From an uncultured Oscillospiraceae bacterium (lineage in GTDB: Bacteria; Bacillota; Clostridia; Oscillospirales; Oscillospiraceae), in assembly GCA_947625845.1 (NCBI GenBank), contig CANQQB010000009.1, positions 1 to 49,253 on the forward strand: a DNA stretch of 49,253 bases, in the 5' to 3' direction. Made by a program: the position numbers and the translations under genes. Of this stretch, positions 1 through 49,253 are shown piece after piece. Below the pieces are notes generated by a model. It was not told the DNA's origin. It searched no databases and saw only the letters and a list, made by a program, of their open reading frames with translations. Within the stretch, counting starts at the first letter, position 1. Each line of letters begins with the position of its first letter.

Positions 1-1473
1 ATGACCATGGGCATCGTGAACCCGGACGGCGAGTTCTACGCCTGCTCCGGCAACGTGATGCTGTGGATGGACGGCGGTCTCAGCGCCGAGAAACACGGCT
101 GGTCCGTGTACATGGAGACGAAGAACCCCAAGACCGCCAACATGGCTCTGGACCCCGCCAAGGGCGAGGTGTTCAGCGCGGAGCAGCCTCTGATGGTCGT
201 CACCCTGGAGGTGGATAACGGCGCTACCGCCGGCGCGGCCAACGCTGTGCTGTACATCGACGACATCGCCTTCAAGGACGCCGACGGCAACGTGCTCGAG
301 GCGGACACCGCCGCCGCGTTCACCGCCCCCGAGGGCTTCGGCGGGACGAAGGACATGAGCAACCTGCAGTACCTTGGCGCCGACGCCGTGGAGCTGGAGG
401 GCATGGCCGGCAAGGCCGCCGACGGCTGGGCTCAGGACGGCGTGGACATGACCGAGGAGTTCCTGGCGGCTCTCGTCCCCGGCGCCGTCATTGAGATCGA
501 GTACAGCAGCGAGTCCGGCGACATGTGGATCGTGATGCCCGACGCCACCGTGGGCTGGAGCCGCGTGGAGCAGCAGACCGCCGCCACGAACCTTTCCAAG
601 AACATCTGCCAGATCACCTATGAGCAGATCGCCGCCGTCTGCGGCGACGACGTGGCTTCCTGGGGTGCGCGGCTTCAGTGCGAGGCCAGCGCCGCCTGGG
701 AGGTCTACAGCGTGAAGGTAGGCCAGCCCACCGGCCTTAAGAACCTGGCCGGCAAGGTCGAGATCCCCGACATGGCCGGCAAGGCCGCCGACGCCTGGGC
801 GCAGGACGGCGTGGAGCTGACGGAAGAGCAGCTTGCCCTGCTGGTACCCGGCTCCGTTATTGAGATCAGCTACGCCTCCGAGACCGGCGACATGTGGATC
901 GTGATGCCCGACGCCGCCGCCGGCTGGAGCCGCGTTGGCAACCCCAACGACGGCCAGTCTCACGCGTTCAACGGCTCCGTGGCTCAGGTCACCTACGAGC
1001 AGATCGCCGAGGTCTGCGGCGACGATCCCACCACCTGGGGCACGCGCCTCCAGTGCGAGTCCAGCGGCGCCTGGGAGGTCTACGGCGTGTCCATCTGCTC
1101 CGGCGCGTTCAAGAACGTGACCGGCAGTGTGGACATCCCCGAGATGGCCGGCAAGGCCGCCGACGCCTGGACCCAGGACGGCGTGGAGCTGACGGAAGAG
1201 CAGCTTGCCCTGTTGGTCCCCGGCTCCGTCATCACCGTGCAGTACGCCTCCGACACCGGCGACATGTGGATCGTGATGCCCGACGCCGCCGCCGGCTGGA
1301 GCCGTGTTGGCGACCAGGCTCCCGTGTGCGACGGCTCTATGGCCCAGATCACCTATGAGCAGATCGCCGCCGTCTGCGGCGACGACCCCGCCACCTGGGG
1401 CACGCGCCTGCAGTGCGAGTCCAGCGGCGCCTGGGAAGTGTTCAGCGTCAGCATCGGCACGGCCGCGGAATAA
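1..1473 (+). CDS. Repeat-rich surface/carbohydrate-binding-like protein, 5' partial
   Basis: The frame is open from base 1. The first residues show neither a signal peptide nor a ribosome-binding site, so the true start lies upstream of the window. Residues 1-115 look like the end of a beta-sandwich module of the carbohydrate-binding kind (YIDDIAFKDADGNV). Three near-identical modules of about 123 residues follow, beginning at about residues 135, 258 and 382, each opening MAGKAAD-W and containing the block GDMWIVMPDA-GWSRV and a conserved CGDD-WG-RLQCE segment. No catalytic motif is visible. I infer an extracellular protein with repeated sugar- or wall-binding modules. The modules are not confidently assigned to a named CBM family. 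It sits 47 bases upstream of a sugar-binding protein gene and is probably transcribed with it. Confidence 0.6.
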   Translation: MTMGIVNPDGEFYACSGNVMLWMDGGLSAEKHGWSVYMETKNPKTANMALDPAKGEVFSAEQPLMVVTLEVDNGATAGAANAVLYIDDIAFKDADGNVLEADTAAAFTAPEGFGGTKDMSNLQYLGADAVELEGMAGKAADGWAQDGVDMTEEFLAALVPGAVIEIEYSSESGDMWIVMPDATVGWSRVEQQTAATNLSKNICQITYEQIAAVCGDDVASWGARLQCEASAAWEVYSVKVGQPTGLKNLAGKVEIPDMAGKAADAWAQDGVELTEEQLALLVPGSVIEISYASETGDMWIVMPDAAAGWSRVGNPNDGQSHAFNGSVAQVTYEQIAEVCGDDPTTWGTRLQCESSGAWEVYGVSICSGAFKNVTGSVDIPEMAGKAADAWTQDGVELTEEQLALLVPGSVITVQYASDTGDMWIVMPDAAAGWSRVGDQAPVCDGSMAQITYEQIAAVCGDDPATWGTRLQCESSGAWEVFSVSIGTAAE

Positions 1474-1520
1474 GGTCCTGCGGCTATCCACCATTATCAC
1501 TTAAAAGGAGGATTTAACGA

Positions 1521-2906
1521 ATGAAGCGTTTTCGTAAAATAGCCGCCGCCGTCCTGGTGGCCGTGTTCATGCTCTCCTGCATGAGCATCGGCGCCTTCGC
1601 GTCGGACGAGCCCCGCACCATCACCATCGGCACCTGGTGGGACATCTACTACGATTCCACCCACACCGCCCTGGAGGACGACCCCTCCTACACCGGCAGC
1701 GTCTCCGACCAGATGCGCTTTGACGTGGTCAAGGCCGTGGAGGAGAAGTACAACGTGAAGTTCCAGTACGTCAACCTGACCTACACGGGCATCACCGAGT
1801 CCATCAACACCTCCATCCTGGCGGGCACCCCGGAGTGCGACATCTATCTGTGCGACCTGACCATGGGCATCCCGGCCGCCGTCAACGGCCTGGCCCTGGA
1901 CCTGAAGACGGTCCTGCCCGCTGACGCGGACGTCCTGAGCGACCAGACCGTGCTGAACTATCTGGACCTTGGTGACGGCAAAGCGTGCCTGATGAAGCAG
2001 GTCCTTGGCCAGAACGTGGTGGAGGCCACCTCTCCGCTGGCCTTCAACAAGCAGATGCTGGAGGACAACAACCTGGAGGACCCCCGTGACCTTTACGCCC
2101 GCGGCGAGTGGACCTGGGATAAGTTCGTGGAGTATTGCCAGACCCTGACCCAGGACACCGACGGCGACGGCGTGATCGACCAGTACGGCTTCACCGGCTT
2201 CAAGGAAGACGTGCTGAGCAACCTTCTCATGAGCAACGGCGCCACCATCGCCGCCGGCACGGAGGAAGGCCTGAGCTCCGCCGCCACCGGCGAGGCCCTG
2301 CAGTTCTACTATGACCTGTACAACACCTACAACGTCTGCGAGCCCTACGTGGAGCAGGACAACGGCGACGTGATGCGTTTCACCTATAGAAACGGCAACA
2401 TCGGCTTCTGGCCGAGCGCCGCGTGGATCGCCTCCACCAACGCCGACTATGACTGGGACGGCTCCGTTGGCTCCACCCTGGAGTTCGACACCGTGTTCGT
2501 CCAGTGGCCCACCGGCCCCAGCGGCAATCAGGAGACCAACAAGGCCAAGCTGACCGCCGGCTCCTTCTGGTTCATCCCCAACGGCGTGGAGGACCCCGAG
2601 CTGGTGTACAACGTGTTTGAGGCCCTGTCCAACTGGTACAATGACGACGTGGATATCCGCGACGACCAGGAGACCATGTGGTGGTGGTACGCCACCACGG
2701 CCAGCGACCCCGACCTGCAGCAGTCCAACTACGACGTGATGTTCGACCTTGGCTCCCGTGAGCAGTTCGACGTCTATCAGAGCCTGGAGGCCCAGGTGGA
2801 CGGCTGGGATCTGGAGCAGCTCATCTTCGGCACCATGACCGCGGCCCAGTATCAGGAGACGTACCGCCAGCAATTCCAGGCGGCCATCGACTCTTACTTC
2901 GGCTGA
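1521..2906 (+). CDS. Extracellular sugar-binding protein of an ABC transporter (SBP family 1)
   Basis: The 461-residue product starts at an ATG preceded by a strong AAAAGGAGG site. An N-terminal basic segment and hydrophobic stretch end at GAFA, so it is likely secreted by signal peptidase I. A lipobox is doubtful because the only Cys is in FMLSC. The mature part (TITIGTWWDIYY..., later GEWTWDKFVEYCQTL and DTDGDGVIDQYG) is typical of family 1 solute-binding proteins that capture oligosaccharides for import. No permease or ATPase genes are present here; they probably lie upstream of the window. The YesL-like gene downstream is a usual companion of such transporters. The mannan and xyloglucan enzymes nearby suggest a hemicellulose oligosaccharide as substrate, which is inference. 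Confidence 0.85.
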   Translation: MKRFRKIAAAVLVAVFMLSCMSIGAFASDEPRTITIGTWWDIYYDSTHTALEDDPSYTGSVSDQMRFDVVKAVEEKYNVKFQYVNLTYTGITESINTSILAGTPECDIYLCDLTMGIPAAVNGLALDLKTVLPADADVLSDQTVLNYLDLGDGKACLMKQVLGQNVVEATSPLAFNKQMLEDNNLEDPRDLYARGEWTWDKFVEYCQTLTQDTDGDGVIDQYGFTGFKEDVLSNLLMSNGATIAAGTEEGLSSAATGEALQFYYDLYNTYNVCEPYVEQDNGDVMRFTYRNGNIGFWPSAAWIASTNADYDWDGSVGSTLEFDTVFVQWPTGPSGNQETNKAKLTAGSFWFIPNGVEDPELVYNVFEALSNWYNDDVDIRDDQETMWWWYATTASDPDLQQSNYDVMFDLGSREQFDVYQSLEAQVDGWDLEQLIFGTMTAAQYQETYRQQFQAAIDSYFG

Positions 2907-2941
2907 TCGGCCCGAAAGCTATCCGCAAGACATAAGTTCGG

Positions 2942-2970
2942 TGGGCCAGCACCATTCCGGTGCTGGCCCA
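2942..2970 (+). terminator. Intercistronic hairpin (weak terminator or mRNA processing hairpin)
   Basis: A perfect 12-base inverted repeat (TGGGCCAGCACC and its complement) with a 5-base loop lies 36 bases after the binding-protein stop codon. No T-run follows, so it is more likely a partial terminator or 3' stabilising hairpin that raises binding-protein mRNA over the downstream genes. Confidence 0.55.
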
Positions 2971-2990
2971 TTGTGAGGGGAGGGGAGACG

Positions 2991-3671
2991 GTGTTGCAGG
3001 GGCTTTTTTCGCCGGACGGACGTTTCGCCCGGTTCATGAATCTGCTGTGGAGCCTTATCCTGACCAGCGCGCTGTGGATACTGTGCTCTCTGCCCGTGAT
3101 CACGGCCGGCGCGGCGTCCTCGGCGGCCTATTACGCCATGGCCAAGACGGTGCGCTTTCACACCGGCTCCACCGCGCCGGAGTTTTTCCGCTGCTTCAAA
3201 CAAAACCTGCGCCAGTCCCTGCCTTTGAGCCTCGGCCTCACCCTGGCGCTGGCCCTGGTAGTGGCGGAGGCCATGTACCTTTACGGCGACGCGAGCGTGC
3301 CGCTGTGGTTTTTGTACGTTTTCTATCTGATGGCGCTTTTATTGGCGGCGCTGGGCATCTACGTCTGGCCCTGCCTTTCCCGGTTCCGGATGGGCAATAT
3401 GGCCCTTTTGCGCATGGGTGTGGTGCTGCTGTTCCGCTACCTGCCATATACGATCGCCTTCCTGCTGGGGCTTGCGGCTCTGCTGGCGGGCATATGGCTC
3501 ATGCCCTGGGGATTGCCTCTTTTTCCGGGGCTGGCGGTGTATTTGGAGACATTTTTGATGGAGCGTATCCTGCTGCGCTGTTCCCCCAAGCCGGAGGCGG
3601 GCAGCCCGGAGGCAAAAAAGTGGTATTACCACGTGTCCGGCGACGAGAGGGAGGATGCTGATGACAACTAA
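2991..3671 (+). CDS. YesL-like membrane protein (DUF624)
   Basis: The product is about 226 residues from GTG 2991. I chose this start because the purine-rich AGGGGAG site sits just before it; the longer frame from GTG 2973 would translate through that site. The sequence has at least four hydrophobic segments and the N-terminal pattern GRFARFMNLLWSLILTSALW followed by LCSLPVITAGAASSA. That pattern is characteristic of the DUF624/YesL family, which is found beside sugar ABC transporters and polysaccharide lyase or hydrolase genes. Its biochemical role is unknown. It lies between the sugar-binding protein and the esterase, overlaps the latter by 11 bases, and is probably in the same operon. Confidence 0.8.
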   Translation: MLQGLFSPDGRFARFMNLLWSLILTSALWILCSLPVITAGAASSAAYYAMAKTVRFHTGSTAPEFFRCFKQNLRQSLPLSLGLTLALALVVAEAMYLYGDASVPLWFLYVFYLMALLLAALGIYVWPCLSRFRMGNMALLRMGVVLLFRYLPYTIAFLLGLAALLAGIWLMPWGLPLFPGLAVYLETFLMERILLRCSPKPEAGSPEAKKWYYHVSGDEREDADDN

Positions 3672-4722
3672 CGAGCAATGGATCGCGGCGGACCACGCCG
3701 CGCTGCAATACAGCGGCCGCATCGACTTTGACGACCCCAGGGAACCGGTCTGGGTGTTCCCGGCCACGTACGTAAAGGTGCGCTTCACGGGGGATTTCGT
3801 CCGAGCCGTGGTGACCAACATGCGCGGCTGCTGGGACAACTATCTTGGCGTGCTGCTGGACGGGGTACAGACCAAGCTCCCCCTGGCGCCCTCTGGCCGT
3901 CAGGAGCTGACCCTGGGGGAGCATTTAGGTCCCGGCGCGCATGAACTGACGCTTTTCAAGCGGCAGGATTCCTGCCACCAGCTCCGCTTCCACGGCCTGG
4001 TGGTATCCGCGGACGCGGTGCTGACCGCCCCGGAGCCCCTGCCACGGCGGCGCATCGAGGTCTACGGGGACAGCGTATCCGCCGGCGAGGTGGCGGAGGC
4101 GGTGGACTTCTGCGGAAAGGTTGACCCGCCCCACAATGGGGAGTATCACAACAGCTACTATTCCTATGCCTGGTACGCCGCCCGGATGCTCCGCGCCGAA
4201 GTGCACGACATCGCCCAGGGGGGCATCGCCCTCATGGACGGCACCGGGTACTTCGCCGCGCCCGACTACCGGGGCATGGAGTACGTGTACGATAAGCTCG
4301 AGTATAACCCGGACATCGACGCGCCCAAGCTATGGGACTTCAACCGCTGGACGCCGCACGTTGTCGTGGTAGCCCTCGGCCAGAACGACAGCTGCCCGGA
4401 CGACTATATGGCCCGTGACATAAACTGTCCCCAGGCCGTGACCTGGCGGGAGCACTACGCCGCCTTCGTGCGCAAGCTGCGCTCTGTATACCCCAAGGCG
4501 ACCATCATCCTGGCCACCACCATCCTCATGCACCACGCCAACTGGGACGCGTCCATCGACACGGTATGCCGGGAGCTTGCCGACGATAAGGTCTATCACT
4601 TCCTGTACAGCCAAAACGGCAGCGGCACGCCTGGCCATATCCGTGCCCCGGAGGCGGAGCGTATGGCTCGGGAGCTGAGCGGTTTTATCGCCTCTCTTGG
4701 CGAGCGCGTCTGGGCAGACTAA
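3661..4722 (+). CDS. CE2-type SGNH carbohydrate acetyl esterase
   Basis: The 353-residue protein has no signal peptide. An N-terminal beta-rich domain (about 1-125) precedes a GDSL/SGNH hydrolase domain, the two-domain layout of carbohydrate esterase family 2. The nucleophile is in GDSVSAG (Ser138), block III is GQND, and the catalytic His is in GHIR (His326). CE2 enzymes remove O-acetyl groups from xylo- or manno-oligosaccharides. Here it probably acts in the cytoplasm on imported acetylated manno-oligosaccharides, together with the CE17-like esterase at 21898. ATG 3661 fits the GAGAGGGAGG site (about 7-base spacing) better than the in-frame ATG at 3655. The gene overlaps the end of the YesL-like gene and finishes just before a terminator. 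Confidence 0.82.
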   Translation: MTTNEQWIAADHAALQYSGRIDFDDPREPVWVFPATYVKVRFTGDFVRAVVTNMRGCWDNYLGVLLDGVQTKLPLAPSGRQELTLGEHLGPGAHELTLFKRQDSCHQLRFHGLVVSADAVLTAPEPLPRRRIEVYGDSVSAGEVAEAVDFCGKVDPPHNGEYHNSYYSYAWYAARMLRAEVHDIAQGGIALMDGTGYFAAPDYRGMEYVYDKLEYNPDIDAPKLWDFNRWTPHVVVVALGQNDSCPDDYMARDINCPQAVTWREHYAAFVRKLRSVYPKATIILATTILMHHANWDASIDTVCRELADDKVYHFLYSQNGSGTPGHIRAPEAERMARELSGFIASLGERVWAD

Positions 4723-4742
4723 ACCTGAAAACAGACATGAAC

Positions 4743-4766
4743 CGACCCCCTCGTTCGAGGGGGTCG
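4743..4766. terminator. Bidirectional terminator between convergent operons
   Basis: A perfect inverted repeat (CGACCCCCTCG and its complement) lies between the esterase stop (4722, plus) and the epimerase stop (4778, minus). A TTGCTGTTATATTA stretch follows on the plus strand. It can serve both converging transcripts. Confidence 0.8.
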
Positions 4767-4777
4767 TTGCTGTTATA

Positions 4778-5962
4778 TTATACATATATCTCCGGGTCCC
4801 GGCGCATCAGCTCCATGCACATCCGTCCGTTGTGGTACGGACACTTCCACGGCTCCAAAATGGGATACCCCGGCACCGGCACGCCGAACTTGTCCACGGA
4901 GTGGAACCACTCGCTGCCCGGCCGGTGGTCTGTCTGCTTTTCCTCGATGAACCGGAAGGTGGCCGCCGCAGCGTCCCGGTATTTCGTCTCATTTGGAAGC
5001 TTTTCCCACAGATTCACCAGTCCCAGCACCGTCTCCGCCTGGACCCACCAGATACGCGTCTCGTTCACCACGCCCCTGTCGCACTCGTTGGCCAGGGAGT
5101 CATAGCTGTACGCGGCGTCGTACACCGCCTGCGCCATATCCCTGTCGATGGCCGAAATGCGCGCCATGCGCGCCTCGTCCCCCAGCAGAGCGCAGCCCCA
5201 GTCCATGAGCCAGCTCGTCTCGATGTCGTGGCCGTAGCTATAGAGGTCGATGATGGAGTTATAATTCTCGTCAAAGAACACAAGCTGCCGCCGCAAAGCG
5301 GGGGAGTAGATCTTGTTTTCGTATATATCCAGTATCCGCTCCATGGCCCTGCCCACGTCCTTGTCGCCGGTGGCCTCGTACAATCCGGCGTACCCCTCGA
5401 ACACGTGCAGCAGCGTATTCATGGTCTTGGCGGCCATGACGCCGTTTTCGCTGAGCTTTTCGTTGGATTCCGGCCCCCAGTCGGCGGTGAACGCCTCCAG
5501 ATACCCCACGTCGTCGGTGCAGTGTTCCTCAATCACCCGGAACAGCTCCAGCGCCAGGTCTTTGGCCTCGTCAGAGCCGGTCAGCCGGTAATAGGCCGCC
5601 AGAGCGTATATGGCGAAGGCCTGGTTGTAGGTGTGCTTGGTGGTGTCCATAGGCTTGCCGTCGTAGGTGCAGCTCCAATAGACGCCACCGTTGGCCCGGT
5701 CCAGACAGTGGTCCGTGAGGAACCGGTAGGCGTGCTCGGCGTACGGCCGCAGGTCCTCCCGCCCCAGGTCCATGCTGGCCCTGGAGAAGAACCAGAGGAT
5801 ACGGCTGTTGAGGATACAGCCCTTTTCCGCTTTCTTGTCCAGCGCCAGGTCCTGGCCCATGTAGCCGTAATAGCCCCCGTATGCATCGTCCTTCAATGCC
5901 GTCCAGAACGGCAGGATGACCCCTTCCAGGTGCCGCCTGGCGGCGGCAGCGATCTTTTCCAT
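4778..5962 (-). CDS. Cellobiose/mannobiose 2-epimerase (AGE family)
   Basis: The 394-residue protein matches the usual length and motifs of cellobiose 2-epimerases, an (alpha/alpha)6-barrel family. Diagnostic blocks are LNSRILWFFS (Arg54), NTLLHVFEGYA (His186), SYGHDIETSWLMDWG (His245) and KCPYHNGRMCMEL (His377). The two late histidines correspond to the catalytic pair of the family. The enzyme converts beta-1,4-mannobiose to mannosyl-glucose, or cellobiose to glucosyl-mannose, at the reducing end. In known mannan pathways the product is split by a GH130 phosphorylase, which is not in this window. The gene follows lacI by 13 bases with an AAGGAGGG site and shares a promoter with the GH26 gene. 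Confidence 0.88.
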   Translation of the reverse strand: MEKIAAAARRHLEGVILPFWTALKDDAYGGYYGYMGQDLALDKKAEKGCILNSRILWFFSRASMDLGREDLRPYAEHAYRFLTDHCLDRANGGVYWSCTYDGKPMDTTKHTYNQAFAIYALAAYYRLTGSDEAKDLALELFRVIEEHCTDDVGYLEAFTADWGPESNEKLSENGVMAAKTMNTLLHVFEGYAGLYEATGDKDVGRAMERILDIYENKIYSPALRRQLVFFDENYNSIIDLYSYGHDIETSWLMDWGCALLGDEARMARISAIDRDMAQAVYDAAYSYDSLANECDRGVVNETRIWWVQAETVLGLVNLWEKLPNETKYRDAAAATFRFIEEKQTDHRPGSEWFHSVDKFGVPVPGYPILEPWKCPYHNGRMCMELMRRDPEIYV

Positions 5963-5975
5963 GCTGAGACCCTCC

Positions 5976-6980
5976 TTATTCGAAGGCCGTGGAGCGGCGC
6001 GTGATGATACGCCCGCCCACGACGATATTTTCCGCGACAGCCGGCTCGCCGCCGATCTGGCCGATGAGCTGATCGATGGCGATACGGCCCATGTCCTTTG
6101 TGTTGACCCGGTAGGTGGTCAGGGGAGGGAACCCCGGCCTGTCCTGGTGGTAATCGTCGTACCCGGCCACGGCCACGTCCTCCGGCACCCGCAGACCCGC
6201 CTTGGTCAGCGCGTCGATGAGCCGCAGCGCCGTCTCGTCGCAGTTGCACACGAACGCCTGTGGCATATCCTCCGGCAAAATCAGGGGGATATAGGTGGTG
6301 CGTCCCTGCCTGTCCTCCAGCACCCAGTCCGGCCTGAGCGCGATACCGGCCCGGTGCAGGGCCTTGCAGTAGCCCAGGTACCGGTCCATGATGGAGCTGG
6401 TGGACAGCACGCTGCCCACGAAGCCGATACGGTCCCGGCCGGTGTCCAGAAGATGCTCCGTGACCCGGTACCCGCCGGTCACATTGTCGCTGGTGACGGA
6501 GCACACCGGCAGGTCCTCGTCGTAAAAGTCCAGCAGCACGTACGGCAGCGCGCAGGCGCACACCGCGTGCAGATAGTCCCGGTCGATCTCCCCCAGAAAG
6601 ATCAGCCCGTCCACCTTTTTCCGCTGGATCATGACGGGCAGGGACCGTCTTGCCTCCGCCTCCGCCGTCACCAGCTCCAGCAGCGCGGAATAGCCCCGCT
6701 CGCTGCACCTTGTCACCAGATTGCGGTATAGATTGGAATAAAACGTATTGTCGGCGAAGAACTGATCCGGCACCAGAATGCCGATGTTGCCGGAGCTGGC
6801 CCGCTCGGGGATATGCTCCCTTGTCCGCAGGGGCACGTAGCCCATCTGGCTGGCCGCCTCCAATATTTTTGCCCTGGTCTGCTCGCTGACCCCGTCCTTG
6901 CCGGCCAGGGCCTTGGACACGGACACCACGCTCACGCCCAACCGTTTGGCGATGTCCTCCATGCGCACCTTTTTGTCCAT
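5976..6980 (-). CDS. LacI-family transcriptional regulator
   Basis: The 334-residue protein has an N-terminal LacI-type helix-turn-helix (MEDIAKRLGVSVVSVSKALA, about residues 7-26). A periplasmic-binding-protein-like sensor domain follows (NIGILVPDQFFADNTFY..., VDGLIFLGEIDRDYLHAV, GYDDYHQDRPGFPPLTT). Such proteins repress sugar genes until an oligosaccharide or sugar phosphate binds. It lies in the middle of the operon, between the GH26 gene (9 bases upstream) and the epimerase, which implies autoregulation. Its likely target is the palindrome just downstream of the operon promoter (7953-7964). The ligand is probably a manno-oligosaccharide; this is inferred only from context. Confidence 0.9.
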   Translation of the reverse strand: MDKKVRMEDIAKRLGVSVVSVSKALAGKDGVSEQTRAKILEAASQMGYVPLRTREHIPERASSGNIGILVPDQFFADNTFYSNLYRNLVTRCSERGYSALLELVTAEAEARRSLPVMIQRKKVDGLIFLGEIDRDYLHAVCACALPYVLLDFYDEDLPVCSVTSDNVTGGYRVTEHLLDTGRDRIGFVGSVLSTSSIMDRYLGYCKALHRAGIALRPDWVLEDRQGRTTYIPLILPEDMPQAFVCNCDETALRLIDALTKAGLRVPEDVAVAGYDDYHQDRPGFPPLTTYRVNTKDMGRIAIDQLIGQIGGEPAVAENIVVGGRIITRRSTAFE

Positions 6981-6989
6981 GCGCGCCCC

Positions 6990-7928
6990 TTACAGCTTGA
7001 CGGCGTAGTCGCTGGCGTAGACCTTTTTCAGCGCCTCGCGGCTGTTTTTGCTCTCGCCGATGCAAAACTCCTTGGACCAGACCATGAAATAGGCCCATGG
7101 AATATGGCTTTGCTCCAAAAGCGTTATGTCGGGCAGATACCCGATCTCCGCCAGCGCGGCCACCTTCTTGCCCGTGGTGGCGGCAATCAGGGTCTCGTAC
7201 TGTTCCCGGTAATCCGTGGGTGCGTATGCCGGCAGGTACTCGTCCAGGCTCACCACGTCCACATATTCCTCTCCCGGCCAGCCCTCCGCCAGCCGGCAGT
7301 TCCACACCCACAGCAGGTTGTGCAGACCGTGCGCCCTGGTGAAGTGGTCGAACATGAGCTTATATAATTCCTTCGCCACGGCCGGCCCTTGCGCGCCCCA
7401 CCAGAACCACTTGCCGTCCGACTCGTGGAACGGCCGCCACAGTACCGGGATGTCCTCGTCCATAAAGGGCTTCAGCAGTGCCGCCATATGGTCCATGTCG
7501 TGGTAAAACGCCGCCCGCTCCCGTGTGCCGTCTATGAGCACCCGCCTGGCGTCAAAATCCGTGTGCTCGGCGTAAAAGGCCTTGTCCCGCCCGCCGACGG
7601 GGGAGTACCAGTGGAACGTGAAGGTCACGATGCCCTGGCGTTTCCGGCCCCATTCCAGGGCAACGTCCAGCGTGCCCTGGTTTTCCCGCACCTCCGTCAG
7701 ACATTCCTCGCTGGCGTCGGCCCAGTTGATGTTGGGGGAGCAGGCCAGCAGCTCAAAGCCCCGGAGAAGCGGCTCCCGGCCGGTGACCTGACGGATGTAT
7801 TCGAGCTCTTCCATGGGCACGGTCTGGGTGTGCTGGCCGGTGACGATGGCCTTGCCCGCGATATCGGAGAGATAATTTAAAAGCTTCCGCGCGTTTGGCG
7901 TGGCCAGAGGATCGACAGGGGTCTGCAT
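6990..7928 (-). CDS. Cytoplasmic GH26 beta-mannanase/beta-mannosidase
   Basis: The 312-residue protein shows the GH26 (beta/alpha)8 signature. The acid/base is Glu169 in WRPFHESDGKWFWWG and the nucleophile is Glu261 in AALAEIGYLP, with FTFHWYSP upstream. No signal peptide or binding module is present, so it probably works in the cytoplasm on imported manno-oligosaccharides, not on polymeric mannan. Family knowledge supports hydrolysis of beta-1,4-mannosidic bonds; product size cannot be read from the sequence. It is the first gene of the minus-strand operon with lacI and the epimerase. A GGAGCC-type site precedes the ATG and a consensus promoter lies upstream. Confidence 0.87.
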   Translation of the reverse strand: MQTPVDPLATPNARKLLNYLSDIAGKAIVTGQHTQTVPMEELEYIRQVTGREPLLRGFELLACSPNINWADASEECLTEVRENQGTLDVALEWGRKRQGIVTFTFHWYSPVGGRDKAFYAEHTDFDARRVLIDGTRERAAFYHDMDHMAALLKPFMDEDIPVLWRPFHESDGKWFWWGAQGPAVAKELYKLMFDHFTRAHGLHNLLWVWNCRLAEGWPGEEYVDVVSLDEYLPAYAPTDYREQYETLIAATTGKKVAALAEIGYLPDITLLEQSHIPWAYFMVWSKEFCIGESKNSREALKKVYASDYAVKL

Positions 7929-7952
7929 AAGCGGCTCCTTTCTCGTTGTAAC

Positions 7953-8006
7953 CTAAATTTTTAGCTTAATTACCTTCATTATATAAGCCCGCGCGGCCCC
8001 TGTCAA
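7953..8006 (-). promoter_or_regulatory. Consensus sigma-A promoter with candidate LacI operator
   Basis: Read on the minus strand, TTGACA (8001-8006) and TATAAT (7978-7983) are separated by exactly 17 bases, a perfect consensus promoter for the GH26-lacI-epimerase operon. About 14 bases downstream of the -10 box is the palindrome CTAAA-TT-TTTAG (7953-7964). It lies inside the predicted transcript start region, where a repressor would block initiation. A perfect promoter plus downstream operator is the expected layout for LacI control. The operator assignment is inference. Confidence 0.75.
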
Positions 8007-8017
8007 TCATGAACATT

Positions 8018-9763
8018 TTAATATTGCTCCACGTCCTGGAGCGCGTCGTAGCCCTCTTCGCCGGTGCGGACCTTGACCACGTTCTCCACGTCGTAGACGA
8101 AGATCTTCCCGTCGCCGATATGGCCGGTGTACAGCACCTTCTTGGCCGTCTCGATGACCGTGCGGACGGGTATCTTGCTGACCACGATCTCCACCTGGAT
8201 ACGGGGCAGGAGGGTGATATCCTGGACCACGCCCCGGTAATACTCCGGCTTGCCCTTCTGCACGCCGCAGCCCATCACATTGGTCACCGTCATGCCGGTC
8301 ACGCCGATGTCCAGCATAGCCGCCTTCAGCGCCTCGAACTTCTCCATGTGCAGCAAAATGGTCACGTTCGACATCTTCACCGCGCTGTCGGACGCCGCCG
8401 GCCACGGCGAGCGGACCTGGACCGGCACCGCCTCGTCTATGCCCACGGCGGGCACGTCCCCCGGACGGCTCTCCCCGGCGGCAGCCACGGCGGGCAGCCC
8501 CATGGCGGGCATGAAGTCCGCGTAGGCGCTGACCAGGCCGTGCTCGGTCACGTCCAGGCCCCGCAGCTCCTCCTCCGGCTTCACCCGCAGGCCGATGGTG
8601 GCCTTGATGAGCAGGAAGAACACGGTGATGGTCACCGCCGTCCAGCCGATGACCGCCCCGATGCCCAGAAGCTGTACCCCCAGCAGATGCAGCCCGCCGC
8701 CGTAGAAAAGCCCGGTGAGCGTGTCGTTGCCGGGAGCGGAGGTGGTGGCGAACAGCCCCACGGCGATGCCGCCCCAGATGCCGTTCAGGCAGTGGACCGC
8801 CACCGCGCCCACCGGGTCGTCCACCCGCAGCTTGTTATCGAGAAACCAAACGCCGAATACCACCAGCAGCCCGGACACCGCGCCGATGGCGATAGCGCCC
8901 GCGCAGTCGGTCACGTCGCAGGGGGCCGTGATGCCCACCAGCCCCGCCAGGGACGCGTTCAGGCACATGCTCACGTCCGGCTTGCCGTATTTGAGCCACG
9001 TGAACACCATGCACACGGTGGTGGCCACGGCGGGAGCCACGGTGGTGGTCAGAAACACGCTGCCAAGCTGCTGCACGCTGGTGCATGCCGCGCCGTTGAA
9101 GCCGTACCAGCCCAGCCACAGGATGAATACGCCCAACTCTCCCAGGGGGATGTTGTGGCCGGGGAAGGCGTTGACCTTTGTGACCTTGCCCTTGTCGTCC
9201 CTTGTGAACTTGCCGATACGCGGCCCCACCAGCGCCGCGCCGATGAACGCGCACACGCCGCCCACCATGTGGATGGCCACGGACCCGGCGAAATCGTGGA
9301 ACCCAAGCTGACTCAGCCAGCCGCCGCCCCAGATCCAGTGGGCTTCAATGGGATAGATCAGCGCCGAGATCACCCCGGAGTAGATGCAGTAGGACAAAAA
9401 TTTTGTCCGCTCCGCCATAGCGCCGGACACGATGGTGGCCGTGGTGGCGCAGAAGACCAGGTTGAACACGAAGTTGGACCAGTCAAAGTTTTCATAGGCC
9501 GTGAAGATGTCGAACCCCGGCCTGCCGATGAAGCCCAGCACATCCTCCCCCAGCAGCAGACTGAAACCGATCAGGATGAACACGCAGGTGCCGATGCAGA
9601 AGTCCATCAGGTTCTTCATCAGGATGTTGCCCGCGTTTTTTGCCCTGGCGAAGCCGCTCTCCACCATGGCAAAGCCCGCCTGCATCCAGAACACCAGCGC
9701 CGCGCCGATCAGGAACCACACGGCGAATATCTCGCCGGACACGCTCTCCAGTATTGCTTCCAT
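8018..9763 (-). CDS. amt: Ammonium transporter fused to a PII (GlnK) signalling domain
   Basis: The 581-residue protein has an N-terminal Amt channel of about 430 residues with many membrane segments (FWMQAGFAMVESGFARAKNAG and GGWLSQLGFHDFAGS are Amt hallmarks). A low-complexity linker of about 35 residues is followed by a complete PII domain (about 464-581). The PII part has a full-length T-loop with QKGKPEYYRG; the second Tyr (about 509) aligns with the modifiable Tyr51 of GlnK. It also has the HIGDGKIFVYDVENVVKVRTGEEG signature. Free GlnK normally binds Amt and blocks ammonium flow when nitrogen is plentiful, so here the gate is tethered to its channel. The C-terminal position keeps PII in the cytoplasm. 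The gene stands alone with its own promoter and leader hairpin. Confidence 0.93.
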   Translation of the reverse strand: MEAILESVSGEIFAVWFLIGAALVFWMQAGFAMVESGFARAKNAGNILMKNLMDFCIGTCVFILIGFSLLLGEDVLGFIGRPGFDIFTAYENFDWSNFVFNLVFCATTATIVSGAMAERTKFLSYCIYSGVISALIYPIEAHWIWGGGWLSQLGFHDFAGSVAIHMVGGVCAFIGAALVGPRIGKFTRDDKGKVTKVNAFPGHNIPLGELGVFILWLGWYGFNGAACTSVQQLGSVFLTTTVAPAVATTVCMVFTWLKYGKPDVSMCLNASLAGLVGITAPCDVTDCAGAIAIGAVSGLLVVFGVWFLDNKLRVDDPVGAVAVHCLNGIWGGIAVGLFATTSAPGNDTLTGLFYGGGLHLLGVQLLGIGAVIGWTAVTITVFFLLIKATIGLRVKPEEELRGLDVTEHGLVSAYADFMPAMGLPAVAAAGESRPGDVPAVGIDEAVPVQVRSPWPAASDSAVKMSNVTILLHMEKFEALKAAMLDIGVTGMTVTNVMGCGVQKGKPEYYRGVVQDITLLPRIQVEIVVSKIPVRTVIETAKKVLYTGHIGDGKIFVYDVENVVKVRTGEEGYDALQDVEQY

Positions 9764-9792
9764 TTTTTCTTTCCTTTCCTTTCCAAAACTTT

Positions 9793-9842
9793 AAAAAACG
9801 GCGAGGACGCCCCGACTGCCTGTCGCGACGTCCTTGCCGTTT
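9793..9842 (-). terminator. Leader terminator (attenuator) of the amt transcript
   Basis: On the minus strand, AAACGGCAAGGACG and CGTCCTCGCCGTTT form a 14-position stem with a single A-C mismatch (9796-9842). It encloses a 19-base apical segment and runs straight into a T6 tract. The hairpin lies between the amt promoter and the amt ribosome-binding site, so it would end transcription before the gene unless antiterminated. The regulator is unknown. Confidence 0.7.
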
Positions 9843-9852
9843 CATTGTACGC

Positions 9853-9881
9853 ATGATAAACCCGGTGTGTTCGATTGTCAA
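9853..9881 (-). promoter_or_regulatory. amt promoter
   Basis: On the minus strand, TTGACA (9876-9881), a 17-base spacer and TATCAT (9853-9858) form a near-consensus sigma-A promoter. It starts the transcript within a few bases of the attenuator hairpin. Confidence 0.75.
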
Positions 9882-9906
9882 GGCACAATGCCCAAATTCA
9901 GGCCCC

Positions 9907-9930
9907 GGATTTGCACATTTTGTCAAATCC
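9907..9930. promoter_or_regulatory. Palindrome upstream of the amt promoter
   Basis: Seven-base arms GGATTTG and CAAATCC are separated by 10 bases and lie about 25 bases upstream of the amt -35 box. The position suits an activator site. No protein can be named. Confidence 0.4.
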
Positions 9931-10054
9931 TCTGGTCTTTGCGCCCAATTGTCCCGCCGGTTTTATCACATTTTGCCATAGGACCCATAAGAATTCTTTA
10001 TAGATAGCCCGGCCGGCGCGCCACGCGCCAACAGACCCGGCGGAAAAAGCGGTG

Positions 10055-10083
10055 TTGACGGCCGTGGACATACAGAGTATATT
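10055..10083 (+). promoter_or_regulatory. Promoter of the GH94-led operon
   Basis: TTGACG (10055-10060), a 17-base spacer and TATATT (10078-10083) form a good sigma-A promoter about 87 bases before the GH94 start codon. Confidence 0.7.
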
Positions 10084-10169
10084 CAAAGTACCGGCGCGGT
10101 CCGCGTCCATCCGTGGGCTGCGTGCGCGATCTGACGAGACAATAATTTTTCATATCAGAGGTGTGGACT

Positions 10170-13073
10170 ATGTTTTTTCAACAGGAACAGGCCAGGACCC
10201 AGACCAAAACGGCCCATGCCGTGATAGGTTCGCGCTTTGCCGGCCATCTGGACCAGGGCGCGTGGGACGGGGAATTTCTGACGGCGGACCGCACGGCGGC
10301 CCTGGGCTTTCTGGGCTTGCCCTATGAAGCGCCCGTCTGCGCGTATCTCATGAACCGGCCGGCGGTGGCCGCGTATCTGGCGGACTTCACCGGCGACCAG
10401 GCCTTCTGCGTCCGGGACGGCCAGGTCATCCATTTGACGGCCCGGGGAAGCTCGCCCGTCCCGGCGGACGTGGCGGCTGAGGTCCTGGACGTGCGGGACC
10501 GGGTACTGGCCGGCCCCGGCAATCTTAACGAAAAGGGCGAGTTATTGCTGGACCTGAAGGCCTACCCGGTGGGGACCCACTATCCGGTGAACCTGCTGCT
10601 TGGCGACCGGGCAGGGTACCCCCATCCGCTGTACACCACCCCCAAGAGCGCCCTGGACGGCCTGGGCAGGGGATCCTTCCGCGCCTCCGGCGGTACCCAG
10701 GTCCTGGCCACCCGCTATGTGCTCCAGCCGGAGGAAAACGGGGAACCGGCCAACCGGCAGTTCTATCTGGCCGAGAACGGCCGGCAGATCTTCTACTCCG
10801 CCGGCGTGGACGAAAACGTCGCCTCCGCCCATTGTCTGCACAGCCAGGGCCGCAGCGTGATCACCTGTGAGACGGCCTGCGGCCTCACGGTGCGCCGGAC
10901 GATCTTCCTTCTGCCCCAGGAGCAGGGCATGCCCACGGCGGTGGAGGCCCAGCGTGTGGAGATCGAAAACCGCACGGACCGGGACCGGACCCTGAAGATC
11001 GTCATGACCGGCATGTTCGGCATCACCGACCCCGCCACCATCGCCAACGACATCGTGTACGCCAACATCGTGGCCGAGAGCGAGATATACTACCGAGACG
11101 GCCGGCCCGCCGCCATGACGGTGCACCACAAGCCCAAGGGCTGTCGTGGGGAGAAGCGCTTCGCGGCGCTGCTGTGCGCGGGGGAGGGCTTTGACGAATT
11201 TTGCACCAGCCTTCCCGACTTCATCGGCCGTGGCACGCTGGCCCGGCCGGAGCTGGCCGTCCATCTGCCCAGCCGGTACAGCCGAAAGATGACGCCCTTT
11301 TTCGCCATGGGCAAGACCTTTACCGTGAAGGCCGGCCAAACGGCGGTCATTGACGAATTTGTGGGCATGCTGGAGACGGACGGCGACGCGGCGGCGGAGC
11401 TGGACGGCGCATTGGCCTGTCTTCTGGACAAATACGCGGACCCGGCGGCCCTGACGGCGACGCTGGAAGGCGTGGAGCGGTTTTGGGATACCTACGGGTC
11501 CTATCTGGAGCCGGCCACCGGCGACGAGCGCCTGGACGCCTACGTCCGCTGGAACCTGCCCTTCCAGGTTCTGTACCAGACCTATGTGTCCCGCGCCTTT
11601 GCCTGGACCCAGAAGTCCTATCGGGAGACCGGCTTTCGGGAGATACAGGACATCTACGCGTCCATGTATTATCTCTGCGCCATGGGCAGGAGCGCTCTGG
11701 TGAAGGAGCTGATCGTGCCGTGGGTGAAAAACGTGTTCGCCATGGGCTACGCCTACCACAACTTCACCGTCCGGGGCAAGGAGCCGGGGGAGTGCTCGGA
11801 CGACCAGCTCTGGCTGGTCCAGGCGGTGTATCGCTACGTGACCCTGACGGGGGACTACGGCTTTTTGCGGGAGAGCTTTCCCGTGGCCGGCACGGACACT
11901 GTCCGGCCATTGTGGGACACCATTATGGCCATATTGGAATACTCCGGCTCCATCTCCGTAGGCGCCCACGGCCTGCCCCTTCTGGACAAAGCGGACTGGA
12001 ACGACACTCTCCGCCTGGACCGGGAGGTGCTGGACGGACCGGAGAAGGAGCGGCGCTACCGCAAGCAGTTGGAGGAAAAGGGCCAGCGCTGGGGAGCCGC
12101 CTGGGAAAATACCCTGTCCGAGAGCGTGATGAACGCCTGTCTATTGAAGATCGCCGCAGACGAGGCGGCGGAGCTGGCCGGACCCATCGGCCGGTCAGCG
12201 GACGGGGAAAAGGCCGCGGCTCTGGCGGCGCGTGTGGCGGCGAGCATGCAGCGCCACGCCTGGAAGCGCGGCTGGTTTGCCCGCTGCCTCATCAACGACG
12301 GCCGGCCCTACACCTATCTTGGCGCGCCGGGTGACGGCCTGAGCCTGGACCCGGCCGTGGACGGCAGCTACTACCTCAACTCCTACAGTTGGTCCATCCT
12401 GGCCAACGTGGCCGGGGAGGAGCAGATCGCCTCCATGCTGGACGCGGTGGAGCGGTACTTGAAGACCGACGCGGGACTCAAGCTGTGCACCCTGGTGGAC
12501 TACGACCGCCTGGGAGTGGACACCGGCACGGCCCTCTATTTCCCCGGCGACCGGGAAAACGGCGGCGTATTCAAGCACGCGGCCATGATGGCCACGGTGG
12601 CGTCTTTACAGGCGGCCAAGACCGTGCGCGACCCGGCTTTGAGCAGGAGGCTGACGGCGCTTGCGTTTTTCATGATCGAGCGCACGGTGCCCTACCGGAC
12701 CCTGGACGACCCCTTCGTCCTCAAGGGCAACCCCCGCTTCTGCACCCAGTACAACAACAGCGAGACCGGGGAGAACATCGGCCCCATGCTGTCCGGCACC
12801 GCCTCCTGGCTGAGCCTGGCGGTGTACGAATTTCTTGGCGTGGACGTGCGCCGGGATACCCTCCGCTTTTCGCCGGTGCTGCCGGACGGCCAGACGCGTA
12901 TGGCCTACACCCTGCGTCTGCCGGACGGCACGGTCCGGGTAGAGGTGGAGGGAAGCGCCGACCGTTTCCGGTCCGGTCCGGAGAGCGTATACACCCTGGA
13001 CGGCGCGCCCGCCGGTCCGGTGATACCAAGACCCGCGGACGGCAAAGCGCACACGGTGAAGATCGTCCTTTGA
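10170..13073 (+). CDS. GH94 disaccharide/cellodextrin phosphorylase
   Basis: The 967-residue protein resembles GH94 inverting phosphorylases: an N-terminal beta-sandwich, then an (alpha/alpha)6 catalytic barrel with ADWNDTL. The DWND motif lies at about residues 609-612 and carries the family's catalytic Asp. QYNNSETGENIGPMLSGTASWL near the end is the phosphate-side region. Such enzymes split beta-linked disaccharides or cellodextrins with phosphate to give a sugar 1-phosphate, saving ATP. The length is nearer cellodextrin phosphorylases than the roughly 800-residue cellobiose phosphorylases, but the substrate is unproven. ATG 10170 is preferred over the in-frame GTG 10161 because AGAGGTG is correctly spaced from it. 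It is the first gene of a long plus-strand operon for beta-glucan and xyloglucan breakdown. Confidence 0.85.
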   Translation: MFFQQEQARTQTKTAHAVIGSRFAGHLDQGAWDGEFLTADRTAALGFLGLPYEAPVCAYLMNRPAVAAYLADFTGDQAFCVRDGQVIHLTARGSSPVPADVAAEVLDVRDRVLAGPGNLNEKGELLLDLKAYPVGTHYPVNLLLGDRAGYPHPLYTTPKSALDGLGRGSFRASGGTQVLATRYVLQPEENGEPANRQFYLAENGRQIFYSAGVDENVASAHCLHSQGRSVITCETACGLTVRRTIFLLPQEQGMPTAVEAQRVEIENRTDRDRTLKIVMTGMFGITDPATIANDIVYANIVAESEIYYRDGRPAAMTVHHKPKGCRGEKRFAALLCAGEGFDEFCTSLPDFIGRGTLARPELAVHLPSRYSRKMTPFFAMGKTFTVKAGQTAVIDEFVGMLETDGDAAAELDGALACLLDKYADPAALTATLEGVERFWDTYGSYLEPATGDERLDAYVRWNLPFQVLYQTYVSRAFAWTQKSYRETGFREIQDIYASMYYLCAMGRSALVKELIVPWVKNVFAMGYAYHNFTVRGKEPGECSDDQLWLVQAVYRYVTLTGDYGFLRESFPVAGTDTVRPLWDTIMAILEYSGSISVGAHGLPLLDKADWNDTLRLDREVLDGPEKERRYRKQLEEKGQRWGAAWENTLSESVMNACLLKIAADEAAELAGPIGRSADGEKAAALAARVAASMQRHAWKRGWFARCLINDGRPYTYLGAPGDGLSLDPAVDGSYYLNSYSWSILANVAGEEQIASMLDAVERYLKTDAGLKLCTLVDYDRLGVDTGTALYFPGDRENGGVFKHAAMMATVASLQAAKTVRDPALSRRLTALAFFMIERTVPYRTLDDPFVLKGNPRFCTQYNNSETGENIGPMLSGTASWLSLAVYEFLGVDVRRDTLRFSPVLPDGQTRMAYTLRLPDGTVRVEVEGSADRFRSGPESVYTLDGAPAGPVIPRPADGKAHTVKIVL

Positions 13074-13099
13074 ACCGCTGACGATGTGAGGAAGAGCGT

Positions 13100-15064
13100 A
13101 TGATCAAGATCGGCATGGCCTATTACCCCGAGCACTGGGACCGGTCCCTTTGGGAGCGGGACGCCGCGCGGATGAAGAAGCTTGGCGTACACGTGGTGCG
13201 CCTGGGGGAGTTTGCCTGGGGGCGTATGGAGCCGGAGGACGGCCGGTTCGACTTCGGCTGGCTGGACGACGCCATCGACGTGATAACGGGGCAGGGGATG
13301 CAGGTGCTTCTGTGCACCCCCACCAACAGCGCCCCCATGTGGCTGTACACAGACCACCCGGAGACGGTCCAGTGCGGCCCGGACGGCCGGCCCATCGACC
13401 TGGGCATCCGAGGCCACCGGTGCATCCAGAGCCCGGTGTTCCGCCGCTACGCCGCGCGTATCACGGACGAGATGGCGAAGCGCTGCGCCGGCCGGCGGTC
13501 GGTCTTCGCCTGGCAGCTTGACAACGAGCTGGAAAACAACCACTGTACCTGTCCCGCCTGCCGGGAGGCCTTCCGTGGCTGGCTGCGGGACAAGTACGGC
13601 TCTCTGGCCGCGCTGAATCGCGCCTGGGGCACGGACGTGTGGAGCGGCCAGATCACCGCCTGGGAGCAGATCGAGCCGCCCGTGACGAAAGCGTACATGC
13701 CGGACTGGATGAACCCGGCCTGCATGCTGGACTATGAGCGCTTCGGCGCCTGGTCCCTGGCGGATTTTGTTCGGTGCCAGCGGGACATCATCAAGGCCCA
13801 TGACCCGGCCGCGCTGGTGACCACCAACGGCTGGTTTCCCGCCAACATGCCGGACTTCTACCAGGTCTTCGCGCCCCTGGACGTGGCGGCCTACGACAAC
13901 TACCCGCCCATGGAGCTGCCGGAGGACCCGGAGGCGCTCTATTCCAACGCCTTCGGCCTGGATCTCATTCGGGGCTTCAAGCGCAGGAATTTCTGGATAT
14001 TGGAGCAGCTTGGCGGCGCGGGGGGCTGCTGGAGCCCCATGGGAGCCGCGCCGGAGCCGGGCATGCTGGAGGGCTACGCGCTGCAGGCCGTGGCCCACGG
14101 AGCGGACCTGGTGAGCTTTTTCCGCTGGCGCTCGGCCTGTTCGGGTGCGGAGATGCTGGGCCACGGCATCCTGGACCACGACGACCGGGACAACCGCCGT
14201 CTTGCGGAGATCGGCCATTTTTGCCGCCGGCTGGAAGCGCTTCCTGACCTGGACAAAACGGCCATCCGCAGCGACGTGGCGATATTATACGGCCCCGACC
14301 AGGAGTTTGCCCTCAAGAACCAGCGCCAGAGCCGCGATTTTGCCTACTGGACCCAGCTCCGCCTGTTCCAGGACGGGTGCATGAGTCTGGGGGTCAACGT
14401 GGACGTGATCGCCCAGGACGCGCCCCTGGCGGGGTACAAGGCGGTGCTGGTCCCCACCCATTACGTGACGGACCCGACCCTGGCGTCCCGGCTGGAGGCC
14501 TTCGCCTCAGCCGGCGGCACGGTGGTGCTCACCAACCGCAGCGGCGTGAAGGACGCGCACAACAACTGTATTTTCGGCCAGAGCCTGCCCACGGTCTTCC
14601 GCCATTTGTGCGGCTGCCGTGTGGAGGAATACGACGCCATCGGCGAGAGGCATAACCGCATCGAGACTCCCGCCGGGGAGCGCTTCACCGTCACCGGCTG
14701 GTGCGATATTTTGGCCCCGGAGGGAGCCGACGTCTGGGCACGGTACACCGAGAAGTTTTACGCCGGGAGCGCCGCCGTCACGAGAAACGCCTTTGGCGCT
14801 GGCCGCGCCTATTACGTGGGCACGGTAGGCCAGCGGTCCCTGTACCGGACGCTGCTGACGGAGATCTGCCGGGAGCTTGATATCCCGACGCTTGCTGACC
14901 TGCCCGTAGGCGTGGAGGTCACCACCCGCACCGGCCCCGGCGGCGCGTACCGATTCTTTTTCAACAACACCCTCCGCGAGCAGTCCTTCCCCCTGGACGG
15001 GGCGCGGGTATCCCTTGCGCCCATGGAGATGAAAATACGCACAGACGATGGCCAATGGGCATGA
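13100..15064 (+). CDS. GH42 beta-galactosidase
   Basis: The 654-residue cytoplasmic enzyme has the GH42 start (GMAYYPEHW), the acid/base in QLDNELE (Glu143) and the nucleophile in ILEQLGG (Glu302). A cysteine cluster, CTCPAC (149-154), corresponds to the structural zinc site of many GH42 enzymes. A glutamine-amidotransferase-like middle domain and a small C-terminal beta domain follow. It removes terminal beta-D-galactose; alpha-L-arabinopyranosidase activity also occurs in the family. Next to the GH31 xylosidase and GH29 fucosidase, it would expose xylosyl-glucose in xyloglucan oligosaccharides. It follows GH94 by 26 bases with a GAGGAAG site. Confidence 0.9.
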   Translation: MIKIGMAYYPEHWDRSLWERDAARMKKLGVHVVRLGEFAWGRMEPEDGRFDFGWLDDAIDVITGQGMQVLLCTPTNSAPMWLYTDHPETVQCGPDGRPIDLGIRGHRCIQSPVFRRYAARITDEMAKRCAGRRSVFAWQLDNELENNHCTCPACREAFRGWLRDKYGSLAALNRAWGTDVWSGQITAWEQIEPPVTKAYMPDWMNPACMLDYERFGAWSLADFVRCQRDIIKAHDPAALVTTNGWFPANMPDFYQVFAPLDVAAYDNYPPMELPEDPEALYSNAFGLDLIRGFKRRNFWILEQLGGAGGCWSPMGAAPEPGMLEGYALQAVAHGADLVSFFRWRSACSGAEMLGHGILDHDDRDNRRLAEIGHFCRRLEALPDLDKTAIRSDVAILYGPDQEFALKNQRQSRDFAYWTQLRLFQDGCMSLGVNVDVIAQDAPLAGYKAVLVPTHYVTDPTLASRLEAFASAGGTVVLTNRSGVKDAHNNCIFGQSLPTVFRHLCGCRVEEYDAIGERHNRIETPAGERFTVTGWCDILAPEGADVWARYTEKFYAGSAAVTRNAFGAGRAYYVGTVGQRSLYRTLLTEICRELDIPTLADLPVGVEVTTRTGPGGAYRFFFNNTLREQSFPLDGARVSLAPMEMKIRTDDGQWA

Positions 15065-15074
15065 AGCAAGCGTA

Positions 15075-15102
15075 TTGACACCGTTCGGAAATTGGGTACA
15101 AT
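15075..15102 (+). promoter_or_regulatory. Internal promoter upstream of fucO
   Basis: TTGACA (15075-15080), a 16-base spacer and TACAAT (15097-15102) form a near-consensus promoter. It begins 11 bases after the GH42 stop, so fucO and the downstream genes can be expressed apart from GH94-GH42. Confidence 0.65.
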
Positions 15103-15134
15103 ATGACATATTAATTTATCAGGAGGAACACACA

Positions 15135-16280
15135 ATGGCAAATCGCATCGTACTGAATAACGTCTCCTATCACGGCGCGGGAGCCGTGGCCGAGGTGTCC
15201 AACGAGCTGGCCGCTCACGGCTGCAAAAAGGTCTTCATCGCCTCCGGCAGCCACGCGGTCAGGTCCGGCCAGATCGACGTCATCCTGAACGGCCTGAAGG
15301 CAAAGGGCATGGACTACACCGTCTTCACCGACATCAAGCCCAACCCCACCATCGAGAACGTCCAATCCGGCGTGGCCGCCTTCAAAGCTTTCCAGGCCGA
15401 CAGCATCGTGGCCGTAGGCGGCGGCTCCGTCATGGACACCGCCAAGGCCATTGGCGTCATCATCACCAACCCGGAGTTTGCCGACGTGCGCTCCCTGGAG
15501 GGTGTGGCTCCCACGAAGAACCACGCGGTGTTCACCGTCGCCGTGCCCACCACCGCCGGCACCGCCGCCGAGGTCACGATAAACTACGTGATCACCGACG
15601 TGGAGCGCAAGCGCAAATTTGTCTGCGTGGACGTGCACGACATCCCCGACGTGGCCGTGGTAGACCCGGACATGATGCTGTCCATGCCCGAGAGCCTGAC
15701 CGCCGCCACCGGCATGGACGCGCTGACCCACGCCATCGAGGGCTATACCACCGCCGCCGCCTGGCAGATGACGGACATGTTCCACCTGGAGGCCATCCGG
15801 CTCATTTCCGCCAACTTGCGCTCTGCCCTGAAGAACGACCCGGAGGGCCGCAAAAATATGGCCCTTGGCCAGTATATCGCCGGCATGGGCTTTTCCAACG
15901 TAGGTCTGGGCATCGCCCACTCTATGGCCCACACCCTTGGCGCGGTGTACGACACGCCCCACGGCGTGGCATGCGCCATGATGCTGCCCATCGTGATGGA
16001 GTATAACGCCGGCGCCACCGGCGAGAAGTATCGCCAGATCGCCCGCGCCATGGGAGTGAAAGGCGTGGACGATATGACCCAGGAGCAGTACCGCGCCGCC
16101 GCCATCGACGCGGTGAAGAAGCTGTCCGCCGACGTGGGCATCCCCGCCAGGCTGGACAAGCTGAAGGAAGAGGACCTGGACTTCCTGGCCCAGTCCGCCG
16201 CCGCGGACGCCTGCGCCCCCGGCAACCCCAAGCCGGCGTCTGTGGAGGACTTCAAGGCCCTGTTTCGCAAGATCATGTAA
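15135..16280 (+). CDS. fucO: Lactaldehyde reductase (FucO-type iron alcohol dehydrogenase)
   Basis: The 381-residue protein closely resembles Escherichia coli FucO along its whole length, including the shared stretches NPEFADVRSLEG, PTTAGTAAEVTINYVITD and YNTPHG-like DTPHG. The NAD-binding motif is AVGGGSVMDTAKAIG. Metal ligands fall in DALTHAIEG (Asp, His), HSMAHTLGA and DTPHGVA. It reduces lactaldehyde from fucose or rhamnose breakdown to 1,2-propanediol, regenerating NAD+. I start it at ATG 15135 because AGGAGG lies 8 bases upstream; the longer open frame from 15048 is not needed. Its placement among hydrolases fits with the GH29 fucosidase supplying fucose, although fucose isomerase and aldolase genes are not in the window. 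Confidence 0.85.
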   Translation: MANRIVLNNVSYHGAGAVAEVSNELAAHGCKKVFIASGSHAVRSGQIDVILNGLKAKGMDYTVFTDIKPNPTIENVQSGVAAFKAFQADSIVAVGGGSVMDTAKAIGVIITNPEFADVRSLEGVAPTKNHAVFTVAVPTTAGTAAEVTINYVITDVERKRKFVCVDVHDIPDVAVVDPDMMLSMPESLTAATGMDALTHAIEGYTTAAAWQMTDMFHLEAIRLISANLRSALKNDPEGRKNMALGQYIAGMGFSNVGLGIAHSMAHTLGAVYDTPHGVACAMMLPIVMEYNAGATGEKYRQIARAMGVKGVDDMTQEQYRAAAIDAVKKLSADVGIPARLDKLKEEDLDFLAQSAAADACAPGNPKPASVEDFKALFRKIM

Positions 16281-16320
16281 TTGACCCCGGTCCGAGGCAC
16301 AGTGACAGGAGGGACGAGAC

Positions 16321-18594
16321 GTGAAATTTCATAACGGCGAGTGGCTCATGCGTCCAGGCGTGACGACCTACAACTGCGAGCAGATACGCCAGGTCCGCCA
16401 AAGCGGGGACGGCCGGGAGGTATCTCTTTTCGCGGTCCCCTACAAACATGACGGCCGGAGCCTGGACGGCCCCGCGCTGGAAATAAGCATATCCTCGCCC
16501 CAGCCGGACATGCTGCGTCTGCGGACGGTGCACTTCAAAGGCGTGCGGCGGAAAATGCCCCGGTTCGACCTGGACGACCGCCGCTGCCCATTGGACATCC
16601 GGGACGACGGTGACACGCTCACCGTCGCCTCCGGTCTTTTGACGCTGGCGATCCACAAAAAGCCGCCCTGCACCCTGACGTATTACTACGACGGCCGGAA
16701 GCTCACCAACGTGGGGGAGCGGTTCGGCTCTCCCATCCTCTGCTGCGCGGACACGCCGGAAGGGCCCCATATGATGTGCCAGCTCCAGGTGGACGTAGGC
16801 GAGAAGATATACGGCATGGGGGAGCGGTTCACCCCCTTTGTCCGCAACGGCCAGCGTGTGGATATCTGGAACGAGGACGGTGGCACGTCCAGCGAGCTTG
16901 CCTATAAAAACGTCCCCTTTTACCTAAGCTCCAACAGCTACGGCCTTCTGGTGGACGACACGGGACCCGTGTCCTTCGAGGTCTGCTCCGAGGCGGTGAC
17001 GAAGGTGCAGTTCAGCGTCCCCGGCCAGAGCCTGGACTTTGTTCTCATCGGCGCGCCGGACCGGAAAGGCGTTCTGACGCGGTACACGGCCCTGGCCGGC
17101 CGGCCGGCGCTGCCCCCGGCCTGGACCTTCGGCCTGTGGCTGTCCTCATCCTTCACCACCAGCTACGACGAGCAGACCGCCATGGGCTTTGTGGACGGCA
17201 TGCGCGCGCGGGACATCCCCCTGCGGGTATTTCACTTTGATTGCTTCTGGATGCGGGAAAACGAGTGGTGCGGCTTCCAGTGGGACCGGGACATGTTCCC
17301 CGACGTGGAGGGGCTTCTTGCCCGGCTGCACGAAAAGGGTTTGAAGGTCTGCGTGTGGATAAACCCCTACCTTGCCCAGCACAGCCCCGCCTTCGACGAG
17401 GCGGCGGAGAAGGGCTATCTTTTGAAAAAGCCCAACGGCGACATATGGCAGTGGGACCTGTGGCAGGCGGGTCTGGCGGTGGTGGACTTCACCAACCCCG
17501 CCGCCACGGCCTGGTACCAGGACAACCTGCGCCGCCTGATGGCCCAGGGTGTGGATTGCTTCAAGACGGACTTCGGCGAGCGCATCCCCACCGACGTGGT
17601 CTACTTCGACGGCAGCGACCCTGAGCGGATGCACAACTACTATACATACCTCTATAACAAAGCCGTGTTCGACGTGATACGCGAGGTGAAAGGCGAGCAT
17701 GAGGCCGTGGTCTTTGCCCGCAGCGCCACCGTAGGCGGCCAGCGCTTCCCGGTCCACTGGGGAGGGGATTGCAACAGCACCTACGTGTCCATGGCCGAGT
17801 CCATGCGGGCAGGTCTGAGCCTGTGCCTGAGCGGGTTCGGCTATTGGAGCCATGACATCGGCGGCTTTGAGGGCACCGCCCCGCCGGACGTGTACAAACG
17901 CTGGCTGGCCTTCGGCCTTCTCAGCACCCACTCCCGCCTCCACGGCTCCGCCTCCTACCGGGTGCCCTGGCTGTTCGGGGAGGAGGCGGTGGAAGTATGC
18001 CGCCGGTTCACGAAACTCAAAAACCGCCTGATGCCGTACCTCTATGCCCTGGCGGCGGACAACAGCCGCACAGGCGTGCCCGTGATGCGCCCCATGCTGC
18101 TGGAATTTGAAGACCCCGGCTGCGAGGACCTGGACCGGCAGTACATGCTGGGGGACGCGCTTCTGGTGGCCCCCGTGTTCCGCTCTGACGGCAGCGTGGA
18201 CTACTACCTGCCCCGGGGGACCTGGACAGACCTGCTCACCGGCGAGAGCGTGGAGGGGACCGGCTGGCGGCGGGAGAGCTTTGACTTTTTCTCCCTGCCG
18301 CTCTACGTGCGGGAGAACACGCTCCTGCCCATCGGCGGCCGGGACGATGTACCCGACTACGACTATACGAAGGACCTGACGGTTCGCATCTACGCCCTGG
18401 CCGACGGCGCCTGTGCCGCCCGCCGGGTGTGCGATACCGCCGGCGCGCCCGTGCTGGACATCACCGCCCGCCGGACCGGGGACGACATTACCGTGACCGT
18501 CCGGGGCAAAGCGGAGGGGCTTCAAATCGAGCAGGCAGGCACGGCCTGCCGCATACATACGGAAACCATGGAAAGCGAGGGCAACACGCCATGA
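16321..18594 (+). CDS. yicI: GH31 alpha-xylosidase (YicI-like)
   Basis: The 757-residue protein begins MKFHNGEWLMRPGV, as in YicI, and shares its layout: N-terminal beta domain, (beta/alpha)8 barrel and C-terminal beta domains. The nucleophile is Asp417 in FKTDFGERIPTDVVY and the acid/base is Asp483 in HWGGDCNSTY, almost the positions in YicI (416 and 482). GH31 YicI-type enzymes remove alpha-1,6-xylose from the non-reducing end of xyloglucan oligosaccharides. There is no signal peptide, so it acts in the cytoplasm. The start codon is GTG with an AGGAGGG site. Its TGA overlaps the ATG of the GH5 gene by four bases, indicating coupled translation. Confidence 0.92.
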   Translation: MKFHNGEWLMRPGVTTYNCEQIRQVRQSGDGREVSLFAVPYKHDGRSLDGPALEISISSPQPDMLRLRTVHFKGVRRKMPRFDLDDRRCPLDIRDDGDTLTVASGLLTLAIHKKPPCTLTYYYDGRKLTNVGERFGSPILCCADTPEGPHMMCQLQVDVGEKIYGMGERFTPFVRNGQRVDIWNEDGGTSSELAYKNVPFYLSSNSYGLLVDDTGPVSFEVCSEAVTKVQFSVPGQSLDFVLIGAPDRKGVLTRYTALAGRPALPPAWTFGLWLSSSFTTSYDEQTAMGFVDGMRARDIPLRVFHFDCFWMRENEWCGFQWDRDMFPDVEGLLARLHEKGLKVCVWINPYLAQHSPAFDEAAEKGYLLKKPNGDIWQWDLWQAGLAVVDFTNPAATAWYQDNLRRLMAQGVDCFKTDFGERIPTDVVYFDGSDPERMHNYYTYLYNKAVFDVIREVKGEHEAVVFARSATVGGQRFPVHWGGDCNSTYVSMAESMRAGLSLCLSGFGYWSHDIGGFEGTAPPDVYKRWLAFGLLSTHSRLHGSASYRVPWLFGEEAVEVCRRFTKLKNRLMPYLYALAADNSRTGVPVMRPMLLEFEDPGCEDLDRQYMLGDALLVAPVFRSDGSVDYYLPRGTWTDLLTGESVEGTGWRRESFDFFSLPLYVRENTLLPIGGRDDVPDYDYTKDLTVRIYALADGACAARRVCDTAGAPVLDITARRTGDDITVTVRGKAEGLQIEQAGTACRIHTETMESEGNTP

Positions 18595-19682
18595 GACGAA
18601 CCATTGCAAGCATGCTTTTGGCCGCGCTGCTGCTGGCCGTTGCCGGCCCGACGGCCCTGGCCGACGGGGGAGGGGAGCCGGTGCAGATGAAGATCGGATG
18701 GAATTTGGGCAACACCTTTGACGCGCCCACCGAGACCGCCTGGGGCAATCCCGTCACGCCGCCGGAATTATTTACGGCCCTTGCCGACCTGGGCTTTGAC
18801 ACGGTGCGCATCCCGGTGTCCTGGAGCGGCCACACGTCCGGCGCGCCGGACTATACCATCGACGAGACCTGGCTGGACCGCGTGCAGACCGTCGTGGACC
18901 AGGCCCTGGACGCCGGCCTGACGGTGATCGTCAACGCCCACCACGACAACGGCGTCTACTACCCCGCGCCGGACAACGAGGCTGCGGCAAAGGAATATCT
19001 GGCCGCCCTCTGGACCCAGATCGCCGCCCGCTTTGCCGACACGGACCACCGGCTCATTTTCCAGACCATGAACGAGCCCCGCATCGAGGGAGCCTCCTAC
19101 GAGTGGAACGTGGACGCGGGCAACGCCCAGTGCCTCGCGGCGCTGGACGTGGTGAACGCGCTCAACCAGACCGCTCTGGACGCCATCCGCGCCGCCGGCG
19201 GCTATAACGCGGACCGGTACGTGATCGTGAGCCCCTACGCCGGCTCTCCCGGCGCGGCGCTGCTGAGCCGGTTCCAAATGCCAAAGGACAGCGCCGACGG
19301 CCGCCTGATGCTCTCCATCCACGCCTACACGCCGTACGATCTCTGCCTGAACACCCGTTCTCTGGCGGATACCTTCACCGCCGACGGCCAGAACGCCATC
19401 GCGGGCATGCTGGACAGCCTGAACTATATGTACGTGCAAAAGGGCGTGCCGGTGGTCATTGACGAGATGGGCTGCATCGACAAGGATAACGGCGACACCC
19501 GGTACGCGTGGGCCAAATATTACGTCTCCGCCGCGGCGGAATACGGCATCCCCTGCCTCTGGTGGGACAACGGCGCGCTTCACACCACCGGGGAGAATTT
19601 CGGCCTCATCGACCGCAAAACGCTGGACGTATACGAGCAAAGCCGCCAGGCGTATCAGGGCCTGATGGACGGACTTCAATAA
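18591..19682 (+). CDS. Secreted GH5 endo-beta-1,4-glucanase/xyloglucanase (subfamily 4-like)
   Basis: The 363-residue protein starts at ATG 18591, four bases inside the previous stop; the longer upstream frame is discarded. A clear signal peptide (about 1-25, ending PTALADG) is followed by a GH5 barrel with IGWNLGNTFDAP, VNAHHDN, the acid/base in FQTMNEPR (Glu162) and the nucleophile in VVIDEMGCID (Glu292). The NLGNTFDA pattern points to subfamily 4, whose members cut cellulose, mixed-linkage glucan, glucomannan or xyloglucan. It is the only hydrolase in this operon with an export signal and has no anchor. It probably makes oligosaccharides outside the cell for the intracellular enzymes to finish. 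The exact polymer is not fixed by the sequence. Confidence 0.88.
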   Translation: MRRTIASMLLAALLLAVAGPTALADGGGEPVQMKIGWNLGNTFDAPTETAWGNPVTPPELFTALADLGFDTVRIPVSWSGHTSGAPDYTIDETWLDRVQTVVDQALDAGLTVIVNAHHDNGVYYPAPDNEAAAKEYLAALWTQIAARFADTDHRLIFQTMNEPRIEGASYEWNVDAGNAQCLAALDVVNALNQTALDAIRAAGGYNADRYVIVSPYAGSPGAALLSRFQMPKDSADGRLMLSIHAYTPYDLCLNTRSLADTFTADGQNAIAGMLDSLNYMYVQKGVPVVIDEMGCIDKDNGDTRYAWAKYYVSAAAEYGIPCLWWDNGALHTTGENFGLIDRKTLDVYEQSRQAYQGLMDGLQ

Positions 19683-19698
19683 AGACGGAGTAAACCGC

Positions 19699-21894
19699 AT
19701 GGGCATTTTATACGACGAAAAAAACCGCCTTTTCAAGCTGGACACCCCGCACACCAGCTATTGCATGGGCACGCGGGACGGCTATCTTCTGCACTGCTAC
19801 TACGGCCCCCGCCTGCGCGGCACGGACGCCGCGTACCTGGCCCGCACGGACGAGCCGCCCTACACCCCGGCGCGCAGCGCCCGCGACAAGCTGAGCTTTC
19901 TGGACGCGGCGCCCTTTGAATACCCCACCGGCGGGGTAGGGGACTTTCGCACCCACTGTCTGGAAATTCGCACAACCGCCGGCCACAACGCCGTGGAGCT
20001 TTCCTACCGCCGCCACAGCATACAAAAGGGCAAGCGCCCCTTGCCCGGCCTTCCCGCCACCTTCGGCTCTGCGCACGACTGCACGTCCCTGACCGTGACG
20101 CTGGCGGACGACGTGCTGGGTTTGGAGGTAGATCTGGAATACACGGTCTTTGAGGACCTGGACGCCCTCACCCGCAGCGCGGTCATCCGCAACACCGGCG
20201 CGAAGGAGCCGGTGATTTATCTCACCAAGGTCCTGTCCGCGTGCCTGGACATGGACGACCGGGACTTTGAACTGCTCACGCTCCACGGCTCCTGGGCCCG
20301 TGAGCGCGTCATCCAGCGCCAACGCCTGGCCGTGGGACGGCAGGGAGTCTTCTCCGAGCGGGGGGAGACCAGCCACCAGGCCCAGCCGTTTTTGGCCCTT
20401 CTGACCCCCGGCACGACCCAGACCCAGGGCCAGGTCTACGCCATGCACCTGGTCTGGTCCGGCAATTTCGAGGCCCAGGCGGAGGTCGACCAGCACGGCC
20501 AGGTCCGCTCTGTTCTGGGTGTGAGCCCCTATGACTTCTGCTGGAAGCTGTCCGCCGGGGAGAGCTTTCAGGCCCCGGAGGCGGTGCTGGTCTACTCCCA
20601 TCACGGCCTTGGCGGCATGACCCGCACCCTCCACGACCTGTACCGCGGCCACCTGCTCCGCGGCGAGTGGAAGGACAAAAAGCGGCCCGTCCTGCTCAAC
20701 AGCTGGGAGGGAGCCTACTTCGACTTCGACACGGAGAAGCTGCTGGCCATGGCCAGGTCCGGCGCGGCGCTGGGCATGGAGATGTTCGTGCTGGACGACG
20801 GCTGGTTCGGCGACCGCCGGGACGACAACCGCGCCCTTGGCGACTGGTACGTGAACGAGGAAAAGCTGCCCGGCGGCCTGAAGCGGCTGGCGGACGAGCT
20901 GAACGCCATGGGGATGAAGTTCGGCCTGTGGATGGAGCCGGAGATGATCTCCCCGGATTCGGACCTCTACCGCGCCCACCCGGACTGGGCGCTGCAAGTC
21001 CCCGGCCGGCCGGCCGGCCTGTGCCGCAACCAGTACGTCCTGGACCTGACCCGCCGGGAGGTGCTGGAATACGTCTGGGACCGCATCGAGGCCATACTGA
21101 CCTGCGCCAACATCGAGTACGTGAAGTGGGACATGAACCGCCAGCTCTCCGACCTTGGCAGCACAGGCCTCCCCGGCGACCGGCAGGGGGAGCTTTCCTA
21201 CCGCTACGTGCTGGCGGTGTACGAATTACAGGAGCGGTTTTGTACGCGCTTTCCAAATGTTCTGCTGGAAAACTGTTCCGGCGGCGGCGCAAGGTACGAC
21301 CCCGGCATGCTCTACTACAGCCCCCAGATCTGGTGCTCCGACGACACGGACGCCGTGGAGCGTCTGGCGATACAGGAGGGCACGGCCCTCGTCTATCCCC
21401 TCGCCACCATGGGAGCCCACGTCTCCGCCTGTCCCAACCACGCGGTGGGCCGGACCACGCCCATGGACACCCGCGGCCATGTGGCCCTGGCGGGGACCTT
21501 TGGCTATGAGCTGGACCCGCGAAAGCTCACGGAGGAAGAGCGCTCGCAGATACCCGGCCAGATCGCCCTTTACCACCGCTTTAACGCTCTTCTCCGCACC
21601 GGCGGCTACTACCGCCTGGCCTCTTACAGGGAAAACCACGCCTTCGACTGCTGGCAGGTGGTGAGCCGCGACAGGCGCACCGCCCTGGTCACGTACGTGC
21701 AGGTCCTGGCCGCCGCCAACCGCCGCTCCCGCCGGGTGCTGCTGCAAGGTCTTGACCCCGCCGCCAGCTACCGCCTGGAGGGCACGGACCGGATCTTCGG
21801 CGGGGACACGCTGCTGTACGGCGGCCTGCCCCTGGAGCCCCTGTGGGGGGACTTCCGGTCCCGGCTGCTGGTGCTGCGCATGCAGGAGGACTGA
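19699..21894 (+). CDS. aga: GH36 alpha-galactosidase
   Basis: The 731-residue protein has the standard length and motifs of bacterial GH36 alpha-galactosidases. The nucleophile is Asp478 in YVKWDMNRQLSD and the acid/base is Asp548 in WCSDDTDAVERL. Other family motifs are FVLDDGWFGDRRDDN and FGLWMEPEMISPDSDLYRAHPDW. These are cytoplasmic, usually tetrameric enzymes. It would remove alpha-1,6-galactose side groups from galactomannan or galactoglucomannan oligosaccharides, or cleave raffinose-type sugars. It starts 16 bases after GH5 and is followed after three bases by the esterase gene, so all are co-transcribed. Confidence 0.93.
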   Translation: MGILYDEKNRLFKLDTPHTSYCMGTRDGYLLHCYYGPRLRGTDAAYLARTDEPPYTPARSARDKLSFLDAAPFEYPTGGVGDFRTHCLEIRTTAGHNAVELSYRRHSIQKGKRPLPGLPATFGSAHDCTSLTVTLADDVLGLEVDLEYTVFEDLDALTRSAVIRNTGAKEPVIYLTKVLSACLDMDDRDFELLTLHGSWARERVIQRQRLAVGRQGVFSERGETSHQAQPFLALLTPGTTQTQGQVYAMHLVWSGNFEAQAEVDQHGQVRSVLGVSPYDFCWKLSAGESFQAPEAVLVYSHHGLGGMTRTLHDLYRGHLLRGEWKDKKRPVLLNSWEGAYFDFDTEKLLAMARSGAALGMEMFVLDDGWFGDRRDDNRALGDWYVNEEKLPGGLKRLADELNAMGMKFGLWMEPEMISPDSDLYRAHPDWALQVPGRPAGLCRNQYVLDLTRREVLEYVWDRIEAILTCANIEYVKWDMNRQLSDLGSTGLPGDRQGELSYRYVLAVYELQERFCTRFPNVLLENCSGGGARYDPGMLYYSPQIWCSDDTDAVERLAIQEGTALVYPLATMGAHVSACPNHAVGRTTPMDTRGHVALAGTFGYELDPRKLTEEERSQIPGQIALYHRFNALLRTGGYYRLASYRENHAFDCWQVVSRDRRTALVTYVQVLAAANRRSRRVLLQGLDPAASYRLEGTDRIFGGDTLLYGGLPLEPLWGDFRSRLLVLRMQED

Positions 21895-21897
21895 ACG

Positions 21898-23007
21898 ATG
21901 GACATGGACATGGAAAAAGCCGTGGTGCGCCGGGGCAATTGGTCCCGTCTGCGCTCTGTCATGGACCGTGCCGCCCGCGGGGAAAATATCTGCGTGGGCT
22001 TTCTGGGAGGTTCCATCACCCAGGGCAGCCTGGCCTCAAAGCCGGAATTGTGCTACGCCAGCCTGGTTGCGGACTGGTGGCGCAAAAGCTTCCCCACGGC
22101 CCGTATCCGGGCCGTCAACGCCGGCATCGGCGGCACCACGTCCCAGTTCGGCGCCGCCCGCGCCCAGGACGATCTGCTCCGTTACAGGCCGGACGCGGTG
22201 GTGATAGAATTTTCCGTCAACGACGAGAACACCGGCCATTTCCGGGAGACCTACGAGGGTCTTGTCCGCCGGGTTTACAGGACCGGCGCGGCCGTCGTAT
22301 TGCTGCACAACGTCCGCTATGACGACGGCGGCAGCGCCGAGGACGTGCACCGGCAGGTGGGGGAGCATTACGACCTTCCCTCCGTGAGCATGCGTGCCAC
22401 GCTGTGGCCCCAGGTCCGGGACGGCCGTATCCCGGCCCGGGACGTGACGCCGGACGACCTGCACCCCAACGACTTGGGCCACGCCCTGGTTGCCTCGGCG
22501 GTGACGGCGCTTCTGGACCGGGTGAAGGCCGCTGTTGACGCCGGCGCGCCGCCTGAGCGGGATATGCCGCTTCCTGAACCTCTGACCGCCAACGCCTACG
22601 AGCGCAGTACCCGCTGGCAAAACCACAACGCCTCGCCGACCCTGTCCGGCTTCGTCCCGGACGATACGCCCCAGGCGCACATCACGGAGATGTTCCGCCA
22701 TGGATACACCGCCGGCCGCACCGGCGACGCCATCCGTTTCACCGTGGAGGGCACGTGCCTGGCGGTCCAGTACCGCAAGAGCGTAAAAAAACCCGCCCCC
22801 GTCGCCAAGGCGGTGGTGGACGGGGACGAGGCGAACGCGGTGATTTTGGACGCCAACTTTGACGAGGACTGGGGGGACTGTCTGTATTTACAGGACTTAT
22901 TGGTCCACGGGGAGGACAAGCCCCACACGGTGGATATCACCCTCACCCGGACCCACCCCAACGACGCCGCACCCTTCTACCTGGTGTCGGTCATCGCCTC
23001 CCGATAA
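21898..23007 (+). CDS. CE17-like SGNH acetylesterase with C-terminal CBM-like domain
   Basis: The 369-residue protein has an SGNH hydrolase domain (about 1-215) with the nucleophile in GGSITQGS (Ser39), block II NAGIGGT, block III SVND (Asn108) and the D-x2-H pair in DDLHPND (Asp186, His189). A C-terminal beta-rich domain (about 225-369) ends with a typical beta-sandwich edge (DKPHTVDITLTRTH). Length and two-domain layout match CE17 mannan acetylesterases, whose C-terminal domain is a CBM35. Established work on gut Firmicutes shows that CE2 and CE17 esterases together deacetylate beta-mannan oligosaccharides, and both types are in this window. There is no signal peptide. An AGGAGGA site inside the end of aga drives translation. 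Confidence 0.75.
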   Translation: MDMDMEKAVVRRGNWSRLRSVMDRAARGENICVGFLGGSITQGSLASKPELCYASLVADWWRKSFPTARIRAVNAGIGGTTSQFGAARAQDDLLRYRPDAVVIEFSVNDENTGHFRETYEGLVRRVYRTGAAVVLLHNVRYDDGGSAEDVHRQVGEHYDLPSVSMRATLWPQVRDGRIPARDVTPDDLHPNDLGHALVASAVTALLDRVKAAVDAGAPPERDMPLPEPLTANAYERSTRWQNHNASPTLSGFVPDDTPQAHITEMFRHGYTAGRTGDAIRFTVEGTCLAVQYRKSVKKPAPVAKAVVDGDEANAVILDANFDEDWGDCLYLQDLLVHGEDKPHTVDITLTRTHPNDAAPFYLVSVIASR

Positions 23008-23011
23008 GGAA

Positions 23012-23048
23012 ACAGCGCCCCGCGTCCTTCCCGACGCGTGGGCGCTGT
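23012..23048. terminator. Hairpin closing the GH94-to-CE17 operon
   Basis: A 15-base-pair stem (ACAGCGCCC plus CGCGTC with matching arms, one bulged T) begins just after the esterase stop. It lacks a clear T-run, so termination is probable but not certain. Confidence 0.55.
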
Positions 23049-23113
23049 CGATCGTGTGCAATGTCGGATGGACGACCGTTCGACAAAACGAGATTTGAGA
23101 GGAGGAGCTTTTG

Positions 23114-23677
23114 ATGAAACGTTTTTGCCTCCGGATCGCGGCGTTATTGTTTGTGTTCGCCTTATGTGGCTGCCAAACCAAAGAAGACCCGGATCATTAT
23201 GATGTCACGCATAATGGGAAAACCTACACCGTGGACCGGGAACAGGGAACCGTCAGCTGTGATGGGGTCGTCTACCGGTTTGCCATCTCCGGCGGAGGCG
23301 GTAATTCTGTTGATTTGGATATCACTTACCCGGACGGTTCCAGATACTATTGGACAAAGGATGAAAGCTTTGGCCACGGCGGATGGAGCGGCGACTATGA
23401 CCCGGAGGCCTCAGGCTATGCGCCGGGAGAGGTTTTGTGGGACGTATTATCGCTGGACGCAGCCGGTCAGGGGCATTCCGGTCCCAGTCCTGTGCTGGCG
23501 GTGCTTCTGCTGGCATTGGGCGCGTTCCAGACGATCTGGCCCCGGACGGCGTGGATGCTGGGATATGGTTGGCATTTTAAAGACGCCGAGCCCTCTGAAC
23601 TGGCTTTGACTGTGAATCGAACCGTGGGTGTTTTGCTGATCATCGTCGGTATCATCTGTCTGGTGGCGTCACGCTGA
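23114..23677 (+). CDS. Hypothetical lipoprotein with two C-terminal membrane segments (DUF6199-like end)
   Basis: The 187-residue protein starts at ATG 23114 after GGAGGAG. Its N-terminus is a lipoprotein signal with lipobox LCGC (Cys19-20 region). A small charged beta-rich segment precedes two hydrophobic helices near residues 123-140 and 166-185. The end, with WMLGYGWHFKDAEPSELAL then a membrane helix, resembles the DUF6199 type; that match is from memory and tentative. No enzyme motif is visible. Base composition is less GC-rich than in the neighbouring sugar genes, and it is separated from them by a hairpin, so it is probably an independent gene, convergent with cutC 26 bases away. Confidence 0.6.
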   Translation: MKRFCLRIAALLFVFALCGCQTKEDPDHYDVTHNGKTYTVDREQGTVSCDGVVYRFAISGGGGNSVDLDITYPDGSRYYWTKDESFGHGGWSGDYDPEASGYAPGEVLWDVLSLDAAGQGHSGPSPVLAVLLLALGAFQTIWPRTAWMLGYGWHFKDAEPSELALTVNRTVGVLLIIVGIICLVASR

Positions 23678-23703
23678 CTTCCCGTTTGCCAAGACGTTGC
23701 CGC

Positions 23704-24459
23704 TCATAAACCGCCGTTGGCCCGGCGCAGGAACGCCCCCACGTCCTCGGCGTGGGTGAGCAGGTACCTATCCTCGGGGGGATAGACCGCGCCGCCGAAA
23801 TATATGGCCGGATTGCCGTCGCAGCTATGGTCATAGGCGGTGCGGTGCATGGCGGCGTGCAGATACCTTGTCCCGATGGTGTCCCGGCACCAGGCGGCGT
23901 TTTCCGCCGTGACGCCTCCGCCGGGGAGTATCTCTATCCGCCCTGCGGCGTGCTCGATCATCGCCCGGATGGTCTGCGCCCCCTCGGGGACCGTGGGCCT
24001 CTGCCCGCTGGTCAGCACCCTTGTCACGCCCAGGTCCATGAGCGTGTCCAGCGCCGCCATCACGTCCGGCGTCACGTCGATGGCCCGGTGGAACACGGAC
24101 TGCCTGTCCCCGATGACCGCCAGCATCTCCCGGCACCGGTCCGCGTCCACCGTGCCGTCCGGCCGCAGAAAGCCGAACACGATGCCGTCGGCCCCGTTTT
24201 CCACGAACAGCCGGGCGTCCTCCAGCATGGTCTCGTATTCCGTCTCGGTGTAGCAAAACCCGCCCTCCCTTGGCCGGACCATGCACATCACCGGCAGAGC
24301 GGGGGCGTGCTTTTTCACGGTCCGCAGCGCGCCCAATGTGGGGGTGAGCCCGCCGTGAAAGAGGTCAGAATTGAGCTCTACCCGGTCCGCGCCGCCGGCA
24401 AAGGCGGCGATGGCGTCGGCGGCGGAGCCGCAGCACGCCTCAAAGAATATCTTCTCCAT
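23704..24459 (-). CDS. cutC: CutC-family TIM-barrel protein
   Basis: The 251-residue protein matches the CutC family: FFEACCGSAADAIAAFAGGADRVELNS at the start, then MVRPREGGFCYTETE and RILTSGQ-like RVLTSGQRPT, with an internal GGGVTAENA loop. It was named for copper homeostasis, but its catalytic role remains unsettled. It is unrelated to the choline lyase also called CutC. It is the last gene of the minus-strand fucosidase operon. An AAGGAGGTATACC site lies inside the end of the preceding transglutaminase-like gene, which it overlaps by 20 bases, suggesting coupled translation. CutC genes often sit beside sugar-use genes in Firmicutes, so a link to glycan metabolism is possible. Confidence 0.85.
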   Translation of the reverse strand: MEKIFFEACCGSAADAIAAFAGGADRVELNSDLFHGGLTPTLGALRTVKKHAPALPVMCMVRPREGGFCYTETEYETMLEDARLFVENGADGIVFGFLRPDGTVDADRCREMLAVIGDRQSVFHRAIDVTPDVMAALDTLMDLGVTRVLTSGQRPTVPEGAQTIRAMIEHAAGRIEILPGGGVTAENAAWCRDTIGTRYLHAAMHRTAYDHSCDGNPAIYFGGAVYPPEDRYLLTHAEDVGAFLRRANGGL

Positions 24460-27052
24460 GGGGTATACCTCCTTGTGTGTTCGTCTCTTCCCCGGCCGGG
24501 GCCATGATCAGCGCTGCCAGCCGGATGGCCAGGTCCACGGCCCCCACCCGGTACCCGGCGCTGGCGAAGCGGCCCCGGTGCCGGTTGTCGATGAGGGCCA
24601 GCAAGGGCAGCTCTCCGGGCTCTAAAAATAGCTGCCTGGCCAGATCGTCCCCCGCCCGGCCGTCCGGGTCGATGAGCACCCGCGCGCCGGGCAGAGCCTC
24701 CAGGACCCGCTCCAGGTTGGGGCTTTGCGTTTCCTCGGCCGTCCGGAACACCAGCGCCAGGACCAGGCCCCTGTCCATCCGGGCCCGCAGGGCGGGGGCC
24801 GCGTCGGCCAGTTCCAGCAGCATATGTTCCGTGGGCTCCGCCCCCGGCCGGAGGAAGCAGAAAACGCTCCAAGCGCCCATTATGTCCCCAAATGTCCCAC
24901 TTTTGTCCCAAAATGTCCCACAATGGGCGCTTTTTGGGACATTTGCATCCGGGCCGTCCCGGAGAGCGGAAAAATCCAGTGGTATCAAGGTCTGCATGTC
25001 CTCTAAAGGCGCCTTACGAAGGGTCAGAGGCAGGGGTGCAAGCGCCCATGGTGCGCCCTTGCATGCGCGCACCCTGGCGAGGACCTTCCCGCTGGGCAGC
25101 CGCCGGACCGTGACGAGCCTGTAGTGGCCGGGCCGCAGGCGTTTGCGGTATGGCTCCGCCGTCCCGGAAAGGTCCAGAACGCGCCAGCGGTCGCCCTCCA
25201 GCCTTGCCAGGGACCAGTCCCTCCCATAGGCCGGTTTTTCCCCCTGGTCGGGTTCGAAAATCGCCTCCCAGGACCCGCCGGAAAAGCCGTCAAAGCCTTG
25301 GTACGCCCCGTTTTTCCAGTACTGCGCCGCCCCGTCTGACCGGTCCAGCCGGGCGGGCACGCCCAATGTCCGCAGCACCGCCGCGAAGAGCGTTTTCCGG
25401 CCAGTTTCGTCGGCCTGACCGCTGGCCAGAACGGCGCCGGGGGTCATGGACAGGGCGGGGTAATGATTGCCTGCCGAGTCGGGAAAGCTGGCCCGGATAT
25501 ACCTCATGAGCGCCTCCGGATGGGCCCGGAAGGCGCTTTTTTGCCCCTCGTCCAGCGCCGCCAAAACGCTGGGACGCCAGTATTCCAGCGGCTCCAGGCC
25601 GATGCGGGGGTTCAGGATCTCGGCCTGGAAGTGTTCCGCAGCGGCGTAGGGGAGAGCCGCCTGAAAGTGTCCCTCCAGGACCTCATAGGTCACGTCCCGC
25701 AGGTCCTTCTCCGCCATAGCCCCCAGCATCTCGGCCGCCAGGACCCGCTGAGGGCCCTCATGGGCGGCGTAGAAGCGCCAGATCTCCGGCCCGTTCCCGG
25801 CGGCCAGGGCGAAATAGCGGGGCCAGGGGGGCTCCGCGCGGTCGTATTCCGGCCTGTGCCAAAGCTTGGCGCGGTCCGCTCTGGCGGCGGCGCAGGCGGA
25901 CAACAGGGCGGCGTTTTCCTCCCGCCGGGCGGCGGTCACGGGGACCCGGTTCCGGGCCGAGGGCGGGGCCGGGGCAAGGTCCAGGTCGACGGTTCCCTCG
26001 GACGGCGGGGCCAGGGTCAGGACCGTCTCGGCGCTGGCCGCAGACGGCCGGACAAGGGCGGCGGCGGTGAGGCCGCCGGAGAAGGCCTCCGCCAGCATGT
26101 CGCACAGGCCCACGGTGGCCGTGAAGCGGCCGTTTTCATCGCAGCGGCCCCGGAGAATGGGGCGAAAAGCGGCCATATTCAATACGGCCAGTTCCACCGC
26201 CGCGCCGGCGGCGGGTTTCCCGTCCGGGCGCAGCACAAGCACCGTGACGGGGGCGGTGGGGGCGTATCGCTCTGTGACGCCGTACAGGCGCACAGAGCCC
26301 ATTTTTTCTACCAGAGGGTCATTCCCCTGGGGGTCATCGAAAAACGTCCTGTAGTGGACCAGAGGGGCCCTGGCGGCGGCGTCGCAGAACCAGCCCCGGT
26401 CCAGGACCGGTTCCGGCTCGCACGCGCCCAGAAACCGCCAGCGCTCGCCGTCCCATGCCTCCACCCAGGCGTGGTTGTCGTCACAGTGGGCCCACCAGGG
26501 TACGTACACCTGCCGGGCGGGGATGCCCACGCTGCGCAGAGCCGTGACCAGAAACACCGACTCCTCGCCGCACCGGCCTGTGCCGGTGCGGTAAGCGGTC
26601 ATGGGGCTTTCCGTACGCTCGTCGGTGGACTGATAGGTCATGTGCCGGGCGCACCAGCGGTTCACCGCCAAAATGGCCGCCTGGGGGTCCAGGCCCGCCG
26701 TCTCCGGCGACAGACGCTGGTAGAAGAAGGCGCGGCAGTCGGTCAGGTCCTCGGAGTTCACCCGGGGGTACCAGACGAAGTGCAGGAACATGTCCTCGGA
26801 CAGGTCCCGGCAATAGGGGCTGTGCTGGCGCAGGAAGAGGGCGTGCTCGCAGAAGCCGCAGATGACGGGAATGGGCACGACGGCGGCGTCGGAGATGGGC
26901 AGGGTCCCATAAGCCAGGGCCAGCAGGGTCCGCGTGTCCGGGTCCGGCTCGGCGGCGATGGCGGCTTCCAGAGCGGGTCCGGCCGGACCCAGGGTGGGCA
27001 TAGCCTTCCGCCAGAGTTCATCGGCCAGGCGGAGCACGGCGTCTGAGAGCAT
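24440..27052 (-). CDS. Large transglutaminase-like protein with a C-terminal thioredoxin-like end
   Basis: The 870-residue protein has no signal peptide. A transglutaminase-like core at about residues 90-215 carries Cys161 in GRCGEESVFLV and His194 in DDNHAWVEAW. The usual third residue is not obvious; FLGACEPEPVLD follows. Beta-rich linker regions come next (TVLVLRPDGKPAAGAAVEL, Ig-like). Late in the protein, FCFLRPGAEPTEHML and ARVLIDPDGRAGDDLARQLFL suggest a peroxiredoxin/thioredoxin-like fold. The substrate is unknown; these proteins may be peptidases or scaffold enzymes. ATG 27052 is preferred over GTG 27055 from spacing to GGGAGGG. It overlaps the fucosidase stop and cutC, so the three form one tight operon. 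A palindromic repeat is embedded in frame near the 3' part. Confidence 0.7.
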   Translation of the reverse strand: MLSDAVLRLADELWRKAMPTLGPAGPALEAAIAAEPDPDTRTLLALAYGTLPISDAAVVPIPVICGFCEHALFLRQHSPYCRDLSEDMFLHFVWYPRVNSEDLTDCRAFFYQRLSPETAGLDPQAAILAVNRWCARHMTYQSTDERTESPMTAYRTGTGRCGEESVFLVTALRSVGIPARQVYVPWWAHCDDNHAWVEAWDGERWRFLGACEPEPVLDRGWFCDAAARAPLVHYRTFFDDPQGNDPLVEKMGSVRLYGVTERYAPTAPVTVLVLRPDGKPAAGAAVELAVLNMAAFRPILRGRCDENGRFTATVGLCDMLAEAFSGGLTAAALVRPSAASAETVLTLAPPSEGTVDLDLAPAPPSARNRVPVTAARREENAALLSACAAARADRAKLWHRPEYDRAEPPWPRYFALAAGNGPEIWRFYAAHEGPQRVLAAEMLGAMAEKDLRDVTYEVLEGHFQAALPYAAAEHFQAEILNPRIGLEPLEYWRPSVLAALDEGQKSAFRAHPEALMRYIRASFPDSAGNHYPALSMTPGAVLASGQADETGRKTLFAAVLRTLGVPARLDRSDGAAQYWKNGAYQGFDGFSGGSWEAIFEPDQGEKPAYGRDWSLARLEGDRWRVLDLSGTAEPYRKRLRPGHYRLVTVRRLPSGKVLARVRACKGAPWALAPLPLTLRKAPLEDMQTLIPLDFSALRDGPDANVPKSAHCGTFWDKSGTFGDIMGAWSVFCFLRPGAEPTEHMLLELADAAPALRARMDRGLVLALVFRTAEETQSPNLERVLEALPGARVLIDPDGRAGDDLARQLFLEPGELPLLALIDNRHRGRFASAGYRVGAVDLAIRLAALIMAPAGEETNTQGGIPHGEDIL
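24871..24945. repeat. Palindromic TGTCCC repeat inside the transglutaminase-like gene
   Basis: An 11-base inverted repeat (AAGCGCCCATT at 24871 and its complement at 24922) encloses four TGTCCC units about 10 bases apart. An inverted copy, TTTTTGGGACATTT, follows. The reading frame stays open through it. The composition differs from the surrounding codons and looks like an inserted small repeat element. Confidence 0.65.
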
Positions 27053-28365
27053 CACGCGCCCTCCCGCAGCAGGAGTTTGACCACCGTGTCCGTCTTATCG
27101 GGCAGAGCCGGGTCGGGTCCCAGGTCCAAAAAGCACACGTCCGGGTAGTCGCTGTGGACCCAGCTGGAGGACAGGGGCACTTCGCTGCCGTCCGCCAGCA
27201 TGGAGGCCGACAGGATATCGCTCTTGCGTATTTGGGGCACGGGAAGAGGTCCCAGGGCGTTTTCATAGATGTGCAGGTACAGGGCATTGCCGTTGCGGGT
27301 GAAGCGGCCAAAATCGGGCTTGGGAAGGTCCGCGGGGCCGCAGGCGCGTATGCTCTCGGCGTTCTTGGCCATCCAGCGGCCTATCCGGTCCAGGATGGCC
27401 GTGGCTTCCGGGGGGAACTCCCCGGCGGCGGTGGGGCCCACGTTCAAAATCATGTTCCCGCCTTTGCTCACGCACTCCACCAGCTTCTTAATGAGCAGGT
27501 CCGCGCTCTTGTAGTGCCTGTCGGTGCGCACATAGCCCCAACTGTTGTTCATGGTGACGCAGCTCTCCCAGACCAGCGGGTCCCCGTGCACGTCCCGCAG
27601 GCCGGCGGGCGGGATCATCTGCTCCGGGGTGATAAAATCCCCGTGCCAGGGGGTGGGTTGGCACTGGTAGAGGGAGCCGAAGCCCTCGCCGCTGGCCTCC
27701 AAACGGTTGTTGAGCAGGATGTCCGGCTGGAGCGTGCGCACCATGTGGGCAAGATCGGCGGCCCGCCATTTCTCGCCAAGCATGTCATCGTAGCTGAAAT
27801 CGAACCACATCAGGTCCAGCCTGCCGTAATCCGTGCAGAGCTGGCGGACCTGCGCGTGCATATAGTCCACGTACCGCTCCCAGACGCGGCCGTCGTTGGT
27901 CCGGGCAGGGTCGTCCCGCAGGGGGTGATGGCGGTCGCCGTAGTGGGGGTAGTCCGGGTGATGCCAGTCCAGCAGGGAATAGTACAGCCCTACCTTTAAC
28001 CCCTCCGCGCGGAAGGCGTCCAGAAACTCCCGGACGATGTCCCGGCCAAAGGGGGTGCGGGTGGACTTGTAGTCCGTGTTGTCCGCGTCGAAAAGGCAGA
28101 AGCCGTCGTGGTGCTTGGCGGTGAGCACGGCGTACGCGGCGCCGGCGTCCTTGACCGCGCGTGCCCAGGCGCGGGCGTCGAAGCGGGTCGGGTCGAAGGC
28201 GTCGAAGAAGGGCTGGTAGGCTTCCTCCGGCATGCGCTCCGTGCTCCGGACCCACTCGCCGCGGGCGGGGATGGCATAGAGGCCGAAGTGGAAGAAAATA
28301 CCAAAACGGGCCTGGCGGAACCAGCGGACCCGCCGGTCGTACGCGCGCTTGTCGAACGTATACAT
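27052..28365 (-). CDS. GH29 alpha-L-fucosidase
   Basis: The 437-residue protein begins with the GH29 pattern WFRQARFGIFFHFGLYAIPARGEW and has YAVLTAKHHDGFCLFD and GRLDLMWFDFSYDD, where Asp189 is the expected nucleophile. LVECVSKGGNMILNVGP marks the end of the catalytic barrel. The acid/base varies in this family and is not assigned. There is no signal peptide, so it works on imported oligosaccharides, probably removing fucose from xyloglucan or host glycan side chains. FucO at 15135 could handle lactaldehyde from the fucose released. It is the first gene of the operon with the transglutaminase-like gene and cutC, and has an own promoter upstream (28396-28425). Confidence 0.9.
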   Translation of the reverse strand: MYTFDKRAYDRRVRWFRQARFGIFFHFGLYAIPARGEWVRSTERMPEEAYQPFFDAFDPTRFDARAWARAVKDAGAAYAVLTAKHHDGFCLFDADNTDYKSTRTPFGRDIVREFLDAFRAEGLKVGLYYSLLDWHHPDYPHYGDRHHPLRDDPARTNDGRVWERYVDYMHAQVRQLCTDYGRLDLMWFDFSYDDMLGEKWRAADLAHMVRTLQPDILLNNRLEASGEGFGSLYQCQPTPWHGDFITPEQMIPPAGLRDVHGDPLVWESCVTMNNSWGYVRTDRHYKSADLLIKKLVECVSKGGNMILNVGPTAAGEFPPEATAILDRIGRWMAKNAESIRACGPADLPKPDFGRFTRNGNALYLHIYENALGPLPVPQIRKSDILSASMLADGSEVPLSSSWVHSDYPDVCFLDLGPDPALPDKTDTVVKLLLREGA

Positions 28366-28395
28366 GACATCCTCCCGGTGTGTTTGTTATGACTT

Positions 28396-28425
28396 ATGAT
28401 AGCATGCCAAAGAGGCTCCGTGCAA
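28396..28425 (-). promoter_or_regulatory. Promoter of the fucosidase operon
   Basis: On the minus strand, TTGCAC (28420-28425), an 18-base spacer and TATCAT (28396-28401) form a plausible sigma-A promoter, followed by a GGGAGG-type site before the fucosidase ATG. Confidence 0.55.
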
Positions 28426-28463
28426 CACGGGAAAGGCCAAAAACATGCAATTCAGGTCGTGAT

Positions 28464-28517
28464 TTTGTCGATTCAGGACAAAGCTGTTGACAAATCAGGC
28501 AAAAAATCCGATATATA
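28464..28517 (+). promoter_or_regulatory. Promoter and candidate operator for the NlpC/P60 gene and peptide array
   Basis: TTGACA (28487-28492) is followed by an AT-rich TATATA (28512-28517; 19-base spacing, or a 17-base alternative GATATA). Directly upstream is a TTTGTC/GACAAA inverted repeat (28464-28482) that could bind a regulator. I see no other promoter before the small-peptide genes, so this one probably drives them too. Confidence 0.55.
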
Positions 28518-28561
28518 AACGCGTAACAGACTTTCATCACACCCATTAGGAGGAAAGGTAA

Positions 28562-30583
28562 ATGCGCGAGAAAGTGAGACGGGTACTGTGCGGGATGCTG
28601 GCGGCGGCGATGGCGTTCTGTCTGGCGCCAGGGGCGCTGGCGGACGGGGCCGTGACGCTCATGCCCGGCGTGACGCCGGCAATGTCCGACGCCGATTGGT
28701 GGGCGGACAGGCAGGCCGGCGCGGACCAGGTCATATTGACGCCGGAGGAAATAGAGGCGTTCAACCTGGACAGCGCCGAGCAGGAGGGCACCATGGTCAT
28801 GGACCTGCGCACCGGGTCGGATACATACGACGGCAAGGCGTACAACGAGAACCTGGAGAGGTCGGCCACGGCCGACGCGGAGCACTACTTCGGCTGGACC
28901 TACACCGGCGAGGGGGAAGAGGCCGACTGGGACTACTACCAGGCGATGATCGACAACTGCCTGGACCCGGACGAGAGCGAGGAGAAACCCGTGCGGTACG
29001 GCATCGCCGTCAGGCGTACGCTGCTGCGGGTGTTCCCCAGTCCGGACCCCATTCAGGACGATCCCAATGACCCGGACTTCGATTACCAGGCGCTCAGCTC
29101 CATACGGGTCAACGAACCCATGCTCATTTACAATACCTCCGCGGACGGGAAGTATTACCAGGCGCGGATATCCAGCTGCTCCGGCTGGGTGCCGGCGGAG
29201 GACGTGGCGCTGTGCGCGGACAAGGACGAGTGGCTGAGCGCGTGGGATCTGCCGGCGGAGAAGCTGCTGGTGGTGTACGGCAACAAGGAATATACAGACG
29301 CGTCCAACTCCAACCCGGACACGGCCGTGCGCATGCTGAGCCAGGGAACGGCGCTGGAGCTGGTGACGGATATAGAGCCGGACGAGCTCATCGGCAACCG
29401 GTCGCCGTATCACAACTACGTGGTCTACCTGCCTGTGCGGCGGGCCGACGGGGGCTATGAAAAGCAGATGGCGCTCGTTCCCGAGACGGCCAAGGTCAGC
29501 ATCGGGTACCTGCCCCTGACCATGCGGAACATCGCCATGGTGGCGCTGGAGAGCCTGGGGGACGCATACGGATGGGGCGGGATGCTGGACACGGAGGACT
29601 GCTCCGGCATGATACGCACCATCTATAAGTGCTTCGGGCTGGACATCGGGCGCAACGGCAACTGGCAATACAATATGAACATCGAGAAGATCGACATGAC
29701 CAACATGCCGCTGGAGGAAAAAAGGCTCATTCTGGACCAGATGCCCCTGGGGTCGGCGCTGTGCTTCGACGGGCATGAGATGATGTACCTGGGGAAGGTA
29801 GACGGGGAGTACTACGTGGTCAGTACCGTCAGCAGCATCGTGAGCCCCAATTCGGGGGAGATACTGCGGACACGGGACGTGATGATCAACGACATGCAGG
29901 TGAAGCGGGGCAGCGGCAAGACCTGGCTGGGAGCGCTGAATATGGCGTTCATGCCCTGCTACGCCACGGCTGCGGGGAAGACGTACGATTTCCCGGCGGT
30001 GGAGTGGTACCACGAGGGCGTGGCCTGGTGCCTGGGGGAGGGCGTGATGCGGTCCCTGGACATCGACGACACGTTCGGGATAGGGCAGACAGCAACCAGG
30101 GCCGATCTGGCCTACGGGCTGTGGGTGCTGTCCGGCGCGGCGGAAGAAGCGGCCGAGGCGGCGGCAGAGGCGGAGAGTGAAGAGGCCGAGGCAACGCCGG
30201 AGCCTGCGGAAGAGCCGGCGTATCCGTTCACGGACGTGGCCGAGGACGACGAGGCCAGAGACGCCATAGCGTGGGCAACGGAACAGGGACTCATGAGCGG
30301 CGTTTCGGATACGGCGTTCGCACCGGACGGGGCCGTGAGCCAGAACGACGTGCAGACGGCGCTGTGGGCACTGGCAAAGAGCGGGGAGCTGCTGGGGGCG
30401 GAGGACGGCCAGGTGCCATACTACTGGGCGCCGGAAGCGGGGGTCATAACCCAGGAGGACTGGGCAAATCCCATCGGAGAGCCTATGAGCCGGGAGGGGA
30501 TGGCCATGTGGCTGGCAAGGTACGGCCAGCTCTGCCAGGCCGAACAGGAGGCGGAGGAAGAGATCGACGCGGACGCCGCGTAA
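28562..30583 (+). CDS. Secreted NlpC/P60 peptidase with SH3-like and SLH-like domains
   Basis: The 673-residue protein has a signal peptide (about 1-28, ending APGALADG). A region of about 150-310 resembles bacterial SH3 domains. An NlpC/P60 cysteine-peptidase domain follows, with DCSGMIRTIYKCFG (Cys347) and the His in FDGHEMMYLG (His405). After an Ala/Glu-rich spacer, the C-terminus has at least two SLH-like blocks (AYPFTDVAEDDEARDAIAWA; ...ISQED-type ITQEDWANPIGEPMSREGMAMWLARYG). The likely role is cutting gamma-D-Glu-diamino-acid bonds in peptidoglycan while bound to the cell wall. Its stop codon is only 21 bases from the first GG-leader peptide gene, so it heads that array. The Cys-His pair is seen; the third polar residue is not assigned. 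Confidence 0.83.
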   Translation: MREKVRRVLCGMLAAAMAFCLAPGALADGAVTLMPGVTPAMSDADWWADRQAGADQVILTPEEIEAFNLDSAEQEGTMVMDLRTGSDTYDGKAYNENLERSATADAEHYFGWTYTGEGEEADWDYYQAMIDNCLDPDESEEKPVRYGIAVRRTLLRVFPSPDPIQDDPNDPDFDYQALSSIRVNEPMLIYNTSADGKYYQARISSCSGWVPAEDVALCADKDEWLSAWDLPAEKLLVVYGNKEYTDASNSNPDTAVRMLSQGTALELVTDIEPDELIGNRSPYHNYVVYLPVRRADGGYEKQMALVPETAKVSIGYLPLTMRNIAMVALESLGDAYGWGGMLDTEDCSGMIRTIYKCFGLDIGRNGNWQYNMNIEKIDMTNMPLEEKRLILDQMPLGSALCFDGHEMMYLGKVDGEYYVVSTVSSIVSPNSGEILRTRDVMINDMQVKRGSGKTWLGALNMAFMPCYATAAGKTYDFPAVEWYHEGVAWCLGEGVMRSLDIDDTFGIGQTATRADLAYGLWVLSGAAEEAAEAAAEAESEEAEATPEPAEEPAYPFTDVAEDDEARDAIAWATEQGLMSGVSDTAFAPDGAVSQNDVQTALWALAKSGELLGAEDGQVPYYWAPEAGVITQEDWANPIGEPMSREGMAMWLARYGQLCQAEQEAEEEIDADAA

Positions 30584-30604
30584 AAATCATAAGGAGGGAT
30601 CATC

Positions 30605-30811
30605 ATGGACGAGAAGAAATTGAACGAGAAGGAACTGGAAGGCGTCACCGGCGGAGGGAGCATACTGGGCATGGGACTCAATTCAGCGAATTTTTACGTC
30701 GATAACTGTTATAAATGCGGCAAGCACAGGACGACGGACTGCCCCTATTTTGGCAACCACACGCAGGCCGCCAAGGATCTAGGCAACGGGAAATGTCCCT
30801 ACAAAATTTGA
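30605..30811 (+). CDS. GG-leader Cys-rich small peptide 1
   Basis: The 68-residue peptide is preceded by AAGGAGG. Its leader MDEKKLNEKELEGVTGG ends in the double-glycine motif recognised by bacteriocin-type processing exporters. The core has four cysteines in the order C-x2-C-x7-C-P-Y and a last C-P-Y near the end. Peptides 2 and 3 share the C-x2-C-x7-CP spacing exactly. It probably is exported with leader removal; its activity is unknown. It could be a bacteriocin, a signalling peptide or a metal-binding peptide. It follows the NlpC/P60-SLH gene by 21 bases. Confidence 0.72.
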   Translation: MDEKKLNEKELEGVTGGGSILGMGLNSANFYVDNCYKCGKHRTTDCPYFGNHTQAAKDLGNGKCPYKI

Positions 30812-30834
30812 AAAATTTTAAGGAGGAATTTATC

Positions 30835-31014
30835 ATGTGCGAGAACAAGAATCTGGACGAGAAGAAGCTGGAACAGGTCACCGGCGGAGAGCTGATGGAC
30901 GCGGCGACGAAGGTCGGTCCGTCGAGAGTGAGAGGCGGCTGCTTTGACTGCGTGTACAGCGACAGGACGGAGTGTCCTTTTCCACCAACCCGACTATTCG
31001 GATCAAGAAAGTGA
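30835..31014 (+). CDS. GG-leader Cys-rich small peptide 2, apparently frameshifted
   Basis: The frame as read gives 59 residues with leader MCENKNLDEKKLEQVTGG and core cysteines CFDC-x7-CPF, then an unrelated tail. One extra T in the T4 run at 30978-30981 would instead continue to a TAA at 31053-31055, directly before the next ribosome-binding site. It would also add the expected fourth Cys (GAETCYSF). The intact form would be about 73 residues, like its neighbours. This is either a real frameshift, phase variation or a sequence error. Confidence 0.65.
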   Translation: MCENKNLDEKKLEQVTGGELMDAATKVGPSRVRGGCFDCVYSDRTECPFPPTRLFGSRK

Positions 31015-31067
31015 CGGGCGCAGAGACCTGTTACAGTTTCATAGCCAAAGGGTAAGGAGGCGGCGGT

Positions 31068-31307
31068 ATGGACGAGAAAAACGTGGACGAGAAGAAGCTG
31101 GAGGGGGTCACCGGCGGGCGCGACAGTGTCGTGGAGTTTCACGAAAAATTCAAAACGAAAAACTGTATCCTGTGCGCCAAGTGGGGCAACGGCACGTGTC
31201 CCTATGAGGGGAACGCCTGGAAGAAGTTCTACGCGTTCAGCGGGGAATCGAACGCGGTGTGCCCGGATAGAGAAAGCAAGGGTTCGGCAAGAGAACTCAA
31301 GTGTTAA
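31068..31307 (+). CDS. GG-leader Cys-rich small peptide 3
   Basis: The 79-residue peptide has leader MDEKNVDEKKLEGVTGG. The core shows CILC, then seven residues, then CPY, a fourth Cys in NAVCPD and a final Cys as the last residue. It has the same C-x2-C-x7-CP spacing as peptides 1 and 2. An AAGGAGG site lies 8 bases before the ATG. The five cysteines and many Lys/Glu residues suggest a metal-binding or disulfide-rich exported peptide, but no known family is recognised. Confidence 0.7.
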   Translation: MDEKNVDEKKLEGVTGGRDSVVEFHEKFKTKNCILCAKWGNGTCPYEGNAWKKFYAFSGESNAVCPDRESKGSARELKC

Positions 31308-31319
31308 GGAGGCGGCAAC

Positions 31320-31472
31320 ATGGAGGAAAAGAAAGTGGACGAGAAAAAACTGGAGGACGTGACGGGCGGCTTCAGCAATGAGCCGGACGACGGGAAGTAC
31401 GCGGGCATCCTTCACCAAGGCCGGCAAAGGTACGAGTTGGAGAAGAAAAAACAGGAGATGGAGAAGAAATGA
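31320..31472 (+). CDS. GG-leader small peptide 4 (no cysteine)
   Basis: The 50-residue peptide follows an AAGGAGG site. It keeps the leader MEEKKVDEKKLEDVTGG but its short core has no cysteine; it is polar and ends in a Lys/Glu-rich helix-like tail. It overlaps peptide 5 by four bases (ATGA), so the two are translated together. Given the shared leader, it may be a partner peptide or a helper instead of an active core. Confidence 0.62.
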   Translation: MEEKKVDEKKLEDVTGGFSNEPDDGKYAGILHQGRQRYELEKKKQEMEKK

Positions 31473-31672
31473 AGGAGGAAAAGAAAATCAACGAGCAGGA
31501 ATTGGAAAAGGTCAGCGGGGGCGGGGACATGGGGTCGGTGGAGGTCCTGTTTCGCTGTCCCCAGTGCGGGGAAGAGCTGCAAGGCAAGTTGATAGGACCC
31601 TTTCCGAAATGCCCTGCATGCTGGACGGCGATGAACGTCGTGTCCGGCAGCCAAAAGCTGGTCCAGGACTGA
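31469..31672 (+). CDS. GG-leader zinc-ribbon-like small peptide 5
   Basis: The 67-residue peptide has leader MKEEKKINEQELEKVSGG. Its core has CPQCG, 14 residues, then CPAC, the two-knuckle pattern of zinc ribbons. It starts inside the peptide 4 stop. Zinc ribbons are normally cytoplasmic nucleic-acid or protein-binding units, so joining one to an export leader is unusual. Zinc binding is inferred from spacing only. Confidence 0.68.
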   Translation: MKEEKKINEQELEKVSGGGDMGSVEVLFRCPQCGEELQGKLIGPFPKCPACWTAMNVVSGSQKLVQD

Positions 31673-31688
31673 AAGGAGAGGATAAAAC

Positions 31689-31889
31689 ATGGACGAAAAG
31701 AAGATCAACGAGCAGGAATTGGAGAGCGTGAGGGGGGTAGAGTTCGCAACGGTGCTGTATCGCTGCCCCAACTGCGGAAGAGAGGGGCGTATGAGCGCGA
31801 GCGCGAGCGCGATTCCGCGGAAGTGCATTGTATGCAATGTGAACATGGTCAAGGTGGATGACTCGGATAAGTACCGGGAATTTGGATAA
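31689..31889 (+). CDS. Zinc-ribbon-like small peptide 6 with degenerate GG site
   Basis: The 66-residue peptide has leader MDEKKINEQELESVRGV, nearly identical to that of peptide 5, but the terminal GG is replaced by RGV. The core has CPNCG, 16 residues and CIVC. Either the leader is cleaved differently, or this copy is no longer exported. An AAAGGAGAG site precedes the ATG. Confidence 0.65.
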   Translation: MDEKKINEQELESVRGVEFATVLYRCPNCGREGRMSASASAIPRKCIVCNVNMVKVDDSDKYREFG

Positions 31890-31904
31890 AAAAGGAGAAA
31901 GGAC

Positions 31905-32117
31905 ATGGCTTTTTTTGAAATGAACGAGGATATTTTGGACGATGTGATCGGCGGAGCGGCTAACCCCGCCGCGCCGGTGGCGACCGATACGCTCACCGAT
32001 CGGTGCCCCAAGTGCGGCAAGAGCATCACGTTCAATAAGCGGGACTTTATGCTCACGTGCCCCTATACCAATTGCAGGGCCAAGCTCACCATCAAAAAGG
32101 GCAAGCTCACCCTTTGA
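31905..32117 (+). CDS. GG-leader zinc-ribbon-like small peptide 7
   Basis: The 70-residue peptide has a more divergent leader, MAFFEMNEDILDDVIGG, still ending in GG. Its core has CPKCG, 14 residues and CPYTNC, another zinc-ribbon-like pattern, and a basic C-terminus. It is the last gene of the tandem array; 75 bases later starts the large anchored surface protein. Confidence 0.67.
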   Translation: MAFFEMNEDILDDVIGGAANPAAPVATDTLTDRCPKCGKSITFNKRDFMLTCPYTNCRAKLTIKKGKLTL

Positions 32118-32192
32118 AACAGAACGCGGGCGCGTAAAGCGCTGAACGAAACACACCTGAACGGTGCCGCCGGCAGAAAAGGAGCTTATAAT

Positions 32193-35100
32193 ATGAAAAA
32201 CAGTATGTTCAAACGAGTGAGCGCGCTGCTGCTGGCGGCGCTGGTTCTGGCGGCCGCGTGCCCCGCGGCGATGGCCGCGGAGGAACCCGTGGCCGCAGAG
32301 CTGCCTATCGGCGGGGAAATGCCCGCGGATATGGAAGAAACCGTCGACGGGGAAGAACCGGTCGACGTAGAGGAACCGGTCGACGGGGAAGAGCCGGAGA
32401 CGGTACCGGAGACGGTGAGCGAGCCGGCGGCGCGGGTGACAGCGGGCGGCGCGACGACGGAGTACGCCAGCTTCGACGAGGCGTTCGAGGCCGCGCTGGA
32501 CGCGGGTACGGCGAAGGTGGAGGTGCTGCGGGACGTGACGGCGGGCGACGAGCTGGCCGTCACCGGCGGTAAGGAACTGACGCTGGATACGGCGGGGGCG
32601 ACGCTGACGCTGCCGGACGGCGCGTACGTGTTCGGGAAGATGACCGTTGCCGGCGGGAGCCGGATCAACGGGCCGCTGCTCGTATCCGTGGGCGGACAGT
32701 TGACGCTGGAGGATAACGCGGCCGTGGCGAGCCAGAGCCAGGCGTACAGCGCCGCGGTGGTCCTCACCGGCGGCAGCGTGACCGTGGGCAGCGGCGCGCA
32801 TATCGCCGGCACCTACGGCGGCGGGCTGCTGGCCGCGTCCAGCTTTGGGGCGTGCAAGGTGACCGTGGAGTCCGGTGCGCAGATCGAGGGCGGGACCTTC
32901 GGCGTGGGCGCGTACACGGACGGCTATGACGCCGAGGTGGCGCTGGACGGCTGCACCGTCACGGGCGGCGAGGAGGCGGTCTACGCGGCGGGCAAGACAA
33001 AGATGACCATCACGGGCGGGACGTTCAACGGCGGGGAGTACGGCCTGAGAGCCGCCTGTCAGGCGAGCGTCAGCGGCGGCACGTTCAGCGGCGGCGAGTA
33101 CGCCATATACTGCCCCGAGACGGACGAGGACGGCACGCCTGTCCAGCGGCCGTGCGCCGTGCGGGACCTGCCGGGTGAGGGGTGCGGCTACATAGGCGAG
33201 GACGGACAGAGCGTGACGGTGCAGAACGAGCAGAGGACCCTGACCGGGCCGGTCGTCGTGGGGCCTGTGGCGGCATGCGTCCTGCTGCCCGGCGAGAGCG
33301 CGACCACCGGGTATTATACCGATCTGGACGAGGCGTGGACCGCGGCTAACGCGGCCGGCGAAGCCACCGTGGATGTCATGCAGGAAGTGACGGCCATGGG
33401 TTCGCTCCGGGTGGCCGACGGGGCGAAGATCCGGCTGTGGGTCGACAAAACGCTCACGGCCAACATCGACGTGGGAAGTCCGGAGGCCGGCGGTAGCGGG
33501 GAGCTGACGGTGATGATGGGCGTCATCAGCGGCCAGGTGTGCGTGTACGGCGGGACGGCGACCGTGGACGGGGCGGAGATAGACGGACTGACGCCTGTCC
33601 TCGTCCGGGGCGGCAGCGTGACGCTGCGGAATGGGGCGCTCGTCCAGGGCGACGCGTGCGGCGTGGCGGTGGAGGGCGGCAGGCTGACGCTGGATACGGC
33701 CGGGGTCGCCGGCGCGGGCACCTATGGCATCTTCGTCGGGAGCGGCGAGGCGGTCTTGAACGAGGGCCTCGTCACCGGTCCCGAGGCGGGCGTGTACGTG
33801 CAGGGCGGCACGTTCACCGGCACCGGCGGCAGCGCCACCGGTAAGGCGGCGGTGCTGGTGCGGGAAACGGTCGAGACAGTCCCCGCGTCGGTCAGTATCT
33901 CCGACGGCGCTTTTATCGGCGTCACCGGTCCCGCTCTGGCGCTGGAGAAGACGTCGGCGGGGACGAAGGTGAGCCTGTCCGGCGGACAGTACACGGGCAT
34001 GCCGTATGCCATCGACGGCGGGTCCGTGAAGCTGGCGGAGCTGCTGGCGGCGGATATGGGGTACTTTGACGAGTACGACGAGCGTATCGTGCCCACGGCG
34101 GACCAGACGACGCTGGCCGGGGACGTGACCGTGCACGGGACAATACCTGTGGCGGAGGTCACCGTGAACGGGACCAGCACCCGGTACACCACCTTTGACC
34201 GGGCATGGGACGCCGCCGCAGAGGCGGACGAGGCCACGCTGACGCTGCTGGGAGACGTGACCGCGAAGGAAATGCTGACGCTGACCGGCGGCGGACACGT
34301 GACGGTCCGGGGCGGACAGTACACGCTGACGGCGGCGGGTGATATCCGGCTGGGCGATGTGCCCGACGCCAGCGGGTGGGACCGGTCCATGACCGGTAAC
34401 GCGCTGACATTGGAAAGCGGTACCATCCGGGGGGCCGTCGAGCTCTGGGGCGGCAACCTGACCGTCAGCGGCGGGACCATCGTGTGCGCTGAAAACTATG
34501 GCTGCACGGTCACGAACCTGTCCGGCACCGTGACCATCAGCGGCGGCACGGTCATCTCCGGCGAGTCCACGGCGGTGTATCTCTATGGGACGGACGCCGA
34601 TAATCTGCTGACCGTCAGCGGCGGCCAGGTGCATGGCGCGTTCTGCGGCGTCTCCGCCGACGCAGGACAGGTGAACGTCACCGGCGGCGAGATCGTCGGC
34701 GGGCAGAACGGCATATACGTGAGAGGTCATGAGGCGACGCCTGTTGCCGTCGCCGTCTCCGGCGGACAGATCACCGGTACGGAGGGCAGCGGCCTGAGCC
34801 TGGCGGAATACTGCTCCGTCACTGTCTCCGGCGGTACGTTCCAGGGCGGCGTCAACGCCGTGGAGTGCATGACGGAGGACGGTTTGGGCGAAGCCATCGA
34901 CCAGAAGCTGACCGTGAGCGATCTGCTGGCGGCGGGGTACGGCTGGTTCGACGGCACCGGGGCGGCCGTCACGCCGACGGCCGGTCAACTGGTCCTGCCG
35001 GGGACCGTGACGGTCCGGACGCTGACAGCGCCGTCTACGGCGGCGCCTACGGCAACGCCGGGTGCGACGGCTACGGCCGCGCCTGTCACGGGCGACGAGA

Positions 35101-35195
35101 CGCGGATACTGCCCTGGGCGGCGACGGCGCTGGGCTGCGGCGCGGCTCTCGCGGCCGTGACGGTCCTGCTGCGCCGGAAAGAGCGCGGGGAGTAA
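32193..35195 (+). CDS. Large sortase-anchored beta-helix surface protein
   Basis: The 1000-residue protein has a signal peptide (about 1-29). An acidic Glu/Pro/Val segment (about 30-75) precedes three long tandem units starting near residues 82, 362 and 653. Each opens with a Y-x-[ST]-[FL]-D-x-A[FW] block (YASFDEAF, YYTDLDEAW, YTTFDRAW). Each continues as many short GG-rich rungs (VSGGTF, ITGGTF) typical of right-handed parallel beta-helices and ends with a block such as YGWFDGTGAAVTPT. The C-terminus has a Thr/Ala/Pro linker, the sorting-like motif APVTGDET, a hydrophobic helix and RRKERGE. It is probably an adhesin or glycan-binding protein linked to the wall by a sortase. No catalytic residues are recognised. 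It lies directly behind the peptide array. Confidence 0.83.
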   Translation: MKNSMFKRVSALLLAALVLAAACPAAMAAEEPVAAELPIGGEMPADMEETVDGEEPVDVEEPVDGEEPETVPETVSEPAARVTAGGATTEYASFDEAFEAALDAGTAKVEVLRDVTAGDELAVTGGKELTLDTAGATLTLPDGAYVFGKMTVAGGSRINGPLLVSVGGQLTLEDNAAVASQSQAYSAAVVLTGGSVTVGSGAHIAGTYGGGLLAASSFGACKVTVESGAQIEGGTFGVGAYTDGYDAEVALDGCTVTGGEEAVYAAGKTKMTITGGTFNGGEYGLRAACQASVSGGTFSGGEYAIYCPETDEDGTPVQRPCAVRDLPGEGCGYIGEDGQSVTVQNEQRTLTGPVVVGPVAACVLLPGESATTGYYTDLDEAWTAANAAGEATVDVMQEVTAMGSLRVADGAKIRLWVDKTLTANIDVGSPEAGGSGELTVMMGVISGQVCVYGGTATVDGAEIDGLTPVLVRGGSVTLRNGALVQGDACGVAVEGGRLTLDTAGVAGAGTYGIFVGSGEAVLNEGLVTGPEAGVYVQGGTFTGTGGSATGKAAVLVRETVETVPASVSISDGAFIGVTGPALALEKTSAGTKVSLSGGQYTGMPYAIDGGSVKLAELLAADMGYFDEYDERIVPTADQTTLAGDVTVHGTIPVAEVTVNGTSTRYTTFDRAWDAAAEADEATLTLLGDVTAKEMLTLTGGGHVTVRGGQYTLTAAGDIRLGDVPDASGWDRSMTGNALTLESGTIRGAVELWGGNLTVSGGTIVCAENYGCTVTNLSGTVTISGGTVISGESTAVYLYGTDADNLLTVSGGQVHGAFCGVSADAGQVNVTGGEIVGGQNGIYVRGHEATPVAVAVSGGQITGTEGSGLSLAEYCSVTVSGGTFQGGVNAVECMTEDGLGEAIDQKLTVSDLLAAGYGWFDGTGAAVTPTAGQLVLPGTVTVRTLTAPSTAAPTATPGATATAAPVTGDETRILPWAATALGCGAALAAVTVLLRRKERGE

Positions 35196-35209
35196 AGGAG
35201 ATAAGTGCC

Positions 35210-35470
35210 ATGAATGAACTGCGAGCGCGGACCAATCCCTCGTTCAACGCGGCCAGGTCTACCCTGGTGTATCTCATGCAGGCCGGGGACCAGAACGCGG
35301 CCAGGATGGCCAAGGCGCTGCGTATTGACCCGGATAAGGTGTTCCGGGGCGAACAGCAGGGCGCTTTGAGCCTGGGCATGGTGGCGTGCGTGGACGCTTA
35401 CCACGAGATCATGGACCAGCTCCTGGCCGCCGGACCGGAGAAGACCCAGGCCGTCAAAAAAGGTTTTTGA
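35210..35470 (+). CDS. Small helical protein of unknown function
   Basis: The 86-residue protein starts at ATG 35210, 14 bases after the beta-helix stop and behind AAAGGAGA. The longer upstream frame is a shadow. It is predicted mainly helical (NAARSTLVYLMQAGDQNAARMAKALRI) with no signal peptide, cysteine motif or known domain; a helix-turn-helix role is possible but not shown. The last codons and stop form the left half of a terminator palindrome. Confidence 0.5.
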   Translation: MNELRARTNPSFNAARSTLVYLMQAGDQNAARMAKALRIDPDKVFRGEQQGALSLGMVACVDAYHEIMDQLLAAGPEKTQAVKKGF

Positions 35471-35476
35471 CGGCCT
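35448..35476. terminator. Terminator overlapping the end of the small helical gene
   Basis: A perfect 13-base inverted repeat (AGGCCGTCAAAAA and its complement) has a 3-base loop and built-in A and T runs. It spans the stop codon at 35468-35470 and should end the surface-protein transcript. Confidence 0.75.
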
Positions 35477-35553
35477 GAAAACGCCGTGTTTTTTGCGCCG
35501 CAGGCGGCGCGAAAAACGCCGCTTCGCGGCCCACGCGCCTGCGCCGCAGGCGC
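35477..35553. repeat. GC-rich hairpin cluster
   Basis: Two compact palindromes lie in tandem: GCGCCG-CAGG-CGGCGC (35495-35510), flanked by T6 and A5 runs, and GCGCCTGCG-C-CGCAGGCGC (35535-35553). GAAAACGCCG is repeated at 35477 and 35511. The cluster abuts the truncated start of the next gene and looks like a REP- or MITE-type element. Confidence 0.6.
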
Positions 35554-36399
35554 ATGGCGGCTATTTATCCCATTCGAGGCGGGACTGGCGTCCCCCTCGA
35601 GCTCCCCCTTGCCTTACGTACATTTTCTAATTCTTTGACAGTCTGGGTGGCCTATCTGACCCAGTCGGAGGTGCGACAGTTCTGCGCCAACGTGCGGCGG
35701 GTGCTGCGGGAGTTCGGCGGGCGACTTCTCACCCCGGACCCGGAGGCGAGCAGACGTACCATCGGCACGCTGCGGGCGGTGATGGGCGAGGAGGCGTTCC
35801 AGAACGTGATGAGCGCCTACAATACCCTGTCCGCGCAGTCGGACGTGACGGTGGGGGGAAACGATCTGGTGGTCCCATTCCATGAGAACAGCGCCGAGAA
35901 GGCCACGGTGCTGCTGGCGGAAAACGGGCTGCGGGCGAAGATGCTTCCCATGGGCGAATATATGCCAGAGCTGAGGGTGTTCGCCAGGCTGGACGAGCGG
36001 CAGCGGGAGGATATGCAAAAGCTGTACGCGGACCTGCACGTGTGGGAGATCAGGCTGGACCCGGACTGGACCGAGCCGGCGGCGGTGCTCGGCGGCGCTT
36101 TCGCCATACGCGCCGACGTGGACGGCACGGAGCTGACCGTCACCCTGCGGGGGCGGGTGGACTCGCTCAGCGCGCCGGACTTCCTGGCGGCCTTTGAAAA
36201 GGCGGCCGGGAGCCATGCGCTGACCGACGCGCGTGTGGAGATGTCCAGGCTGGAGTACATATCCTCCGCAGGACTGCGGGTGCTGCTCATCATGACCAAA
36301 CGCCTGGGCGTGGGGCACGTGACCGCCGCCGGGGCCAACGGGGTCGTCCGCGATATATTGGAGCAGACCGGGTATGACGCCATCATAACGCTTGTATAG
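35554..36399 (+). CDS. STAS-domain protein with a truncated methyltransferase-like N-terminus
   Basis: The open frame of 281 residues ends in a STAS domain (about 190-281; RVEMSRLEYISSAGLRVLLIMTKR, with Ser in the SSAG position phosphorylated in anti-anti-sigma factors). Residues about 25-150 resemble the C-terminal half of TcmP/PPM1-type methyltransferases (VAYLTQSEVRQFCANVRRVLREFGGRLLTPDPE), but the SAM-binding N-terminal half is missing. The first 25 residues appear random, the ATG sits inside a palindrome, and no ribosome-binding site is seen. I infer a 5'-deleted, perhaps dead gene. If expressed, the STAS part could be a substrate of the SpoIIE-type phosphatase at 41045. Confidence 0.6.
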   Translation: MAAIYPIRGGTGVPLELPLALRTFSNSLTVWVAYLTQSEVRQFCANVRRVLREFGGRLLTPDPEASRRTIGTLRAVMGEEAFQNVMSAYNTLSAQSDVTVGGNDLVVPFHENSAEKATVLLAENGLRAKMLPMGEYMPELRVFARLDERQREDMQKLYADLHVWEIRLDPDWTEPAAVLGGAFAIRADVDGTELTVTLRGRVDSLSAPDFLAAFEKAAGSHALTDARVEMSRLEYISSAGLRVLLIMTKRLGVGHVTAAGANGVVRDILEQTGYDAIITLV

Positions 36400-36403
36400 A
36401 CCC

Positions 36404-36431
36404 TTGCGAAAAAAGCGTTTGATGATATACT
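36404..36431 (+). promoter_or_regulatory. Promoter of the VanX-like dipeptidase gene
   Basis: TTGCGA (36404-36409), a 16-base spacer and TATACT (36426-36431) form a plausible sigma-A promoter about 50 bases before the ATG. Confidence 0.6.
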
Positions 36432-36483
36432 ATGCCGGCCGGGCGGTCGGCGGCGCACTTTGAAAAAAGGAAGGAAGAGCGTG

Positions 36484-37218
36484 ATGAAAAAGATGTTTGC
36501 CCGTATGGGCGCGCTGGCGGCGCTGCTGGTCCTGGGGGCTTTCCCCGCCGGGGCGGCGCTGGCGGACGGGGGCGCGGACCCGGACGACGCGTCGGGGTTC
36601 GTGGACCTGGCCGAGGCGGTACCCGACGTGATATTGGAGATACGGTACTATTCCACCTATAACTTCGTGGGCGATCGGATAGACGGCTATGAGGAGCCCT
36701 GCGCGCTGCTCACGAAAGAGGCCGCCGAGGCTTTGCTGGGCGCGGCCGCCGCCGCGATGGAGCAGGGGTACAGACTGAAAATATACGACGCCTACCGGCC
36801 TCAGACGGCCGTGGATAACTTTGTCCGGTGGGCGGAGGACACGGACGACACCCGCATGAAGGCGTATTTCTATCCGGAGCTGGACAAGTCCGTCCTGTTC
36901 GACCAGGGGTATATCGCCGCCAAGTCCGGCCACAGCCGGGGCAGCACCCTGGACCTGACCCTGTTCGACATGGACACGGGCAAGGAGGTGGACATGGGCG
37001 GCACCTTCGACTATTTCGGCGAGCTTTCTCACCCGGACTATGTGGGGGAGCTGACACAGGAGCAGATCGACAACCGCAATATCCTGCGGGATATCATGGC
37101 GGCGAACGGCTTTAAGCCCCTGGACACCGAGTGGTGGCACTTCACGTTGGAGGACGAACCCTATCCGGATACGTATTTCACCTTCCCGGTCAGCGGGGAC
37201 TCCGTCGCCCCCCAGTGA
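36484..37218 (+). CDS. Secreted VanX-type D-Ala-D-Ala dipeptidase (M15)
   Basis: The 244-residue protein starts at ATG 36484 after AAGGAAGG. It has a signal peptide (about 1-28), then the M15D zinc-peptidase motifs: SGHSRGSTLDLTLFD (ligands His150 and Asp157), TEWWHF (catalytic Glu216, ligand His219) and the substrate Arg in YDAYRPQ (Arg105). The family hydrolyses D-Ala-D-Ala dipeptide. Classical VanX is cytoplasmic, so a secreted copy would trim or salvage wall-derived dipeptide, not confer vancomycin resistance; no vanH or vanA partner is nearby. It is followed 17 bases later by a GG-leader peptide gene. Confidence 0.88.
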   Translation: MKKMFARMGALAALLVLGAFPAGAALADGGADPDDASGFVDLAEAVPDVILEIRYYSTYNFVGDRIDGYEEPCALLTKEAAEALLGAAAAAMEQGYRLKIYDAYRPQTAVDNFVRWAEDTDDTRMKAYFYPELDKSVLFDQGYIAAKSGHSRGSTLDLTLFDMDTGKEVDMGGTFDYFGELSHPDYVGELTQEQIDNRNILRDIMAANGFKPLDTEWWHFTLEDEPYPDTYFTFPVSGDSVAPQ

Positions 37219-37235
37219 CAGGGGGAGCGTTTGAG

Positions 37236-37475
37236 ATGGACGAACGGACATTGCGGGACGAGGCCCTGGAGGGCGTGAGCGGCGGCGTGGGCGGCATGGG
37301 CCGCGCCAGCTTCCCCGCCGTGGCGGAGGATTTCGCCAGGGCCAGCCGCTGCCGCGACTGTCCCAACAGGGACCTGAAGCTCCACCATGGGATATGCATG
37401 GAGGAGTATTTGGTGCTGCTGAATGAGTTTACGATAGGCGGCCCGATACAAATGCGCTGCCGCCGCCGGCCGTAA
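37236..37475 (+). CDS. GG-leader small peptide 8, beside the dipeptidase
   Basis: The 79-residue peptide has leader MDERTLRDEALEGVSGG, clearly of the same family as the array at 30605-32117. The core has a Gly-rich start, CRDCPN, a Cys 11 residues later (HHGIC) and one more Cys in the basic tail MRCRRRP. It starts 17 bases after the dipeptidase stop behind AGGGGGAG, so the two are co-transcribed. It lies 5 kb from the array, suggesting that the leader family has spread within the region. Confidence 0.65.
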   Translation: MDERTLRDEALEGVSGGVGGMGRASFPAVAEDFARASRCRDCPNRDLKLHHGICMEEYLVLLNEFTIGGPIQMRCRRRP

Positions 37476-37536
37476 AACCCGCGGCGGCGGTAAGACGCCC
37501 CGGCGCGGATCGGGGGCAGAAGAGGGGGGAACGGGG

Positions 37537-39447
37537 ATGAAAAAAGCTGCCGGACGGCGGGTCATCGTCGGCGCGGCCGCGATGGTCGTCGCGGCGGCGC
37601 TGATCCTGGCTGTGTTCTCCATGCTCAGCGTGACGGATAAGGCGGACCAGTCCCTGGGGGATACGGAGGACATACGCTTCGGCTGGCGCTATGAGGTGCT
37701 GACCGACGACGGCGCGCGGGCCTATGAGCCGGCGTATGTGGACAGGTTCGATCTTCGGCTGCCGGAGGATACCCGGGCCGTGCGCGTTACCCGTACCATG
37801 ACGGAGGATGTCCCCCAGGCGGAGTTGGAGTGGGTGAGCTATCAGAACGGCGTGGAGGTGGCGCTGGACGGGGTGCCGCTCTACACGGATTTTCCCGGCC
37901 TGGAACGGGACGGGGACGGATTCGTCCATCCCGACGACGGTCAGTGGGAGCGTATCTGGCAGCAGCAGGGCGAGACGGTGCGCACCACGCGCATGACCCT
38001 GCCGGGGGACTACCTGGGACGGGAGCTGTCCGTCACCACCTATTTCCGGGAGGGGTACGGCCAGAGGCCGGAGTATCCCTTCCTGGGGAGCGAGGACTCG
38101 GAGGCGGCGCTGTATGTGGTCACCTCGGTGCGAAATGACGCCATCATGACCGTTTACGCGCTGTTGGCGCTCATAATGGCGGCGGTGTTTTTGGTGGACC
38201 TGTACAACAACCGCAACGGGGACGGCCGGACGCTGCTGCTGTGCCTTTACTTCCTGCTGCTGTTTTTGCGGGAGGCATACGGCTCCACCGCCGGGTATTA
38301 CAGTATCCTGACATCCAGGCTGGATCTGCGGTTTTTGGAATGGGTGTATATGGCGCCGCTGTATCTGTATCTGGTCCTGCGGCTGAAAAGCCGGTGGAAG
38401 TGGGCTCTGTGCGCACTGGTGGCGGTATGGACGGTCTATGAGACTGTGTGGGAGCTGATATGGAAGCACATCTATCCCGATGGGACGGCGACGCTGGTAG
38501 GGCCGGTGACACTGGGGGTGCTGCTGGCGGTGACTGCGGCGCTGGCCGTCGACACGCTGCGCCGGAAAAATCGCACGAAGCGGGAAAAAAGGCGCATGCT
38601 GTTCTATGGGCTCATCGCCGTGGGGACCGCGGTGTTTTACATGCTGAACCGGGTCCGGGCCTGGGGAGGCGACTTCATCGGCTTTTTCCGGGACGAGCTG
38701 TGGCTGAGCCTGCGGGATGGCAACTGCTGGTCCTGGGTGAGCATGCTCACAGCCGTCATATCCTGGATGACCGTGCTCATGGTGATATCGGAGGCCATCC
38801 GCAGGACGCTGGCGACCCACCGGACCATGGACGTGCTGCGGGAGCGGGAGCGGCAGACCATGGCCGGATACCAGAGGCTTCTGGCCTCGGAGGAGGAGAC
38901 AAGGGCGCTGCACCATGAGATGCGCCACCATATGCTGGCCCTGTCCGCCATACTGGCCGACGGGGACGCGGAGCGGGCTCACCGGTACGTGGACGCCGTG
39001 GCAGACGATCTGGCACAGGTGCCGGCGGGCCGGTATTGCCAGAATATCCTGGTGGACAGCATCGCCGGGAGCTTCCTGGATCAGGCGGCCGGCGAGGGGA
39101 TACGGGTGGAGCACCACCTGAACTTGCCACAGACAATGAATATCGCCGACGAGGACCTGAGCGTGTTTTTGAGCAATATGCTGCAAAACGCGCTGGAGGC
39201 CTGTCGGCGGATGGACCAAAAGCGGGAGCGGTATATCTGGGTGGATATGCATCTGCGGGGGAATTTCCTGTGCGTACAGTGCGTCAACAGCGCGCCGGAC
39301 GAGCCGGACACGCGGGAACGTCAGGGGCACGGATACGGCCTGGCGGCCATGCGGGCCGTGGCCGAGAAATACAACAGCGTCCTGCTCCCGGAGCGGACGC
39401 CGCGCGGCTATTCCGTGACAAGCGATTTTTGCCTGGAAAAGATTTGA
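37537..39447 (+). CDS. Membrane sensor histidine kinase (GHKL type)
   Basis: The 636-residue protein has an N-terminal membrane segment (about 10-32), an extracytoplasmic beta-rich domain (about 45-205) and six or seven membrane segments (about 208-425). A short coiled helix precedes the kinase core. The phosphoacceptor region is ALHHEMRHHML (His459/460), the N box is LSNMLQNALEACRR and the G box GHGYGLAAMRAVAEKYN, as in AgrC/NatK-type GHKL kinases. The layout resembles 7TM-DISM sensors. It is convergent with the LytTR regulator gene four bases away, its probable partner. GHKL-LytTR pairs often sense peptides in Firmicutes, so sensing one of the nearby GG-leader peptides is possible but unproven. 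Confidence 0.85.
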   Translation: MKKAAGRRVIVGAAAMVVAAALILAVFSMLSVTDKADQSLGDTEDIRFGWRYEVLTDDGARAYEPAYVDRFDLRLPEDTRAVRVTRTMTEDVPQAELEWVSYQNGVEVALDGVPLYTDFPGLERDGDGFVHPDDGQWERIWQQQGETVRTTRMTLPGDYLGRELSVTTYFREGYGQRPEYPFLGSEDSEAALYVVTSVRNDAIMTVYALLALIMAAVFLVDLYNNRNGDGRTLLLCLYFLLLFLREAYGSTAGYYSILTSRLDLRFLEWVYMAPLYLYLVLRLKSRWKWALCALVAVWTVYETVWELIWKHIYPDGTATLVGPVTLGVLLAVTAALAVDTLRRKNRTKREKRRMLFYGLIAVGTAVFYMLNRVRAWGGDFIGFFRDELWLSLRDGNCWSWVSMLTAVISWMTVLMVISEAIRRTLATHRTMDVLRERERQTMAGYQRLLASEEETRALHHEMRHHMLALSAILADGDAERAHRYVDAVADDLAQVPAGRYCQNILVDSIAGSFLDQAAGEGIRVEHHLNLPQTMNIADEDLSVFLSNMLQNALEACRRMDQKRERYIWVDMHLRGNFLCVQCVNSAPDEPDTRERQGHGYGLAAMRAVAEKYNSVLLPERTPRGYSVTSDFCLEKI

Positions 39448-39451
39448 TATG

Positions 39452-40171
39452 TTAGCCGAAGGGGTGGCGCTGGCGGTCATAGGCGGCCAGGGCGAACTGG
39501 ACGGTGGCGTAGTCGGCCCGGCTCATGGGCACCATGTCCCCGGTGGACAGACGGAGCCTGTCCCGGCCAAGCACGGCGATGTGCTCCAGGTTGACAAGAT
39601 AGCTGCGGTGGACACGGGCGAACCGTCCCACGGGCAGCTCCCGTTCCAGGTCCTGGAGCGTGGCACGCCAGGCGCTCTCGCTCCCGTCCCGCAGGCGGAG
39701 CCTGACCACATGGTTGTATACCTCAAAAAACATCGCGTCCGTCACCGGCAGACGCACCGTCCCCTGGGGGGTGGTGAGGGACAGCATCTGGGGCGCGCGC
39801 CGCTCCAGAAACCGGTCCAGGACTTCTTCCAACTGCTCGGGGCGCAGAGGCTTGAGCAGATAGTGCAGGGGATGGGCGTCATAGCCCGCCACGGCGTACT
39901 GGGCGCTGCTGGTCACGAACACCAGATCCAGGTCCCAGTTCCGCTCCCGCAGGAGCCGGCCAAAGCGGATGCCCTTTTCCTCGCCGAATAAGATGTCCTG
40001 AAATATGAGCTCGCACCGCTCGCCTCGCTCCAGGGCTGACAGCGTCTGGGCAGGGTCGGGGTAATAGGTGACGTGACATTCCGCGCCCCGCTCCGCGAAG
40101 GAACGGGACAGCAGGGACGAAAGAGACGCGGCGAAAGCGCTGTCGTCGTCGCATATGATGATCTCGTACAT
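39452..40171 (-). CDS. LytTR-family response regulator
   Basis: The 239-residue protein starts at ATG 40171 behind AAGGGGG; a longer frame to 40210 lacks a site. The receiver domain (about 1-120) has the acidic cluster CDDD and the phosphoacceptor Asp59 in FQDIL, with Lys in YLLKPL. The C-terminal LytTR DNA-binding domain (about 135-239) has FARVHRSYLVNLEHIAVL and VPMSRADYATV. It is the cognate partner candidate of the GHKL kinase, unusually encoded convergently. Likely targets are nearby surface or peptide genes; no LytTR site was identified. Confidence 0.88.
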   Translation of the reverse strand: MYEIIICDDDSAFAASLSSLLSRSFAERGAECHVTYYPDPAQTLSALERGERCELIFQDILFGEEKGIRFGRLLRERNWDLDLVFVTSSAQYAVAGYDAHPLHYLLKPLRPEQLEEVLDRFLERRAPQMLSLTTPQGTVRLPVTDAMFFEVYNHVVRLRLRDGSESAWRATLQDLERELPVGRFARVHRSYLVNLEHIAVLGRDRLRLSTGDMVPMSRADYATVQFALAAYDRQRHPFG

Positions 40172-40214
40172 GGCCGGACCCCCTTTGCGCCGGGAATAGC
40201 CGCAGCGCATTTAC

Positions 40215-40242
40215 ATTGTATCACATTTTTCCAAAAAATCAA
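40215..40242 (-). promoter_or_regulatory. Promoter of the LytTR regulator gene
   Basis: On the minus strand, TTGATT (40237-40242), a 16-base spacer and TACAAT (40215-40220) preceded by TG give an extended -10 promoter. Confidence 0.6.
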
Positions 40243-40268
40243 AGCATACACAACAGAAGGAGCAACAA

Positions 40269-41045
40269 ATGGGAAGCACAAAACTCTCACCGGTGAGCCT
40301 GGCAATGTTCTACGGGGCGAACCGGGACTTCGCAAACGCCTTCAGCGTCCGGGTGACGCTGAAAAACCCCATCGAGCCGGAACCGCTGCGGCGGGCGGTA
40401 GACAAGGCCATGGAGCGGTATCCCTACTTTGCCGTGCGCCTGACCGTACAGGGCGAGGACCTGGTGTTGGAGGATAACCCCCTGCCGGTGACCATCGTGG
40501 CGCACCAGAGCATGGTCAAGCTCATCGAGCTTGCCTACCCTCCCAGGCTGAAGGGGTCGGACATCGAGCGGCTGGCCATATGCAGCCGGGGCATGGTGAT
40601 GCTCCAGAGCCAGCCGGAGACGGTGTGGGACACGGTGAGAAAGCAGCTTGCCCTGGAAAAGGAGCTGGAGGGGCTGACGCTTCAGGAGAAGTTCGACCGG
40701 CTGCGGCCCATCGTCACCGGCGCAAGGACGGGCATCGGCAATCTGCCCGCGTCCGCGCCTGTGAGCTTCAAGGTCAGCTACGTGGGCCGGACGGATTGGG
40801 GCAGCATGGCCAATATGATAGAATCCGTGCACTGTTCCGTGACCACCGACGGAAGCGGCATCTGCATCGAGATCAACACCGACAACGGGTATTTCGACTA
40901 CTGCTTCATGCAGGAGTTCGAGGACGACAAGTACGCGAACACCTTCGTGGACCTGTTGGAGCAGGAGGGCATCTACTGCACGGTCAGCGGGCCGTACGAC
41001 GTACACGTACCCAAAATGCGCCTGCCGGACGAACCGGAGGCATAA
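40269..41045 (+). CDS. Condensation/acyltransferase-like protein with internal deletion
   Basis: The 258-residue protein begins like condensation-superfamily proteins (alcohol acetyltransferase or NRPS C-domain type): FANAFSVRVTLKNPIEPEPLRRAVDKAMERYPYFAVRL. It ends like them (VSFKVSYVGRTDWGSMANMIESVHCSV... YFDYCFMQEFEDDKYANTFVDLLEQEGI). The central part with the HHxxxDG active site is absent; family members are usually about 430 residues. It is therefore probably inactive as an acyltransferase, or a binding remnant. The gene has an AGAAGGAG site and shares one base (TAATG) with the phosphatase gene, so the two are translationally coupled. Confidence 0.6.
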   Translation: MGSTKLSPVSLAMFYGANRDFANAFSVRVTLKNPIEPEPLRRAVDKAMERYPYFAVRLTVQGEDLVLEDNPLPVTIVAHQSMVKLIELAYPPRLKGSDIERLAICSRGMVMLQSQPETVWDTVRKQLALEKELEGLTLQEKFDRLRPIVTGARTGIGNLPASAPVSFKVSYVGRTDWGSMANMIESVHCSVTTDGSGICIEINTDNGYFDYCFMQEFEDDKYANTFVDLLEQEGIYCTVSGPYDVHVPKMRLPDEPEA

Positions 41046-43183
41046 TGGGCGATACAAGGGAACAGGATATGATAAAGCGGCGGCCTATCCGCCAGCAGGT
41101 GCAGCGGATGGTACTGCTGCTGTGCGTGGCGGCGCTGGTGGTCACAGGCCTGCTGTGGGCCGGGAGCCTGTTCGCGCTGCGGGACACGGTGCAGCGGGAC
41201 AGCCAGGACCTGGGCGAGAGCGCGGCCGCCGCCGGGGGAGAGGCGCTGCTTGCCCAAATGGAGCAGAATCTTTACGAGGGCGTGCAGAGCGAGGCCGCTG
41301 TGGTGGACGCGAAGCTGGAACGCTACGCCGCCGATGTGCGCAACTTCGCCTTCTATGCCCACCGGCTCTACGAGGAGCCGGCGGCCTACGTGCCCCGGGA
41401 GGTCCTGCCTCCGGACGCGGCCAGCCAGTATACCTATACCATGCAGCTTGTGTGGCGGGACGAGGACGTGGATAGGCAGGCCGTCCGGGAGGAAGTGGGG
41501 CTGCTTGCCAACCTGGCGCACATGTGGCAGCCGGTGATGACCGGCGACGCGGAGAATATCGCGTCCATATACCTGTGCACGGAAAGCGGGTTCATGATCA
41601 ACTACGACGAACGGTCCGACCTGACGCCGGCGTATTTTGATTATGAACAGTCCTCCTGGTACCAACTGGCCAGGGACAGCGGGGACGTGGTGTTCACGGT
41701 CCCCTATATGGACACCTTCGGCCGGGGGCTCATGCTCACATGCGCCGCACCTATAGAGGACGGGGCCGGGAAGTTCGCCGGCGTGGTGTGCATGGACATG
41801 ATGGTGGAGGACCTGGTGCGCACGGTGCTGGACATCGACTTCGGCGAGGGGTCCTACGGCTTTCTGGTGGACGGGGCCGGGTATATCATCGTCTCGCCAC
41901 AAATGGAGTATGACGGGACCTTTGAAAATGTCCGGGACCAGGATTGCCAGGCCCATGAGGCGGCGGGCAGCATCCTGAGCGGGCAGGCGGGGGTCGCGCC
42001 TACCTCCGGCAGGCTCTATTACGCCTACGCGCCTATCGACGCGGCCAACTGGACACTGGCCATCCATATGCCGGCGGATATGATCACGGAACCGGCGGAG
42101 AGCATCCGCACGGATATTGCCCGGCGGACCGGCGTCACCGCCGGGACCATCGATAAAAGCATCGGGCGCACGGGGCTTATATCCCTGGCGGTGTTCGTGC
42201 TGATCATCGCTGCGGTGATCGCGCTGGGCGGGGGATTTTCCCGGAAGCTCACGGGACCGCTGCTGGAGCTGCGCGCGGACGTGGAGCATATCAGCGCCGG
42301 GGACCTTGCCCACCAGGCCGCCGTACGACGCAACGACGAGATCGGGGACCTGGCCACCGCGTTCAACACCATGGCCGGGTCGCTGGACCGGTATATCCGG
42401 GACCTGACGGCGGTGACGGCGGAGAAGGAGCGTATCGGCGCGGAGCTGGACATCGCGACCCATATCCAGGCGTCCATGCTGCCTTGCATCTTCCCGCCGT
42501 TCCCGGACAGGACGGAGTTCGATATCTACGCCACCATGGACCCGGCGAAAGAGGTGGGCGGCGACTTTTACGACTTCTTCATGGTGGACGAAAGCCACCT
42601 GGCCATCGTGATGGCGGACGTGTCGGGCAAAGGCGTGCCGGCGGCGCTGTTTATGGTCATAGGCAAGACCCTCATCAAGGACCACACCACGCCGGGGCGG
42701 GACCTGGGCGAGGTGTTCATGGAGGTGAACAAGCTTCTGTGCGAGGGAAACGGGGAGGAGCTGTTCATCACCGCCTTCGAGGGCGTGCTGGATCTGGAAA
42801 CGGGCCGGTTCAATTTTGTGAACGCCGGGCATGAGATGCCGTTCATCCGCCGACAGGGGAGATACGCGCCGGAGAAGATACGGGCCGGGTTCGTGCTGGC
42901 GGGGATGGACATGACCCGGTACAGGATGGGGTCGCTGCAAATGGAGCCGGGGGACGCCATATTCCAGTACACCGACGGGGTCACCGAGGCCACCAATGGG
43001 AGCAACGAGCTGTACGGCATGGAGCGGCTGGAGGCGGTGCTGAACAAAAACGCGGATGCCGCGCCGGATGTGCTGCTGCCGGCGGTGAAAGCGGACATCG
43101 ACGCCTTCGTGGGGGACGCGCCGCAGTTCGACGACATCACGATGCTGTGTCTGGCGTTCAAGAAGAAGATGGAACGGCTGTGA
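41045..43183 (+). CDS. Membrane SpoIIE/RsbU-type PP2C phosphatase with Cache and HAMP domains
   Basis: The 712-residue protein starts at ATG 41045 after CCGGAGG. It has a membrane helix (about 22-43), an extracytoplasmic double-Cache-like sensor (about 50-330; SWYQLARDSGDVVFTVPYMD), a second helix (about 377-400) and a HAMP domain. A SpoIIE-type PP2C phosphatase domain follows (about 480-712), with AKEVGGDFYDFF, MADVSGKGVPAALFM and FQYTDGVTEATN supplying the metal-binding Asp residues. Such enzymes dephosphorylate STAS anti-anti-sigma proteins in partner switching. A STAS gene lies 5 kb upstream. The signal is probably a small extracellular molecule. A strong terminator follows. Confidence 0.9.
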   Translation: MGDTREQDMIKRRPIRQQVQRMVLLLCVAALVVTGLLWAGSLFALRDTVQRDSQDLGESAAAAGGEALLAQMEQNLYEGVQSEAAVVDAKLERYAADVRNFAFYAHRLYEEPAAYVPREVLPPDAASQYTYTMQLVWRDEDVDRQAVREEVGLLANLAHMWQPVMTGDAENIASIYLCTESGFMINYDERSDLTPAYFDYEQSSWYQLARDSGDVVFTVPYMDTFGRGLMLTCAAPIEDGAGKFAGVVCMDMMVEDLVRTVLDIDFGEGSYGFLVDGAGYIIVSPQMEYDGTFENVRDQDCQAHEAAGSILSGQAGVAPTSGRLYYAYAPIDAANWTLAIHMPADMITEPAESIRTDIARRTGVTAGTIDKSIGRTGLISLAVFVLIIAAVIALGGGFSRKLTGPLLELRADVEHISAGDLAHQAAVRRNDEIGDLATAFNTMAGSLDRYIRDLTAVTAEKERIGAELDIATHIQASMLPCIFPPFPDRTEFDIYATMDPAKEVGGDFYDFFMVDESHLAIVMADVSGKGVPAALFMVIGKTLIKDHTTPGRDLGEVFMEVNKLLCEGNGEELFITAFEGVLDLETGRFNFVNAGHEMPFIRRQGRYAPEKIRAGFVLAGMDMTRYRMGSLQMEPGDAIFQYTDGVTEATNGSNELYGMERLEAVLNKNADAAPDVLLPAVKADIDAFVGDAPQFDDITMLCLAFKKKMERL

Positions 43184-43206
43184 GGCTGACAAAGCAATAA
43201 AAAATG

Positions 43207-43236
43207 GGGGAGAGAAGTCCGAAAACTTCTCTCCCC
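43207..43236. terminator. Bidirectional terminator
   Basis: A perfect 12-base stem (GGGGAGAGAAGT and its complement) with a 6-base loop lies between the phosphatase stop and the convergent ABC gene. T-rich sequence flanks it on both strands. Confidence 0.85.
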
Positions 43237-43256
43237 GGTTTGTTATGTTTTGCGGG

Positions 43257-46200
43257 TCAGATGGTGAAGATGAGGCGGTTCACGCCGTCGGCGTAGTCGT
43301 GGGTATAGCCCCGGATGGCGGCCTTCACCAGCTTGACAGACAGCTCGTCGCCCTCCTGCACGGGGTCGAAGTCGCCGCCGTTCCAGGTGAAGCGCATTTC
43401 CAGCCGGTCCTCCTTCTCCGAGTACTCCACCGACACGTCCACCGGGAACGAGGCGCTCAGACTGGGCACGATGCTCTGGGCCAGGATCTCTTCATAGACG
43501 CTCTGCATGCCAAGTACCCGTTTGCGGCCGAGCAGATTCTTCTCGCCAAACTGGCGGATGCTCTCGGACTGGCCGATGAAATCGTAGTCCGGGGACTGGG
43601 CGGTGAGGGACAGGGTCTTCAGCCGCTGGACGAACACACGGGTCCGGTCCTGCTTCGGGTGGTCGAAGACCTGGTCCGGCGAGCCCTCTTCGTAGATGAT
43701 GCCCTGGTCCATGTAGAACACGCGGGTGGACACGTCGTGGGCAAACTGCATTTCGTGGGTGACGATGAGCATGGTCAGTCCGTCCGCCGCAAGCTGCTTC
43801 ATCACGCTCAGTACCTCGCCAACCATGGTGGGGTCCAGGGCGCTGGTGGGCTCGTCAAAGAGCACCACCTCCGGCTCCATGGCCAGGGTCCGGGCGATGG
43901 CCACACGCTGCCGCTGGCCGCCGGACAGCTCGTCGGGGTAGCGGTCGGCACGCTCCGCCATACCCACCAGGCGCAGCAGGCGCATGGCGTTGTTCACCGC
44001 GTCCTGCTGGGAAACGCCTTTTAAGAGCATGGGGCCAAGGATGATGTTCTCCACCACCGTCAGGTGGCCAAACAGGTTGAAGGACTGGAACACCATGCCC
44101 ATCTTCCGGCGTACCGCGCTGAGCTGGGCGGGCTTGGCCGTGGTCATCTCCTGGCCAAAGGCCAGGATGCTGCCGTCGGAGGGGGTCTCCAGCCGGTTAA
44201 GGCACCGAAGAAGCGTGCTCTTGCCGGTGCCGGAGGGGCCGATGATGGTGACCACGTCACCCTTGTGGATATCCGCGTTCACGTCCTTGATGGGCGTGGC
44301 GTTGGGATAGACCTTTTTGAGGTGGGAGATGGTGATGATCGGGTCGGAGCTGTCCGTGCCCTCAATACGGGCAGCGGCCGGGATCGGGTCGCCGGTGGCG
44401 GTAAACGTCTTCCGGGGCCGGCGCTTGGGGTCCAGGCGCTTTTCCAGCAGGCTCAGTACCGATGTCAGAAGCCAGGCCAGCAGGAAATAGATCACCGCCG
44501 TGGCGATCAGGGGGAAGAACGCCTCAAAGGTACGGCTGCGGATAAGGTCCGTCACCTTCGTAAGGTCCTGCACGGCGATGTAGCCAACAACGGAGGTCAT
44601 CTTCACCAGGGAGATGAACTCGCCGCGGTAGACGGGCAGAACGTGCCGGGCGGCCTGGGGCGCGATGATCTTCGTGAAGGTCTTTACCCGGTCAAAGCCG
44701 ATGGCCTGGGCCGCCTCCCACTGGCCCTTGTCCACCGCGTCGATGCCCATGCGCATCATCTCGGATACGTAGGCCGCGAAGTTGATAGAGAACGCCACCA
44801 CGGATACCGCTACGCCGCTGATGTTCACGCCGGAGAACACGATGTAGAAAAGTACCATCAGCAGCACCAGCAGGGGGACTCCCTGGATGATGCGTATCAG
44901 GGCCGCTACCAGGGCGGAGGGGACCTTATAGCGGCTGCGGCGCACCATGCACAGGCCAAAGCCAAGTATGGTGCCGAACAGGGCGGAGAGCAGGGAGATG
45001 ATGGTGGTGACACCAAGGCCGGACAGGATCATCTCCCACCGGTTTTCCCGGATGAAGGTCTTTTCAAAGCTGTCGGACAGCCGCTCCAAAAAGCTGCCGC
45101 CGGCCGCATCGTCTCCGCCGGCCACCGCGACTACCACGCCGCCGGTATAGGTGGGCTCGGTGAAGTTCATCTTCTCCATGCGCTCGTCGGTGACGGTGAT
45201 GCCGCCGGAGCCAATGTCGTATTTGCCGGCCTCCAGTCCGGCCAGCATGGCCGAAAATTCCACGAGCTGGATATGCAGGCCGTAGCCGTATTCCTTGCAG
45301 AAGCGGGTCACGATGTCCACGTCATAGCCCACCAAACGGTTGTCCTTTATGTAGGACAACGGCTCCATGCCCGGCGTGCCGGCGTATTCGATCGTGCCGT
45401 TGGCGGCGGGCAGGTCCGCCGGGGCCTCCACCGTTTGCAGGTCCGCGTCCGTGCCGAACCAGACGTCCTCGATCTCGTCCAGGGTCCCGTCCTCGCGGAT
45501 CTTGGCTAAAAATTCGTTCATCTCGCTCTGTAGCTGCTGGCCCTCGTCCGTCTTGGGCATGGCGATGGCGTAGCTGTCCTCACGCAGCATCTCGGGCATA
45601 TAGGTGACGCCGCCGACCTCCGTGCTCAGCACGCGGGCCACGGGCTCGTCGACCAAAAAGCCGTCCAGCTTGTTCTGCCGGAGCGCCTCCGCCATATCGG
45701 AATAGTTGTTGTAATACAGCTTTTCCGGGGCCTGGAAGGTGCTGTCCACGATCTCGTCAAAGGAGGAGCCGGTGATGATGCCGATGCGCTTGCCGTCCAG
45801 CTGGGAAAGCTGGGTGATGGCCTGCGTGGCGGACGCCGTGCTCTCCGGGGCCTTGACCAGCAGGGCCGTCTCGGTGGTGTAGATGGGCTGGGAGAAGTCG
45901 ATGCGCTCCTGCCGCTCGGCGGTGATGTTCAGGTTCGACATGATGCAGTCGATCACGCCGGACTGGGCCGCGGCGATCACGCCGTCAAAGTCATAGATGC
46001 GGAACTCCACATCCATGTCCAGCCGGGCCGCCAGACGGGTGGCCATCTCAATGTCAAAGCCCCAGAGCTGGTTGTCCTTGTAGTAGCTGAAGGGCTGCAC
46101 CATCCCCGTGGTGCCTACCACCAGGGTGTCCACAGGGTCCTCCGGCAGGGGGATGTGGGGCATGGTCTCGTCAGCCTGGTCGATCCAGCGGCTCTTCATG

Positions 46201-46655
46201 TCGTCCAGCGTCCCGTCCGCCTCCAGGTCTGCCAGAAAATCGTTTATCTGTTCCGTGAGGCCGGTAATGTGCGCCTGGCGGGATATGCCGATGGCGATAT
46301 CCGTCACGTCCCCCAGCGTCTCGTCTAGGACCGTGAGCCCCTCCAGGCCGTTGTTCAGGGCGAAGCGGAGCATGGTCGCGTCAAAGGCGAAGGCGTCCAG
46401 CTTTCCCTGCTGCACGGCCAGGTATCCGGTCACGTTGTTGGTGTAGCGGCTGAGCGTGGCGTTGGGAAAGGCCTTTTCCGAGGCCATGTCCCCCTCCGAA
46501 CCCTGAGCCACGCCGATGGTGCGGCCTTTCTCGTTGAGCTGCTCCAGGGACGTGATGGCGTTGTCCTTGCTGCCACAGCCGGCCAGCAGGCATGCCAGCA
46601 CCAGCACCGCCAGCGCCAGCGCGCCTATCCGCGTCCATTTGGAAGTTCCTGTCAT
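43257..46655 (-). CDS. Single-polypeptide polar amino-acid ABC importer (SBPs, permease and ATPase)
   Basis: The 1132-residue protein has a lipoprotein signal (LLAGCGSKD). It carries solute-binding family 3 segments at about 30-165 (lobe II type), 175-415 (complete) and 418-520 (lobe I type). A HisM/GlnP permease follows at about 540-760 ([21 protein letters not shown]), then a GlnQ-type ATPase at about 790-1030 with [27 protein letters not shown] and [13 protein letters not shown]. The last 100 residues ([29 protein letters not shown]) look like a HATPase-type regulatory fold, a tentative match. It should import glutamine-, glutamate- or arginine-like amino acids; the ligand is unknown. Having all ABC parts in one chain is rare. 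It has its own consensus promoter. Confidence 0.87.
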
Positions 46656-46713
46656 GTCGTTATCCTCCCTTAAAAATGTCAGACCTTAAATTAAATTATG
46701 GTATGACGTCCAT

Positions 46714-46742
46714 ATTATACTCCATGCCGCGCTGTTGTTCAA
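46714..46742 (-). promoter_or_regulatory. Promoter of the ABC importer gene
   Basis: On the minus strand, TTGAAC (46737-46742), a 17-base spacer and TATAAT (46714-46719) form a near-consensus promoter. AAGGGAGG lies just before the ATG at 46655. Confidence 0.75.
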
Positions 46743-46765
46743 TACGGCGGGGGATAAAAAACCAA

Positions 46766-46789
46766 ATCGCCGTCCAAATGGACGGCGAT
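46766..46789 (-). terminator. Terminator hairpin upstream of the ABC importer promoter
   Basis: A perfect 10-base stem (ATCGCCGTCC and its complement, loop of 4) is followed on the minus strand by TTTGGTTTTTT. It should stop minus-strand read-through before the importer promoter. Confidence 0.65.
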
Positions 46790-46800
46790 ATTGGCGCATA

Positions 46801-46829
46801 TTGATTTTTGCCGGTTCCTGTGATAGTAT
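46801..46829 (+). promoter_or_regulatory. Promoter of the type I toxin mRNA
   Basis: TTGATT (46801-46806), a 17-base spacer and TAGTAT (46824-46829) with a TGA extended -10 precede the toxin ORF by about 100 bases, leaving a long structured leader. Confidence 0.65.
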
Positions 46830-46883
46830 GTCGACAAGCCACGTTGTGGCCCGCGCTGTCGGCGAAGGTCAGCCCTCGTTTAC

Positions 46884-46923
46884 GGGGGCAGCTTCTTGCC
46901 CCCTGATCTCTTGAAAGGGGGGC
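46884..46923 (+). promoter_or_regulatory. Leader hairpin and hidden ribosome-binding site of the toxin mRNA
   Basis: GGGGGCA and TGCCCCC (46884-46903) form a 7-base stem. The same GCCCCC can instead pair with GGGGGC at 46918-46923, which overlaps the toxin ribosome-binding site AAAGGGGGG. Alternative pairing that masks the site is typical of type I toxin mRNAs. Confidence 0.55.
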
Positions 46924-46928
46924 TGCCC

Positions 46929-47009
46929 ATGAGTACATCCGAAGTTCTCGAACTTTGTTTGGTAATCATTGGTATTTGCAGCCTGTTCATTCAGGCGAAA
47001 AAGAAGTGA
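46929..47009 (+). CDS. Small membrane toxin, TxpA/holin-like (type I toxin-antitoxin)
   Basis: The 26-residue peptide begins MSTSEVLELCLVIIGICSLF and ends in QAKKK: a short polar start, one membrane helix and a basic tail. This is the pattern of putative holin-like TxpA/BsrG-type toxins of Firmicutes, which depolarise or permeabilise the membrane. The ATG follows AAAGGGGGG with 6-base spacing. The stop codon lies within the terminator stem of an antisense RNA made from the opposite strand, the expected antitoxin. It is too short for routine ORF calling. The call rests on the peptide pattern together with the flanking promoters and RNA signals. Confidence 0.78.
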   Translation: MSTSEVLELCLVIIGICSLFIQAKKK

Positions 47010-47086
47010 CCGCCGGTAACCCTCACAAGTTCGGCGATCACTTCAAAGCACTTTAAGGGCTGACCGGAACCGACAGCGCTCTTTGT
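46998..47086 (-). ncRNA. Antisense RNA antitoxin (RatA-like)
   Basis: A perfect promoter on the minus strand predicts a start near 47086. About 45-85 bases later, AAGTGATCGCCG pairs with CGGCGGTCACTT (47004-47043, one G-U pair), followed by CTTTTT ending near 46998. The RNA of about 89 bases overlaps the 3' end of the toxin gene and its 3' untranslated region, as RatA overlaps txpA. Confidence 0.72.
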
Positions 47087-47092
47087 GGTTAT

Positions 47093-47121
47093 AGTATAGT
47101 CGATGGGGATGGAAATGTCAA
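47093..47121 (-). promoter_or_regulatory. Promoter of the antisense RNA
   Basis: On the minus strand, TTGACA (47116-47121), exactly 17 bases and TATACT (47093-47098). This is stronger than the toxin promoter, as expected for an antitoxin RNA that must be in excess. Confidence 0.8.
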
Positions 47122-47164
47122 GGGCTGTTGTGGGATATCAACTAGCCGAATTTGGACGGCTTCC

Positions 47165-48796
47165 TTAACTTTTTTCCAGGACCTGGCCGTCTTTTACGAG
47201 GAACACCCGGTCAAAGGTCTCCAAAAACGCCGGGGAGTACTCATGGATGGCCGCGATCAAAATGCCGCATTGCATATCCGTGATCTTTTTCTCCACAAAG
47301 CGTCTTGTTTCCGCGTCCAAACCCGTGGTAGGCTCGTCCAAAATCAAAACACCGGCATTTCGCACCAGTGCGCGGCCAAGATTCAGGCGCCGCTCTTCAC
47401 CGCCGGACATGCCCGTTTCCTCTGTGCCGATGCGCGTATCCAGCTTGTCCTTTTGCCCGCTGTACCATGGACCAAGCCCCACGTCCGATAAAACCTTTGT
47501 GAGCTTTTCCGGATCCGCGTATTCGTTGTCAAACATCGTCAGGTTGTCCCGGATCGTCGCGTCAAAAATAAAGGACCGCTGCTCCAATAACGAGATGTTC
47601 TTCCTAAAATCCCGGTAAGTATACGACCGAATTGGCAGCCCGTTTATCAGGTACGTGCCGCTGCCGCCTGTCAAGGCGGCGAGATAACGTATCAAGGTGG
47701 ATTTTCCCGAACCGCTTTCCCCAAGGACCGCGATCCGCTCGCCTTTCCGGAGCGTCAGGTCTACGCCGCGCAATACCGGCTTATCGTTGTTTCGGACGGT
47801 AACGTCCCGCAGCGCGATCTCACGCACGTCAGCCAGCGTGTTTTTGCCCCAGCCGCTCTCTTCCTCCGCGGTATTATCCAAAAACGCCGTGAGCTTATGG
47901 CACACGGCAGACGCCGCGACGACGGAGGTATACCGCTCGCTGATGATCTGTATCGGGCCGGCCACAAATGTCATGAGCTGTGAAAATATCACCAGCTCCG
48001 GCAAGGTTATATATTGTTTTTTGACAAAGAAAATGCCGAAGACCCATGTGCATAAAAATACCAGATTCCCCGCGCCGAACGCTCCCGCGTAAAGGATGGC
48101 GTTCATCTTGCTGAACTGTTTTTTCTTCTGGAAAAGCCGGTCGTTCTCCCGGTCGTATTTTTGGTTGATACCGGCAAAACTGTTAAATACCCGCAAAAAA
48201 GAATACCCGTTCAGGATTTGCGTAACGATGTGCAGATGGGTCTTTTTGGCCTCCTGCTCTTCCGTTTTCGCTTTTTGCAGCGGTCTTTCCGATAGCTTTG
48301 GAAATATAACGGGAATGACGCTGATGACAAGCATAATGGCCGTCATGATCGGCTGGATCCTTACGGCGGAAAATATCGCAAGACCAAAGCAGCAGATCTG
48401 AAAATAGACAGCGCCAAGCGAGCCGAAATAATCCTGCTCTACGGTGGGAATATCATTATTGATCAGCGACAAATAGTAGCTGTCCTCATTTTGCCGTTTT
48501 TCCTCGTTGGAGAGGCTTTCCATTCGCCGGATCACGTCCGCGCGCAGCGACTTGCCGATTTGATGGATGGCCCGGTCCCTTGTATAATCCATCAGGAAAT
48601 TCAAAAATGTATCCAGGAGGATATACAACAGGGTGACGATCGCCAATGTCAGAAAACCTGTCTGTAAACCACCTATGGCGGCGTCCGTAAACGCTCCCAG
48701 TAAGTAGGCCAAAAGAACGGACGAAATCGCGGCAAGTAAATTGGACAGTCCGAAGCAAAATACGGACCTTCCATTTCTCTTTGCATATCGCCACAT
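47165..48796 (-). CDS. ABC exporter (fused membrane and ATPase domains)
   Basis: The 543-residue protein starts at ATG 48796 behind AAGGAAGGAGGG; the longer frame to 48841 would translate through that site. A six-helix type IV exporter domain (about 1-310) is followed by an ATPase domain with GESGSGKSTLI (about 355-365), MSGGEERRLNLGRAL (about 461) and VLILDEPTTGLDAETR (about 482). There is no C39 peptidase domain, so it cannot itself cleave GG leaders. The cargo could be a lipid, a peptide or a drug; some relatives are CydCD-like or bacteriocin immunity exporters. The DNA is visibly less GC-rich than most of the window, suggesting acquisition by transfer. No partner gene is adjacent. Confidence 0.85.
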   Translation of the reverse strand: MWRYAKRNGRSVFCFGLSNLLAAISSVLLAYLLGAFTDAAIGGLQTGFLTLAIVTLLYILLDTFLNFLMDYTRDRAIHQIGKSLRADVIRRMESLSNEEKRQNEDSYYLSLINNDIPTVEQDYFGSLGAVYFQICCFGLAIFSAVRIQPIMTAIMLVISVIPVIFPKLSERPLQKAKTEEQEAKKTHLHIVTQILNGYSFLRVFNSFAGINQKYDRENDRLFQKKKQFSKMNAILYAGAFGAGNLVFLCTWVFGIFFVKKQYITLPELVIFSQLMTFVAGPIQIISERYTSVVAASAVCHKLTAFLDNTAEEESGWGKNTLADVREIALRDVTVRNNDKPVLRGVDLTLRKGERIAVLGESGSGKSTLIRYLAALTGGSGTYLINGLPIRSYTYRDFRKNISLLEQRSFIFDATIRDNLTMFDNEYADPEKLTKVLSDVGLGPWYSGQKDKLDTRIGTEETGMSGGEERRLNLGRALVRNAGVLILDEPTTGLDAETRRFVEKKITDMQCGILIAAIHEYSPAFLETFDRVFLVKDGQVLEKS

Positions 48797-48848
48797 AAGC
48801 TTTCCCTCCTTCCTTTGCAAATACCATCGGGCCGAAGCCAAAATGAAA

Positions 48849-48870
48849 GGACACGTCTGACGACGTGTCC
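48849..48870 (-). terminator. Terminator of the tRNA cluster
   Basis: A perfect 9-base stem (GGACACGTC and its complement) with a 4-base loop is followed on the minus strand by TTTCATTTT, 8 bases after the tRNA-Lys CCA. Confidence 0.8.
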
Positions 48871-48877
48871 TTTCGTT

Positions 48878-48953
48878 TGGTGACCTAGCGGGGACTCGAA
48901 CCCCGGACCCACTGCTTAAAAGGCAGTTGCTCTACCGCCTGAGCTACTAAGTC
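48878..48953 (-). tRNA. tRNA-Lys (TTT)
   Basis: The 76-base gene has acceptor GACTTAG/CTAGGTC, encoded CCA, anticodon stem ACTGC/GCAGT and loop CTTTTAA (anticodon TTT), and T loop GTTCGAGTC. Confidence 0.95.
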
Positions 48954-48957
48954 GTAG

Positions 48958-49031
48958 TGGCAGGGACGGCGGGATTCGAACCCACGATATCAGAGTCAAA
49001 GTCTGGTGTGTTACCCTTACACTACATCCCT
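48958..49031 (-). tRNA. tRNA-Gln (TTG)
   Basis: The 74-base gene has acceptor AGGGATG pairing with CGTCCCT, encoded CCA, and anticodon loop CTTTGAC (anticodon TTG). It lies 4 bases from tRNA-Lys. Confidence 0.93.
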
Positions 49032-49060
49032 ATGGATGCCGCCATCCGTGCTGTGAAACT

Positions 49061-49095
49061 GAATAGGCCGACCGGCTGGACCGGGCAGCCTATTC
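49061..49095 (-). other. Spacer hairpin between tRNA-His and tRNA-Gln
   Basis: An 8-base inverted repeat (GAATAGGC and its complement) encloses a GC-rich loop. It is probably a processing structure of the tRNA precursor; no T-run is present. Confidence 0.45.
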
Positions 49096-49101
49096 ATGCT
49101 A

Positions 49102-49179
<78 letters not shown>

Positions 49180-49191
49180 ATATTTATAAAT

Positions 49192-49253
49192 TGGCACGCC
49201 AGAAGGGACTCGAACCCCTGGCCTACTGCTTAGAAGGCAGTTGCTCTATCCAC
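49192..49253 (-). tRNA. tRNA-Arg (TCT), partial
   Basis: The 3' part, with encoded CCA, T arm GGGGTTCGAGTCCC and anticodon loop CTTCTAA (anticodon TCT), is present. The 5' end lies beyond the window. Confidence 0.9.

Follow-up and report, generated by a model that had tools for sequence, protein, structure and literature searches.

A row of seven small genes in a 49,253-nucleotide stretch of DNA (the window) from an uncultured gut bacterium of the Oscillospiraceae probably makes up an operon. As judged from gene and protein sequences, its products are likely to belong to a family of peptides that is under LytTR control, leaves the cell through an NHLM exporter, and consists mostly of members with a metal site. 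The evidence suggests that the row belongs to a genome-wide set with a common DNA control site, and thus to a scarcely described armoury of secreted small peptides.

The seven consecutive plus-strand ORFs of 50-79 aa reported in a first-pass annotation of the window are all present (Table 1). Each is preceded by an AGGAG- or GGAG-like ribosome site, and all seven are also predicted by a codon-usage gene caller. No terminator-like site was found on the plus strand in 28360-32300. The cores of the window peptides are 33-62 residues long. Chance ORFs were ruled out by leader-profile matches in relatives and by syntenic orthologues in the related genome G011; measured against these orthologues, dN/dS was 0.48 for peptide 4, 0.18 for peptide 7, and 0.49 for peptide 8. 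The last of these is an additional leader peptide that was absent from the earlier list. A PHROGs comparison of four of the eight peptides gave no match at E<=0.01 that would point to a phage source. A neighbouring protein that we label condensation-like was left unnamed, with no PDB sequence match for the host's long copy and no NCBIfam or Pfam match for the G012 and window copies.

Table 1. Positions of the array genes, the putative control site, and the kinase/regulator pair in the window
Feature	Position	Strand	Description
LytTR-type operator (putative)	28450..28479	+	9-bp direct repeats ATTCAGGTC / ATTCAGGAC, 12-bp spacer, 21-bp period
Putative promoter	28487..28515	+	-35 TTGACA, -10 GATATA, 17-nt spacing
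First gene of presumed operon	28562..30583	+	Signal-peptide-like start; SH3, NlpC/P60, and SLH domains; 3' end 21 bp before peptide 1
Leader peptide 1	30605..30811	+	68 aa; GG leader, then C-x2-C-x7-CPY...CP core, four Cys
Leader peptide 2	30835..31014	+	59 aa; GG leader, then C-x2-C-x7-CPF core, three Cys
Leader peptide 3	31068..31307	+	79 aa; GG leader, then C-x2-C-x7-CPY core, five Cys
Leader peptide 4	31320..31472	+	50 aa; GG leader, charged Cys-free core; G011 orthologue
Leader peptide 5	31469..31672	+	67 aa; GG leader, zinc-ribbon-like core CPQCG ... CPAC
Leader peptide 6	31689..31889	+	66 aa; zinc-ribbon-like core; leader end GV, not GG
Leader peptide 7	31905..32117	+	70 aa; GG leader, zinc-ribbon-like core
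Leader peptide 8	37236..37475	+	Directly 5' of kinase gene; G011 orthologue at equivalent position
Histidine kinase	37537..39447	+	GHKL ATPase domain HATPase_c_5, 38.1 vs 22 bits
LytTR response regulator	39452..40171	-	LytTR 53.7 vs 22.6 bits; receiver 42.3 vs 30.2

The leader motif that had been described for most of the peptides, [DN]E-x2-LE-x-V[TS]GG, occurs in its exact form in five of the seven, the exceptions being peptide 6 (VRGV) and peptide 7 (LDDVIGG). In line with the earlier assignment to the GG leader type read by C39 exporters, a hydrophobic residue at -12, L-7, V-4, and GG are present in the sequence; V-4, L-7, and L-12 are the positions that fit into the C39 groove (excerpts of PMC6363468). 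The GG-leader rule calls for hydrophobic residues at -12, -7, and -4 followed by GG, GA, or GS at -2/-1; peptide 6 departs from it at -1, and its cleavage is doubtful because its leader ends in GV. A profile built from the seven window leaders matched 13 of 59 relatives, down to an E value of 9.5e-7, which bears out the conservation of the leader in related genomes. Matches were present in 16 of the 35 genomes of the genus, and 60 were found in the host assembly, the seven window leaders naturally matching too. The multi-peptide system proposed from the diversity of cores behind one leader is therefore far bigger than seven genes. Among 176 peptides collected with a regular expression that required G at -2 and either G or V at -1, and that limited -7, -6, and -4 to certain residue classes, V-4 occurred in 170, L-7 in 165, and G-1 in 173; L-12 occurred in 151, this position having been left free. 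Peptide 2 scored 15.9 bits against TIGR01847 (cut-off, 15.7 bits), peptide 5 scored 14.7, and peptide 1 scored 14.2, while peptides 3, 4, 6, and 7 were not among the matches listed. For the Nif11/nitrile-hydratase leader domain, none of the seven peptides had a TIGR03798 or TIGR03793 match among those listed at E<=10. An array peptide from G020 nears the Nif11/NHLP leader-domain cut-off (30.3 vs 32.3 bits). Among array peptides that form close pairs, dN/dS was unclear, with a pooled dS of 0.080 and dN of 0.052 over 11 pairs. Of 35 such pairs, 14 have a leader clearly more divergent than the core, so that exchange of leaders, and not selection, may account for the pattern.

The cores show the cysteine patterns that had been noted, namely C-x2-C-x7-C-P-[YF] in peptides 1-3 and CPxCG...C-x2/4-C in peptides 5-7; peptide 4 has no Cys. 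Four or five Cys, often with zinc-ribbon-like spacing, were found in 116 of the 176 collected cores, and 35 were Cys free. A C..C pattern occurred in 132 of 170 cores (36 in shuffles), and CPxCG occurred in 25 (0.2 in shuffles). At the sequence level, the description of the cores as zinc-ribbon-like gains support from a match between the profile of the peptide 5 family and Rpo12/RNA polymerase subunit P (2.6e-5) and from a Cys/His exchange in one of eight members of one core family. Among the matches listed, no peptide tested passed a Pfam zinc-finger cut-off; weak zinc-ribbon matches were many, including Zn_ribbon_3 for an array peptide (21.8 vs 27) and DUF7130 for peptide 5 (24.6 vs 35). For the four-Cys family (A6), profile comparison with the PDB gave nothing better than 0.3. 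Collectively, these features suggest that a single metal ion, held by four Cys/His residues or at a similar C-x2-C/C/C site, may organise the fold of most cores. The window locus is not alone in having zinc-ribbon-like cores behind GG leaders, a loose pattern finding them in 25 of 80 named NHLM exporter loci, mostly in metagenome-assembled genomes of Clostridia.

The operator consists of a 9-12-9 repeat that was found at 73 sites in 9 of the 35 genus genomes, whereas a reversed-pattern control gave none. In 72 of the 73 sites, a -35-like box lies at a single common offset (TTGAC in 71 and TCGAC in 1). In the window, the 140-bp stretch around the putative promoter is 97% identical to G011; a consensus promoter scan does not list this promoter because its -10 rule demands T at position 6. 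Following 37 of the 73 operators, a leader motif was found within 960 bases, compared with 5 for a reversed motif. A looser rule gave 38, the extra site, L073, being a match inside a core with a start ATG out of frame with VTGG; in alignment A5, the translation in row L073 does not begin at a start codon. The remaining 36 operators have no leader motif nearby, and a crude pattern detected a signal-peptide-like start in the first gene after 19 of the 73 operators. Cys-free members have the same leader and operator. No operator was found at the host arrays on contigs C37, C106, and C59 (best, 7-10 mismatches) or in G001, G003, G012, G014, G018, G020, and G021, all of which have the exporter and leader matches.

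LytTR proteins bind pairs of 9-bp repeats set 12 bp apart (excerpts of PMC2766830), and a kinase/LytTR gene pair lies in the window. Orthologues of the regulator with 75-86% identity occur in G011, G030, and G007, and the pair was seen in all five operator genomes searched (the nine less G013, G032, G033, and G034). In G026 and G030, the kinase orthologue lies 3' of an operator, which looks like autoregulation. Repeat pairs before promoters, together with a LytTR regulator gene, point to a putative LytTR regulon. The LytTR-type operator and the two-component system are additions to what the first-pass annotation had described.

The candidate exporter was identified in relatives. In G001, matches to TIGR03796 (ABC1 with C39; 937 vs 853 bits) and TIGR03797 (ABC2; 732 vs 709) adjoin leader peptides, and relatives of peptide 7 adjoin HlyD-like/ABC1 exporter genes in loci L059, L064, and L068. 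The HlyD-type fusion protein has 158 aa, and its TIGR03794 match (38.7 vs 156.2 bits) is confined to positions 1-58 of 421. The ABC2 cut-off was passed in 12 of 60 genomes. Leader matches occurred in 12 of 14 C39-positive and 4 of 21 C39-negative genus genomes (P = 1.4e-4, kinship ignored), this co-occurrence resting partly on lone weak matches (one each in G006, G014, and G017, and one at E 0.093 in G018). G016 and G023 have the exporter and no match to this leader. Neither a C39 gene nor a close ABC2 match was found in G006, G011 (93% complete), or G017, though leader matches are present, and the host assembly (78.5% complete) has no C39 gene. Positions 1-255 of host contigs C37 and C106 encode sequence from within the final ~85 residues of ABC2, with 88% identity to ABC2, and leader-peptide arrays come next on both. 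Both contigs thus start inside ABC2 and continue into arrays; breaks between contigs probably explain why no exporter remains in the host assembly, and the argument that there is no exporter and hence no export was dropped. The ABC transporter at 47165-48841 of the window was rejected as the exporter, having no C39 match and 24% identity to NHLM ABC2. The linked C39 exporter foreseen in the first-pass annotation is thus of the NHLM type; it adjoins leader peptides in relatives and leaves ABC2 fragments at host contig ends, and it does not lie beside the window array.

From these observations, a five-step mechanism can be proposed. The kinase/LytTR pair (37537-40171) would sense a signal, and the regulator, presumably paired with this operator, would bind the 9-12-9 repeat and turn on the fixed-spacing promoter, here and at the operators before other leader-peptide genes. 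The ribosome would then produce peptides with L or another hydrophobic residue at -12, L-7, V-4, and GG, the features recognised by C39 peptidases. The C39 domain of the NHLM ABC1/ABC2 exporter would cleave after GG, and the core would leave the cell, where most cores would hold one metal ion at the four-ligand or C-x2-C/C/C site. Outside, the cores would mediate interactions between bacteria, a bacteriocin-like part in competition being the likeliest role. The likelihood stated at the outset covers the first four steps. The competition role, to which wiring, diversity, and turnover point, is plausible at somewhat less than even likelihood. Two of the alternatives below bear on the fifth step alone, and the likelihoods given here hence need not sum to one.

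The peptides could instead be RiPP precursors whose cores are modified or cross-linked by a trans-acting maturase (a radical SAM enzyme, methyltransferase, or other) before NHLM export, on the model of prochlorosins, where a single LanM serves many precursors, or of type II pamtides, which have zinc-ribbon cores. Presumed modified peptides were the basis on which NHLM exporters and GG leaders were defined (excerpts of PMC2887384), and type II pamtide precursors hold a conserved zinc ribbon (excerpts of PMC10787088). A radical SAM homologue is present in 21 of the 80 named exporter loci, and 11 of these are among the 25 loci whose cores are zinc-like. In G013 and G033, a SPASM radical SAM gene lies behind an operator, so that some members may be modified, and in G012 a radical SAM gene lies next to leader peptides. 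SPASM radical SAM genes are present, however, in 32 of 35 genomes regardless of leader matches, the host's two lie on contigs labelled C39 and C40, both without a leader match, and the Cys/His exchange is unexpected for a thioether cross-link. Lanthionine cross-linking was ruled out for the genus, as LanC (PF05147) was found in none of the 35 genomes, of which 13 reach 90% completeness or more, while the same search matched 1 of 14 control genomes. Overall, we consider modification an unlikely account of the family.

A cytoplasmic role, with the N-terminus GG-like by chance or for another purpose and no export, would fit the resemblance of the cores to cytoplasmic zinc ribbons such as Rpo12, the GV of peptide 6, and the lack of a C39 gene in the host assembly. 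C39-groove residues are nonetheless common to unrelated cores, NHLM exporter genes adjoin leader peptides, and the exporter co-occurs with leader matches, making this reading very improbable. If the peptides were mainly pheromone signals for the neighbouring kinase and not weapons, the position of peptide 8 immediately 5' of the GHKL kinase gene in the window and G011, as well as the operator before the kinase gene in two genomes, would be accounted for. Classical pheromones, however, are shorter and fewer than cores of this length with up to 60 leader matches per genome, and of the window peptides a single one lies next to the kinase; we regard this role as improbable. The many copies of four-ligand Cys/His cores and their co-regulation with secreted proteins would also suit secreted, zincophore-like metal scavengers or surface-bound metal buffers. 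This is improbable to the same degree, given that the Cys-free members share leader and operator and that folded zinc ribbons normally hold zinc structurally.

Returning to exported, LytTR-controlled peptides, a more far-reaching proposal, which we advance tentatively, is that zinc-finger mini-proteins without modification, secreted by gut Clostridia, form a class not yet described. In each genome, dozens of different metal-folded cores (zinc ribbon, C-x2-C/C/C, and some that we take to be treble-clef-like) would be swapped behind one leader, exported by NHLM, co-switched by a quorum-sensing-type LytTR operator in part of one genus, and directed against neighbours. If true, GG leaders and NHLM exporters would also carry folded metal-binding mini-proteins, besides modified natural products, and RiPP mining keyed to maturases would miss them. 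The genus offers a test set in its operator sites and collected candidate precursors, and the LytTR pair offers a handle on the timing of peptide production. The loose-pattern hits in named NHLM loci indicate that the pattern may extend past the genus.

Among known proteins, archaeal Rpo12/subunit P and small HVO_2753-type zinc ribbons share the CPxCG...C-x2-C spacing of the cores, and these are cytoplasmic and have no GG leader. Type II pamtides have RiPP precursors with a conserved, predicted zinc-binding zinc-ribbon core; they differ in a DnaJ-type CxxCxGxG repeat, a central Asp, and an adjoining O-methyltransferase gene, and the terms double-glycine and Nif11 are absent from the main text of that paper (excerpts of PMC10787088). 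In line with the earlier view that zinc-ribbon cores behind such leaders are not a described class, no description of them behind GG leaders was found in the literature searched, whereas zinc-ribbon RiPP precursors of another class have been published. NHLP/Nif11-derived peptides with NHLM export (Haft et al. 2010, excerpts of PMC2887384; TIGR03793, TIGR03794/03796/03797) share the exporter families, GG leaders, hypervariable cores, and several precursors per genome (1-12 NHLPs). In contrast, the window leaders are short and have no Nif11 or nitrile-hydratase domain match, the cores are metal-site-like, a LanC search found no lanthionine enzyme in the genus, and no mention of a LytTR-type operator was found in the excerpts of PMC2887384. 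The lah cluster of Lachnospiraceae C6A11 (excerpts of PMC6363468) resembles the family in its diverse cores and conserved leader; the cluster has nine LahA precursors and the C39 protease LahT, which reads V-4, L-7, and L-12, and its C39 domain cleaved 7 of 7 LahA substrates tested. Unlike the present family, the lah cluster makes lanthipeptides, and its leaders are of the Nif11 type.

The likeness to class II bacteriocins lies in the wiring of the genes; no immunity gene was recognised, short of a systematic search. Like sil and blp, pln is a bacteriocin regulon under kinase/LytTR regulators. In the bacteriocin/competence regulons sil and blp, GG-leader peptides are spread across operons behind LytTR direct repeats of 9-12-9 geometry, with a C39-type exporter (excerpts of PMC2766830). 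The family described here differs from sil, blp, and pln in its zinc-ribbon-like or four-Cys cores, its NHLM two-ABC exporter, and its dozens of members.

The seven ORFs that the first-pass annotation had claimed at 30605-32117 are real and lie at the positions given, and all seven were predicted by a gene caller whose codon-usage model came from 25 larger genes of the window. The leader pattern [DN]E-x2-LE-x-V[TS]GG, proposed for most of the peptides, is exact in five of the seven, the leaders of peptides 6 and 7 ending in VRGV and VIGG. As had been claimed, C-x2-C-x7-C-P-[YF] is common to peptides 1-3 and CPxCG...C-x2/4-C is present in peptides 5-7; peptide 4 contains no Cys. Profile A2, made from the seven leaders, recovered its own members in the host genome at E 1.3e-8 to 4.2e-7, a circular result. 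Conservation in related genomes was then checked, and A2 matched 13 of 59 relatives (E<=0.05), every one of the same genus. A second profile (A3), built from 41 host leaders, gave 60 matches in the host (E<=0.1) and matched 16 of the 35 genus genomes, with 1 to 60 matches per genome.

Features of the window, with their positions
Feature	Position	Remark
Candidate operator	before 28562	direct repeat ATTCAGGTC-N12-ATTCAGGAC
First gene of operon	28562-30583	
Peptides 1-7	30605-32117	tandem array, GG-type leaders
ORF resembling a protein start	35210-35470	
ORF resembling a STAS end	35647-36399	
Leader peptide 8	37236-37475	additional to the seven
GHKL kinase	37537-39447	
LytTR regulator	39452-40171	
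Protein beginning MGSTKLSPVSLAMFYGANRDF	40269-41045	258 aa
dCache-HAMP-SpoIIE phosphatase	41045-43183	712 aa

In the equivalent neighbourhood of G011, a relative in the genus, orthologues of peptides 4, 7, and 8 are accompanied by one different zinc-ribbon-like peptide, and peptides 1, 2, 3, 5, and 6 are absent. The dN/dS values against G011 (0.48, 0.18, and 0.49 for peptides 4, 7, and 8) indicate that the leader-peptide genes are under constraint, and a neighbourhood that keeps some peptides, is without others, and has one of its own indicates that the array is in turnover.

To describe the cores, 176 distinct leader peptides were gathered from 46 genus stretches using a regular expression on called genes; doubtful among them are a hydrophobic protein (L078_4159) and three Nif11-type leaders whose split was placed too early. 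V occupies position -4 in 170 peptides, L position -7 in 165, and L position -12 in 151, figures that are partly built in because the expression fixes G at -2 and either G or V at -1, and restricts -7, -6, and -4 to classes of residues; the choice of residue within a class and the whole -12 position are free of this bias. Several pairs (e.g., L181 of G013 and L179 of G033) have near-identical cores and clearly different leaders (97% and 62% identity in one example), and look as if leader and core had recombined. Four Cys were found in 75 of the 176 cores, five in 41, six to eight in 11, one to three in 14, and none in 35. Among the 170 cores of at least 20 residues, C..C occurred in 132 (36.1 in shuffles), CPxCG in 25 (0.2), the two-knuckle pattern in 65 (2.1), and C..C-x4-10-C-x15-32-C in 46 (2.8). 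Two-knuckle-like cores were carried by 32 of 101 leader peptides versus 17 of 711 other short ORFs in 36 genus stretches, the rate in shuffled cores being 8.75%. The fourth ligand is C in seven and H in one of the eight members of the cluster 4 family, and CxxH is found in 8/8 of the cluster 3 family; CxxC peptides resembling cluster 3 by eye exist outside it (L177 and L178).

Profile searches linked the peptide 5/6 family to Rpo12/RNA polymerase subunit P (2.6e-5, across the core) and peptide 7 to a LysW-type protein (0.003) and RNA polymerase subunit P (0.009); the two best peptide-7 matches were repeated zinc-finger chains, with a single-stretch E of 0.48 or weaker. The two families matched each other with 98% probability, in part via the leader. 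No zinc-ribbon-type relative of the four-Cys family (peptides 1-3) appeared in the profile search, and among the matches listed none of the peptides tested passed a Pfam cut-off. LanC was found in none of the 35 genus genomes, and SPASM radical SAM genes in 32 of them, regardless of leader presence. A 463-aa protein with a SPASM radical SAM match lies directly behind a LytTR-type operator in G033 (L215:413-1804) and G013 (L252:850-2241), a possible maturation cluster within the regulon.

The intergenic region 5' of the operon's first gene is 97% identical to that of G011 over 140 bp, despite dS values of 0.28-0.52 for peptides 4, 7, and 8, and contains the candidate operator. Repeats of 9 bp with 12-bp spacers are described as binding sites of LytTR regulators in the part of PMC2766830 consulted; genes for a GHKL kinase and a LytTR regulator lie within the window. 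A degenerate pattern built from host sites (<=3 mismatches, which more divergent sites escape) found 73 operators in nine of the 35 genus genomes (G013, 21; G033, 17; host, 14; G034, 8; G011 and G026, 4 each; G030, 3; G007 and G032, 1 each), and the reversed pattern none in any genome. A -35-like box 37 bases from the operator start reads TTGAC at 71 sites, TCGAC at one, and neither at one (L221). At 38 sites, one of the first two genes called within 900 bases encodes a leader peptide; at the remainder the product of the first gene begins with a signal-peptide-like segment (19) or is something else (13), or no gene is called (3). By a strict frame-by-frame count, a leader motif lies within 960 bases of the operator at 37/73 sites, the reversed motif at 5.

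Eight of the 14 host operators run straight into leader peptides, and that of the window leads to the operon's first gene and, after a 21-bp gap, the seven peptides; no + strand terminator-like site was found between the two. The putative window promoter was absent from the output of a general promoter scan. At a ninth host operator, in L073 (host contig C88, ~966-1190), the likely start ATG of the leader peptide that follows is out of frame with VTGG and the core, pointing to a defective copy or a misassembly. The other four host operators are followed by secreted repeat proteins or by nothing called. No operator-type site was found at the host arrays C37 and C106 (exporter-linked) and C59 (>=7 mismatches), and these are presumably under different control. 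The operator also stands 5' of genes for large secreted proteins whose signal peptides are nearly the same (L206, L208, and L229-L234), so surface proteins and leader peptides may be switched on together.

In the stretches examined, orthologues of the regulator were found in G011, G030, and G007, and of the kinase in G011, G026, and G030; one or the other was seen, host included, in all five operator genomes searched out of the nine. The pair in G003 is more distant, its regulator being 40% identical, and this genome gave no operator match. In G026 and G030, the operator stands 5' of a small protein and then the kinase gene itself; this protein (L237:213-398 and L183:1090-1275) has 61 aa, two CxxC, and no leader.

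The linked C39 exporter sought elsewhere in the genome was not found in the host assembly, in which no C39 peptidase was detected, but it adjoins leader peptides in relatives. C39 peptidases occur in 17 of 60 genomes searched and 14 of 35 in the genus. In G001 the order is leader peptide, peptide-7-type zinc-ribbon peptide, short HlyD, C39-ABC1, and ABC2, the ABC proteins scoring above their NHLM cut-offs and HlyD below its own. Comparable blocks with leader peptides are present in G012, G013, G020, G021, G026, G030, G033, and G034, and G014 has leader peptides beside a partial, split ABC1. No tandem leader array was seen at the blocks of G003, G016, G018, and G023 in the stretches examined, two of them short contigs; G003 has a leader peptide ~7 kb away, and G016 one peptide with a different leader. 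Across the 35 genomes, exporter and leader occur together in 12, leader alone in 4 (host, G006, G011, and G017), exporter alone in 2 (G016 and G023), and neither in 17 (Fisher P = 1.4e-4, a statistic that ignores kinship); leader support is one match each in G006, G014, and G017, and one at E 0.093 in G018. Host contigs C37 and C106 both start within the last ~85 residues of ABC2 (residues 641-725 of 728; 88% identical) and continue directly into leader-peptide arrays; no remaining host match to ABC2 exceeded 41% identity among those listed. Their ends share 96.5% DNA identity across 257 bases, a repeat of the sort at which assemblies break.

Outside the genus, the best 80 of at least 595 loci, mostly MAGs, were taken from a named-genome scan with G001 ABC1. 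Of these, 47 had leader peptides by pattern (144 peptides; 12 with the reversed pattern) and 25 had two-knuckle-like cores (41 peptides). Such cores were found in 41 of 143 leader peptides versus 34 of 1,634 other short ORFs, with 16% in shuffled cores. A radical SAM homologue lies within 11 of the 25 loci, so some cores there may be modified. Beside NHLM exporters in other Clostridia (L105, L109, L111, L113, and similar), a recurrent finding is Nif11-like leader peptides whose Cys-rich cores have a terminal YEKGLWLCNN-like motif in common.

Several neighbouring genes were also inspected. Copies of the MGSTKLSPVSLAMFYGANRDF protein elsewhere have 432 aa, one of them in the host (L072:999-2297), and by comparison the window copy seems to have lost internal sequence. 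The family is found repeatedly next to leader arrays and had no Pfam, NCBIfam, or PDB match in the copies tested. The two ORFs before peptide 8 resemble the start and the STAS end of a single protein of 402-437 aa found in relatives (L175:9387-10595 and L180:10332-11585), and the gene therefore appears to be split in the window. The G012 counterpart of the window phosphatase (L058, 852 aa) has a HATPase match at its C-terminus that the window protein lacks, and in relatives phosphatases of this type and STAS genes adjoin the NHLM exporter. Sel1-repeat-type proteins are interspersed in the arrays of L071, L175, L181, and L182, in some with AIM24 and NUDIX proteins.

What the analysis shows are the genes, the leader, the operator, and the exporter association. 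We read the system as a bacteriocin-like regulon by its wiring (LytTR operator, GG leader, and C39 export) with an unusual cargo of metal-site cores; regulator binding, leader cleavage, export, metal binding, and role are inferred. Zinc-ribbon cores behind GG leaders had been thought undescribed, and no description of them was found in the open-access literature searched, but zinc-ribbon precursors are published: according to the accessible part of PMC10787088, type II pamtides are such RiPP precursors, of another class. The part of PMC9200625 consulted names a zinc ribbon in passing only, and the open-access literature, with few subscription papers covered, yielded no report of Nif11 together with a zinc finger. 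With ten array and outside peptides, the Nif11 leader model gave four outside matches at 30.2-31.4 bits, slightly below its cut-off of 32.3. Judged by leader, the window peptides differ from Nif11/NHLP precursors and are not of that family; membership in class II bacteriocins is not established, and the regulon would work like one of the blp/sil type.
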